Part shown: positions 1 through 64,000 of the stretch, one piece after another
How positions within the stretch are numbered: the stretch's first letter is position 1
Layout: each line of letters starts with the position of its first letter
Position numbers and translations under genes: made by a program
Source: Amphiura filiformis
Lineage: Eukaryota > Echinodermata > Ophiuroidea > Amphilepidida > Amphiuridae
Direction of reading: 5' to 3'
Assembly: GCF_039555335.1 (NCBI RefSeq)
Contig: NC_092629.1
Coordinates: forward strand, 5,262,932-5,326,931
Length of the DNA: 64,000 nucleotides
The notes under the pieces: generated by a model
Database searches by the model: none
What the model saw: only the letters and a program-made list of their open reading frames with translations
What the model was told of the DNA's origin: nothing

Positions 1-2542
1 TCAAATTAGAAGACTTTCAATAAAAAAATTATATCTGGTGCCTAATGGAAATACCAGTCCGCCATTACGGGTGCAGAGGTCAGTGGTCTCAGACCGTATA
101 GCGGGCGCACTTTCAGGCTTGGTACTCGCATTGAACAGACAAAGTTCGCAAACTGAATGGCGGCTTTATTTGTCAACCGTAATTAACATGATCAAGGGGT
201 CGAACATGAATATTCATAACCGATCGATAACTGGACTCATTTTCTACCAAGCAAACCAGCGGGATTTGTCATTGCTTTGCGTGCTTAATAGAACAACCGT
301 GAATTTAGTGTCACCCCCTTGGCAGTGGTATAGTCGCCTGTCACTATTTAGCATAATAATAGTACCTTGGCAGTGGTTCGAACCCTGGTGTGAATTTTAG
401 TATTTTTTATTCTTTTTACTAATGCGCTGTGCCGTTTTTCAAACACGCCCCTGTATGAAATTGATGGCCAAGTATCCTTAAGGGGAAGGGTAACGCTCAA
501 AAGTGTGAAATAAGGTATATAATTTTTGTTATTTTAGTTTTTTTCTAAATTAAAAAAGTATAGAAAGAATGGCTTTTATTTGCTTTTTAGTTGAATCAAA
601 TCGGACATTTGGTTCTGAAGTTGCGGGTAACCAAAGGGAAAAAAGTCATGCGAATTGAATTTTGTCCTATACTGTACTAATACACGTAATGTATTTTTAA
701 TGTATTGTATTGTTTTCAAGAGGCGATATTTCAGGGAAATTAATTTCTGAGTAGTTTAATATGTTTATTGCATATAAATAGTGCTAATAATTAGTAAAAA
801 TGTTATTGTTGAAATAAACATGTTTTTTTTAATATTCAAAATACAAAATGGCTACCTAATTAACATATTCAGTGTTTCTAAACTTAAACCATCATTTTCT
901 GCTCGGTGATGTTTCGCGTTATTTTTTACCTTGCGCGCAGCTCTTCTCAGCAACCATACATGTAATTGCTTCAACATTTTGCATGCTTGTTGTCATGGTT
1001 GTTGGGACAAATATCTAAAAAGTTATGAAGAGATATTTTTTGAAAATTATTATTTATTAAATAATTAAATCAATTTTAACTGAAAAACATGATTTTGCCA
1101 AAAATGGAGGTTTGTTTGTTTTATTTCTTCTTTTGCCTGGGTTACTCATTCAGTGGATGTTTTAAGGTATCCTCTGTTCTTCCATGAGGCCCCGGGAAGT
1201 GATTTTCTAAATTACAAAATAATATGTTACTTTAGAAAATCACTTCATTTTCATTGACCCCAGTGTAATTGATCAAAACTGTTCTTGGTTAGCGACAGAA
1301 ACAGGCTCTGAAGCCGACCAACACTTCCTCTCCTCACATGTACTTCCTCCCCAAAATTCATAAACCTGGCAACCCCGGTCGCCCTATTGTTTCTGGCTCT
1401 ACTGTCCCACAGCTCAAATCTCGTGGTTACTTGACTCTCACCTGCGCCCCCCAGTTGAAAGGATACCTTCATACTTGAAGGATACCACTGATTTTATTAA
1501 TCACCTCAACCATATCAATGATACCGTGGACCTCCCTTCACAAACAATATTGGTTTCCGCGGATGTTACCTCTCTATACACAAACATCAATCACTCTGAT
1601 GACCTTTTAGCATGTCATACTTCCCTCGACACGCGTGCCAACCCTCAACCTCCCACCAATCATCTCATCAAACTTTTGGAACTTTTTTTTAACACTGAAC
1701 AACTTTCAATTCAATGGGGTCCAATATCCAAATCCGGGGTACCGCCATGGGGACTAGTGTAGCGCCCTCATACGCCAACATCATGATGGGAGCATTAGAA
1801 GAGAAAGTTCTTCAATCTCTCCTCTATTCAAATTGCTGCATCACGTGGAAGCGCTTTATCAACATCATTTAAATTCGTCTCACAGCACGATCAAATTCAC
1901 TTTTGTGTCATCCCACAGTCAAGTCCCTTTCCTTGACAAACTTGTTGAATTCAGAGACAATAGACTTTCCACCCAACTTTACAGTAAACCAACTGATGCT
2001 CATTTATACCTTTTACCCACCTCATGTCACCCCAAGCACACCTTCTCTAGCATACCATACAGTCAGAACCTATCTGAAAATCTTACCAAGCGCGGTTATC
2101 CAACAGACACCATCATAACATCTACAGAACGTGCAAACAGCGTTTCTCGTAATGATCTCCTCACATACAGGGTGTCCCAAAAAAGAGGCCCCTCATTGCG
2201 GCCTCTTTTTCTCCTATTTCTGAAAAGTTGATCAAATATATTTTGGTATGTAAAGAAACCTTGAGTCGTTAGCTTTATTAAACCAAAACAATTATATCAA
2301 TCGGCTCACAACTTTTGAAGATATGCTCTTTTTTAAAGAAATGTACTCGTTTTTCACTCTGTCCACGGAGAAGGTTTCGCTACTTCAAAGATTGAAAAGG
2401 AGTACAAACATACCATGCATGAATATCAAACATTCCTCAATGATAACTTTATAAAAATAACTTTATTTATGGAATGGGCTTTACCGGTGGGTTTATGGGC
2501 AATGGATTTTGTTAATAGTGTCATTAATTTGTGGGTAAAATG

Positions 2543-3236
2543 CCCAGCAAACACAAAAACGTTTTAAAAACGTTTTGAATAAGTTTTATTTTGGCTTTTG
2601 GTTTAAGTAAAAACGTTTTAATAACATTAAAATGTCGGGTTATATGAAGGTCATGAAAACGTTTTAAAACGTTTTGTATGAAAACACACTACAACAATAT
2701 TTTTAAAATGTTTTCAAAATGCTATTGTAAACTATTTTTGCAAACATATTTTGCCAAATATTTTGTCAACACTTAAATAACATTATGTTAAACTATTTGC
2801 ACCCAGCAAACACAGAAATGTTCTTAAGATGTTATTTTTCAAAACGTTTTAATAACATTTAAATGTCGGGTTATATAAAGGCAATGGAAACGTTTTTAAA
2901 ACGTTATTGCAAATATTTTGGGCAAACATTTTTCACAAAATATATTTTTAACCCCAAGATAACATTCTGTTTAGAATGTTTTGTATCAAATTTTCAGAAA
3001 TGTTTTTGGAATGTTATTAAAACGTTTTTATACCCTTTATATAACCCGATATTAATACATTTTCTGTAAAACATTTTGTGTTTGCTGGGCAGTAGATGAT
3101 CAAAAATGTTTTTTATTGTTATTTAAACGTTTTATACCCTTAATATACCCTTTATGTAACCCGACATTTAAACGTTTTCTGACAACCTTTTATAACCTTT
3201 TGCGAATGATGTCGAAAACGTTTTGTGTTTGCTGGG
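2543..3236. mobile_element. Nested MITEs with CCCAGCAAACAC ends
   Basis: The outer copy starts CCCAGCAAACACAAAAACG at 2543 and ends with the reverse complement at 3236. A second pair of the same ends (2802 and 3089) lies inside, so one copy probably inserted into another. The interior is made of AACGTTTT/AAAACGTT and GTCGGGTTATATAAAGG motifs. A partial relative is at 35968-36190. It has no coding capacity. Confidence 0.7.
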
Positions 3237-3444
3237 TGGATGCCGAATGGGACTTCTTTTGCTTTACTTGCAATTACTTATTTTTCTTGGTTATTTATGC
3301 CTTTTTGTTTTATTATGTTTCTTACTTTCTTACTTTGTTGTTCTTGCTTTCTTTTTTATTTACAACATAAGTCATTTCTCTTTTTAGTATAAAAGGTGGC
3401 CCTAAAAGGCTGTTTGGTTTGTCTTTAGTTCTTCTGAAGTGAGT

Positions 3445-3727
3445 TTACTGTGCTGCTCTGCCCTCTACCTGGTTGCCTCCTTGGCGAATACAGGTTTCAG
3501 CCCTGGTCCTCATTACATCAATTGCGTTGCGTACCATCATTGTGCGCCGGATACTTGCGAATGCATTCAGTAATACGTTTGCGAAGATCTTGGATTTTGC
3601 CACAAAGGAAAAAAAAATCAAGTGGTGTGAGGTCTGGTGATCGTGCAGGCCACTCCACAGCGTGAGCCATCCCAACCAATCTGTTTGCTATACGTGGACA
3701 GAGTGAAAAACAGGTACTTTTATTCAA
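3445..3727 (-). pseudogene. Mariner-like transposase fragment
   Basis: The minus strand encodes WPARSPDLTPLDFFF followed by GKIQDLRKRI. This is the conserved block around the second catalytic aspartate of mariner DDE/D transposases (family pattern SPDLTPLDFFLWG). A second piece with RRTMMVRNAIDVMRTR is in another frame, so there is at least one frameshift. The N-terminal DNA-binding domain and first catalytic aspartate are missing, leaving roughly a quarter of the usual ~350 residues. Confidence 0.75.
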
Positions 3728-4405
3728 AAGGGCATATCTTCAAAAGTTGTGAGCCGATTGAAATAATTGTGTTGGTTTATTAAAGCTAACAATTAAAGGT
3801 TTCTTTACATACCAAAATACATTTAATCACCTTTTCAGAAATAGTAGAAAAAGAGGGCGCAATGAGGGGCCTCTTTTTTTGGGACACCCTGTACAAGGAA
3901 ACAGAAAGGACCACGCGCGTCCCACTTGTGCTCACATATCACCCTAAGCTGGCCAACACCCCTGGTCTCATTCGTAAACACATGCCAGCCCTCCACACTT
4001 CCGTCCGCCTTCAAAACGCCTTCCCAGATCCACCACATAATCTCAGAGATCTGTTGGTGAACGCTGCCCTGCCACCTTTGACCATGTTGACCAGTGTTTA
4101 CACCGACGCACCCATAGGCTTCACCAGATGCGCCTCAAAAAAGTGCTCTGTCTGTCCATTTATCAAAGAAAGCACTAAATTCTCAAGTTCTGCTACTGGG
4201 GAGGAATTTCCTATAACCTCTAATTTACACTGCAAATCTACATGGCTGGTCTACCTGATCACCTGTTCCAAATGTTAAAAACAGTATGTGGGTAGTAAAG
4301 CCACCACAACGCTGTATACGCGCTTCAACAACACGCGCTCTGACATCAAAAAATACAAAACTGATCGAGGCAAAACCCACCATTTCAACCTCCCAGACCA
4401 CACCA

Positions 4406-4520
4406 TTATATTACGCCCCCACTATTTATAGTGGTTGAGCACTCTCGACTACTTTTGGAGTAGAGGCTGTGCTGGTTGGCTGGGTTTGTCACGTTTTTGA
4501 CACCACAGAATGTGTATACA
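4406..4520. repeat. 115-bp dispersed repeat, copy 1
   Basis: It appears identical over all 115 bases to 9717-9831. It contains the palindrome CCACTATTTATAGTGG and, on the minus strand, a TATA-like CTATAAATAG. Minus-strand ends are TGTATACACA and TAATATAA. It follows the Penelope relic here. Family unknown: it could be a short non-autonomous element or the end of a longer one. Confidence 0.75.
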
Positions 4521-5006
4521 CGTACGCATATCTGATAAGTCGAAATCATGACAAATCATCCGTCTGATGATCGGGTAACCCAATGATCGTAAGTGAGGGT
4601 ATTCCGTGAAACTATTAGTAACGGTTGCCTTTCCAGAGGTCTGTACTTTGAATTTGTTTCTTAGCTCACCTGTAATGGCAAGGGGGTGACACTAAATTCA
4701 CGGTTGTTCTATTAGCAACGCAAAACGTATGAAAAATTCCGCTGGTTTACTAGCTAGAAAGTGAGGCCAGTTATCGATCCGTTATGAATAATTCATGTTC
4801 GACCCCTTGGTTCATGTTAATTGATATTGGCAAATAACAATGTTGTTAGTTTTGCGAACTTTGCCTGTTCAATGAGAGTATAGCGCGCGCCCCAATACAT
4901 CTGGGCACAAACCAGGCGAAAACGATCCAGTTTAATGAAATGGCGGACGGGTATTCCCATCAGGCACCAGTGATATGTTTTTTTCAAAGAAAGTCTACTA
5001 ATTTGA

Positions 5007-5700
5007 TATGAAATGACATTTTGCAATAGCAAAGTCAAAATTAGGACTTGCTGTCAATAATATGAAGGAAATATGTGACAAACGCAAGGTGTGAAATACA
5101 AGTAGTATTTGAACATAGTGCAGTGTCGTCCACAGCAAATTCACCGTGACCTTTCCAGCCATAAACCCGCTTATTAAAGATTAAACCGATATATGCAGTA
5201 CTAAACCATTATATAGTAATCTATTGTCCAATGCAAATTTATTACCACCTGATAATATTGATCCAATGAGCGACCGAATTGTCCGCTACGGATGACTAAT
5301 CCAATCGACAATGACGCTATTGACATGTACGAGCTGAGCTCCACTGACCAAGTTTTGGAGTATTTTTCACTGGGTTGCAGCTGTTTGCTGTCATTTACTC
5401 ATCAAGGCGGACCACTGTTATTATAAGGACTATGCCAATTATTTAAAGATTGACATGTAGAGAATAAGCCATAATTGATTGATAGAGAGTACTAAATTTG
5501 TACCTATGGCGGTTTTATGACACCAATCTTCCAATACGACCAAAAAAATGGCTGCCCGGTGAAGCAAAATGTGCATTGGAATAACACGGCGAGTTTGGAT
5601 ATATGGTAGGATTTCTTTTTAATAAAAAATGTATGTTCCCCCGTTATTAAAGCTTGTACCGGGTTGAAGATTCAGATATTTGGAAAAGAATAAGTAATTG
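5007..5700. other. No gene recognised
   Basis: AT-rich single-copy-looking sequence. No convincing coding region, RNA gene or mobile-element end was seen. The last ~60 bases lead into the tandem repeat that follows. Confidence 0.5.
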
Positions 5701-8700
5701 AACTAGAAGGCTATATATTTGTACACAAATACGGCTATACCCGCATGTACCCAAACTTACAGTCCTTATTTGCTGAGGACTTAAAATAAAGAAATTGTAA
5801 AAAGTCGCCCAATTGGGCAGAAAATGTGTAAAAGTGAAAGTCCAAGTCACAAGCTTTAATTGAATGTAGGTTGCACTGTCGTAGCACTTAAAATAAAGAA
5901 ATTGTAAAGAAGTCCCCTCACAGGGGAGTCGTCTCTCTTATTCTCTATAGGGTGCTGTTGTCAGTCTCTCTTACTCACAGTGAGGCTATGCAATATGATT
6001 CAGTGGAAACTATTCCAGAGGGAGTAAATTAAATGGAACAGCCATTTCAGAGGGAGTATGTAAATTATACGGAACAGCCTTTTGGGGCCATTTCAGAGGG
6101 AGTATGTAAATTAAATGGAACAGCGTATAATTCTCTAGTGTTATCAGTAGACTCAAGCTGGGCGCTGTAGCTGCTTTATTTACGGAGTAATGGCCGGCCC
6201 TATGTTTTAGCGTTAGGGGCCCTGGGGCCCATATTATGTAATATGTGGGGCTCATATGTACATATAACAATGTAATTCTCAGGTGCAATCTGTGTACAAA
6301 CTCTGAGCCCTAAAGCTGCTTTAATTGATGAGAAACGGCCGGCCCTTTGTTTTAACATGTGGGGCCCTGGGGCCCGTAATTTTTGACTTATGAGGCTCAT
6401 GTATATATGTTTAAGTATAATTCTCTAGTTCTATCAGTAGACTCAAGCTGGGCATTGTAGCTGCTTTATTTACCGAGTAACGGCCGGCCCTATTTTTTAG
6501 CGTTTGGGCCCTGGGGCCCATGTTGTATGACACATGGGGCTCATATATACATATAACAATATAATGCTTAAGACCTATTAGTGTACCAAATCTGAACCCT
6601 GTAGCTACTTTATTTGCTGAGAAACGGCCGGCCCTTTGTTTTAACATTTGGGCCTCTGGGGCCCTAGCCTTGAACATCTAGGGCCAAAATGGGCAAAAGG
6701 CACATCTACAATTTAGGGCTTATACATGTGCCACATATGAGCCCTAGTGCCATTATAGCTTTAGAGCTAGCCTTGTCAATCTGTGGCCCCTTATTTTTAA
6801 CATTTGGGGCCCTGGGGCCCATAATATATAACATATGGGGCTCAAGTATACTTGTTTTTATAGAGTACCCCTGGGGCTATCAGTGTTTTACCAACTCACG
6901 GCCCTGAGGCTGCTTCATCTGATGAGAAACGGCATGGTTTGTGTTTTTACATTTGGGCCCCTGGGGCCCGTGACCTTTGACCTCTGGGGCCAAGATGGGC
7001 AAAAGGCACATCTGCAGGGTAGGGCCCATAAGTGTACCACATATGGGCCCTGGGGTCTTTGTAGTTTTAGCGCTAGCCTTGTCAGAATGATGTGTTTGAT
7101 GGAGGAGAAGGAGGAGGAGGAGAAGACTAGAAGGCTATATATTTGTACACAAATACGGCTATACCCGCATGTTATCGGTGTACCCAAACTTACAGTCCTT
7201 ATTTGCTGAGGACTTAAAATAAAGAAATCGTATGTGTAAAAAGTGAAAGTCCAAGTCACAAGCTTTAATTGAATGTAGGTTGCACTGTCGTAGCACTTAA
7301 AATAAAGAAATTGTAAAAAGTCCCTCCCAGGGAGTCGCCTCTCTTACTCTCCATAGGTTGCTGTTGTCAGTCTCTCTTACTCACAGTGAGGCTATGCAAT
7401 ATGATTCAGGGGTAACTATTCCAGAGGGAGTATGTAAATTAAATGGAACAGCCATTTCAGAGGGAGTATGTAAATTAAACGGTACAGCCTTTTTTGGGCC
7501 ATTTCAGAGGGAGTATGTAAATTAAATGGAACAGCCAATGGGTATGTAATTTAACTGGAACAGCCTTAACGCTTCACGCTGGTATTTCCAATTATGATAT
7601 AATACGATCTGTCTGTTTAATCCTACGTGTGTGGGGTGGATGGGTGTGTGGGTGTTAGTAACAATATAATTCTCAGGTGCTATCTGTGTACAAATTCTGA
7701 GCCCGGAAGCTGCTTTCTTTGATGAGAAACGGCCCGCCCATTGTTTTAACATTTGGGGCCCTGGGGCCCATAATATTTGACTTATGAGGCCCATGTACAT
7801 AATTATGTTAAAGAATAATTTCCTAGTCCTATCAGTAGACTCAAGCTGGCCACTGTAGCTACTTTATTTACTGCGTAACGGCCGGCCCTATGTTTTAGCG
7901 TTTGGGGCCCTGGGGCCAATATTATGTGGTATATGGGGCTCATATGTACATATAACAATGCAGTTTTCAGGTGCAAACTGTGTACCAACTCTGAGCCATA
8001 AAGCTGCTTTATATGATGAGAAACGGCCGGCCCTTTGTTTTAACATTTGGGGCCCTGGGGTCCAATATATATGACTTATGGGGCTCATGTACATATGTTG
8101 AAGTATGATTCTCAAGTGCTATCAGTAGACTCAAGCTGGGCATTGTAGCTGCTTTATTTACTGAGTAACGGCCGGCCCTATGTTTTAGCGTTTGGGGCCC
8201 ATATTATATGACATATGGGGATTATATGTACATATGACAATATAATACTGAAGACCTATCTGTGTACCAAATCTGAACCATGTAGCTATTTTATTTGCTG
8301 AGAAACGGCCGGCCCTTTGTTTTAACGTTTGGGCCCCTGGGGCCCCCAGCCTTGTACATCTGGGGCCAAAATGGGCAAAAGGCACATCTACAACTTAGGG
8401 CCCATACATATGCCACATATGAGTCCTAGTGATCTTGTACTTTTAGAGCTAGGCTTGTCAATCTGTTGCACCATATTTTAACATTTGGGCCCCTGGGGCC
8501 CATAATATATAACATATGGGGCTCTTGTATATTCGTAAATATAGAGTACCCCTAGGGCTATCAGTGTACCAACTCAGGGCCCTGAGGCTGCTTCGTTTGA
8601 TGAGAAATGGCGTGCTTTGTATTTTCACATTTTGGCCCCTGGTGCCCGTGACCTTTGACCTCTGGGGCCAAGATGGGCAAAAGGCACCTCTACGGGGTAG

Positions 8701-8835
8701 GGCCCATAAGTGTACCACATATGGGCCCTGGGGTCCTTGTAGTTTTAGCGCTAGCCTTGACAGAATGATGTGTTTGATAGGAGAAGGAGGAGAAGGAGAT
8801 GGAGAAGGAGAAGGAGGAGAAGAAACCACAGGATG
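5701..8835. repeat. Higher-order GGCC-rich tandem repeat, two large units
   Basis: Two large direct units start at about 5701 and 7125 with the same ACTAGAAGGCTATATATTTG. Each contains ~145-150-bp monomers centred on GGGCCCTGGGGCCC or close variants, usually after a CGGCCGGCCC block. I count about 13 cores: near 6217, 6362, 6508, 6652, 6806, 6952, 7756, 7905, 8049, 8191 (truncated), 8330, 8488 and 8633. Two monomer types alternate, one with AGACTCAAGCTGGGC and one with TACAAACTCTGAGCC. Both units end in a GAGGAGAAGG purine tract. Long reading frames here on both strands come from the repeat and are not taken as genes. Confidence 0.85.
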
Positions 8836-8925
8836 GGAAGATACCCTGCATGCTCTGCATGCGGGTATAAAGATGAAACCCAAGGATAAGAAGATACCCT
8901 GCATGCGCTGCATGCGGGTATAAAC
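8836..8925. repeat. Two tandem hairpin motifs
   Basis: Two copies of a ~53-bp unit each contain an imperfect palindrome, ATACCCTGCATG(N4)GCATGCGGGTAT type, at about 8839-8868 and 8892-8922. They lie just after the purine tract that ends the GGCC-rich array. Confidence 0.7.
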
Positions 8926-9716
8926 ATAGAGCAAGTACTAAAATCATAGCTTTTATACTTTTTGATATATGATGCTAACTAGTTTATCCCGTATACCATC
9001 AACAGCTACCAGTAGGGTTCAATTGCCTATTGTGAGTGCCCCTGTGTTGTGTGCATACATGCAGTTAACAATAACTGCATGAGTTACAGTAACCTTTGAT
9101 ACCCGACCTGACCTTCCATCATGGCGCCTTATTCGTCTTATGTATTTCTATTATGCTCTCAAGTAAAATAAAATACCAATCTGCACTAAAGCAGACAGAA
9201 TGTTACTTGGCTCCCAGCATGAATTACTGATTTTATACGGAGGTAAAGAAATGCACAGTTGACTACGACTATGTGCAAGCCGTGCAACAATACTCCAAAT
9301 ATTTACGGTAAATCTGAATAATGGTCACATGTTGACATATCATGTGTTCGGGAAATCACGTGGCAACATTTTAAGATTTCAGACTTGTTTACTAGTTAAA
9401 TTGTCATTTGTATTATTGATTATTTATCTTTGTTAATTAATATATCTTTTAAATGCTGCTTATTACCTATACAGAAAGGGGATTTATACACATTCACTCA
9501 GAAATTTGACATGCCTGGCGCATCGAGCCATTCTCTGTCTCCATAACATGACTACCGCCCTCTATAAGCCTGGGCACAAATTTAAATAACAATACGCCAT
9601 TTACATATCAATGCGGCCTCATGCTAATTTCTAGTGCCGCTTCCAGGTATTGTTCTATGGTAATGGGTTTGAGCACTCTTATAATTCCAAAGATAGTCAC
9701 TGGTAAAGTAAACTTG
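8926..9716. other. No gene recognised
   Basis: AT-rich intergenic sequence in which I see no reading frame of note, RNA gene or element end. Confidence 0.5.
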
Positions 9717-9831
9717 TTATATTACGCCCCCACTATTTATAGTGGTTGAGCACTCTCGACTACTTTTGGAGTAGAGGCTGTGCTGGTTGGCTGGGTTTGT
9801 CACGTTTTTGACACCACAGAATGTGTATACA
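9717..9831. repeat. 115-bp dispersed repeat, copy 2
   Basis: Appears identical to 4406-4520, including the CCACTATTTATAGTGG palindrome. It abuts the point where the protease-side remnant of the LTR fossil stops, so it may have inserted there or mark a deletion joint. Confidence 0.75.
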
Positions 9832-9932
9832 TGGATCAATGGTGCATTTTGAATTATACATGAAATCCATACCCAACATAGCATCGTTTGTTATTTCGGC
9901 CACTACTACTGGCGTGAACATAGACAGTCAAG

Positions 9933-10396
9933 ATTAATAGGTAAATTTTCACGGGAAAATTTTCTGGACACGTGATCAATGCGTATCAATGTGAGTGTAA
10001 CCTCGAGCCTGATCCCTGACCCCCGGCGGTGACCTCGCTATTCAAGTCTTAGTTATTTTGAATTGGAATAGTATTTTTGGCCGCAGTTTCGATAGAAATT
10101 CGTGCATTGCAAAATTATTGAAAATGGTGCGAACTTCATTTCTTCACAATACCATCAAAACGTAATTTCAAAAATATTTATCTACGGAAAAAAATATTTA
10201 TCTGCGGAAACTCTTTTTATAACATTATTAAGTTCCGACAAGTAACTGATTTTGCATCCAAGGAGAAATTCTTCCTATTCAAATACATTGGAAAACCACC
10301 CGCTGTGCTCGGGGTCACATTCCATAATGCTAATATGTCTGCGCCCATGGGTGTCACGTGTCCAGAAAATTTTCCCGTGAAAATTTTCCTATTAAT
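9933..10396. mobile_element. 464-bp MITE inside the LTR fossil
   Basis: The ends match in inverted orientation for about 43 bp (AATTTTCACGGGAAAATTTT core at both). They are bordered by ATTAAT, which contains TTAA, so the target duplication is probably TTAA or the whole ATTAAT. Protease-region sequence of the fossil lies on both sides. No coding capacity. Confidence 0.8.
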
Positions 10397-10790
10397 ACAG
10401 ACTGATAGAAGCGGGTCCAATGTGGACGTTCATTGATGCCCATCCTATAGCCTTTAGAGGACTTCCATCTGCTTGTTCTGCTGCATCTTTCATGGGAAAA
10501 AGAGCAGGCCTTGAGTCAACTGGAATACTGTTATACATCTGGACGGAAATAATAGTGTCTGTAGTCCCCGTGTCCACTAAGTATTCTACTGAGCAGTTGG
10601 CTATGTGTCCTTCTACAACTAGAGAGCGACCACGTTCTACATTTTCAGATGTTGGGTTTATTGACGGTTTCTGCTGATTTGTAGTCGCATTTCTGTTTAC
10701 TGTTGCTTTTCCGGAGTCCACACTTCCGATTTCGACCCTTCCGGGGCTCCTAGGTTGGGCCGAAAATCGTTTCCCGGACGATTCCATCCT
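10397..10790 (-). pseudogene. Retropepsin-like region of the LTR fossil
   Basis: The minus strand encodes a stretch with the aspartic-protease signature VDTGTTDTIIS, preceded by VVEGHIANCSVEYL. That is the usual surroundings of a Ty3/Gypsy retropepsin active site. Related sequence lies beyond the MITE at 9832-9932. Fossil; no function expected. Confidence 0.7.
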
Positions 10791-10799
10791 CCTCTCGAG

Positions 10800-11763
10800 C
10801 TACGGAATGTTTGAGGACAGCTTGCCTTATGATCCAATGCTCCACACCTGTAGCAACCTCTTCCTCTGCCTGGGTCTTGTCTACCACTTCCTCGTCGTCG
10901 CCTTCCGCTCCCTCTGCCGTAGTTAGGAGCTTGTGGGGCTTCTGCCGCTTGTCCTTTCTCAGTAGACTCCGACTGCTTACTCCGATTTTGACGCCTTCTC
11001 TGCCACGGTCTTCAACAACCCAATGACTTCCCTCAACTGGTCCTCTAGTACTCTGTCACTCTGCTCTACACTTTTCACAAACTTCGTAGGTTGTTTTTGC
11101 TTTTCGGTTGTCAAAAACGCTTCTGTCTCTAATGCAGTCTGTAATGCTGCTTCCATAGATGTAGGGCGGGAGAGGTGCACCGCTGATCATATCTCCCTAT
11201 CTCGCATGTTACCCATGAAGGGGTCTCGTGCTATCCGGTTCCTGGCTTCTTCTGCCATGCCGACGTAAGCATTATCTGTTAGTTTTCTAACAGCTTGTGC
11301 AAAATCTTGCAGACTTTCTTGTATGTTGTTGGCGACCACGAAGCTGTGCCAAGTATAGTTCTGCTTGGCCGGAGAACATGGTTTCTAAGCGCTTAACCAA
11401 CTCCTGATAAGTGATTGTTCTCCACTCATCCTGCTGTCGAATTACACCTCTGGCTCGACCACGAAGGCTCATAAATAATTGCTGTGCCTTTCGGCTGTCA
11501 GTCCATCCGTTCCAAGTGGCGACAGAGTCAAATTGGCTAAGGAATTCCTGTAGAGGCACATCTCCTTTGAATGCTTCAGGCGTAATTTGTTTCTGCTTAG
11601 GCCGCTCCATTCGGCTCCGGAATTTATCCATTCCTTTTATGCCATCTTCTAGCCTTAACCTCCATGGTCCGTCGCTGTGATGTGGCTCCTCTTCTTCAGA
11701 GTCGACATATTCTGTACCTGACATTTCTTCTTTGACTCTTCTGATGTTGCCTTTATGTCGTTC
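10800..11763 (-). pseudogene. Gag region of the LTR fossil, part nearer the protease
   Basis: The minus strand encodes a retrotransposon-gag-like domain. The clearest part is 11287-11724, with FKGDVPLQEFLSQFDSVATW and AQQLFMSLRGRARGVI. A less clear continuation runs toward the protease region. The other gag part lies on the far side of the 11.8-kb insertion. Fossil. Confidence 0.7.
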
Positions 11764-11876
11764 TACAGGGTGTCCCAGAATGATTTGTACCGTGTTTGCA
11801 AAAATAACTAAAAATAGAAGACGGGCAGTGTATCTATTTTTGATACCAGCATTATAATGTTGGACATGTCTCCTAC

Positions 11877-12300
11877 TTATTCTGTTAATTTCAGCACGCT
11901 ACCTTTATTTGTTTTGGCGTGCCATGCAATAATGTAAAATCGATGAAAAACGACTCGCATACCTTTGAAAAATGGCACGATACGATTAAATGAAGAACGT
12001 GGGATGTTTGGCACAGCATTTCGACGACAACTACTGTTGGGGTCACGCCTTAAAGCTTGCCGGACAGCTGCAATGTTCGCTCTAGTTCTTACAGTCTTAC
12101 GAGCACCTGAAGCTTCACTCTGCCGATTCCTGACAATTCCGTGCTCGTCAAACTTCTTTACGTTATTCACTATCGTCTAATGAATCTTCTTTGCGTCTCA
12201 ACATAGCTGCCGGTTTGCCAGTAAGTTTTTGAAAGAAATCCACGCTACTGTACAGTAAATTGTAGACTGGCCCCCAGTCTCGGTTCGGTTCCATCTCTGG
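11877..12300 (-). pseudogene. Mariner-like transposase N-terminal (HTH) relic
   Basis: The minus strand encodes KKFDEHGIVRN, then VRTRANIAAVRQALRRDPN and NIPRSSFNRIV, the paired helix-turn-helix layout of mariner transposases. Weaker coding similarity with interrupted frame (near FKNLLANRQLC) precedes it up to about 12300. The reading runs out toward the left TIR and the catalytic DDE/D domain is absent, so the copy is defective. It uses the same TIR family as the element ends at 11766 and 23570. Confidence 0.75.
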
Positions 12301-13190
12301 ATAATGTAACAATAAATAATTACGTAATGCCTTATGAAAAAAATGCCAACTCCCCCCTTATTTTCTTCAATGCCAAAACCCATTCCTCTTCATCCACAAA
12401 TCGACGCCACTAATTACACCCACCACAGTCAACCATGCAGCAATATAGAAATATACTCGTATTATAAGTGAACGCGAAAGTCCATTGAGCGCTGATTCCG
12501 AGACTGGTCCAATCTGTTAGAGATCTCACTTCCAAATATTCGTTCAACGAAGCACGGTGATTCCGATGTCAATTACGAAAGCCCCGCCCCAGTTTCAATT
12601 CAAATATGGTAGCACAAAGCTATGCCGCGGGATGTGACGCAAGATCGGATGGGACACTTGTCAACAACTGAGAGGTATTGAGCTCAAGTGGCACGCGTCT
12701 GATAGACCCATGGTACGCGCAATAATAAAAGGCAACCACTCGACTCGGACTTAGGCCTATTGTCCATATTGCGTACATTATCGAGTGCGGTTTGCAAATG
12801 TTTGCACATTATTTAGCTAGGGAAGCCTTTTCAAATATCCCGCGCTGCCAAGCTGCGTTGATTGGTCGGATACAATATCGTTGTTTAGTCGCTTACACAA
12901 ACGTTAATGTAGTGAAAACATGGACGTGGTATATAGAAAGATTGCGTGACTCCAAATCCGTAAAAGTGAACTTCCAGCAGTTTGTGGGAGCTGGAAGTCA
13001 AATTGCCTACAGACTGGGAGGGTCCGTGTATTGGGTTGATTTTTAATGCTATGTAATCTACATTACCAGTCGTTCTCCACGGACCCGAGGGAGGGTCTAA
13101 GTAAATTGAGGAGCCGTCTTTTCTGTACCACAACCAGTTTGATCTCTGCAAGCATTTCAAATGACATGGACCTCACACCACATTAACTAT
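12301..13190. other. No gene recognised
   Basis: Sequence between the transposase relic and the left foldback arm. I see no conserved product, RNA gene or clear repeat; the reading frames present look fortuitous. Confidence 0.45.
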
Positions 13191-16100
13191 CATAGGGCCT
13201 GCACTTTGGCTCGACATTTGAAAGGGGCGTGAATTCATTTTTGGATACGCCCCTATTATAATTAGGTAATACTCGACTCACACACATTCCCTATATTAAT
13301 ATGTATATACATGTACCACATGTAGTCAATCTGTCTGCTTTATCTGTATTGTGCCGTTCTTAAGCAAATACGGTAGTTAAACACGATTTCATCAAACATT
13401 ATAACAATAGCTCTTTTACAGTGTGCAATCATCCCGGGCAATAATCATGATAATAAAGGATGTGCGTGAAATTATTGATTGGCTCCATACAGAGGAATTG
13501 AACCGGTGTCCTTCACCGTAATCATGGCACAATGCAGTGCATTCAATCAAACGTTGTCGTCAACCTATTTGATCGTATTTGTGCATTTGTTATGTGTGTG
13601 AGACGAGCTGTCGCGGTAGATTGCAATAGCTTGTAATCATGCTTTTGTTCAATGAATTTGAGTACTCCGCCATATTTACGGTATGATACGTCATAATCTA
13701 GGTGATTATTTGCATGTCTTGAATACGCTGGCGAGGTTGTGTAATAATCGGATTAATGCTATAACAGTAGGTGAATACAAGTTTTGAATATATCGCGTTG
13801 CAAAGCCCCATTCAGTGATCCCAGCGAAAGTGAAAAAAAATCAAATTGTTACTTTTATAAAAAAATTAAAGAAAAAAATTGGCACAAAACCCAAGAAAAC
13901 GGCAGTATTGACGAAGTTTAAGCCCCATTCAAATACATGTAGCTAATTTATATACAGTATACTGTCAGTATATAAATTACAGATTCACGTAAATGCATTA
14001 TTTTTGTCTTAAATAGGCCTACACGGCTTAGGGCTGAACCACTAGCAGAAGACACCAAGTTGATGTTTTATGACCTTTGACATTCTTTTGTGGCGAGTGA
14101 CATGGTCAGTTCAATTCACGCCGAGTGTCCTTGACAGGTTTAACTCTGCTTCGGTGGTCATCAGAGGATGTTTAAAGACATTCCCATGACCCAATGGGGT
14201 TTCTGCAATTCTGACCTTGGTATGTCTGGTTTTTGTACACATGTGGCAAGTTGACCATACTTTGCATTGGGATTGTGTGCAAATATCTGATGTTTTCATC
14301 CTATTATTTAACATTGAAAACATCGAGACTTAGGAATAAAATTAATGCAGTGGGACAATATGAATGTTTCCTGTAAGAAAATCAAATATCAGTCCTAAGT
14401 CTCAACTATTAGCTCGTTGGCTGCAGTTTTAAAATGACCATTTTGTGTGTGTGTCAATGGGGACTTTGCCTCTAAAATTAGGTTATATTGGTCAAATTTC
14501 CCAATCATAGTGCATTGTAGGAATGCCTTTAAGCCTCCTCTGGGTGGTCATGAAAGAATTCAAAAGATAACCTCTGCCCCAACAATCCCAAGCAATTGTC
14601 TGAAACTGCTCTTCGGATGATGTATCATAAGAACTCAAATGATGATAGTCATATAATGACCAAAAGATTATTACCGACTATATCATTGAAGACTGAGTTC
14701 TGCAGTCTTGTACAAAATCTGAATTTTGATGATTTTTACGATCGTCCGGATGAAAAAAAAAAAAACTGAATGGGCCGTTAGTTCCCTCCTCTCCTTACAC
14801 TGGCAATATGGATCAAAGAAAAATAAAGAAAAAATTAAGAAAACAAGAAAAAAAAAAACAAAGAAAAGAAACAATAAAAGAAAAACAAATATGAAAAGTT
14901 CGAACAATATTTGGTTTATAAAATTAATGTGACCGTGATGAGGCTCGAACTCACCACCTTCCGATTTAAAGTTCGAAGCGCTAGCGTACCAAATTCTGAT
15001 GCCTTACCAAGTGAGCTGTGCTCCTGAGATACGAAATAAAAATAAAATAATACACTGTATACCTGCTTGTGTCGGTAATTGATTTGCTCAAATTCCATAA
15101 TGGTACAGTGCAACAGAGCAAAAATGCCCAAAATTTAAAAGCTATATAATTTATGACCACTATACACTACACATAAAAATACTAATACAAGGGAATTTCA
15201 ACGTAAGAATCCAAACAATTAAGAGGCATTATCTGTTATTTTGGAGAATTTTTGTTAAATGTTTGCCACGGTCAAAAAATGGATTTCCTTTAAACTTTCA
15301 TATTTGATGGACCTTGACCTGAAACAAACACACATGAAATAAATTTGGGAAAAATATCCCCGTTGCCATGGTAACAGCCAAATTTTCATTTTAGGCCTAT
15401 TTTCACAATTTTTGCATTTTTCAGCAGTCAATTTGTCAAGTTTTGAAGCCAGTGTTACTAATATACACAATATATATATACTGTTTTCTTTGTAAGGTAT
15501 GAATAGGTCGAACCTTAGATGCCGCATTGAAAGTATAAAAATAATCACCAGATGTCAGGGTGGGTTATACCATTTATTTGAAATAGGGGTGTTTTTCAAT
15601 TTTTCAAAGTATGAAAATATACCAACTTTGTATAGCTCATAAACCATATGGTAGTGCTCCGATTTCAACATCGACCACAGCATGTTGAGATGATACATTG
15701 GTCTTATGAAAAAGTTACATTTGAGCTTGGGGAAAACACATCTGTATATACAGTGTTGCCAGACATTTTCCTATTTTTCGAAATTCAACACAAATCTCAC
15801 CTTAAGTTAAATGAGGTGAAAATGAAACATCATCCTTTCAAGGAACATTTATTAGAAAGAGAGTTTTATTCATATCAAATTTGATCAGTTATAATGGTCA
15901 GTGTTGTTCTAAACCACATGGGTGTTGCCATAATTGGGGTTTTATTGTGATTTGTGGATATTTTCAACTTTTTAAAAGTTATAAAAATACCAAAATGCAT
16001 TTCTATAATAAAGAAAGAAACATCGACCTCGTCATGTTGAGATGATACATTGGCCTTATGAAAAAGTTATTTTGATCGGGGGTAAAACATCAGTTTATAC

Positions 16101-16525
16101 AGTGTTGCCAGATATTTTCCTATTTTTCAAAATTCAACACAAGTCTCGCCGTAAGTTAAAAGATATGAAAATGAAACTTCACCTTCATATGGAACATATC
16201 TTTTAGAAAGAAAGTTAATTTCATATTCAATTTGATCATCTGGGATGGTCAGTGTTATTCTAAGCCATATGGGTGTTGCCATAGGTGGCGTTTAATATGA
16301 CAATATTTAGATATTTCCAGCTTTTTACAAGTCGTAAAAATAGTACACACCTTTAAAATTATTGTGGAATGAACGTTTGGAATGAACGCAATATTAAGGT
16401 TAAAAATTAACCTAAGAATACTTAGTATGTGAATTTAAATTTTAAATTTGAGTTCGGAAAATATTTCCTTCTATACAGTATTGCCAGATATTATCACATA
16501 ATTCAAAATTCAACATATGTTGAGC
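13191..16525. repeat. Left arm of giant foldback
   Basis: Reads as the diverged reverse complement of 19280-23163. Anchors include CATAGGGCCTGCACTTTGGC (13191, outer edge), a B-box-like segment near 13500, the block at 13920-14160 with GGCGAGTGACATGGTC, and TCAGGGTGGGTTATACC near 15556. The inner edge lies near CAGTATTGCCAG at 16474. The arm is interrupted by a tRNA-like insertion (14931-15029). It ends in tandem ~350-bp units. Confidence 0.85.
14931..15029 (-). repeat. tRNA-like sequence (SINE head or tRNA pseudogene)
   Basis: On the minus strand, AGCTCACTTGGTAAGGC resembles a tRNA D-arm/A box and GAGTTCGAGCCTC a T-arm/B box, about 60 bp apart. About 22 extra bases (around GGTACGCTAGCGCTTCG) sit where the anticodon arm should be, so it does not fold as a normal tRNA without an intron. 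The right foldback arm lacks it, so it was inserted after the arms formed or was lost from the other arm. Confidence 0.55.
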
Positions 16526-17265
16526 TTTTTCAGCTTTTTTAAGCTTTTTCAGCTATTTTTCAGTCTTAAAAATGCCAAAATACAATGGCATACATTCCTA
16601 AAATAAAGATGTGAAAATGAAACATCGACCTCATCATGCTGAGATGATACATCGGTCTTATGAAAAATTTACATTTGAGCTTGGGGAAAAACATCTGTTT
16701 ATACAGTGTTGCCAGATATTTTCCTTTTTTTCAAAATTCAGCACTAGTTTCACCTTAGGTTGAAAATGAAAGTTTATTAGAAAGAAATTTACTTTCATAT
16801 TAAATTTGATCAGTTGTATAAATGGTCAGTGTTGTTCCAAACCACATGGGTGTTGCCATAATTAGGGTTGAATAGCGAGATGTGGTTATTTTGAACTTTT
16901 TACAAGTTTTAAAAATACCAAAATACCATGGTATGCATTCCTTAAAAAATATGTGGAAGTGAAACATCAACTTCACCATGTTGAAATGATACATATTTGG
17001 TCTTATGAAACATTTACACTTAAGCTTGGGGAAAACATATGTTTATACAGTGTTGCCAGATATTTTCCTATTTTTTCGAAATTTAACACAAGTCTCACCT
17101 AAAGTTAAATGATGCGAAAATGAAACTTCACCTTCACAAGGAAAGTTTATTAAAATGAAATTTACTTTCATATTAAATTTGATCAGTTGTATAAATGGTC
17201 AGTGTTGTTCCAATCCACATGGGTGTTGCCATAATTAGGGTTTAATAGTGAGATGTCGATATTTT
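15640..17265. repeat. Tandem ~350-bp units in left foldback arm and loop
   Basis: About five diverged units in direct orientation, each with CAGTGTTGCCAGATATTTTC or a close form (near 15748, 16096, 16474, 16700, 17045). Each is followed by a block with CACATGGGTGTTGCCATAAT. The same units occur inverted at 19310-20460. Tandem subrepeats inside inverted arms are the hallmark of FB-type foldback elements. Confidence 0.8.
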
Positions 17266-17273
17266 TATAAGTC

Positions 17274-17869
17274 ATAAGGGTTCAAATAGCGACGTTTTCA
17301 CATATTTTTGTGGACCTGAGAGCACATCAGACATATATTGAAATTTGCGATATAATACAAATTTTATGGCAAATGATTAAAAATTGATATTTTTGAAATT
17401 TAACAGGTCTCAAAAGTAAATTGTATAAATCTAGTGATATGTACTTAAAGTGTATGTAGCTGGAATGAAAAGCCGTCCATATGAAAATTTGACCTTTCAT
17501 ATTGAAGATATAGATTTTTCACCAAAACACCTAAGGTCTTTTGGGGAAAAATCTATATCTTCACTATGAAACTGTCAAATTTTTCAATTAACATTAATTA
17601 ATTGATTATTGGTCGGCTTTTCATCCCAGCTACATACACTTTAAGTACACATCATTAGATTTATTAAATTAACTGTAATATGTCAAAAAATAAAAAAATT
17701 CAATATGCATAATTTACCCTAAAATTTTTATTGTATCGCGAATTAAAAAAAATCAAAATTATTTTATATCAGAAGGACATTCCTCGTATTCAAAATGCAA
17801 TTTGGTATGTCTGATGTGCTCTCAGGTCCGACAAAAATACTGTGCAAAGGTGGGTGACCAACCCCTTAA
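17274..17869. mobile_element. ~600-bp palindromic MITE, TTAA-type
   Basis: The inverted ends share GGACCTGAGAGCACATCAGA plus further flanking similarity. Internally TACTTAAAGTGTATGTAGCT pairs with its complement near 17620, so nearly the whole element folds back. The right border is TTAA (17866) and the left ATAA (17274), consistent with a piggyBac-like TTAA target. It lies in the foldback loop. A relic of one end is at 21750-21945. Confidence 0.75.
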
Positions 17870-19279
17870 AATACAACACAGAAAACATCAAACATGTATA
17901 CTTTAAAATATACATAAAAGCCATAATGTTTTTACCAATATACACATACTAGCTAGGCTAAAATAAATTAAAATAACATAAGATTGTTACATTGCAAAAA
18001 GATGCATATAAGAGTAAGATAATGTTTAAATTACGCCTACCCCATATTATTAAAGCACACATCCCAACTATACTTGCAAAAAAGATATGGGGAAGAAATG
18101 GGCAAAAAACTATATAGATCCAGCAAATGTCTCGAAAGATATGAGAATACAGCTCAACTGATCATACTTTTCCTACATTCGACCTTGGATGATTTTTGAG
18201 TTGACACAGTCATGAAAATAACTATAGATACTTGACAAGACCATTAGTAGCCCAGTTCTGAACCTTTTCATTGATCATTCATAACAATAGGTATCTGATG
18301 GATCAGTGAAGATAAGAAGGATTATAATATATCCGTAACCTTGATATTATAGTACATCTCGAGGAAAAAGTGCAATGGACATGTTTTCATTTTATGTTTC
18401 AAATATCCAGCATGAAAATTGAGTATTTAACCCAAAATGGAAAATGGAACAATTTATTGGAAATCTGTTTTAACAGATATTTTTGACATCTTTTTCTGCA
18501 CTGTATTATACCTAAATTAAGAAATTTGATAAATATTCAAAGGAAATATAGGTCATCCAAAAAATGTTGATTTTTACACATTTTGGGGCAAAAAAGGAAA
18601 AATAAGCAAAAATATCAAAATCTGTTTTAACAACTTCATTCATCAAGTCATAACAAACGGCCTACATGCTTAATTTCTAATAAAATATTGAAATATTGCT
18701 AATTCTCTGTCATTCAAGCATCCCCTGCTCATTGATGACATGAATTTGTATGAGCTTGTAAAAAGGAAGCAACTAAAATTAAGCTTTCAAGACTGAAGGA
18801 GATTTATATGAACACTTTTGCAGATACTTGCAGGGTTAAAGCAAAATAAAAAATCACCAAATGTTGATAAAAGTTGTCTGAGGAAATATCCGTTTCAAGT
18901 AGAAAAAGAGGTCTACTGGGCACAGTATACCTATGACATGACGCCGGAGGGGGTTCTCCCTGGTTAAAGGTATACGGGGATGTGCCACGGTTTTGGGGGT
19001 ACCTTAGCAATTTTGGTATGTCGATTGGTGGGTTTGCAGTGGAGACAATACACCAAATTGGGTGCATTAAGGCAAAAGTGCCCATAAAAGCGCCAAATTA
19101 GGACAAATTTGTGTGCTTTTTGGGTGTTTTTTGTGAAAAATTGGAATACTATAGTTGTAACTTTAATAAGGTGTCATTTTAAAATTGAAAATGTATCCAC
19201 ATTTCACTATTAACTCCATTTATAGTGGCATCATCTATGTGGTTTATTCATGGCAGCGATTTAAACAATATAAATCCTA
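17870..19279. other. Foldback loop, no gene recognised
   Basis: AT-rich single-copy-looking sequence between the two arms. No coding region or known element end was recognised. Confidence 0.5.
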
Positions 19280-22200
19280 AAGTGAGACATACATTGAATT
19301 TTGAATATATGTGATAATAACTGGCAATACTGTATAGAAGGAAATATTTTCCGAACTCAAATTTAAATTCACATACTAAGTGTTCTTAGGGTAATTTTTA
19401 ACCTTAATATTGCGTTCATTCCACAATAATTTTAAGGATGTGTACTATTTTTAAGACTTGTAAAAAGCTGGAAATATCTAAATTGTCATATTAAATGCCA
19501 GCTATGGCAACACCCATATGGCTTAGAAATAACACTGACCATCCCAGATGATCAAATTGAATATGAAATTAACTTTCTTTCTAAAAAGATATGTTCCGTA
19601 TGAAGGTGAAGTTTCATTTTCATATCTTTTAACTTAGGGCGAGACTTGTGTTGAATTTTGAAAAAATAGGAAAATATCTGGCAACACTGTATAAACTGAT
19701 GTTTTACCCCCCACCCCCAAATCAAAATAACTTTTTCATAAGGCCAATGTATTATCTCAACATGACGAGGTCGATGTTTCTTTCTTTATTATAGAAATGC
19801 AAGTTGGTATTTTTATGACTTGTAAAAAGTTGAAAATATCCACACCTCACAATTAAACCCCAATTATGGCAACACCCATGTGGTTTATCTGGCAACACTG
19901 TATAAACTGATGTCTTACCCCGCCCCCAGATCAAAATAACTTTTCATAAGGCCAATATATCATCTCAACATGACGAGGTCGATGTTTCTTTCTTTATTAT
20001 AGAAATGCATTTTGGTATTTTTATGGCTTGTAAAAAGTTGAAAATATCCACAAATCACAATTAAACCCCAATTATGGCAACACCCATGTGGTTTAGAACA
20101 ACATTGACCATTATAACTGATCAAATTTGATATGAATAAAAACTCTCTTTCTAATAAATGTTCCTTGAAAGGATGATGTTTCATTTTCACATCATTTAAC
20201 TTAAGGTGAGATTTGTGTTGAATTTCGAAAAATAGGAAAATGTCTGGCAACACTGTATATACAGATGTGTTTTCCGAAAGCTCAAATGTATACTTTTTCA
20301 TAAGACCAATGTATCTTCTCAACATGCTGTGGTCGATGTTGAAATCGGAACACTACCATATGGTTTATGAGCTATACAAAGTTGGTATATTTTCATACTT
20401 TGAAAAAATTGAAAAACACCCTATTTCAAATAAATGGTATAACCCACCCTGACATCTGGTGATTAATTTTATACTTTCATTGCGGCATCTAAGGTTTGAC
20501 CTATTCATACCTTATAAAGAAAAAATCATATTTATAATGTGTATATTAGTAACACTGGCTTCAAAACTTGACAATTTGACTGCTGAAAATGCAAAATTGT
20601 GAAAATAGGCCTAAAATTGAAATTTGCCTGTTACCATGGCAACGGGGATATTTTTCCGAAATTTATCCCATGTGTGTTAGTTTGAGGTCAAGGTCCATCA
20701 AATATGAAAGTATAAAGAAAATCTATTTTTGACCGTGGCAATTATATTCTCAAAAATAACAGATAGTTCCTCTTAAGTACCAACATGCACAGCTTTGTCC
20801 TTATATCACATTTGGGTTTTTAACAAAATGTTATCAAACCTCTACTGTGATTGGCAGCTGCACAAGGCATCTCTTTGATAGCTGATCATGGCCATCCATT
20901 CAGCAAGTGGCTACTAACTGACCTTGACAGGCTTGAATGAGCACTGTCATCTGCTACAAAACCATCACACTCTAGGACCTGGTCACTCCATAATGCTACA
21001 GCTACAGGGAGCACAGTACTTTGACAATGGAGTGAAAGACTATTATTATTGATTAGGCGCGGATTTAAAAAGTACAGCTCCTATGCGTGTATAGCAAAAA
21101 ATTGGAATAGAATGTTTGGAATCATGTAACTAAAGTACTAAATGCATTCTGCAAAATGCGCTCTGACCAATTTATAAAGCATTTCATTAGCTTTAATTTG
21201 ACATATTGTTTGACATATTTGGAATTATGGTAAATCATTAAATAAAATATTTATTAATTAATCAATTATGTCAATTAATTAAAAATTTAATGCAAATATG
21301 CATATTTTCTCTGACAGAATTGTAGGATTTGACAAGAGCCATCTTTCTTGTAAGTTTGATTCTTATAACATACCGGTATCGTATTGTGTCCCGTTATAGT
21401 TGCAGAAAAAAAATACGCGTGCAGGACACACATACGCACACACACCCCCAGAGGATCGTACCGTTTTACAATCGTATAACATTCATTGGCGCTAGTAGTA
21501 GTAAATTTCAATTTTCTTTGTTTTACCTCACTTGTTCTGCTCAAAATTAAAATGGGACATATCTAGCTGACAGTAAAAGCTTACATTTTATGGAAATTAT
21601 GTTTAACTATTTGCTTAAACAGCACAAAACAGATAAAGCAGACAAATTTACTATACATAGGCCTATACATGTATGGTATCATGCCAGGGACTGTTTAAGA
21701 ATATAACATTAGATTTATGATATTTACTTCGAGGACTGTTATTTATCAAAAATGTGAAAAATATCAAATTTTAATAATTTGTCATAAAATTTGTATTATA
21801 TCGTGAATTTCAAACAATGAAATTTATTTGATATCAGAAAGACATTCTCCGTATTCAGAATGCAATTCGATATGTCTGATGTGCTCTCATGTCCCACAAA
21901 AAATACTATCGAAACGCTCAAAACGCTCATTCCAGATCCCTTAATTTGGTTAATTTTCTTTTCTTGTTTTCTTTCTTTATTTTTCTTTGATTTATATTGC
22001 CAGGGTAAGGAGAGGGAACTAAAGGCCCATTCAGTGATTTTGTGATTTTTTTTCATCCCGACGATCGTAAAAATCATCAAAATTTTGGACATTATTATGA
22101 CTATCATTTGAGGACTGAGTTCTTATGATCCGACGAGCAGTTTCAGACAATTGCTTGGGATTATTGGGGCAGAGGTTATCTTTTGAATTCTTTCATGACC

Positions 22201-23163
22201 ACTGAAGCATAGTCAAACCTGTCAAGGACACTCGGCGTGAATTGAAAGACCATGTCACTCGCCACAAAAGAATGTCAAAGGTCATAAAACACCACTTTTG
22301 TGTCTTCTGCTATCTAAAGGCCTATGGCTGATTTTGTACCTTTCGTCATTGTCATAGATGTGCTAACATAGCTTGCTAGTGCAGTGGTTCAGCCGAAAAC
22401 CGTGTGTCTAAGACAAAAAATAATGCATTTACGTGAGTCTGTAATTTATATACCGGTACTGACAGTATATAAATTAGCTACATTTATTTGAATGGGGCTT
22501 CAACTTCGTCAATACTGTCGTTTTCCTGTTTTGTTTTTTTGCCATTTATTTGTCAAAAAAAAATTTATAAACGTAACAATTTGATTTTTTTTTCACTTTC
22601 GCTGGGATCACTGAATGGGACTTTATAGCGCGGATTATTCAAAACTTGTTTTTACCTACTGCTATATAGTATTAATCCGATTATTACATAACTTTGCCAG
22701 AGTATTCAAGACATAGGTTATGTAGGGATAAACTGTACATGGGTATAGAAGCCCTGCATGCTTTTATCGATTGGCTCCAAACAAAGGATTTGAACCGGTG
22801 TCCTTCACCGTAATCACGGCGCAGTAGCCTACAGTCCATTCAATCAAATGTTGTCAGTGTGCGAGACGAACGATGTATAAATCTGGAGGTCACATCATCA
22901 CTTATCATGCTTATTGTAAAAAGTTTGTCCAATGCATATACTGTGTGTATTGTTCCCGGGTATTGTCAATACAGTCAAGCAAACAGGTATTATATTTTGA
23001 AAAGGCCGCTATAGTATATTCACAGGGGTGTCTTGAATGGCCAATCATATGGGACATAATCAAGTTGCAGTGACTGCTTCCTTTGTTACCACATGTCAGT
23101 CATCTTGTGATTATTGGACCATGTAAACCTGCAAAAAACGAGCCAAAGTGCAGGCCCTATGAT
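19280..23163. repeat. Right arm of giant foldback
   Basis: Diverged reverse complement of 13191-16525. It carries about four inverted ~350-bp units (TGGCAACACTGTATA near 19322, 19676, 19887 and 20242; the first as TGGCAATACTGTATA). The outer edge is CAGGCCCTATG near 23151. About 1.1 kb (20780-21945) has no counterpart in the left arm and includes the end of a TTAA-type MITE like that at 17274. Confidence 0.85.
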
Positions 23164-23572
23164 TTAAAACTACCGCCAAAGAGAGAATGGGATTAGGCCA
23201 CAAATCCTTAATTCCATATGATGATTGCTTCGTAACGTCATAAATAATAGATAGATATCGGCTATTTAGTGGAAATATGAACAGGGCACAACTAAAATAC
23301 CTGCATAACTTTTTCCAAATAACTTTGTGCTGAACGGTTAGTAATGTTACAGATTTTCAAAATAGGTTGCGTTGTCAAAACTTAGAATTCACCATTTTTA
23401 CGCAATCTTCTATAACTTCTACTAGAAACGTCCAATTTTTAAAATCTAAAAAATCTGAGAAAGCTAAATATATGTAGAACTAAAAATGCAAGACAATATG
23501 ACCATTCAACATGTCCTTCATACCTAAACAATTCCATCTTTCCCGGTACAGATCATTCTGGGACACCCTGTA
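23164..23572. other. Right flank of the foldback inside the 11.8-kb element
   Basis: AT-rich, no product recognised. It ends in the right TIR (23543-23570) of the TA-flanked element. Confidence 0.5.
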
Positions 23573-24592
23573 TGCTGACATTACGCGGGTTCATATTACC
23601 TCCATCCTTCCTTCGGACCTCTGAGCTGACTACATGATGTGATGTCGGAGCCCGTTTCTTATATTTGTTATGACTGTCGGATGGCACCTGACCCGTTAGC
23701 ATTTGACGGAGCTCACTACTTTCTTGTTTCAAATTCTCCCACTTCATTTGTTCTACCTCCGCGTCCTGATGGTCTCCCGACTTGGGATCTTTGTCCATAA
23801 TTAACACTTGCCTGTGCATATGGAACCGCTGGAGTTTCACAACTTTGCGTCAGCTGCTCTTCTTTCATAAATTTGTTGATATGCCTCGGCTCCCGGATAA
23901 ACACATCTGGGTCGGATGCCGTTGCTCTTCCGTACCCCGGTGGCTTTTCAAATTCATGAACAATTCTTGATTCCATCATAATGCTCACATCTTCCATCGG
24001 ACTACACGACGCATCATTTTGTGTCCTTTGCATGCCTTTTGTAACTCGATTTGTCCAACTGTCCTTGGTTGCGTTTGTCAGGAGAATCGTTTGCATCTCC
24101 TGAAATTGGCGTTGCTCCTGCTCTTCTCCTGGAGTTGATGCTCTTGCATACTCCACGTGATCAGCCTCATCTGAGCCACGAGCTGCCACATGCCTCTCCC
24201 CTCCGGAGACATTGACCGTCTCCCCGTACTGCTGCTGGGGATTTCTTTCAGCAGAAGACACTGTTTCTGAGCAGAACTCTGGCGGTGGCTCAATCCTTGG
24301 TTGGCTTAACTCACTTGCTTTTTGTTTCTCAGTTAATTTTGTCCGTAAGCGTTTAATTTCATCAATGAATATCTGCCTCTCGTCTTCACCATTCACTCTC
24401 AGTAAGTTGATCTCCTCTTGTAAATCCAAACTCCTTTTCGCTGCTTCCTTTGCTTCTAACTCCAACTGCTTATCACGCTCCCGGAGTCATTCGATTTCCT
24501 CTTCTTGCACCTGGCTGTGGAAATCCTCCACCCAATCTTGATCATCGTCGAAGTTGGACGCCATTCTCCCTGCTCGTCCTGCAATCCCTGAG
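23573..24592 (-). pseudogene. Gag N-terminal region of the LTR fossil
   Basis: The minus strand encodes a polar region with coiled-coil character (AAKRSLDLQEEINLLR, then IDEIKRLRTKLTEKQK). Downstream is a low-complexity linker with RSQVGRPSGRGGR. It sits between the primer-binding-site-like stretch and the 11.8-kb insertion, where gag is expected. Fossil. Confidence 0.6.
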
Positions 24593-24640
24593 ATATTGAT
24601 ACTAGTCCAGTGTCACAAATATCCCACCGCTGCCACCAAA

Positions 24641-25011
24641 TGTAGCGGAACATGCCTTCGGTATATATGGTAGCGATTGGCAAAGTAAGGCTTAGGATGT
24701 TGTGGGTGTACAAACCATATCGTACCTGACACTGGCAAAGGAAATACTCCCAGCCACACACAGATATGAGAACAATTGGCTCAACACCTTTATTGGGCTT
24801 TGGGCTGATCCAAGATCGGAGTGGAATCAGGAGCGGAGAGCGGCGGTTTGGATGCTTAGAAGAGAGGGAGAGCTAATTGACCAGTCACCGACCAACCACA
24901 CTCACGGCTACAGACAGACTGGCTCAGAGTGCTATTGCACCCCGCTTATACAGCCAATGAAACCATGTGACTGAAGGAGGCCCTCTCTCGTCGACATCCA
25001 TATCCACCACA
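24641..25011 (-). repeat. 5' LTR of the fossil
   Basis: On the minus strand the 371-bp block begins TGTGGTGG and ends CGCTACA (TG...CA). It contains a TATA-like TGTATAAGC with ATTGGC just upstream. It is followed by TTTGGTGGCAGCGGTGGGAT, whose TGG could pair with a tRNA CCA end as a primer-binding site. No partner LTR was found in the window. Confidence 0.6.
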
Positions 25012-25810
25012 ATATTTTCAAAGGCCGATAGCTCAATTTCCAATTTTATAACGCCATAACTTACGAACTCAATATCTTTGCTTAGGAATGTCCAATTTCA
25101 TTAGGGAAAATGGCATTGTGGGGCAAAATAACTCTATATTTAAGATATGTAAAAACTTCCAAATTGATAACCAAAAGTGTCTGTTTTTGACATGACACGT
25201 CTTGTGATATTTCAATGTGAAGAGAATATTTTAGAAATATAATCCCACCTGTGTGACCTTTGATCTGAAACTATAGTTTGATTGGCTCAGTTAGAATTGG
25301 CTAAAATTATTCAATTTCTTGTTACTGTGTATTCACGTTAATAATGTTCCAAACAACTTGCTCTTGTGAAAGGTTACATACATGGCTCAAAAAAGTGGGG
25401 AATTTTGGGAAGCTCCTTCCCAGAAAATGTTGGTGTTTGGAGGGAAGATCTGGTATTTTGAGGGAAATATTGTCTTTTTCGTATATAAAAAAATGCTATA
25501 AATTGTGTGAAATTTAGCTTGCTTCCCAGGAAATTAATGTGTTTTCCAAGCTCTGGTCACAATAACGCATATGCCAGTCACAACTTATCCAACAAGCGTA
25601 AATGCTCAACCAACTGCATGCACATCATTCTATCTCAATATGCCGTGTTAAACTTAAATTCTTAAATACTGTGTCCGTAATTTTTGACTACAAGGTTTCT
25701 AACGTACAAAGCAATATTCTGTCCCCTGGATCCATACCTGTAAACATCCACAATAAATCAAGCAACAATATTACTTTGTTGCATTTGCCAATCATGTTTA
25801 ATAACTTTGG
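25012..25810. other. No gene recognised
   Basis: AT-rich intergenic DNA without a recognised feature. Confidence 0.5.
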
Positions 25811-25968
25811 GCTATTCCAGATGATATCCATACACCCCCAATGGAAGACATAACCCTAATCACCCACACTGGGAGTAGAACATTCAAATGGAATCACCCA
25901 TTTAAAATTCTCACCCCCAGTGGGAGAATGAGGTCATATCTGGAGGTGTATGGATTTCAACAATAGCC
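25811..25968. mobile_element. Short MITE with ATCCATACACC ends, copy 1
   Basis: The ends match inverted: GGCTATT, a short spacer, then ATCCATACACC. An inner partial palindrome is made of CCCAGTGGGAGAATGAGGTC-like sequence. A relative is at 42582-42720 in a ZFYVE1 intron. Confidence 0.65.
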
Positions 25969-27424
25969 ATTACTGTACAATATATGAAATGATATTAATA
26001 CATTTTTAATAATACCAAAAAAGTCACATAATTATATATATTTACTCTATGGTCTGCATGCACAAAACATGACGTGGTCTAACCATGGAGGCTAAAATTA
26101 GGGAGGGTTCCTTTTGCTATTTTCTTTTCCTCCTTTTAGTCCTATAGTTAAACTGCAGACATCTATAAATATTAGGCTACATGATCTGCAATAACATAGA
26201 ATAAGGTACATGCAAATACCAAAAAAATTCCTTCTCCATAGGACTAATCTCCATATTTAGACCATGCCTAAAGTTAGACCTGTTCTAACTTATTTTATGC
26301 ATACTGACATATAACTCCATGATAACTTTTGATATTTTCAGATCTCTGATTACATAATTACACCTATAAACAATAATGCAAGATATAATATGTACAGAAC
26401 CAATGGGGACATTGTACAACAGTGATGTATTTATACAACTTGAGTTATATTTCAACACAGTGGTGACACCCATGGGGTGGTGGGGATATTTTCTCCCTAA
26501 AGTTGGTTTTCCCTCCTCCCCCATCAAAGAACATGCCACTATTTGGAGCAAAAAATTCAGAATTTTAGACAAATTTTCAACATTTTTCACAATGGAACTT
26601 GAGTAGAGGAGCATGGCATACTGTTAAAGCCAAATAAACAAAGCAACAAGAAAAAATGCTGCATACATTACATTACACAGAAAATGTATATTTGGTTATA
26701 CAATGTATAAAGGTTATAAAACATTTAAGAACATCTTCAAATGTTGTAGTAAAACGTTTACATCTATGGGCTGTGCAATAATTATGAGCACCAGTACAGA
26801 GGTGAAAGGGTAAAATTTCCTAACATGTATAGGCAAATAGTTATTTTAATGACTGTCCATGTAGAACTGTCATTCATAATATTGTAAACTCAGACCCGTC
26901 TGATAATGGCCGAAGGGCTTTCTACCAGTTGTGTTATTCTGTCGGTTAGGATTGCTGATTATTGCTCAATATATCACACTTTAGGGACCGTTTACTACTT
27001 ATGCTAGAGGAAGTACGAGTTTTAACAGGGAATCCAAATTTGCTGGGGAGTGTTTGAGCAGACGCAAGGGGGAAGTTTTCAAACTCCCATCCCTCAGCAT
27101 TAATATTGAACAGTTCCTTAATACTCCCCAGAACTGGATTGAGCCTTTGCATTGGAGTATATAGGGAAATTAAATTAAATGAATTAAAATATTAGGTTCC
27201 ATTTTTGTAACAAAATCCGAGATTTAATAAAACAATGTCCAGTTGATTAATTCATGCAATCAAATACTACTCAAACTTGTGTATGCTGTTTGTACATACA
27301 TGACATACACATTGTTCAAAGCACATGAACGTTGCGACCGCAGTCTGACCAACACACCCCTACACCCACTGGTGACACAAGCACTGGAATTACACAGTTA
27401 GCTTTGTGTTCCAGAGTAGAACAA
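25969..27424. other. No gene recognised
   Basis: AT-rich intergenic sequence. Short open frames near 26285-26614 and 26946-27152 lack recognisable motifs. The last ~120 bases are the left flank of the 88-bp array. Confidence 0.45.
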
Positions 27425-28744
27425 CACTTTCTTGCTCTGATTGATGACAAGCCCTGTTCATGAGCAATATGCCAAGCTTTGATGAGCACCACTGTGTTGA
27501 TCGCTTCATCAGCACTTTCTTGCTCTGATTGATGACAAGCCCTGTTCAAGAGCAATATGCCAAGCTTTGACGAGCACCACTGTGTTGATCGCTTCATCAG
27601 CACTTTCTTGCTCTGATTGATGACAAGCCCTGTTCATGAGCAATATGCCAAGCTTTGATGAGCACCACTGTGTTGATCGCTTCATCAGCACTTTCTTGCT
27701 CTGATTGATGACAAGCCCTGTTCAAGAGCAATATGCCAAGCTTTGATGAGCACCACTGTGTTGATCGCTTCATCAGCACTTTCTTGCTCTGATTGATGAC
27801 AAGCCCTGTTCAAGAGCAATGTGCCAAGCTTTGATGAGCACCACTGTGTTGATCGCTTCATCAGCACTTTCTTGCTCTGATTGATGACAAGCCCTGTTCA
27901 AGAGCAATATGCCAAGCTTTGATGAGCACCACTGTGTTGATCGCTTCATCAGCACTTTCTTGCTCTGATTGATGACAAGCCCTGTTCAAGAGCAATGTGC
28001 CAAGCTTTGATGAGCACCACTGTGTTGATCGCTTCATCAGCACTTTCTTGCTCTGATTGATGACAAGCCCTGTTCAAGAGCAATATGCCAAGCTTTGATG
28101 AGCACCACTGTGTTGATCGCTTCATCAGCACTTTCTTGCTCTGATTGATGACAAGCCCTGTTCAAGAGCAATGTGCCAAGCTTTGATGAGCACCACTGTG
28201 TTGATCGCTTCATCAACACTTTCTTGCTCTGATTGATGACAAGCCCTGTTCAAGAGCAATGTGCCAAGCTTTGATGAGCACCACTGTGTTGATCGCTTCA
28301 TCAGCACTTTCTTGCTCTGATTGATGACAAGCCCTGTTCAAGAGCAATGTGCCAAGCTTTGATGAGCACCACTGTGTTGATCGCTTCATCAGCACTTTCT
28401 TGCTCTGATTGATGACAAGCCCTGTTCAAGAGCAATGTGCCAAGCTTTGATGAGCACCACTGTGTTGATCGCTTCATCAGCACTTTCTTGCTCTGATTGA
28501 TGACAAGCCCTGTTCAAGAGCAATGTGCCAAGCTTTGATGAGCACCACTGTGTTGATCGCCTCATCAGCACTTTCTTGCTCTGATTGATGACAAGCCCTG
28601 TTCAAGAGCAATGTGCCAAGCTTTGATGAGCACCACTGTGTTGATCGCTTCATCAGCACTTTCTTGCTCTGATTGATGACAAGCCCTGTTCAAGAGCAAT
28701 GTGCCAAGCTTTGATGAGCACCACTGTGTTGATCGCCTCATCAG
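27425..28744. repeat. 88-bp tandem array, 15 units
   Basis: Exactly 15 units of 88 bp run from CACTTTCTTGCTCTGATTGA at 27425, with almost no length change and very few substitutions. Variants alternate every second unit. CATGAG/CAAGAG alternates in units 1-4. AATATGCC/AATGTGCC alternates in units 4-9. CGCCTCATC occurs only at the ends of units 13 and 15. This points to past amplification of 176-bp dimers. There are no unique spacers, so it is not a CRISPR array. As 88 is not a multiple of three, each frame gives the same ~60-residue reading frame, which I treat as an artefact. Confidence 0.97.
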
Positions 28745-28870
28745 CACGTATTCAGCCAATCAGATTAATGGGCTCTTGTTATGATTGTCAGACCGTTGAA
28801 TTAGCTAATCAGAACCCCATATCTGAGTTTACACTGTGTACACTCTCATTATGTAAACAAATGCAGTTTT
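28745..28870. repeat. Right flank of the 88-bp array, dispersed elsewhere
   Basis: The reverse complement of about 28770-28860 recurs at about 43083-43170 in ZFYVE1 intron 4. Shared words include GGGGTTCTGATT and GTCTGACAATCATAACAA. The array therefore expanded inside a dispersed element. Confidence 0.7.
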
Positions 28871-28925
28871 TTGGCCAGCAAGTGTACATTGGTACATGGT
28901 TCCGCTTGAAATCAAAAAGGGAGTC

Positions 28926-29087
28926 CAGTGTTCGATTTAGAGGGGTTTTACATGCACAAATGCATGTAACTTTGGCTCTGTGCATGTAGAATTTTGCCTC
29001 TGCATGCAAAATTTTGTGTTATTCAGCCCATTTTGAGGAAAAAATCAGAGTTGTGCAAGTAAATTTTATTTTCTAAATCGAACCCTG
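28926..29087. mobile_element. Small hAT-like MITE
   Basis: The ends are CAGTGTTCGATTTAG and CTAAATCGAACCCTG. The flanks AGGGAGTC and AAAGGGAC are only roughly alike, so the target duplication is unclear. Confidence 0.55.
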
Positions 29088-29530
29088 AAAGGGACCCATA
29101 TCCGACATTTGAAAACAAACTGTTTATACGGAAAAAATCTATTTTTATGGCAATAGTACAAATTTGCTTCAACAGTTTTTTGACCAAACATTGAGAGCAT
29201 ATCAAACTGAACAATATTTTACAAGTTGAAATTTTATCATGAAAGAGATTACGCTGCTGTTTCAAATTCTGTTAACTTTCCCATTTACCATAACTGCAAT
29301 TGGAGGGGGTTGAGAAATAGCAGAGTTTTGGGCGTGAGACTCACACATTCGGTGACTTTCTCACGGTCTCACACCAAAGAAATATAATCTCAACCCTAGG
29401 TAGTAAATCTCGCACAAAGAGCTGTCAAAGGAGTAAAATCTCACGCATCGTAAAAATAATTTGTTTTCCCTACCCCCTCCCACTGTTTAGAATCTCGAGC
29501 GCAGTGGCTCAAATAATGATGGGTCATAAT

Positions 29531-29733
29531 CAGTGTTCGAAATAAGCACTTATCCTCTTGTCCTCTGGGGACAACCATATTGAGCTATGTACTTATCCCC
29601 TGGACAACCACTATATTTGACCTCAAAAAGTATGACACATTTTGGGGACAACCAAAATGTATTGAGGACAAGCAGAATTTATGCTTTAGTTATCCTCGGG
29701 ATAACCTCCATATTTTCCTTATTTCGGACACTG
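29531..29733. mobile_element. hAT-like MITE with perfect 8-bp target duplication
   Basis: The ends are CAGTGTTCGAAATAAG and CTTATTTCGGACACTG. GTCATAAT flanks both sides (29523-29530 and 29734-29741), an 8-bp target duplication as produced by hAT transposases. The interior is non-coding with repeated TCC(T/C)CTGGGGACAACCA-like words. Confidence 0.85.
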
Positions 29734-29741
29734 GTCATAAT

Positions 29742-30370
29742 TATCATTGTAGTGATTTAGTCTGCAAAAATAAGGAATGCCTCTGTTCGAGAGTGTCTCA
29801 CACCAAGCAATTCCAAAAAGTTGACAGCCCTGCGAACAGCTCAAGTTATGACAACACTCCCTCCATCAGAATGTAATTAATTTTCTGAGATCAACATTGG
29901 ATTTATTTAAAAAATTGTAATGCAATTTATGTACTGAATGGCAAGCAATAAATGTTAAAGATATCCATAATCTGAAATAAAAACAGGTATAATTGAGCTA
30001 TACTACAAAACAAAATCAAATAGACAAGTGGATATTCATACGTAGTGGTAGATAGATAAAGTAAACATAAAGTAGGCAATGTAGATTTAAACTGCTATTC
30101 AACACAAATATATTGAGAAATTTACCTCAATACTTTGGTATGTACAATACACATCCTCATCAAGAGGGCTCCAATGATGAATTGATACAGTTGTATGTCC
30201 TTCTACCTTTGATGTCCTTTCTACTGATCAGATTAGGGCATTATATAATGAAGGGAGCTCATGGTTTCGATCACGGTTGAGCGCGGGAGTGCGTTTTCTG
30301 ATTTCAATGGCCATATATATAATATCCTAATACAATTAGATTTGAGTGACCCTAGGCACACAATTCGCTG
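29742..30370. other. No gene recognised
   Basis: AT-rich intergenic DNA with no recognised feature. Confidence 0.45.
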
Positions 30371-30672
30371 TCAAAGTGACGTAACAATCAAATTAACTAC
30401 CATAGCAATAAGGTCAAACAATTTTTGAATGTAGCATGCTGCACTACAAACAGGATGCACTCATCACCAGTGTATGTCTGCAATCATAGATTGAATACAA
30501 TACCGCTCTTTTCAAAGATACTAATCTTACAAGTGCGAGTGATCAGCATGATATGGTTCAATGCAGAGGTACCGCATGAACATACCAGTGAAGTGTGATA
30601 TATTCAAAAATTGTTTTACCCTATTGCTATGGTAGTTGATCCGATTATTACATCACTTCTATGGCGATTTGA
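30371..30672. repeat. Inverted-repeat element related to the foldback arms
   Basis: ACTACCATAGCAATAAGGTC near 30399 pairs with GACC/TACCCTATTGCTATGGTAGT near 30620, and the match extends about 60 bp. The right side (GATCCGATTATTACAT) resembles part of the giant foldback arm near 22675. Probably an old MITE of a family present in the foldback. Confidence 0.6.
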
Positions 30673-30722
30673 AGGAGGATTACAGACTCATTGCATGATT
30701 CCACCAAGAGAACTAGATTATT

Positions 30723-30925
30723 CAGGGACTGCCTTTTGAGGAGAGCAATCGCTCTTTACTGCTCTCCTTAAATCTACTATAGGAGAGCGATTTTTAGCTC
30801 TCCTTACATGTAGTTGACCATTCTCTCTTTATATTCTATTGTAAATGCTCTATTTAACAGCTCTCCATGAAGGCTCCAGAAGAGCTTTTTAATGCTCTCC
30901 TGCAAATTCCAAAAGACAGTCCCTG
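30723..30925. mobile_element. Short MITE with CAGGGACTG ends
   Basis: CAGGGACTGCCTTTTGA at the left pairs with TCCAAAAGACAGTCCCTG at the right. The interior is a set of GCTCTCCT/AGGAGAGC words that themselves fold back. The flanks are AT-rich without a clean target duplication. Confidence 0.65.
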
Positions 30926-31359
30926 ATTAATTTGCCATTCCACCAATATATTAATGTGTGCGTTTGTCTCCATTCTACATCTTGAATGATCAATGCAAAA
31001 CACTTGAGCTTCAGACGCAAATTATTGTTCAATTTCAAGCTTTCCCCAAAAATGCCAGATATACACTTTTTTGGTCTGACCTTATTGGATAAGCCAAAAA
31101 TATTATAAAGTATAATTACATTTACAATCTTTTACTGTGGTACTATTAAAAGATAAATTCTGAGGGTTCAGAACCAGAAAACCGTAACTCACTACATGTA
31201 TTACCAACTCTCACAAAATGAGCATAAAGTTGGCTCCTTGCTTCTGCCTTCAAAAATCAATATTCCCTCCACAATGTCTTTTGTTTTCTATTGAATTTTG
31301 TCATGATTAATGGACTGTATCTTCTATAGTGCTTGTTATAAACACATTGCTTGTTTCTT

Positions 31360-31692
31360 TTCCAGCCATATGGTCAAATATAAATAATGATATCAGGAAT
31401 TCACTTGTCACATGCACCTTTACCACATTTAAAAAACAACTCAGGGGTTTTCTAAACAACATCTCATAGCTTCAACTTCAATTTTTTCTTGTCTCTTGTT
31501 TTAAATTGTATATAACTTTTGTGTAAACTTATTTTGAGGTTTGCTGAGTTGGGGGCACTGCGCCTTTCGGCGACAGTGCTTTCCTGTGCTTTTCAGTGCT
31601 CCCTGGCAGCTCAGGAGGCCTCCTTTATGTTATTTTCTATTTTTGATGTTTGTTGCCAAATGAATAAAATAAAAATAAATAAAATAAAATAG
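31360..31692 (+). pseudogene. LINE 3' end (5'-truncated)
   Basis: The plus strand reads WSNINNDIRNSLVTCTFTTF then KKQLRGFLNNIS and a stop (31467-31469). This is the usual C-terminus of Jockey/CR1-type LINE ORF2 proteins. About 200 bp of 3' UTR follows, with GCGCCTTTCGGCG and an A-rich AATAAAATAAAA tail ending near 31690. Severe 5' truncation is typical of LINE insertions. Confidence 0.75.
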
Positions 31693-31849
31693 TGCCCTGG
31701 CGACTTTATGCTCATTTTGTGGAAGCAGGAGATTGTCAGTTGAGGCTTTCTGGCTCTTAACCCGCGACTTCCTTGCCAATGTACAGGCAGTGTACTCTGA
31801 ATAGGCCATATTTGTGTATCTTGCGCAATGAAGGTATCTTCAAAGCCAG

Positions 31850-33070
31850 TCAATATTTTCGACCTACCAACAGCTAGATAGTGACATTACTGAAGACCAC
31901 CAAGAACTTGTCAAAGAAACTATTGACGAATTGGTCAACTCTAACGAACTTCCAGATGCTGCCACCTATCTCATCAACCCTTTGCCACGCACGAGCAAAT
32001 TCTATCTCTTACCCAAAATCCATAAAGTTGGCACACCCGGGAGACCTATTGTATCCGCATGTAATTGCCCTACTGAACGGATCGCACAGTACTTGGATGA
32101 AATTTTAAGACCTATCGTTGAGTCTCTACCAACCTATGTCAGAGACTCCCCACACGCTCTTCGTATACTCAATGAACTGGATATACATGATGAACGTCTT
32201 CTTTTGTTTACTATGGATGTTAAGTCTTTATACACTTGCATTCCTCATGATGAAGGACTCCGAGCTCTACGCTTCTTTCTCGATCAGCGATCCGAGAAAA
32301 ATCCCTCCACCGACGCACTGTGCCGTCTTGCCGAGTTAGTACTCACTCTCAATTGCTTGAATTCAACGACAAGTTCTACCTGCAACTACATTGGCGTCAA
32401 AATGGGTTCTAGACTTGGTCCAGTATACGCATGCATCTTCGTTGGTTTTATTGAACAACAATTTCTCGCCCGCTACCAAGGTACTAAGCCCATTCTATTC
32501 CTGAGATACATCGACGATATTTTGGGCATCGCGAACTGTAGTGAGGAGGATCTTCTCCAATTCATGAACTTTGTAAACACATTCCATCCCGCTCTTCAGT
32601 TTACTTGGGATATATCTACCACTCAGGTTACTTTCCTTGACATCTCCATCAGTGTTAAACAAGGCTCGTTATCTACCTCAATCCACTACAAGCCTACAGA
32701 CTCACATTCATATCTCACATATTCGTCTTCTCATCCCAGATCATGTAAGGATTCTATCCCATCTTCACAGGTACTACGTTTAAGACGTTTGTGCAGCGAT
32801 GATGGCGATTTCAATCAGCAAACTACCAAGATGATTGATTTCTTTACTGATCGTGAGTATCCCCGCGATGTCACCACAGCAGCCGTCGAACGTTTCCAGA
32901 ACATCACAAGAGACGAATGTCTTCGTATCAAGCAACCCCGTAATGGTTCTAACCGTCCAGTGATGGTATTAACATACCATCCCAACACCGCACCGTTAGC
33001 AACATCATCATCCGAATTGGAAACTCCTTCAAGACCACCATTCTACCAATGAAATATTCCCTGAATCTCC
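31850..33070 (+). CDS. Penelope-like element reverse transcriptase
   Basis: A long plus-strand frame (clear from about 31868, ending at 33052) encodes a Penelope-type reverse transcriptase. Motifs in order: YLLPKIHKVGTPGRPIVS (near 32000), FTMDVKSLYTCIPHDEG (near 32210), GVKMGSRLGPVYACIFVGF (near 32395) and the catalytic FLRYIDDIL (near 32500). TFLDISI and IHYKPTDSHSYLTYSSSHP follow, the thumb-side block of the family. Penelope RTs are related to telomerase RT and prime from DNA ends. The start lacks an ATG and the 5' part is missing, so the copy is 5'-truncated. A GIY-YIG endonuclease frame lies directly downstream. Confidence 0.88.
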
Positions 33071-33071
33071 C

Positions 33072-33581
33072 ATGATATCATATCGTAGAGATAAGAACAT
33101 TAAAGATCGGCTTGTTCACTCCTATCTCAATCCTACCGACAGCTCAGCGTGTGGCACTGTTCCATGTCATCACCGTCGTTGCAATACCTGTAACCACATA
33201 TCTGATACTAATTGTGTCAGCAGCACTTCAGGCACCTACCACATCAGAAGCGAGTTTTCTTGTACTTCTACACATGTGATTTATGCACTTGGGTGTCGGC
33301 GACATCCGCACATTCTGTACATCGGTGAAACTGAACGGCGTTTGGCGGATAGGTTCACCGAACATAGACGAGACATCCTCATACGTGACACCGCCAAACC
33401 CGTCCCTCAACATTTTAGAGGGGATAGTCATACCATCACGGACCTTACAGTTACCGCTCTCACCCAAGTGCATAATACTCACAAACGGAAAGTCGAGGAA
33501 CAACGCATCATATTTAATCTTGGCACACTTCAACCCAATGGGATGAACATTCAATTTAATGTCTTCAACCTCAATATTTAA
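33072..33581 (+). CDS. Penelope-like element GIY-YIG endonuclease domain
   Basis: Encodes a Cys/His-rich linker (CHHRRCNTCNH) followed by the GIY-YIG nuclease: VIYALGC, then ILYIGETERRLADRFTEHRRD with the conserved arginine and a downstream glutamate (KRKVEEQRII). This domain nicks target DNA in endonuclease-bearing Penelope elements. It starts just after the RT frame at 33052, in a different frame, and stops at 33581. A (TTTTC)n tract follows. Confidence 0.85.
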   Translation: MISYRRDKNIKDRLVHSYLNPTDSSACGTVPCHHRRCNTCNHISDTNCVSSTSGTYHIRSEFSCTSTHVIYALGCRRHPHILYIGETERRLADRFTEHRRDILIRDTAKPVPQHFRGDSHTITDLTVTALTQVHNTHKRKVEEQRIIFNLGTLQPNGMNIQFNVFNLNI

Positions 33582-33589
33582 CTTTTCAC

Positions 33590-33897
33590 ATTACTTTCAT
33601 CTTTTGCATTTCCTTTCTTTTCTTCTTTTCTTTTTTCTTGTCTTGTCTTCTTTTTCTTTTCTTTTCTCTCTTTCTTTTCTTTTCTTTTCTTTTCTTTTCT
33701 TTTCTTTTCTTTTCTTTTCTTTTTCTTTTCTTTTCTTCTCTTCTCTTCATTTCTTTTCCTTTTTCTTCTCTTGTCTTTTCTTTTCTCTTTTCTTTTCTTT
33801 TCGGGTTTCTTTTCTTTACTCTATTTTTTCTTTTCTCTTCTCTTCTTTTCTCTTTACTTTACTTTTCTTTCTTTATTTCCTTCATTTTTCTTTGCAG
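33590..33897 (+). repeat. Pyrimidine (TTTTC)n microsatellite
   Basis: About 300 bp of TTTTC units with interruptions lies directly after the Penelope GIY-YIG stop codon. The long Ser/Phe-rich reading frames across it are repeat artefacts. Confidence 0.9.
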
Positions 33898-34052
33898 TAA
33901 TTTTGATTTTGACCTTTTGCGTGTCTTCCCCCTTTGCGTCGCGATAAACCTCGCGCCTTTCAATCTATGTTTTCATCAAGACGACTCATGCGACTCCTCG
34001 CTGCGTTTCTGTGCTCTCCTCTTCCTTTGTTTTCCCGCACGCAAAAGGTCAT

Positions 34053-34086
34053 CACTTGACAAAGGTCTATGACCGAAAATTAAGTG
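34053..34086 (+). ncRNA. Hammerhead-like remnant in Penelope 3' region (tentative)
   Basis: CACTT and AAGTG could form a closing stem around TTGACAAA, a GGTC-TAT-GACC hairpin and GAAA. This resembles the hammerhead core layout (CTGANGA, stem II, GAAA) known from Penelope-like elements. The first core box is off consensus, so cleavage activity is doubtful. Confidence 0.25.
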
Positions 34087-34814
34087 TTTAATTTTGCTAT
34101 GCAAATAAATCTATACAAATGTGGTTTGACACCAAATATTTCTGCTCTTGGACTCTTTTACTTATCATTATTCAAACCTACGCAGCCACTACTTTTCTAC
34201 TTTTTTTCTACTTTTTTTCAATATTTATATAAGCTCCACTTAGCCGAGAAATTTGATTGCTTCGCAGTTACAATATACAGAGGGCGATAAAATGTACATG
34301 ACTGTATTGCACTATATTACATATAAGCTTACCCAAACACCTGATTTAGTACATGTACAATATATTATGTCAATTTAAGACTTGTATACAAATATATTAA
34401 AGTTTCATTTACAAGAACTTGTTAATATGAGTATTTGTATAATAAATCAAATTGATCACATGTATACAAATATATCCAAGTTTCATTTACAAGGATTTAA
34501 GGATTCATCCCATTTTTAATTTCTTTGCAATGGGGCCAAATTTGTTTGACCTTTTGATTGGCCATTGATGCTTGGTCAGTGTATGTCTTTATAATGTATG
34601 AAATTAATCATTGACTGTGGACCTGACCTACTGTAGATTACAAAGAACTTGTGAACCCTTTCTTCATGTCAAAGGTCAAATGCACATTTCAGGTTTCCCT
34701 GCTCTATGATATTTACATACAGATTATTTATTCTAAGACCATGATCAAATATTCTGGTTAATTTGTAGCCTTACATGTTGCCAGCAAATATAAGCCTTCA
34801 TTTAGTTCATGTTA
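34087..34814. other. No gene recognised
   Basis: AT-rich sequence between the Penelope 3' region and the TTAA-type MITEs. Confidence 0.45.
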
Positions 34815-35218
34815 TTAAAGGCCTCTGTTCAGTGATCCCAGCAAGAGTGTAAAAAAATTAAAAGCCCATTCAGTGATCCTTGCGAAATTGTACAAAAAAT
34901 TAAAAATTGTGAATGTGTATAATGTGAATGTATTAAAACGAAGGATAAGTCATAAAAACTATTTTTAAAATGAAAAATTTGGCAAATAAACAAGGTACTG
35001 CAGCCTAATTCAAATACATGTAGCTAATTTCCTTTAAGTTGAGATATTACAGCTTCATTTAAAATGCACTATTTTGTCATTAATATACAACTTTCGGCTT
35101 GACCACTAGCACTAGCAAGCTATGTTAGCACATCTATGCCACCAGTAAAGGTGCAAAAAACTTAATTTTGATGATTTTTACAATTTTCCAAATCAGTAGA
35201 TCATTGAATAGGCCTTAA
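34815..35218. mobile_element. TTAA-flanked MITE, also present in the giant foldback arms
   Basis: TTAA borders both ends (34815 and 35215). The ends are AAGGCCTCTGTTCAGTGATC and GATCATTGAATAGGCC. Internal blocks (AATACATGTAGCTAATTT, GACCACTAGCACTAGC) match the giant foldback arms near 13940 and 22480. A TTAA target suggests a piggyBac-like mobiliser. Confidence 0.7.
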
Positions 35219-35224
35219 AGTCAC

Positions 35225-35928
35225 TTAAGGGTGGTCTGAACCCTGGAATTATGGAAACTTTCGGGCTTCATAACTGCTAAATTATTAGTTTAAAGAATAT
35301 AAAAGTATACATTTTAGACTGGAAATGACTTGCTAAATTCATCTGTGAGGTCCAATTTGGGCCAAAATGCTCATTTTGGAGAAAATCCCAAAAACAGGTT
35401 TTTGGCCCAAATTTTTAGTGTAACGTAACAAAAAAATTGTTTGGCCAAAAACATTTTTTATTAATTTTAAAACTAGATAAAAATATCTAGGGACCGTTTT
35501 TTATTTTTTTGAATTTTGACCAACTTTGAGAAATTTGCACCAAAATGGTCAAAAAATGCAAAATTTTCAAAAAATCATAAAAAGCCTGATTTTTCGCCCA
35601 AATTTCAAATATTTTTGGTGAAGTTGGTCAAAATTCAAAAAATGAAAAAACGGTCCCTAGATATTTTTATCTAGTTTTTAAAAATTAATAAAACAATTTG
35701 TTTGGCCAAACAGTTTTTTGTTACGTTGCAGTAACTAAAATTTGGGCCAAAAACCCGCTTTTTGGGATTTTCTCCAAAATGAGCATTTTGGCCCAAATTG
35801 GACCTCACAGATGAATTCATCAAGTCATTTCCATTCTAAAATGTATACTTTTATATTCTTTAGACTAATAATTTAGCAGTTATGAGCCCCGAAAGTTTTC
35901 ATAATTCCAGGGTTCAGACCAACCTTAA
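35225..35928. mobile_element. 704-bp near-perfect palindromic element with TTAA ends
   Basis: The arms pair almost base for base from TTAAGGGTGGTCTGAACCCT (35225) to AGGGTTCAGACCAACCTTAA (35928), meeting near 35575. TTAA flanks both ends, as for piggyBac targets. It begins six bases after the previous TTAA element. It is non-coding and transcripts would form a long hairpin. Confidence 0.85.
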
Positions 35929-35967
35929 CAATAGGTTGACAAACATCTCTATCTTAATTGACACACT

Positions 35968-36190
35968 ACCCAGCATACACAAAATATTTTCATAAAATCT
36001 TTGTTAATAAACATCACACAAATGTTGCCACAAACATTATGTGAAATAAAACGTTATGAAAAAAATCACACTACCATTTTTTCCTAGCAGTAATATTTTA
36101 TGAAATGATTATATTTGTACAAGCTTTTTAAAACCTGACATTAAATGTTACTACAAAATTGTGGAAAATGTTTAAAAACAGTTCGAAAAT
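35968..36190. repeat. Partial CCCAGCA-type MITE
   Basis: It begins CCCAGCATACACAAAATATT and carries AAACGTTATG and TTAAAACCTGACATTAAATG words like the MITE at 2543-3236. No matching right end, so it is a partial copy. Confidence 0.5.
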
Positions 36191-36461
36191 AGTGTTTCCT
36201 TGGTAACTTGTTCAATTTTTTCTTAATTTGTAAACATGAAATTGTTCATATATAACAATCAGTGAGTTTTTAGCGGGTTTGCCGTCTGACAAATAAAAGC
36301 CTATCCCACAATATGAAATTGTTCTTTGTAAAATGTACCCTTGTAAACTGTGTGTAAAGCTGTCTGGAAATTTAAATTTTGCAAGCTGTATTCTAATTGG
36401 TCGCTCAAATGGCCGCATAATTAACCAATCAGAAACGCTCTTAGTAAAATTTTCAATGTTG

Positions 36462-39107
36462 CTATAAACTTTCTGTTTTCTTATTGCAGGTATCACACAC
36501 TCTAACCTGCTCGTCCCAGCCACGTGACGGTACAGATCTACGCTGTTTGGAGCAGTCATTACATACGCCGTGGCCGCATGCGCGACAGTGATGTTTGCGT
36601 ATTTTGGGCGTGAATTCTATTTTGCAGACGCAGCATTCGATGATGTCATTGTCTGGTATCCAGTAGGCTGGTCTTGCTGCATCCACCATTAATCCTGTAA
36701 GATAGTTGCAAAGACAAAATGGGATATGTTGTTTTAAGGTGAGAGGGATGGCAGGTGCCACATTTTTCCAGTTTTAGCCATTTCATTTGAAAAAGTGAAG
36801 TGCATTCTTTATATTAATACACTATGGGCATATACAAAATGGGCAAAGGAAGTCAATAATCACATTTTTATTTTGTATGTTTCGCAGATATTGAATGAAG
36901 GCCAATAATATATCAAAAGTTTTGGTTGTTTTCTCCTTCCAAAGATAAATCATGCACATGCCGAGGAAATGACATTCCTTTCATGAAGTCTTGATATCTC
37001 CTTTATAGAACTCATACCATTTCTCTTGTGTGTCAGCTTTATTTGTTTCAATATTTGAGTGTAAACACAGCCAGTTCATGCTACCTTCCAACCCACCATA
37101 ACTGGTAAGATTGCTTTTATGTTTCAATGAATGCTTCTGTAAAGTGTGCTGAAGCTTGTGGGTCAATGTCTAGACGTTGAGCCTGTGCGTAGCGCACTAT
37201 AAATCACTGCGCTTTTTTATCAATTTCTTCCTACAAAAGTTTCAGCTTACCTAATGGATATTGGACTGCCGATCCTAGCACACTGAATGTTGTCTGCACA
37301 ACTTCACCAACTTTCCTTGCAGTGACTGGTTTACCATCTTCATCAAACTCTTCCACTAATGGCTGGCTTTGAAGTTTGCCTGAAAACCAAAACAAAATGG
37401 ATAAGTAAGTAAAACATGCCTGGAGGTAAATGTACATTACATACCCTTCCAACAGTGACACCAAATATGATGCAGTCTCAGCTCTCCTATGCTACCTTTG
37501 GTGACTGGTTTACCAACATCATTAACTCTTTCATTAATGACTGGCTTTTCTGGTAGGGGGATACTCAAATTTGGTGCATCAAGAAGCAAAAAGTGGACCC
37601 AGCACTTTTTCCAAGAAAATATGATGCATCAATACCTAAAACCCTAATTCGCCATCAAATTTTGAAAGAAATTACCCATATGTCCAGCAAATATGGTTGA
37701 TTTGTCCAAACAGTTCGAAACATGATCCATCCATATACTAAAATAGACCTTAAAAGAGTGGTCACTAATGTAGTCCATGTGTGCAGCACATCCCAGTTTT
37801 GTCATTTGTAATGGTTTTCACCCCGGTACACCATTTAGAGGTCAATAACTGTGCATCGGTTATTTGCAGGGCATTGTGAAAAATCTAAACATTTTGCCTT
37901 TGGAACCAAGGGATATTCCGAGGTCCAAAGCAAAATGCCCGACATATTACCGATGCAAAGTTCTTAACCTCATTCATAACCCTCACTTTCATCTGTTCAT
38001 TTTACAAAATAACACACAGTACTCTCACAAATTTGCGTTTTAGGAAATAAATAAAATGATTGGATCGCATGTATCACGTATATTAATGAGGTTACGAATA
38101 ATCTCTTGTATTTATTGGTGCAGTCCTCTCTCAGGTAAAGGCGCTGTTTTCTTATAACAATCACCTTCTTCCCTCACACCATCACGCCCACCCACCCCTC
38201 CAGTCGGCACACCATTAATCTTACCTGTTTGCATTTTCTTGGCATAGCAATCATCACAGACTCTGACTGGTCCATCACCCCATCCTCTCTCTGGTACAGG
38301 TGCCGTTTTCTCTGAGCAGTCATCACAGAAACCTTCCCCACATGCGCGGCAATGGTGGATCTGCTTACTGGTGTCAAAATGTTTGCGACATTTATGGCAA
38401 TTCTGTAACAGTGACGATGAGGAAAAATAATACATTATTTTCTTATATTCACCCGACTGACCGTTCCAACAAAAAACTTTAAAAAAAAACATTTTCACCA
38501 AAAAAAAAAGAAAAAAAAAAAGTAAAGCTATGTATACTAAATATATATGATAGCACTAATACAGGGTTCCCAAGTAACCCGGGAGCTTGCTGCAAAAAAT
38601 ATCTAAAATGGGTTGGTCTGCTATTCTAATCTCGTTATGATTTTTGGACACCTTTTGGTACCCCATCCACACAATCCTGGACATCTACCAAAATTATACA
38701 CAAGGGTCAAAATTGAGTATCACATAATGAAGTGTGGGGGGACACCTCTGAAAATATGAGTACATTTGTTTATTGTAAATGTACATTTATGCCAAATTTG
38801 GTATCAAGATAATATTGTTTTATCGAAGATCAATACTTTTTTGCCCAGAAAAAATATTCACTAAATAAATATTCCTTGTAACATCTTACTATAATATGGG
38901 TACAAAGTATCATGACATAACAGTTTGATTACTTACTGAAATTAGTGAGTTGGGTGTCCAGTAGGGTGGGGCAATTTGATCCGTCATCCATTGCGTCACC
39001 ATCTTTGTTGGTTTTGCCCCAACCCATTGGACAGTGTCTGCCACATAGGATATTCCATCAACAAATTTCCTGGCTGCATTGTGAGTTCCTTGTAATACGG
39101 TTTGACC
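36462..39107 (-). CDS. ZFYVE1: ZFYVE1 exons 8-11: two FYVE fingers and C-terminus
   Basis: Exon 8 (39107-38937) encodes the TDQIAPPYWTPNS lead-in. Exon 9 (38402-38225) encodes FYVE 1: CHKCRKHF, HHCRACGEGFCDDCS, VPERGWGDGPVRVCDDCY. Exon 10 (37379-37251) is the linker ARKVGEVVQTTFSVLG. Exon 11 (36694-36462) encodes FYVE 2: CCVCKIEF, RKHHCRACGHGVCNDCS, VPSRGWDEQVRVCDTC, ending NKKTESL and a TAG stop. Both fingers keep eight zinc ligands and the HHCR core but lack a classical WxxD start, as in human DFCP1. All junction phases agree. Confidence 0.94.
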
Positions 39108-42100
39108 CTGACAGGATTGAAACAATAATATTAATTAGAAAGAGATCTGATTGTAACACATTGTTTTAGCAGCCAAGTCAGCTCATCCAATAAAGGGTTT
39201 AGTACACTCTTGTGGAAAAGTTGAGTTAGCTTGTACTTACTGCTACTTGTTTTGTTGTAACCCGTACAAAACTTTGGGAGCTGATACTGGCTGTGAAGGT
39301 TAATGGTGGAATGTCTAAGGTGTGCGATCTTAAGCTGCAAAGTACCTGAGTTGTTATTAAATGGTTTATGGAATGATATGAGGCTGTAGTGATCAGTGTA
39401 ACCTGTAAAATGTACCGAGGCTTGTGGAGCAACGTCTATTTGAAATGGAATTGCCCACTGTGCATGTATGACTTACCCCAGGCCAGACATGTCTGATCTC
39501 TGTTCTGACGGCTGTGATTTCTGGATCCATGTTGCCATACCAATGCTGTCTGCTGCGATAGATGATGCCACAGTTCTTGCATTCCAACACATAGCTATAA
39601 CATTAAATATATATAAAAGTCTGGTTACTGACCAAAGTAGTATAGTAAAAACTGAATATGCTGGGTTGACGTCCTCGGTTGTCATGCACATACATGTAAA
39701 TGAGTGTATGCAATGGGGACTGTCCTCACTCTTTCATAGCAGCATGAAATGCCGATGGAGTAAAAAATCATTTAGCTTTATCGTCCACGGTTCGCAGCAA
39801 TTTGACCCGGTGTGCACACAGTTAGATAATGAAAGCAACATCCTCTGGGTTTTACCCAGCATCCATGTTTGATAGCAGGAACATGTAGCTAGTGGGGAGT
39901 TTATGTGTATTTAAATATGTGACCATCCACCACGAAGTGGTAGTAAAGTCAGCTCTAGATCATTTTCTGTTTATTGCAGATTTTAAAAGAATGCACTTTC
40001 AGCTTTAAAATGACACCTCAACCAGCTTCATCGGACATCTGGAAGTGAAGTTATGGTTCATCAAAAGTCAAATTCCTACTATATTTTACATAGAAATCCA
40101 TATACTGTTTTTGATTGTATCTCAAAATGGAAAATGCCGACTTTACGACCAGTTTGTGATGGATGGGCACATATGTATGTTTGTAACACAAGAGTTATAT
40201 CAGTTGCAGCAAATAGTGCTTGATGCATCATTTGCAGAGCTTATCAACATATGTATGTTTGTATATATTTGTTTGAGCTTTGCAAGCCACTTACCCAGAC
40301 CAAGCATATGTAACAAGTCCATACCAGGATCCATCAGCAGCTGAGGAAGCTTTGGGTACTACAACTACCTCAACACCTCTCTCATAACAAGTCTGTAAGA
40401 TGTCAAAAGAAGATATGAACCACAACAACAAAAACAAATGAAGATGGGTTTCCTCCACTTGCAAGTACTTTGTTGTATCATATACAATTATGTATTTTTT
40501 AATTAACCCTAACCTAACTCTTGTTTTTTGCTATATTGGAAGGGAAAGAAGAAACTAAAGATTTATCACTTAAGTAATCTTGGTAATGACGGAGCTGTAA
40601 ATGTAAGTAATTTTGATCCCAGAACTGTTAATCACTCTATTAATGAATTTATCAACTGCCCAATATCGACTGATGAAGTCCTTCATAAGTAATAACTGTT
40701 ATTTATGTATGCTCAGGCCAAATTATGTGTCAAGTTGAATAACTCTTTCTCTAATCAATGTATTCAGGTGTATTGTTGGAGATTGTCAAGGCAAAAACTT
40801 TTTTCAATGACCTAGAAACCTCTATCAGAAGAGATGGAGTTCAAGGGTACATACCACTAAATCCGCCTGTGAAGCGGTTTCCGGCAAAAATTTATCACGC
40901 TTATAGTCCCAATTTTTGCATAAACATTGTGCGAAATTGGTACCATATTAACTATTTTAGTGTTGAAAATCGTATTTTACTAGAACTTGTGAATGTGATC
41001 TCTACAAATTTGAAAAGAAAACATGAAAATTTAAGTGATTTTTTTCCGATTATATGCGCATGAACACACAGGGTCAAAACACGGTTAGCAGTCGGGTGTA
41101 AACACCGGAAAATCTGTCCTTTTCTGATCATGTCTCTGAGGAAATCATGTTATTGGATGGGACCAATCAGAAATCAAAAACAGAGAAAAGAACAGAAAGA
41201 AGAGATATATCAAAGAAGCCATCTGAAGCCATCTTGATAAGGAAGAGGGGGCCAAAACACTCATCAGAGACGAAGGGAACTATTTTCTTCCGCACATAAT
41301 TATATGACCAAGTCCTAAAACCAACAGCGCCACCAACATCAGCTCCAGCAGGCAGCAGCCGTCGAGGTGCAGGGATTGGTCATTCAATTTGAGAAAGTGC
41401 TAAGTGTTAGCACGAAACTGTCATTGATCGAGGTATGTAACATCAAAATTGGATTTGTTCTAAGAATTTTGAACTTAATCTGTCCTTTTTACATAGCGCT
41501 AATTTTCTCAAAAAGTAGACAGAAAATATGGAGTCATTTTCAGATATGTTACAATGTATGCAGAATTTGTTTCTGATTAAGATGATATCAAATACATATT
41601 CCAAAGTTGAAGGTAACTCGACTTACATGCATGACCTAAAAGCGTGACCCTATTTTGCACGTAAAGTCTATGGAAAGCTATTTTGTGGTCTGTACCCTCA
41701 AGGTTTAAATGACCTAAACAAAATGGTAATTATGTAAGCGACAATGACGTTGAAATAGGCTTAAATTGTTTGTCTTATTATATGCCGATGATACAATTAT
41801 TATATCCTAATGAACAAGATCTTCAAAATGCACTCAATTCTCTTTACAGTTATTATCAAACATGGAATCTTGCTGTTAAACCAAGCAAAACAAAAGTTGT
41901 ATTATTTTCTCGTGGGAAGATCAGAAAAAAAACATTATTCCACTATAGTAATGAGAACCTAATTGCGTGTGATGATTATAATTATCTCGGGGTAGTTTTT
42001 AATCCCAAAAAAGTAGTGTTGTGTTTTTCTGGAATTGTCTAGTAGTGATCCTTACCTTACGACCTTGTTATCATACTGATGCTGATATTGACATCTTTTC

Positions 42101-45100
42101 TCTGAATCTATGATACAGGGTGTCCACAAAAAAGAGGCCCCTCATTGCGCCCTCTTTTTCGCCTATTTCTGAAAAGTTGAACAAATGTATTTTGGTATGT
42201 AAAGAAACCTTTAATTGTTAGCTTTAATAAACCAAAATATTTTTTTTTTGGGACACCCTGTATGTATCACATCATCCTTTGTGTATCATATCCTTACCTT
42301 ACATATAAAGACCTTGTTATCATACTGATGTTGATATTGACATCTTTTCTCTGAATCTATGATATGTCTGACATCATCCTTTATATGATTCATAGTCTTA
42401 CAACATCGCTGGTTACAAGACATGCAGCGCACTGAGCATGTGAAGTACTCATCAGGGAAAGTACTGGGAATCGCCTTGTCTATGTCACCACTGAACTTCT
42501 CATTCAGAACCTGCAAAGCAAATTTTGAAACAAGAAATTATTCAATTGTTTGAGTTAAAAAATTGATGAGTCAGATTCACAATGTGCTACTGCAGTTGAA
42601 ATCCATACACCCAGATGGAAGACATATTATGACCCATTTCAAATTCACACTGCCTGTTTGTGAGATTAAGGTCATATCTTCCATAGGGCATGTATGGATT
42701 TCGACTGAAAGAGCACAATTAGGCAAGCAAGTAGGGCCTTCTTGAGGAGTAGTCAAGTCAAGAACTTGTATTCTGCCATTTTGATCCAGTGCAAGTTCTT
42801 GCTACTGGTACAACATAATCCAGTACCATGCCATGCAGGGGGAGTGGGGGATATGTTACTTAGAATTACAAAATCTGGCCTTGTTACACTCAGGAAATTA
42901 TTTTTGTAACTTGTTTTGAGATGAAAAAGTAAACTATCTATCACTTTTTTAGTTTTTGCCATTTTTACCATGTTTTTTTCCACCTGCAGCAAAAACCTGC
43001 GAACCCTGTAATGTACCTGTGAAGTGGGGAGGTACTATTACACAGAGTATCAGTGCTTACACTTTCTGGCAGAAAAGAACAGCACTTGTTTACATTTTGA
43101 GTGAGTACACTGCGTAAACACAGAAGTGGGGTTCTGATTGGCTAATTCAATTGTCTGACAATCATAACAACTGACCGCCGGTAATATGATTGACCGGGTT
43201 ATGTGTCAAAGAAGCTATCCACGCAGAGCAGCGTTCTAGAAAGTATAGCGCATGTCATTCATTAACAGGCTGTGCGCATCAATCAGAGCTAGAGTGCCAT
43301 ATTTCTCTGGAAGCTAATGTAAGTATGTACGTACCACAAGTGCCTGATATATGACAGACAATGACCTGGGTGATCTAACAGCGCTGTTCTCAATAGTCTC
43401 CTTCACAATCTTCTGCAGCTTGGTGAAATCAGTTGGTGGTGATACCGTCTGTGTGCCCACATACTGAACACAACTGAATGCTGCCATGCTGAAGCCGTGA
43501 TCCTTGAAGCGTTCCTGAAGCTGGGTATCAGCTGCCTTAAGACTTCCACTGCTGCTGCGTGCGTCGTTCTGAAATGCAAATTTGAAGAATAATTTTGATA
43601 TGGTTGTTTTCAAAATGAAGGAAATGAACAAAGTTCCATCATTTTCTTCATTTCTATTTGTTAAAAATCTACATTATTTACACATGAACTGACTTTTTAT
43701 GCCATTTTTACATAAGGAAGAAATCTTTTTAAAATAAAAATAAATCATTTACACAATCTTTACTACAGTACATGATTTGATACTGTGACCAGCGAAAAAT
43801 ATGCACCTTATATCATAATAATAAATAACAATTTATGTAGCACATTTTACCCTGAGAATTCAAACCGCTATAATTTTACTGCCATTGAGTATCATCGGAA
43901 TCGGATTGCATCAACTATGCCGATTGCAGGCTTTGAAGCTGACTAGGCCTGGCATTTTCGGGTAATTTTGTACCCGGGTACCAGGCGCATTTTTGGCGGG
44001 TAACGGGTACCAAGTACCCCCAAATTGCGGGGAAAAATAAATAAATTTTTTGTAAGTTTTTTATTTTTTCGGTTTTGTAGTGTCCCTGGACCTAATGTAG
44101 ACCTAAATGCTAGGATCATTCATGGTTTACCTAAAAAAAAAAAAAAAATAATAAAAAAATTCAAGATGTTTTGTATTTTTAATATGAAAATTGATACTTT
44201 GTATTCATGTCATACTCTATTAATGATTTCAAAATGCATTCAAATTCAATGCATTTCGAAATCATTAACTATAATAGAGGCAGGAGGAGAAAACTTTGCC
44301 AATATATATATACCCAGGTGATCATGTTAAAATCCACTCATGCGTATAAGAAATGATCTGATCAAGAAACCTCCGAACAATCCCCATACAACATGCTCAT
44401 CTATCAGGGTGCACTTCTTTAACCCCAATACATTTGTACATTCATTGAAAGACAAAAACTCATATTCTGCAACTTGAGGTCAAATTGTGCCCTATTATAG
44501 TTTAATTGAGGTTATTGTGGTCCGTAGCGATAGCAACTTACCTTCACCTAAAGGCAGGGTATGAGTTGTTTCATGAAAAACAATGACAGCAGGTCCCATG
44601 CTATGCGGGGATATTGGTGCGCGCTGCGCTGCCTGTAACTCTGGAGTGAAATGACCCAGGTAGGCTTTGGATGCATCTCCTAGGAATTGGAATAGGTCAC
44701 GGTGAAGGCGGTCTGCACGGGTGCGGTAGATCACTACATCTGTTAGGAATAGAATGTATTGAAGAATTAAAGGTAAACATGATGATCACCATGTACATGT
44801 AACTGTTAAATATGTACTTCAATCAGAACAGTTTTGACAAGCATTTTGTCTCCCTCTCTGTTTGTAAATTAGACAAGGATGTCAAAATTGATATTGCGGA
44901 ATAGGGAAGTAACAGCGTTAGTATGACACTGCCATATCATACCTGATATAGCCAAGACCTTTAGGAGTAGTCTAGTCCGCTGATTCTCATTGGGTGAAAC
45001 TCCTAGAAGACCTTCTGTATCAATGGTAATTATCTTATTGCGTGTATCCATTGCAGCCCAAATTCCAATGGTACAGGATTCCTGCAAGGCTGATGTGTTG

Positions 45101-48100
45101 AAGATCTCCTGCCCACCGTAAAAGGTGTGGTTAAGGGTGTGAGATTTGCCATCGCCTGTGTTGCCAAATATGGACACAACTTTGACCGTGGTGTCTTCAT
45201 TGCAGTGGAGTTTGTCGATGAACTCTTGGGGATTCTTGACCTGTAAATATTGCAATATATTCATATACATGTAATGATATTGATTTTATGAGTTTATCAT
45301 AGACCATGATTGATTTGTATTCCTCCAAATTTGCAGCACATTCATCTTATTGACTGTACGGTAAAAACCTATTGTACCGGATAGTTGAAAACTATGTCAG
45401 TGTTTCTTTTATAAGAAACCTACCATGATGTATTTTATTGTACTTTACGGGGATAGCATTTTCTTCGGAAGGGGGTCCCAAATATGTCGGTGACGGAGTC
45501 ATTTTTTATGACCCCCTATCACGGGCAGTATTTTTATGACCCCCCCTACATGTATCTTGGATCGAAAAGTTTTATGACACCCCCCCCCCCCCCCTTTTCC
45601 ACCTACACAGACTCAAGACAAATTATTAATTGCTGGAACTAAGACGCGGACCGTGCCAAAACTCTAGAGTGAAGAAAGTGCGCGGGGCGCGTTGAAATTT
45701 TTACCGTAAGTGTAAAGAAGGTGCACGGAGCGCGTAAAAATTTTGCATAGATTGTACGCACATTGTGATTGTGAAGTTTAAGAATGTGTGCGCAGTGCGA
45801 TAAACTTTTGAGTCACCAGCCCGTAATAATTATATAACCCCCCTAAGTGGGGTGTTAAAAAAATTGTAACCCCCCCATATTTTTGGTCTGAAAATTCTAT
45901 GACCCCCCCTGTATTTTTGGGACCCCCAGCTTCCGAAGAAAATGCCAGCCCCCTTACATTCATGAAATAGAGTTTTACTGAATCATGTGACCAGAAGCTA
46001 ATTTGCATCCCTAAAGAAAAATAATTTACAGACATTGCAAGTGTAAGAAGACATTTTATACATACAAGCACCCTTGGAATTTTTCTAGTGACAACTATAG
46101 ATCTATAAAAATGACAATTTTTTTTCAATGCACCAGCACTTGGACTTAAAGCCATATTATAACATTTTCAAACAAAATAGATTAGCATTTCTTTGCCATA
46201 AAATGTTAGCTTTTACTGTCAGATATATCCCCTTTTAATTTGGAGCCGAACAACTACGGCAAAGCAAAGAAAATTGGAATTTACTATCAGCGCACATGTC
46301 GCGATCGTACCACTCCTTCGGTCATGTTGTGTAGTGCGACCCTTTGTTGTGTATCACCGTCCCATACGCCGACGTACTGTGTGTTATGAACATCGTGTAT
46401 GCGTTCGACTAGTAATTCCATCGTAATAAAGCACAGATTCCGGCGTTTTATTCAAAGCTACAGCACCTAGATATTGATTTTTGCAGGGTACCGTATATTG
46501 GTTTAATAAAGTACAATTTAATCGTGTAAAAAAAGTAATTTTAAAAATTCAGTGAGGCCGTCTTCCTCAGCAAATGTTATAAAATGGCTTTAAAGTGCAT
46601 ATGTACCGTATTCGTCCGAGTATAGTCCCACGTTCGAGTATAATCCCACCCCCCATTTTTCAAAAAATTTCAGAAATTGTAAAAAAAAAAAAAAAAAAAA
46701 AAAAATTTTTTTTTAGTTTTTAAAAGTTTTTTCGGTTTTGGAGTGTCCTGGACCTAGACCTAGATGCTAGGATCATTCATGGTTGACCTAAAAAAAAAAA
46801 AAAAAAAAATTCAAGATATTTTGTATTTTTAATATGAAAATTGATAATTTGTATTCATGTCATACTCTATTAATGATATCAAAATGCATTGAATTTGAAT
46901 GCATTTTGAAATCATTAATAGAGTATGACATGAAAACAAAGTATCAATTTTCATATTAAAATACAAAATATCTTGAATTTTTTTTTTTTTTTTTAGGTCA
47001 ACCATGAATGATCCTAGCATCTAGGTCTAGGTCCAGGACACTCCAAAACCGAAAAAAAACTTTTAAAAAACTAAAAAAAAAAAATTTTTTTTTTTTTAAA
47101 TTTTCACATAAAAAGCGGGTGGGACTATACTGGGACCAATACGGTACATGTATATGTAAAACAGCTAGAAACTGAAATTATTTTTTCAAAGGCTCATGCA
47201 TCTACATGTAGTGAGCAATTACATTGTACCATACATGTACCTGTAGTACTTCTTGTTCATCAACCAAAAGAAACCCATGGGCATGGTCTATAGACTTCAA
47301 ATCTACAGATTTCATTGACATCTTTGTCATCAGATCTTGATCTAAAGCATTCCCAGATGAAGATCCACCATCTCTATGATGAGTAGCTCTAACCATGGCT
47401 TCTTTCCTAGACTTCCTCCCCATATCACTTCCAAGAGATTCCAAAGGCCCAAGCAGATCTTCCGCCTCTGTCGAGCTCACCATCAAACTCTGCGACGGAC
47501 TTCCTTGAATCTTAGCCACCGGCTTCTTCTTTGTCTCACCCTGCATAGTGGCCATAACCGGTTGCCGGGAAATAGTCTGGCAACGAGGTGGATTCAGAGG
47601 TTGTTTTGGATCTTTAGGGTTGCTAACACCAATCAAAGCTACCGGGGTGGCAAGAAGTGGTCCTACAGGATATGTTCCTTAGCGAGATTTAGTGTTTGAT
47701 GTGCCTTCTTTTCTATTGCGTAAAACTGTATCGGGACTTTTGTCGGTAATCGAGGAAGGTCCGTACAAATCATCAGAGTTTACAGAAGAAAAATGTGCCG
47801 ATTCAAAATTCAGTGCATCGGTTTCTGGGTTATTGAATCGATCAATATCTTCCTCCAACGGTGCTGCTTGATTCTGTGACGTGAGAGATTCTTTATCTAA
47901 GCTTTTGTAAGCGCCTGTGAGGGTGATAAAATCGCCTGTATCGTTAGAAGTGTGGCTTACAGTACTTTGATAGCTACTGCTTTGTTTAATACCAAATGGT
48001 TCAAAGACTGGCGGACTTCCAAGTTGTGGAAGTCCTGCTGTTGGTCCCGTTGTTGGCACAGGAATGCTGTGAAAATCATCAAACGATGGCGGGCTACTAC

Positions 48101-48603
48101 CGGACGACAGCGGTTCAACTTGCGTTCTATGGCGAAAGCCAGCACCGACAAATCCTGGGACACCAAATTCTTCTTCGCTTGGACTGATTAGTGCCAGGCC
48201 AGTGTTTTGGAACTGTTCTTCGCTTTCAATGTCTATACAAACTTCGGGTTTGGGGATTTGTTTTCTGTGATGTCGGGTCAATTTTCCTTTGTGGAAATCC
48301 CGATTGCATTCAGCGCATAGAACACACTTACATTCGTTACATGAATATTCTACACTGTTTATAGGGTTACACCACATTTCACACGGCTGTATGCCATTAG
48401 GAAATGTCGGTTGCTCAATTTTAGTTCGATCATGATGTGCTAGCTTGGATTTATTGTGCAAAACAGTTTCGCAATCTTGGCATTGTTTTGTACCGCACTG
48501 TTTACATTCGATGTCGGCTTTCACCGCTGCAAACTACTTTCTCTTGACACAAACGCTTTGATCCTTGTCTCCTATGTTCTGTAGGTTTTGGACGATGCGC
48601 CAT
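36462..48603 (-). CDS. ZFYVE1: ZFYVE1 (DFCP1)-like double FYVE-finger protein, 11 coding exons
   Basis: Human ZFYVE1/DFCP1 is a 777-residue ATPase/GTPase-like protein that binds PI3P through two FYVE fingers and marks omegasomes, ER and lipid droplets. Coding exons in order: 48603-47241, 45240-44943, 44739-44542, 43568-43335, 42510-42298, 40392-40295, 39594-39477, 39107-38937, 38402-38225, 37379-37251, 36694-36462. All have GT/AG borders, and all junction phases agree except exon 3/4. The protein would be about 1077 residues; the excess is a ~300-residue low-complexity linker after the N-terminal fingers. Start ATG at 48603 is chosen because the next residues (LCQEKVVCSG) match the human N-terminus (LMCQESYACSG). 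Three anomalies: an apparent extra base in the GTGAAAGCC stretch near 48520, an in-frame TAA at 47681-47679, and a one-base phase mismatch at exon 3/4. Sequence errors, a polymorphism or unmodelled splicing could explain them; the rest looks under constraint. Confidence 0.93.
39477..42510 (-). CDS. ZFYVE1: ZFYVE1 exons 5-7: middle cysteine-rich region
   Basis: Exon 5 (42510-42298) encodes FPDEYFTCSVRCMSCNQRC and CQYQHQYDNKVFICK. Exon 6 (40392-40295) encodes TCYERG through LVTYAWSG. Exon 7 (39594-39477) encodes YVLECKNCGIIYRSRQHWYG and TEIRHVWPG. All match human ZFYVE1 closely. The phases are consistent across the three exons (0, 2, 0). The 3' part of exon 5, with its donor, is partly duplicated at 42048-42289. 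Confidence 0.92.
40530..40710 (+). pseudogene. LINE reverse-transcriptase fragment in ZFYVE1 intron
   Basis: The plus strand reads DPRTVNHSINEFINCPISTD then EVLHK, the region just before the RT domain in Jockey/CR1-type ORF2 proteins. Antisense to the host gene. Probably the same insertion as the RT piece at 41760-42042. Confidence 0.55.
41760..42042 (+). pseudogene. LINE reverse-transcriptase fragment (YADD region)
   Basis: The plus strand encodes YADDTIIIS near 41779 in one frame, then NEQDLQNALNSLYSYYQTWN and LAVKPSKTKVVLFSRGK in another. This is the catalytic and following region of a non-LTR retrotransposon RT. At least one frameshift. Antisense to ZFYVE1 in intron 5. Confidence 0.75.
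42048..42289 (-). pseudogene. Partial tandem duplicate of ZFYVE1 exon 5, split by a MITE
   Basis: 42048-42115 nearly repeats 42290-42364, and 42263-42289 resembles the adjoining bases from 42365. This is the 3' end of exon 5 with its GTAAG donor. An 8-bp difference (ATATAAAG missing) marks the copy. A 145-bp TA-flanked MITE lies inside. With no acceptor it should not be spliced in, but its donor could compete with the true one. Confidence 0.75.
42116..42260. mobile_element. 145-bp mariner-type MITE
   Basis: The ends are CAGGGTGTCC and GGGACACCCTG, with TA on both sides (42114-42115, 42261-42262). Its left part matches the terminal ~120 bp of the element at 2168-3891 (AAGAGGCCCCTCATTGCG, TTTTGGTATGTAAAGAAACC), so it is an internal-deletion derivative of that family. 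Confidence 0.9.
42582..42720. mobile_element. Short MITE with ATCCATACACC ends, copy 2
   Basis: The inverted ends share GTGCT, CAGT(T/C)GAAATCCATACA. Related to 25811-25968. Located in ZFYVE1 intron 4, just upstream of exon 5 in gene orientation. Confidence 0.6.
43083..43322. repeat. Dispersed element with a single 88-bp-like unit
   Basis: 43083-43170 is the reverse complement of the right flank of the 88-bp array. 43209-43300 aligns with one reverse-complemented array unit (GAAGC-ATC-AC-CAG, then AACAGGCTG and CATCAATCAGAGC). It lies in ZFYVE1 intron 4 and ends close to the exon 4 donor at 43334. Confidence 0.7.
43335..45240 (-). CDS. ZFYVE1: ZFYVE1 exons 2-4: P-loop NTPase-like domain
   Basis: Exon 2 (45240-44943) has the P-loop GNTGDGKSHTLNHTF (near 45144-45167), ESCTIGIWAA and the Walker-B-like IDTEGLLG. 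Exon 3 (44739-44542) has YRTRADRLHRDLFQFLGDAS and GPAVIVFHETTHT. Exon 4 (43568-43335) has the PPTDF segment and RSPRSLSVIYQAL. All align with human ZFYVE1 in order. Exon 3 ends in phase 1 (GAA G|GTAAGT) while exon 4 opens in phase 0 after TTTCAG. No alternative AG in the right phase was found, so a one-base error or a micro-exon in 43569-44541 is likely. Confidence 0.9.
44033..44290. repeat. Partial copy of the 46606-47144 palindromic MITE
   Basis: Shares GATGCTAGGATCATTCATGG-like sequence (here AATGCTAGG) and the TTGATACTTTGTATTCATGT block, with a short central palindrome of GATTTCAAAATGCATTCAA. Intron 3 of ZFYVE1. Confidence 0.7.
45449..45953. mobile_element. Foldback MITE with 4-bp TTAC duplication
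   Basis: The inverted ends share GCATTTTCTTCGGAAG and GGGACCCCC-like sequence. TTAC flanks both sides (45445-45448 and 45954-45957). The interior has ATGACCCCCC motifs, a long C tract near 45580, and three GAAG(G)TGCGCGGGGCGCG-like subrepeats (45672-45800). ZFYVE1 intron 1. Confidence 0.75.
46606..47144. mobile_element. 539-bp near-perfect palindromic MITE, TA target
   Basis: The ends are CCGTATTCGTCCGAGTATAG and its near complement ending AATACGG, flanked by TA. The arms pair through poly-A/T tracts, GGTCCAGGACACTCC, and a central GCATTGAATTTGAATGC. ZFYVE1 intron 1. Similar CCGTATT-ended elements are common in animal genomes. Confidence 0.85.
47241..48603 (-). CDS. ZFYVE1: ZFYVE1 exon 1: zinc fingers and extended linker
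   Basis: Two B-box-like Cys/His modules align with the human N-terminus: CKQCGTKQCQDCETVLH, then CNECKCVLCAECNRDFHKGK ending in RHHRKQI. The Ser/Pro-rich linker that follows is much longer than in human. The exon ends at FLLVDEQEVLQ, matching human FLLVDENEEIQ. Reading from ATG 48603, the frame must shift by one base near 48520 to reach the finger frame (deleting one A in GTGAAAGCC restores the expected SGEADIEC). The same frame then meets TAA at 47681-47679, yet stays conserved afterwards. A small intron ending at TCCTGTAG (near 47670) was considered, but no good donor precedes it. Confidence 0.85.
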
Positions 48604-49125
48604 GCCGTAAATTGGGTTAAAATACCCAAGAAATTGGGTTTAAAACTCGATGGGATTCCCTCGAAAGAGAGTCGTTTTGTTTTTGTCCTGCCATTACTTT
48701 GCTATTTTTGGCAAATGACGACGAAAAGGTCGATCAGCTGCATAAACAAAAACATAGTCTCTGCTACAGACTTTTATCGATTGCGAAATATGAAATTTGT
48801 GTGCGATGGAATACGTGCATAACAGAACGGTAAACGAGACTGATAAAAAATCAAGAAGTTGGCAAACAATATTTTGGAAAATTTCATTATCAAACACAAT
48901 TTTCCTGAAATTTATATGATATTTATAAAATATCAACTAAAGATTGATAATGTATATTTACATTCATAGCAAAAACAAAAATAACCTTGCCTACTGGCTT
49001 TAATTTTTCTAGTAACTGAAAGAGGCTTTAGGTCAGGTCAAAGGTGAATATCGTGACCTAATTTTTTGGTGTAGAAACTTGTGATTCGGCTACTGAAAAG
49101 AAGCTGAATTTTCTCCAAATTAACT
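48604..49125. promoter_or_regulatory. Probable bidirectional promoter, ZFYVE1 / RTF1
   Basis: Only 522 bp separates the start codons of ZFYVE1 (minus) and RTF1 (plus). The interval must hold both 5' UTRs and promoters, unless an upstream non-coding exon exists. No mobile-element ends were recognised here, in contrast to the repeat-rich introns on either side. No convincing TATA box was seen, as usual for widely expressed genes. Confidence 0.6.
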
Positions 49126-49200
49126 ATGTCCAAACGAAAAAGTCGTGCGATTATAGATACAAGTAGTTCTGACAGTGACAGTGGCGCAAATTTGGATGAG
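49126..49200 (+). CDS. RTF1: RTF1 coding exon 1
   Basis: The ATG at 49126 is in the context AACTATGTC. 25 codons with the conserved basic KRKSR and acidic Ser-Asp stretch; donor GTAATG at 49201. It is too short to stand out on length alone; the match to RTF1 and the phase-0 fit with exon 2 support it. Confidence 0.88.
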
Positions 49201-51690
49201 GTAATGCCATTTCCTGTTCTATTATGCAGTTTCAAAGTGTCGAGACAATCGATGTCAAGTCTATGTAAAAATTGAATGGATGCTCTACATGTATCTCAGT
49301 ACTGTCATGCACATGTACAATGCATTCATGAATAATGCAAATGTTTTGTAAATATGTAATGAAGCCTACCATGCTAGATACTACAATACAAAAGGCACAA
49401 AAACATGTCATGAGAAAATTAGTCTAATCTTTTAATTTAGGGGAAACAAGAATACTACAAAAGTGCAATGATCATGAATCATGATTTGATGATCATGATG
49501 ATGATACAATACATGCAATACAAAACTACAGACAGTACAGTCATGACATGACATGACAGTACAAAAACTGCAATACAAAAAAAACAATCAAGAAAAAATC
49601 TTTTCAATGCCAGGCCCAATATGATATCCATGGCATGATGGCCCATGCCCTGAACTATACCCTGTGTGGGTAAGTCATACTTCAGTATGACTTACCCTGA
49701 ACGTCCAGATATACGCGTAAGATATAGAGATATTGCACGAGAGCCTGCCAATTTAAGCTTCCTATAATATCAATTTCATTAAATATACGAAGTCACAAAC
49801 TTACAAACTTCAATATGCACTTCAAATACTGCAGACCAGCTGTTAATCATTACCGATCCTTTAGAATAAATAACTCTTGTTGTTGTTTGATGCAAAATGT
49901 GATTTCACTTTTCCGCTTTTTTCCTCCATGAACTGTCAAAGTGTGCGGAAATGGTGCAAGGCATTATGGTCGGTATCTAATAAGTTGCCAGATAAACAAA
50001 ATATGCAAATAGCTTATGAATATTAAATAGATCAACGTCATCGATTTATTAAATACTCAGTAGGCGCTATGTGCGATTTGTGATCGCTGGCGATATGAAA
50101 AATAGATAATTAATATTTTAATATAGATTTCAGTGTTGCCAAGTCAGCAGTCGCTCAAAATTTATAGAGAAGTATGACCTGACCAGCAGGATGACACTAG
50201 CCAGGTTAAATGTCGCAGTTCAATAAAGAGATGATATAGAGGCCTTGCATTCGTTTATCGATTGGCTCCAAACAAAGGATTTGAAGCGGTGTCCTTCACC
50301 GTAGTTATGGCGGAGTGCAGTCCATTCAATCAAATGTTGTCATCAACCTATTTGATCGTAGTGCAGGGTTATGTGTGTGAGACGAACTGTCACGGTAGAT
50401 TGCAATCATGCTTTTGTTGAATGCATTTGAGTAGGCCTACTCCGCCATATTCACGGGATGATACGTCACATGGAAGGCCTCCTTCCATGTGACGTATCAT
50501 CCCGTAAATATGGCGGATTTGCGGAAACAATAAGGGAGCGATCGTTATTTACGCCACGGTGGGGGTCTCCCAGTCAGACCCCCCAGTAAAACCACAAATT
50601 GCAAAAATTGTCCGTAAATTTTTTTTTTTGTTTTCCCCGCCCTGAAATTATTTTTCTACTCAATGCCCCCCTAAAAATTGGTGGCGCCGCCATTGAGGGG
50701 GGACCCCTAAATTTTGTGTGGGCTTTGAGGGGTGAATTTTGGTAGAAACAGGAGGGGGATGTTGAATTTTCAATGGAGTAATGCGGAACAACAAGGGGGA
50801 ATCCCAGGGGGGATGGTTCTTCTTCTTCTTCTTCTTCTACCGGTGAGTACATTCCTCTCTTCGAGAGTATCGTCGTACTGTGTACACCCCCCCAATGTTG
50901 AGGTCTGGTAGGCCTAATGGGTGTCTGTCCAAGTTGACCTCATTTTTAGCCCAAATAGTGCAAATTGCGCACCTCGTACCCCTGGGCTGCCACAAGTTGT
51001 TTGCGCTGCAGTTTGGCCCCCCCCCCCCGCATACACACCCAACTAGTTTGTAATCCCACCCACGGGCCGGGCCCACGGTGGGGGGGGGGGTACTGACTCA
51101 AAATGGGTAACGGGATGTGCGCCACATTGACCCCCATTTGAACTCCCTCGACCCTCTCACCAGTTTCACTGAAACACCCCCTTTTCCGGGGTCTAGGCTT
51201 TCACCGAAAGACCCCTAGTTTCGAACTGCTGTCCGCATATCCCTGTCACTGAAAGTCAAGTGCCCCGCACCAAAAAAAGTGACACGTTTTTAGATTGTGA
51301 ATGTTCATTACATTTTCATATACAAAATAAGTGTATCCACATCAATGTGGCATCACCAGTGCCATGCCTATCATGGCTTCAATAACAAATCGTATATTTC
51401 TACGACAGGCCAGTCTAAAGGTATCAGCCAAAATCGGGACGTTATTTGGGCGCACTAGTCCTAATGTTATTGTTTCTTTTGCCAGTCGTTTAACACGCAG
51501 CAGTCGTTTAAAGTTATTTCACGCCGTCGCAGTGTGGAAGATGTGTCAGCCAGGCCCGAAACTAGTGGAGGGGACAAAAATCCCAAAATGCCGACAAAGT
51601 GAACCAAATATCCTCTTCCTTTCTTCCTTTCTTCCTTTCTTCCTTTCTTCCTTTCTTCCTTCCTTCCTTCCTTCCTTCCTTCCTTCCTTC

Positions 51691-51767
<77 letters not shown>

Positions 51768-54700
51768 TTAGTTCCTTCCTTTCTTCCTTCCTTCCTAAGT
51801 TCCTTCCTAAGTTCCTTCCTTTCTGAGTCCTTCCTTCCTTCCTAAGTTCCTTCCTTTCTTCCTTCCTTCCTTCCTTCCTTCCTGGCTTCCTTCCTTCCTT
51901 CCTTCCTTCCTTCCTTCCTTCCTTCCTTCCTTCCTTCCTTCCGAGTCCTTCCTTCCTTCCTTCCTTCCTTCCTTCCTTCCTTCCTTCCTTCCTTCCTTCC
52001 TTCCTTCCTTCCTTCCTTCCTTCCTTCCTTCCTTCCTTCCTTCCTTCCTTCTTCTTTCTTTCTTTCTTTTTTTTCTTTCTTTCTTTCTTTCTTCCTTCTT
52101 CCTTCTTTCCTCCTTTTTTCTGTCTTTCTTTCTTTCTTTCTTTTTTCTTTTCTATTTTTCCAATCAAAACAGGATAACATTTTGTTAATCACAAGAAGTC
52201 ATAAATGTAGCCTATTGTCTGCAATCGAGAATGTCGACTGCAATAAAACGACTGTACAACAAAAATTATTAAGGTGTTGCCACACAACCTGTTTTGGTAA
52301 CATTCTACAATCGTTGTCACCAAAATCAATACACACGCAAATATATGCAAATCAAAATCGATCTGACAACGACAAGCCTGGTCAAAGGTCAAACCTGGTC
52401 ATAGGTTAAATTTCAATTTCTTTTGTTGTAGTCGAGATAGCATGGTGAGGCAATGATTCTGCTGAAGAATTTTTATCAATTTTGTTCATCAATATAGTGG
52501 CGATGACCAGTGTTTACGTGACATTGAGGACGTACAGGTATGCGTTTGTTCGTGATAGGGTAGATTAGATAGCTGTACAAATTGTACAAAATATCAATTT
52601 GATAATGACCTGAAATTGTTTACAAAAATAAATTTCTCCATACGTTGTCATTGTACCCAGTGGTTCGACATTTAGCCCTGAACCTGCTAGTCACCTAGTG
52701 TAGGTATCCTACATGTAGGTGAATTCAAATTGCCATCAAACTGCATCATTTTATATATCAAATTAAAGCCCTTGAGTAAACAAAGCCAAAACCTTATTTT
52801 CATAGCACTTTCCGTAGCAAAGTTACATCTTGTCAAAGCCTGACTTTCATCAAAAAGATTCATCTAGCAAAATTCCCCAAAACGGCATTTCGGGGTGTTT
52901 CTAGATCTTAGTCTCATGGCGATAGCAGCTTTTTTTCCGGGGGCACTTCCATGAAAGATGTGCATCATGTGCCTCGGAATAGACCCCCTTTTTCAAACCG
53001 GCTTGTACCCAATGACCCCCTTTTTTGTGTTATGGTCCTACCTATTACCCAATGACCCCCTTTAAAAAAATTCATGTACTCAATGACCCCCTTCTTCTAT
53101 TTCCTGCTATACCCAATGACCCCCCTTTTAATTCCCAAATTTAGGTGGTATTTGTGTTCTCCTCCAGAAATAATGAGATTTTTCACATTTCCAAGGTGGC
53201 CAAGTTGTTTTTACGCAGTTTGGCACTTATTTACTAGTATGTGTACTTAATGATACTCTTTTGGCAATCCTGTATACTCAATGACTCCCATTTTACTTTT
53301 TGTTACCCCAATGACCATCCTTTTTTCAAAGTTTCATACCGAATGACCCCATTTTTTTCAGGTTGTGTACTAAATGACCCCATATTTTTGTAATTGTACA
53401 TTTGACCTGAATGCCCCCTACTTTTTAACATGGCCGAGGCACATCCCTGCCATTTCAGATAGGGAGTGCCTCCCCCGGGCTTTTTTTAATGGAACTGCTA
53501 TCAAAATCCCTCTGAAATTCCATGTGCGGGTGACTTATCACCATAAAAAATTATATATTTGGGTCAAGTGAAGTATAGAAAACATATTTATGTAGGTTTC
53601 TTTCTTCGGGCACAAGTTTTAAATTTCTATGTAAAAATGCATTGACATTGTCGGCGAATTTGGCTGACCAGCAAATGTGTTAACTAAGGTTTGCCTGGGT
53701 TACCTACCTAGTGCCAGTGGCAGTGCTAGTGCCACAAAATGCCTGGTCATGCTGGTGTGGCTTGCTCGAGCTAAGTCTAGCCAATTTGTACTACATTGTA
53801 AGTTAGTAAGTATGAGAGGCAAACCTTCAAAAGTTCAAGTTAACACATTTTGCTAGTCAGCCAAATTCGCCTAGACCGGGGCCCAAACATAATACACATG
53901 TCACTTGTATGACCCACCCCATGACCACCGGGGGTGGTGAGTCACTTTACAAAGGTGCGTCGGATTTAACTATACCATGACCCACATGTGCGTCTAAACA
54001 ATGACGGACATTTGCCGACAATGACTGAGCCCCTCGTCAAAATTGTGACGCACATGTTAAGGATTATGACTGTCCTCATGACGCAAATTTGACTCGCCAT
54101 TTAGATATTTTGACTGACACTGATGCACCTAACCATTGACGCACCTAGGTAAAGTGACTGACACTGACACACCCCTCGGGGTATGTTGTGACGCATATAT
54201 TGAGTAAATGACCGCACCCTGCGTCACTAATTGGTTGGTAAATGACCCAACCATGACGCACATCCCCCGGGGGTCCTAGGGTGGGTCATACAAGTGACAT
54301 GTGTATAATACATATTTACATAGAAATTTAAAATAACAGATTGGACAGCCTGGTCAAGGAAACCTACATAAATGTGTTGTCTATACTTCACTTGAACCAA
54401 ATATATGATTTTTTATGGTGATCAGTCAATGCATTTTAAGGCGCGCGAGTACGATCGCGCGCATAGAGCCCACCTTAAATCACTTTACCGAGTGCAATTT
54501 ATAGCGCACCTTGTCACCTCAAGGAGTTTCCAAAGTAAGTCATTTGCAGCGGTTCCCGAAAGTGTGTTGCATAAAATAAATCGACGTCACAGCCTTTACA
54601 AAGGTGACGACCCAAACAATATCTTTTCTACTCGCTGATTGGCCGTTTTCGACAATTTAATATGTAAATTAGCTGACCTTTCTTGTGAGGTCACGCTACC

Positions 54701-57700
54701 GAAATATGATAACGTGCTGTTCATGTCACAATAAAGATGTGACATGCCATTGACCACCGTAGTAAATGAGGTAAGGCCGTGTAAAATTAATATTTTGGTT
54801 CTCGCCCCTCCCTCCTCAATTTCTGGGATTTGTCAGATTTTTTGATTTTTAGATTTTTCAATTTTTTAGACTTTGGAATGATTTATGAAATCTTCATACA
54901 TATAAATAAGTTTATTAGAGAACAAGCATCATTTCCAAGTCTTTTGTGGTACTCTAGGGTTTATCCTCAGAATCTCACATTTGAAAAAAAAAAAAGGGCC
55001 TCATCGTTTCCTCGAGCACTGTTGGAGAAGACCGAAAAATACTGACAATGCTAATTTTATATTGAAAAAAACAACAAAAAAACACCTCCCTCCCTCATCA
55101 ATTCATGAAAATCCTCTGGACGAGAACCAAAACATTAATTTCATACGGCCTAATGCTTATGCATTCAACTGAACTGTATAATTATTTAGAAGCTGAACAA
55201 GGCTGATTTAATATTTTGATACGACCTACACACGTGTGATCTGTCAGCGGTGAGTGTAGCGCTATGATAAAATTGTACCGAGGTTTGCCGATAGAAATAT
55301 CAGTTTATACTACTCATCATGGCGGACAAAAAGAACAAATGGGTCCAGTATAAGACATGGAAAACCTACAAGCTTAATGATGTAATGGGGTTTGAAAAAC
55401 ACCGAGGCAGACGGGACGATATTCGTGTCGAAAGTTTGGTGTTTGAGTAAGCCCATCCCACGAACGAACTACCCCCATTCATTCACGCTGTACAAAGTTA
55501 GAAAAAAAGGAGACAGTTAGCACGCCAGGCACCACCAAGCATGCAAAGTGCATAGCATTGGACTTTTGGTGATACCCGTTATCTTTTTTTACCGTGTCAG
55601 ACAGGAGCGCGCTGCTCATTAAATATTCATGAACCCAACACGTCACAAACACGTGGTCTTATTCGCCGATCAGAATCGTTGCAATTAACCCGACATGGTT
55701 TTATGAATGAATTTTTGACCTTACTGGGCTCAGACATATGCATATTCATGTATTTTGTAATATTTTAGATGGCTGCTGGGTCCTGGCAAAGACGGAATGA
55801 AAATCAATGGTTCCGTTCGGAAAATATTGCCGTTTGAAAATTGACTTTTTTCTGGCGTCAAACGAGCAAAAATTTCGATGACTGAAGATACTCAAATTTC
55901 ATTTATCTGTAATTTTGGTTATAATTTTTGTTGGACATGGTATATTTTTTCTGACTTTGCTGGAAGCTTATTTCAAGTGGTCATGGTGGATTTTACTGCG
56001 GAGGATCCAGTTTTTCAACGGGACGGACAATATGCACGAGGTGTTTCTTACCAAATTTTACAAAATTTCACCGATCCCACGCACACGATTCGTCAGTTCT
56101 GTGCACGTGATGTCATGCAGTGGGTGCGTGGGGCAGTGCTAGGAAATTTCAAATTTGCATAATTTTAACTTGGTAAAAAGTTTGATTGCCCACCTATACA
56201 CTGTAGTCCCACATTCAACACCAATGCTTCTTATCTGAATATCAAGTGCAATAATTCAAATAGCCCACATAAACTTTACTGAGTGCAAATGATAGCACAC
56301 CTAAAATCCTTACCGAGTGCAATTAACAGCACACCTGTAGCTCGCCTGACTATTTCCAGGAGTGCGATTTGTAGCACACCTGCTTTTTTCAAAATTCATT
56401 GACTGGGTGATGAGACACTCGCACATGAATTTTAGAGGGATTTTGATAGCAGTTCCACATATAGGGTGCACAACTTATAAGTTCCCCCTAATGCTTTTTG
56501 AAATAAATCGAAACTTATTTAACGAAATGTAAAATTGTAAAAGGTTAAATGAGTAACCTTATTTGTTTTATAAATCTGGACCAATTTGTAGTGTCACACA
56601 TCATTGCGTTCGGTCACAATGGTTCATTATGTAAAAAAGAGGCAGTTTTAAAAGTTGCACCTGAGTCCCTGAGTTAAATTTCAAACAATACAGTATGTCA
56701 GGCCTGTTCATGAGTTTGGAAATAAAACTTAACGTCTAAGATGTTCAGTAGGGAATGTGTCATCCTATACTGTTAACAAGTGCATTATTCGGATCCGTTT
56801 CTGTTTTCAGCCAGATTTACTATTGACATCTTCTGACGTGACCCCGGGGACGTGACACGTCAACGAGGTGCTCTCACTCAGCTGATTTTTCACTTCTCCT
56901 GTCACCTGAAATTTTTTTTTCAATTTTCGACTCGCATTAGGTGCAACTCCAGTCTCCCATACGGCGAGCAATTTCTTTCACTGATACATTTTTATCCAGC
57001 AAACCTATTGCTCGACCGCGAAGGAAATCGGGCAAACGCGGCATGATTTTAAATGTGACTTTTCACATGTGATGAACTGGCGATGTATGGTCTTTTCTCA
57101 CTGCAGTACATATCCTGCCCAATTCAGCCATTTATCATTAAAAAAGAAAAGATTTAAACACCTGCTTTGCTTTTGAAAATGAAGAATACCAAAGATTGAG
57201 TTTTCTTTTTAACAAACACATGAATATTCCTGGCCTACTGTATTGTTGGAGAGTTGACTCCTATGGACTTATGCAACTTTTAACACTGTTAAAAACGGAA
57301 TGCAAATGTGTAATAGGTATGGGTAGTCTTCGTCAAGTATTTTTCTATTTATTTTTTAAAAGTATGTAGGGGGAACTTATAACTTGTTGTGGACCCTAGA
57401 GAAAAGCTGCTATCATCTTGAGACTAAGATCTAGAAACACCACCGAAATGCTGTTTTGTTAGCTGAATCTTTTTGATGAAAGTCAATCTTTGACAAGATG
57501 TAACTACGGAAAGTGCTATGACAAAAAGGTTTTCAGTTTTGGCTTTCTTTACTCAGTTTGATGGCAAATTTGAATTCACCTGTCATACCTACAATTTGCT
57601 CACCGATAGCTTCACATTTTGTAGGCTAGAGACCTTTGCATTCAAAATCTAGTCGGATTCACTGAAGCATGACACCGTGTAAAGCAATGGAAGTTCAGAA

Positions 57701-60700
57701 GTAAACACAGCCAATCACAACAGGCGATTGCATCAAAAATGTTGCTAAAATTACACTTCAGCAAAATTTTAGACTGTCCAAGATAGGCAAATCTTGCTCA
57801 AAAGATACAGTCAACTCATCGAAATAACTTTCATCAAAATTTATGAATAACCTCCGGTGCAAAAAATTGCACCGCTGTCCGATCGAAAAACGATAGTAAT
57901 CAAGACTCTAGCATCGAATGCGTAACTATCGTGTGCAAATTCGAAGCTAGAGTTCTCGAGTAAGGTGTGGCTATCAAAGTACAGGTCTGTTTCAAGGTTT
58001 CTTTTATGTTACGCATGCCAAGACAGTCATTACAGTAGGAAACGATACCAGCGAATTCTGAGTTCAAGAACATCACCATGCATGCTTACATGTATGACCC
58101 TATTTGCCTGCGTCTCATATTGTTGAAACAAGGAAACCTCATCACGAATTCACTCACCTTGCGATCCTACACTACCAGTTGAAATAAACTCAAAACTTCC
58201 CGAAAAAAGCTTTGTAAGTCCTCAAAACAACATGTAATTTCATTACCCCGGTAATAAAAAATTGAAATCCTAAGTATGACCCGTTATCGAAAATTTTGTT
58301 TGGTTTACAAAAAGTTATTTTTCTCACCCGCTGTATCTAGCAAGCAGAACGCATACATAGCCAAATGGCAGCTCCCGGGCACTGATGACCTACAGCTGCT
58401 CCCGGACTCCATCGTGCATGCGTACTCTTGAAAAGGGTAGAGTTCTAGACCGCTGCCCTCATTTGTCGACCATCTTGTCACTACGAAGCATACGAGTACA
58501 TGCACAGACACAGTGTAGACGAGTGATGGAAAGACTGGAGTTCATTCATAAAATACATCATGACTTTCGGGTTATAATTAGAATGCGTTGTTCGGTGGTT
58601 TCCGTCATTGTGCTATCGGCTTTTACGTGTACCCAGTTTTTTTACATGAGGATGACAGCTTGTAAATTTTGCGATTACCAATATGTAATTTCCACAAAAA
58701 ACGATTTTTATGATTCTTAGATACCGGTATATCAATATAGGGCATAACTATGTGGGTGAAATACTTTATTTCACTTTGAATTTTGAAGCCAATTTTATTA
58801 CTTGGTTCATTTTAAAAAAATACCGTATAATTTCGCTTTTTTAAAGGAGTATTTCGTGATCCTAGCATCCTCTATTAATGTCATTTTTCATTAGATATCC
58901 ACGAAAAAACCTATTCCCAAAATTTCAGTTGATTCGATTTTTGCGTTCATGAGTTATGCATGATTACAATGTATGTGTATTACACTGCTCCATAGACAAT
59001 GTGTTGTAATTTCATTCTGGTGCACCAGAACGAAATTCAAATTTCACAATATCTTTGCTAAACGAATTAATCTGCAAGAAATATTTTGTACATAAACATT
59101 ATGTAGCCAGAGGTTTCCAGTGATATAAAAATTGCAACTTTTTTTGAGAAAAGTGGGGGATGAGACTGTGAATCACGAAATGCCCTTTTAAGTTCATATT
59201 TTTCTCTTTAAATAGCAAAACTGCTTTTTCTGTGTCTCTTCCCTAATTCATAATTTTCGAGAAAATCTGCAACGCTGGAGGACGCCTGGCTTTAATTTTA
59301 CCATCATATATTCTATATTTACATAGTTGTATTTGAAAAATTATAAAGTCATAAAAATTAAACATTGATTTTAAAGTACAGTACTGTATCTTCTCAGACT
59401 TGATATATTATTGACATCCCAATTTGAATATTGATTGATTGAACCCATATTTATTGGTGCTCTCACTCAGCTGATTTTTCACTTCTCCTGTCACCTGAAA
59501 TTTTTTTTCAATTTTCGACTCGCATTAGGTGCAACTCCAGTCTCCCATACGGCGAGCAATTTCTTTCACTGATACATTTTTATCCAGCAAACCTATTGCT
59601 CGACCGCGAAGGAAATCGGGCAACGCGGCATGATTTTAAATGTGACTTTTCACATGTGATGAACTGGAGATGTATGGTCTTTTCTCACTGCAGTACATAT
59701 CCTGCCCAATTCAGCCATTTATCATTAAAAAAGAAAAGATTTAAACACCTGCTTTGCTTTTGAAAATGAAGAATACCAAAGATTGAGTTTTCTTTTTAAC
59801 AAACACATGAATATTCCTGGCCTACTTTATTGTTGGAGAGTTGACTCCTATGGACTTATGCAACTTTTAACACTGTTAAAAACGGAATGCAAATGTGTAA
59901 TGGGTATGGGTAGTCTTCGTCAAGTATTTTTCTATTTATTTTTAAAAGTATGTAGGGGGAACTTATAACTTGTTGTGGACCCTAGAGAAAAGCTGCTATC
60001 ATCTTGAGACTAAGATCTAGAAACACCACCGAAATGCTGTTTTGTTAGCTGAATCTTTTTGATGAAAGTCAATCTTTGACAAGATGTAACTACGGAAAGT
60101 GCTATGACAAAAAGGTTTTCAGTTTTGGCTTTCTTTACTCAGTTTGATGGCAAATTTGAATTCACCTGTCATACCTACAATTTGCTCACCGATAGCTTCA
60201 CATTTTGTAGGCTAGAGACCTTTGCATTCAAAATCTAGTCGGATTCACTGAAGCATGACACCGTGTAAAGCAATGGAAGTTCAGAAGTAAACACAGCCAA
60301 TCACAACAGGCGATTGCATCAAAAATTTTGCTAAAATTACACTTCAGCAAAATTTTAGACTGTCCAAGATAGGCAAATCTTGCTCAAAAGATACAGTCAA
60401 CTCATCGAAATAACTTTCATCAAAATTTATGAATAACCTCCGGTGCAAAAAATTGCACCGCTGTCCGACCGAAAAACGATAGCAACGCACTCTAGCATCG
60501 AATGCGTAACTATCGTGTGCAAATTCGAAGCTAGAGTTCTCGAGTAAGGTGTGGCTATCAAAGTACAGGTCTGTTTCAAGGTTTCTTTAAATGTTACGCA
60601 TGCCAAGACAGTCATTACAGTAGGAAACGATACCAGCGAATTCTGAGTTCAAGAACATCACCATGCATGCTTACATGACCCTATTTGCCTGCGTCTCATA

Positions 60701-63700
60701 TTGTTGAAACAAGGAAACCTCATCACGAAGTCACTCACCTTGCGATCCTACACTACCAGTTGAAATAAACTCAAAACTTCCTGAAAAAAGCTTTGTAAGT
60801 CCTCAAAACAACATGTAATTTCATTACCCCGGTAATAAAAAATTGAAATCCTAAGTATGACCCGTTATCGAAAATTTTGTTTGATTTACAAAAAGTTATT
60901 TTTCTCACCTGCTGTATCTAGCAAGCAGAACGCATACATAGCCAAATGGCAGCTCCCGGGCACTGATGACCTACAGCTGCTCCCGGACTCCATCGTGCAT
61001 GCGTACTCTTGAAAAGGGTAGAGTTCTAGACCGCTGCCCTCATTTGTTGACCATCTTGTCACTACGAAGCATACGAGTACATGCACAGACACAGTGTAGA
61101 CGAGTGATGGAAAGACTGGAGTTCATTCATAAAATACATCATGACTTTCGGGTTATAATTAGAATGCGTTGTTCGGTGGTTTCCGTCATTGTGCTATCGG
61201 CTTTTACGTGTAAAATGTGGTACCGTACCCAGTTTTTTTATATGAGGATGACAGCTTGTAAATTTTGCGATTACCAATTGTCCAATACCATATATAATTT
61301 TCACAAAAAACTTACGCCTACGCCCTACGATTTTTATGATTCTTAGATACCGGTATATCAATATAGGGCCTAACTATGTGGGTGAAATACTTTATTTCAC
61401 TTTGAATTTTGAAGCAAGTCATAAAAATTAAACATTGATTTTAAAGTACAGTGCTGTATCTTCTCAGACTTGATATATTATTGACATCCCAATTTGAAGA
61501 TTGATTGATTGAACCCATATTTATTGGTCTAGCTATAAGTTTTATGAGATGTAGTCGAGTCAAGTACCGGTGTTATAAAACTCGTAGTGAGATCAATAAA
61601 TATTGGTCGTAAAGCATCCAATATGTTTTGGATCCAATATTTTCACACACTTGGATTCATCAAACATAATAAATGCAGGGGTAGACATAAGGAGCAATTT
61701 AGTCAGCTGGCCTTTGCTGGGAAGGTTTGGGGCCGGCCCAAGGGTAAATCCACTGGCCCAAATTCTACTTCATTGTTTTTCTAATCCCTGTCATAAATTT
61801 ATAGTGATGCCAAAATCCCAACTGGCCATCCAGATGGAAAATCTCCTGGCCCAACAAGAAAAGTACTGGTCAGGGCCAGCGGGCCAGTGGCTAAATCGAC
61901 CCAATGAGCAACCTTGAACCAGAATTCTACCAATTTATTAGATGTTTGAATGTGGGCTCAAAGTGTGAAGTTAAAAAAGTGTGATTCAACTAGAGCATGG
62001 ACCAGAAAATGCACAAGTTACAACCAAGAATTTGAATTTGTCCGTACAGGAGATTAAGAGATGAATTTGTCCATGGTGTAGCTGTGTGTAAGGAGGGAGA
62101 ACAGCTACACCATGGACGAATTTCTCTCTTAGTCTCCCTACACAGACAAATTCATCTCTTTTCATGATATTTTAACAAAGTGAATTAATCTGCAAGAATT
62201 TTTTACACATAAACATCACATAACCAGAGGTTTCCAGTGGTATAAAAATCTCAACTTTTTTTGAGAAAAGTGGGGGATGATGCTGTGGATCACGAAATGC
62301 TCACAAAATAATTTATTTCGCTAAATTTTTAATTTGCTCCTCGTTTTATTTGAAAATTTTAGGAGTTGTTGTCGTTATCCAAGAAGCGAAAGAAGACGAC
62401 CGAAGAAACAGAGGACAAGACAGGGTCAGGGTCAGAAGACGAGGCACCTGAAGTTGAAGGAGGAAACGAAGGAGAGGAAGGAGAGGAAGGTGAAAAGGAG
62501 GAAGCAACGAAAGCATCTGATTCAGAGGAGGAGGAACCCAAACCTGCTAATGACAGCACTCGCAAAAGTGAGCTGGACTCAGAAACGTCGGAGAGCGATG
62601 ATGATGTAAGTTTGGATTGGCCTTTCTTTTCTTTTCAGACTGCTGGCTAATTATTGGTTACAAAGAAACAAACTTGTTTGTTTTTTTGGCCTTGGCCTTT
62701 GCGAGATATGGCGGACACAGTAGGATGGCGCTGCACGAAGTGGGTAAAGTCTTTGAATTTGCCAGGTTTTACCCAGATTGAAGACTGCACCCTCCTTTTG
62801 TGTACATGCCATACTTCGAAAAGTCTAATAAGGAAGGCAATATTGTCTTATCCATTTTGAAATGCTCACCTTGAACTAACTGTGTCAAGTTGACACATTG
62901 GCTTGTCTGGGTGTCGAATATAACGTGTCTTGGCTTGTCGACCAGAGTTGATCCCATCGACTCTGATTCTTCCTCGGGCCTTGTAAATACTACGGTACTT
63001 GCAACTTTCTCCCACTCCATCTTGCCCCTGCATGACATTGCTCTTTGTTTCCCTACACATTCTTCGGTGAAGTTCATTCATCACTTAAATGCAACTTGCT
63101 AGTTCTTTCGTTTCTGATTATGCAACAGACAATACACATTTTAGCAAAATTGCTGGCTCTTTTGCAACTTTTGACAATTTTGTGAAAATGTGGCTGCCAC
63201 CAACCAAATAATGCTGACACAATATTGAAAGGGCTATGTCCTGAGGTAGCTGTCACTGCACATGTACAATGTATTATGTGGGTCACAGGTCACCTGTAAA
63301 TACCTACAGGACATACCAAAATTTACGATTACAGGTAGCACATACCAAGATTACAGAAGCTTGAGGGATACATACACGGCTTCAAAGGAACAAATTTATG
63401 TAATGTTTTGAATTAGACCAGCTAATCAAAACTACCGGTATATAATTTGGTAGTCATGGGATCCATGTAATTTGATTTAAGTTTTTATGCTAAAACTTGT
63501 TGCCCATTTTCGTATGTTTTTTTATCCCCACATCCTTTGCAAATAAAAACTGAAACTATGTCATCAATACAAGTGTGCATGCATTCTCGACACTACTGCG
63601 CATGTTCCAAAGAACACTTGGTGTTGCGTCCACGTCAGGCGATGCATTTATATTGTGATATGAATTGTTGCTGATGACATTGTGTCAATTTCATAATTTG

Positions 63701-64000
63701 CTAATGATTTAGGAAAGTACATACATAATTTAGTACCAAAATGGTGTACCAGTCAATATTTAGACTGTACAATACATGTACCATCCCCCAGGAAGTGGAC
63801 AATCTATAACAGAGAATTCCAATATATACCTCTAGTTGTCAGCACTAATAAAATAAAGACTTCAAAAAAGGAACGCAGCCATTATAAATGCACTATATAG
63901 TGGCTTGAACAGAACTATTAATCATAATACGTATTCACAATTTTTAACATCTAGAAAGAAGGATATTACGCACATTTTGATACCTAATTGTTATGTTGTT
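49126..64000 (+). CDS. RTF1: RTF1 homolog, first two coding exons (gene runs off the window)
   Basis: RTF1 is a Paf1-complex-associated elongation factor. Its HMD stimulates H2B ubiquitination and its Plus3 domain binds phosphorylated Spt5. Only the N-terminal acidic part is in the window. Exon 1 (49126-49200, 25 codons) reads MSKRKSRAIIDTSSSDSDSG then ANLDE; exon 2 (62363-62605, 81 codons) starts ELLSLSKKRKK. Human RTF1 has the same order (KGRVVIDSDTEDS, LDQELLSLAKRKR, DSETSDSDDE). The junction is phase 0 with GAG|GTAATG and TTTTAG|GAG. The next donor is GAT|GTAAGT at 62606. HMD and Plus3 domains must lie to the right. Intron 1 is 13,162 bp and almost wholly repeats. Confidence 0.9.
49201..50239. 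other. RTF1 intron 1, 5' part
   Basis: AT-rich intronic DNA. Short TGACATGACATG-like repeats lie near 49540; otherwise nothing recognised. Confidence 0.5.
50240..50516. repeat. Foldback-arm-related repeat ending in a 75-bp palindrome
   Basis: 50240-50475 resembles 13470-13695 of the giant foldback (CGATTGGCTCC, GGTGTCCTTCACCGTA, CATTCAATCAAATGTTG, CTCCGCCATATT). In reverse complement it shows a B-box-like CCGGTTCAAATCC in other copies, hinting at a tRNA-derived SINE origin. 50442-50516 is a near-perfect palindrome (CCGCCATATTCACGGGATGA arms) centred on AAGGCCTCCTT. Confidence 0.75.
50817..50838. repeat. (TTC)n microsatellite
   Basis: Seven TTC units. On either side (50560-50815 and 50880-51260) are GGGG/CCCC-rich stretches, including tracts at 51017-51030 and 51080-51090, that look like degraded MITEs but lack clear ends. 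Confidence 0.8.
51612..52165. repeat. ~550-bp (TTCC)n/(TTTC)n microsatellite
   Basis: Strand-asymmetric pyrimidine tract in blocks of TTCC and TTTC with occasional TAAGTTCCTTCC or CCGAGTCC interruptions. Lys/Glu/Gly- or Phe/Leu/Ser-rich reading frames across it are artefacts. Such tracts can form triplexes and slow polymerases. Confidence 0.97.
52937..53479. mobile_element. MITE with CCGGGGG ends and ATGACCCCCTTT repeats
   Basis: Ends TTCCGGGGGCAC and GTGCCTCCCCCGGG, then inner ATGTGCCTCGG / CCGAGGCACAT. The interior repeats ACCCAATGACCCCCTTTT about ten times with decay. Confidence 0.7.
53890..54311. mobile_element. MITE with ACATGTCACTTGTATGACCC ends
   Basis: The terminal ~25 bp match inverted (ACACATGTCACTTGTATGAC). 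The interior is a run of decayed TGACGCACAT words and GC-rich CACCGGGGGTGG / CCCCCGGGGG boxes. It sits at the loop of the inner palindrome 53537-54422. Confidence 0.75.
55319..55450 (+). CDS. Possible small ORF (43 residues), unassigned
   Basis: ATG in a good context (CATCATGGCGG) opens MADKKNKWVQYKTWKTYKLN and runs through HRGRRDDIRV to TAA. The composition is protein-like (basic, Trp/Tyr-containing), but no family was recognised. It lies inside RTF1 intron 1. It could be a nested small gene, an unlinked first exon or a relic. Confidence 0.25.
   Translation: MADKKNKWVQYKTWKTYKLNDVMGFEKHRGRRDDIRVESLVFE
56275..56380. repeat. Degenerate ~34-bp repeats (CCGAGTGCAATT)
   Basis: Three to four decayed units of ACCGAGTGCAATTAATAGCACACC type. 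One more similar unit lies at about 54485-54515. Confidence 0.6.
56464..57395. mobile_element. ~930-bp TA-flanked element with GGGT(G/C)CACAAC ends
   Basis: Left AACTTATAAGTTCCCCCTA and right TAGGGGGAACTTATAA match inverted, with TA at both borders. It interrupts the right arm of the intron foldback. Its right part is repeated in the tandem duplication that begins at 56867. Confidence 0.65.
56867..61527. repeat. Tandem duplication, units 56867-59455 and 59456-61527
   Basis: Both units open GGTGCTCTCACTCAGCTGAT and close with GAACCCATATTTATTGG, and look almost identical between. Unit 2 lacks about 556 bp (58791-59346, which includes a TTAA-type MITE) and has three short insertions near 61210-61330. 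Reading frames around 58305-58720 and their copies at 60886-61346 occur in both units but have no recognisable product. Confidence 0.92.
58841..59191. mobile_element. 351-bp TTAA-flanked MITE
   Basis: The ends are TTAAAGGAGTATTTCGTGAT and ATCACGAAATGCCCTTTTAA. TTAA at both borders suggests piggyBac mobilisation. The interior has a central GGTGCACC palindrome near 59022. A 3' relic of the same family lies at 62172-62300. Confidence 0.8.
61676..61902. repeat. Degraded MITE rich in GGCCAG/CTGGCC
   Basis: The ends resemble GGGTAGACAT...ATTTAGTCAGCTGGCC and GGCCAGTGGCTAAATCGACCC inverted. Several CTGGCC words lie inside. The borders are imprecise. Confidence 0.4.
62034..62154. repeat. 121-bp hairpin upstream of RTF1 exon 2
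   Basis: Arms GAATTTGTCC, GAGATTAAGAGATGAATTTG and CCATGGTGTAGCTGT pair with the complement at 62101-62152 around a ~15-base loop. It ends about 210 bp before exon 2. Confidence 0.75.
62172..62300. repeat. 3' relic of the 58841-59191 MITE family
   Basis: Shares GAATTAATCTGCAAGAA, CAGAGGTTTCCAGTG and GATCACGAAATGC. The 5' half is missing. Ends about 60 bp upstream of RTF1 exon 2. Confidence 0.75.
62363..62605 (+). CDS. RTF1: RTF1 coding exon 2
   Basis: Begins after AATTTTAG with ELLSLSKKRKK. Continues as a Glu/Gly/Ser-rich disordered segment (GEEGEEGEKEEATKASDSEE) and ends with SETSESDDD before GTAAGT. It matches the RTF1 region between ELLSLAKRKR and SDSETSDSDDE, with a longer acidic insert than in human. 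Confidence 0.92.
62606..64000. other. RTF1 intron 2 (start)
   Basis: AT-rich. On the minus strand about 62869-63089 is open in two frames and is followed by a donor-like CAAG|GTGAGC, but no product was recognised. Nothing else identified. Confidence 0.5.

Follow-up and report, generated by a model that had tools for sequence, protein, structure and literature searches.

Several described transposable elements share features with the locus analyzed here. MER6, a mariner MITE that carries a SINE, is likewise non-autonomous and of Tc1/mariner type, has short TA-flanked ends, and is described as having spread as a composite after another element entered it (PMC6887750); it measures 865 bp with one resident, whereas the block described here spans 11.8 kb and holds several, and no second copy of it came to light. 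Mariners with captured genes, such as the Fanzor carriers, also enclose foreign cargo between TA-flanked mariner ends, the cargo being reported there as protein genes and seen here as stacked repeats (PMC3627910). Among foldbacks, Tetris of Drosophila virilis is reported as AT-rich and non-coding, with arms made of a flanking domain plus ~220-bp tandem units, resembling the inner foldback of this block (element F); its target duplications are given as 8-10 bp and its authors suggest Mutator, whereas F has TTAA and ~350-bp units, and the two are likened by structure alone (PMC4079207). The long arms of Galileo are described as growing through ~210 bp internal tandem repeats and inverted recruitment of inner sequence, with arms 95.2% identical in the longest copy; Galileo is a Drosophila P-superfamily element, however, and nothing found in the block connects such a transposase with F or with the outer arms (PMC3573991). 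Kolobok of Xenopus, with two elements reported at 9,163 and 12,216 bp, has a TTAA target duplication as at F, but its listed ends (AGCGATTCTGACATGG) are different, and the ORFs scanned in F yielded no transposase (PMC6004289). In a literature search by titles and abstract openings, a mariner-ended foldback of this kind was not found among the matches listed.

The window analyzed is the whole 64-kb stretch of Amphiura filiformis DNA, and its features are listed in Table 1. The terminal pair CAGGGTGTCCCAGAATGATYTGTACCG is 27 bp long, matches at 26 of 27 positions, and encloses 11,805 bp (11766-23570) with TA on both sides. Joining the flanks across the insertion site produces a single open, retroelement-like frame of 251 aa, and with the flanking TA this restored frame establishes that the 11766/23570 pair are both ends of a single insertion. 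The outer element thus has the short terminal inverted repeats of Tc1/mariner elements as well as their TA duplication with a restorable empty site, bearing out the mariner-type ends and TA target sites that the first-pass annotation had proposed, although the repeats it gave as 28 bp measure 27 bp. Two complete mariner copies acting through their outer ends were rejected, as no inner end was found in the block: a search for a third copy of the 19-bp end core at up to 4 mismatches matched the two ends only.

Table 1. Coordinates of the composite block, its residents, and the interrupted retroelement in the window.
Feature	Position	Strand	Remarks
Interrupted retroelement, left of insertion	10395..11765	-	gag/protease-like fragments
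Left mariner-type terminal inverted repeat	11766..11792	+	TA before it at 11764-11765; 26/27 identical to right end
Left subterminal part	11793..13188	.	without other match in window
25-bp inverted repeat, perfect, left copy	13189..13213	+	
Dispersed repeat X, left copy	13472..13693	+	third copy at 50255-50468
Outer arm, left	13714..14856	+	starts like terminal repeats of 30361-30671 MITE, followed by repeat Y with GCCCATTCAGTGATC as end motif
Inner foldback element F	15223..20772	.	5,550 bp; TTAA both sides (15219-15222, 20773-20776)
F left-arm flanking domain	15223..15666	+	mirror 20341-20772, 36/436 substitutions
F left array	15667..17265	+	~350-bp units, four full and one partial
Palindromic repeat M17	17292..17851	.	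lies in loop of F; a second, partial copy at 21694-21907
F right array	19181..20340	-	two full units, one 208-bp internally deleted unit, two remnants
Outer arm, right	21954..22714	-	mirrors left outer arm
Dispersed repeat X, right copy	22744..22856	+	orientation as left copy, not mirrored
25-bp inverted repeat, perfect, right copy	23139..23163	-	
Right mariner-type terminal inverted repeat	23544..23570	-	TA after it at 23571-23572
Interrupted retroelement, right of insertion	23571..24486	-	gag-like fragments

A second element with CAGGGTGTCCC ends occupies 2168-3891, and joining its flanks gives a 264-aa frame related (BLASTP E=2e-19) to the reverse-transcriptase ORF at 31931-33049, which matches RVT_1. 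Restoration of this frame indicates that CAGGGTGTCCC ends mark true TA insertions in the window. In the literature, CAGGGTGTCCC occurs in eight papers, and the seven among the matches listed have unrelated titles. The element at 2168-3891 gave no Pfam match; it holds a WPxxSPDLxP-like remnant, with Sleeping Beauty as the best, non-significant PDB match (E=0.53).

A DDE/D transposase, encoded or traceable, was not found among the ORFs scanned in the block. Pfam searches covered 10 of 75 listed ORFs of at least 50 aa, of which three gave matches, all below curated cut-offs and none to a transposase, and five further ORF pieces (three from one ORF) gave no match. As no transposase was confirmed among these ORFs, and a non-autonomous copy need not encode one, the designation is limited to "mariner-type ends". 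The ORFs scanned by Pfam included three of F, with one sub-cut-off match to DUF443 (E=0.062) and none for the other two. A 99-aa minus-strand ORF lies at 11877-12176, in the left subterminal part, and may resemble the helix-turn-helix region of a transposase, a likeness that database searches did not support; its best PDB match was a release factor (E=0.2). Searches of viral_contigs, a viral collection that says little here, returned two pattern stretches for this ORF and six for a 158-aa gag-like piece, with no confirmed relative for either. No tRNA genes or Rfam families were detected in the 64-kb window, and a description of repeat X as SINE-like would be our own reading of a B-box-like stretch.

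The inverted homology within the block is real, the best minus-strand score being 1329 bits against 41.0 for the best of 20 dinucleotide shuffles. The arms begin 1.9 kb (left) and 0.9 kb (right) inside the ends, however, and the outermost 1.4 kb and 0.4 kb have only the 27 bp in common, the next shared sequence inward being the perfect 25-bp pair. (This pair would be TA-flanked provided its end is GGGCCTGCACTTTGGCTCG.) There are also breaks along the arms: 14857-15218 and 20777-21953 have no mutual match, most of 14170-14543 lacks a partner, and two shorter inverted pairs (13323-13390/21593-21653 and 17305-17449/21694-21902) are out of order. Divergence falls into two tiers, with K2P of 0.09-0.16 for the outer arm pair and 0.03-0.09 for the inner pair (15219-16520/19287-20776), which holds the ~350-bp units. 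Between arms, the units show 33/1036 substitutions, the inner flank 36/436 and the outer arms 84/661; in these counts left 15910-16114 is used for both of two tandem right copies, the middle outer segment is cut at 14820/21985, and a gap of 60 bp is scored as a single event. The units differ from the outer arms at P=1e-13 and from the inner flank at P=7e-5, and the inner flank differs from the outer arms at P=0.02. A scan of the outer-arm boundary for target duplications (13601-13800 x 22600-22799; at least 12/20 end bases, at least 4 bp) found none there, its one pair, ATTA, lying ~40 bp inside the arms. The block as a whole lacks the long arms reaching the element ends of an FB/Tetris-type foldback, and the two arms reported earlier, although genuine, are not those of one foldback.

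Inner-arm homology starts at TTAA on both sides and vanishes outside it. From TTAA the flanking domain and then the units run inward, so that F has the subrepeat arms reaching element ends of FB/Tetris-type foldbacks, but the 8-10 bp target duplication of that type was not found, with only TTAA present in 15151-15300 x 20700-20859. TTAA is the target duplication of Kolobok/piggyBac elements; alternatively, as its own reverse complement, it could belong to the arms as their final 4 bp. Because the inner pair begins at TTAA on both sides, F has the appearance of a distinct TTAA-type foldback nested in the block, and we infer that it is an independent transposon. (The ends of F are TTAAGAGGMAYTATCTG.) Two mirror unit pairs are 97% identical, whereas units within one arm are 77-88% identical, which makes the array older than the last common sequence of the arms. 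With its own TTAA boundary inside the block, this subrepeat part leaves the first-pass annotation's giant foldback using mariner ends as one element unsupported. The annotation's counts of five direct and four inverted units hold only if partial units are included. A foldback with its own target duplication and without the mariner ends, which had been named as the sign of two separate elements, is nearly what F represents, in place and not at another locus.

The outer arms hold two repeat families that recur at 30.4-30.7 and 34.9-35.2 kb. Target duplications were found for neither of the two arm Y copies, nor for the 30361-30671 repeat or M17, and a third Y copy showed weak ones only; because of these scans, the label MITE for Y, the 30361-30671 repeat and M17 denotes only inverted ends or palindromy. 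The 11.8-kb block is a composite of transposons nested inside one mariner-type end pair, so the composite nature suggested earlier stands, and movement as one unit is tentatively favored.

To date the insertion, lesions were counted by eye, without a homologue, in the interrupted frames, giving 3-5 in 2,287 bp, of which one frame change could reflect programmed gag-pro shifting and another a natural second ORF. This corresponds to ~0.7-2.0% change from 3-5 lesions, or from one stop if stops alone are counted, with 95% upper limits of 1.8-4.3% over calibrations that derive from AT-rich repeats of the same block. Taken as half the pairwise distance, the age of the X copies is ~5-6% and that of the outer arms 6.4%, and M17 compared with its partial sister gives 11%. 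Frames interrupted as long ago as the X copies diverged would be expected to carry 13.5-23.8 lesions (P(<=5) 4e-6 to 0.008), and at the outer-arm age 15.6-27.4 (P(<=5) 2e-7 to 0.002), implying that the insertion is probably younger than several residents, namely the X copies, the outer arms, and M17 relative to its sister. The lesion-free 251-aa frame would have P=0.0009 at the outer-arm age, 0.036 at that of the inner flank and 0.0099 at that of the units, using each segment's own indel calibration. For P(<=5 lesions), one indel calibration gives 0.31-0.80 at the units' age and 0.0004-0.065 for the inner flank, and the corresponding values with segment-specific indel rates are 0.0055 and 0.063, so that the two calibrations disagree on the units; the terminal repeats of M17 itself (2/44 positions differing) give P=0.06-0.49. 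The units and the M17 ends thus do not discriminate, and some residents need not be older than the insertion.

Movement as a unit is favored because the interrupted retroelement appears young relative to several residents, and our main reading, at a probability of roughly 0.45, is that a loaded non-autonomous mariner-type element moved whole into the gag-like gene. The sequence of events we infer would start at an earlier locus with an old non-autonomous copy that had Tc1/mariner-type ends and no working transposase. Other elements and an inverted duplication would have filled that copy there, beginning with the outer repeat arms, then the TTAA-type foldback with its subrepeat arms, then the palindromic repeat in the foldback loop, with two copies of repeat X also added. 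The 27-bp ends, still near intact, could then have been cut by a transposase supplied in trans, and all 11.8 kb placed at a TA in the retroelement's gag-like gene. If so, mariner ends in nature could carry far more DNA than expected from a length curve measured in the laboratory, and dead elements nested in one another could be re-mobilized jointly, so that foldbacks, dispersed repeats and satellite seeds would spread in a single event. The clock used here, comparing the intactness of interrupted frames with resident divergence, could be applied genome-wide.

At 11.8 kb the block looks overlong for a mariner. Mos1 transposition is reported to fall from 1.2e-4 with a 2.5 kb insert to 3.6e-8 at 7 kb and <1e-9 at 12.5 kb (PMC2642840), which argues against loaded movement and, with large constructs so poorly mobile, for colonization in place, in which a short mariner-type element entered the gag-like gene and others, each already diverged, inserted into it later. 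This history is possible, if somewhat doubtful. It fits the TTAA flanks of the inner foldback and the presence of the outer-arm repeats and X elsewhere in the window, and the units and the M17 ends need not predate the insertion. Residents, F and its arms among them, may have been diverged before they inserted, and the dating would then be void; several such pre-diverged residents are needed, however, and the interrupted frames are little decayed for the ages of X and the outer arms. The locus would then be a clear but ordinary nesting that mimics a giant foldback.

An unlikely alternative, which would explain an old interior at a young site with no 11.8-kb move, is excision of a short mariner from the gag-like gene followed by repair of the break from the interior of an older colonized mariner elsewhere; full-length transposition would then never have occurred. 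"Abortive gap repair" is a term used in several mariner papers, but a direct trace of it is absent from the block, and more than 10 kb would have to be copied from a template sharing the ends. A single true foldback using mariner ends, its arms once reaching them, is very improbable: the 25-bp pair does lie at similar distances outside the arms (501 and 425 bp) and is centered near the outer arms (18176 and 18214, against 17668 for the ends), but the outer 1.4 and 0.4 kb have no inverted similarity beyond 27 bp and the arms are two-tiered, the inner part with its own TTAA boundary.

Returning to movement of the loaded element, a more specific and quite unlikely version is that the composite moved whole, far above the working length of the measured mariner, with the near-symmetric inverted interior perhaps aiding mobility through pairing of its arms, which would bring the ends close to each other; internal foldbacks would then be mobility aids for oversized mariners. 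Searches for other copies gave 0 matches each for the outer end, the F end and one Y end as exact patterns in viral_contigs, and 0 for one outer-arm pattern in genome_contigs, both viral/prokaryotic collections in which absence says little. A wider scan for exact 8-bp duplications with inverted ends returned 12 pairs, against 0-3 per block-shuffle (20 shuffles); 11 of these are palindromic words, which inverted arms would be expected to contain, and all 12 were rejected as element borders.

The mariner-type ends and TA sites that the first-pass annotation assigned to the 11.8-kb block are genuine, as the two ends are identical at 26 of 27 positions and TA stands on each side. A 19-nt pattern with up to four mismatches detected no third end of this type between 11766 and 23570. 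Fusing the flanks at a single TA yielded a 251-aa open frame spanning the insertion site on the minus strand. Because its left part matches PNMA weakly (E=0.021, short of the cut-off) and is followed by zinc-knuckle-like and protease-like stretches recognised by eye, we call the interrupted frame a putative retroelement gag-like gene. A reverse-transcriptase-type frame is likewise split by a second element with CAGGGTGTCCC ends, which spans 1.7 kb (2168-3891), has ~200-bp terminal repeats and lies between TA flanks. Fusing the flanks of this element gives 264 aa related (E=2e-19) to the reverse-transcriptase ORF at 31931-33049, which we take to be a Penelope-like element. This element serves as a control that CAGGGTGTCCC-type ends mark genuine TA insertions. 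As its ends diverge from those of the block beyond the first ~12-15 bp, it belongs to a distinct sister family. A small element related to it lies at 42116-42260.

Nested features of the block
Feature	Left	Right	Arrangement	Remark
25-bp pair	13189-13213	23139-23163	perfect, inverted; 1.4 and 0.4 kb inside mariner ends	unrelated to either arm
X copies	13472-13693	22744-22856		dispersed repeat
Outer arms	13714-14856	21954-22714	inverted	most of 14170-14543 without partner
Inner arms	15219-16520	19287-20776	inverted	
M17	17292-17851		in loop of inner foldback F	palindromic repeat

The inverted arms reported inside these ends are real, with homology far beyond chance (1329 bits vs at most 41.0 in 20 shuffles), but they do not begin at the ends: apart from the 27 bp, no similarity connects the outermost 1.4 kb of the left side with the outermost 0.4 kb of the right. 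The 25-bp pair next inside may mark the termini of an additional nested TA element. On each side, an unmatched stretch separates the outer from the inner arm. Substitutions amount to 84/661 in the outer arms, 36/436 in the inner flank and 33/1036 in the units, the last figure counting left positions 15910-16114 twice. These divergences differ significantly (P=1e-13 for units vs outer arms, 7e-5 for units vs inner flank and 0.02 for inner flank vs outer arms), so the arms either are not a single structure of uniform age or were homogenised in their inner part by conversion between them. Recent conversion is suggested by the alignment of the inner arms, since units 15743-16322 and 19466-20263 are 96-99% identical in 100-column windows vs 90-94% in the flank (15244-15643).

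The outer arms open with a stretch resembling the terminal repeats of the MITE-like sequence at 30361-30671. Repeat Y comes next, and its end motif is found again at 34864-34878 and 35199-35213. No target duplication of at least 4 bp was found at the outer-arm boundary. The X copies lie directly outside the two outer arms in the same orientation, and are thus separate insertions, not mirror copies. An 81% inverted pair (13323-13390/21593-21653) is out of order relative to the arms. The stretch 21499-21596 matches 46193-46286, so the right half holds further dispersed repeats.

The inner foldback, F (5,550 bp), opens with a 444-bp flanking domain, which is followed by the array of ~350-bp units, the loop with M17 and then the mirror. 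Its arm homology starts at TTAA on both sides and disappears beyond. As TTAA begins at only ~0.9% of block positions, coincidence at both boundaries is unlikely; being self-complementary, TTAA could be read as arm sequence. Because identity is 97% across arms for two unit pairs vs 77-88% among units of one arm, the array came first, the arms last having common sequence much later.

The interrupted frames carry 3-5 lesions, read by eye, in 2,287 bp. Calibrated on the substitution and indel rates of the block's arms, this corresponds to ~0.7-2.0% change in the retroelement copy (95% upper limits 1.8-4.3% over calibrations), and the block inserted even more recently. Greater age is suggested for several residents by per-lineage change of ~5-6% for X, ~11% for M17 vs a partial sister, 6.4% for the outer arms and 4.1% for the inner flank. 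Expected lesions are 15.6-27.4 at outer-arm age (P(<=5) 2e-7 to 0.002), 13.5-23.8 at X-copy age (4e-6 to 0.008) and 10.0-17.7 at inner-flank age (0.0004 to 0.065). The block was probably already loaded on arrival, a reading that requires X and the outer arms to have diverged in place.

The chief objection to full-length movement is physical, namely the length dependence of Mos1, for which the frequencies are 1.2e-4 with a 2.5-kb insert, 3.6e-8 with 7 kb and <1e-9 with 12.5 kb (PMC2642840). Gap repair importing an old interior is kept as a rival, fitting both a young site with old residents and this length limit. Colonisation in place is possible if X and the outer arms inserted already diverged. 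The units (1.6%) do not discriminate (P=0.31-0.80; 0.0055 with their own indel rate instead), and with 2/44 differences between its own terminal repeats (P=0.06-0.49) M17 could be young, yet 3-5 lesions stand against at least 13.5 expected at X or outer-arm age.

MER6, an 865-bp mariner MITE, was invaded by a SINE and later spread as a composite (PMC6887750), and mariners with foreign genes as cargo are already known (PMC3627910). The block differs from these in size and in depth of nesting, its layers being outer ends, outer arms, foldback and palindromic repeat, possibly with one more at the 25-bp pair. F resembles Tetris of Drosophila virilis in layout (flanking domain plus units, ~220 bp in Tetris), but differs from it in target duplication (PMC4079207); Galileo arm growth (PMC3573991) also resembles its layout. 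F is not filed as either.

Elsewhere, a 115-bp direct repeat (4406-4520/9717-9831; 100% identity, 5.3 kb apart, differing flanks) represents either the short terminal repeats belonging to one element or a small, very young element present twice. Direct-orientation units related at 65-89% form an irregular region at 5702-8799, and an 88-bp-period tandem array of ~15 copies occupies 27422-28747 (shifted self-matches 95.7-99.3% identical). A ~1.95-kb direct duplication (56867-58789/59456-61415) shows 96% identity, 2.6 kb start to start.
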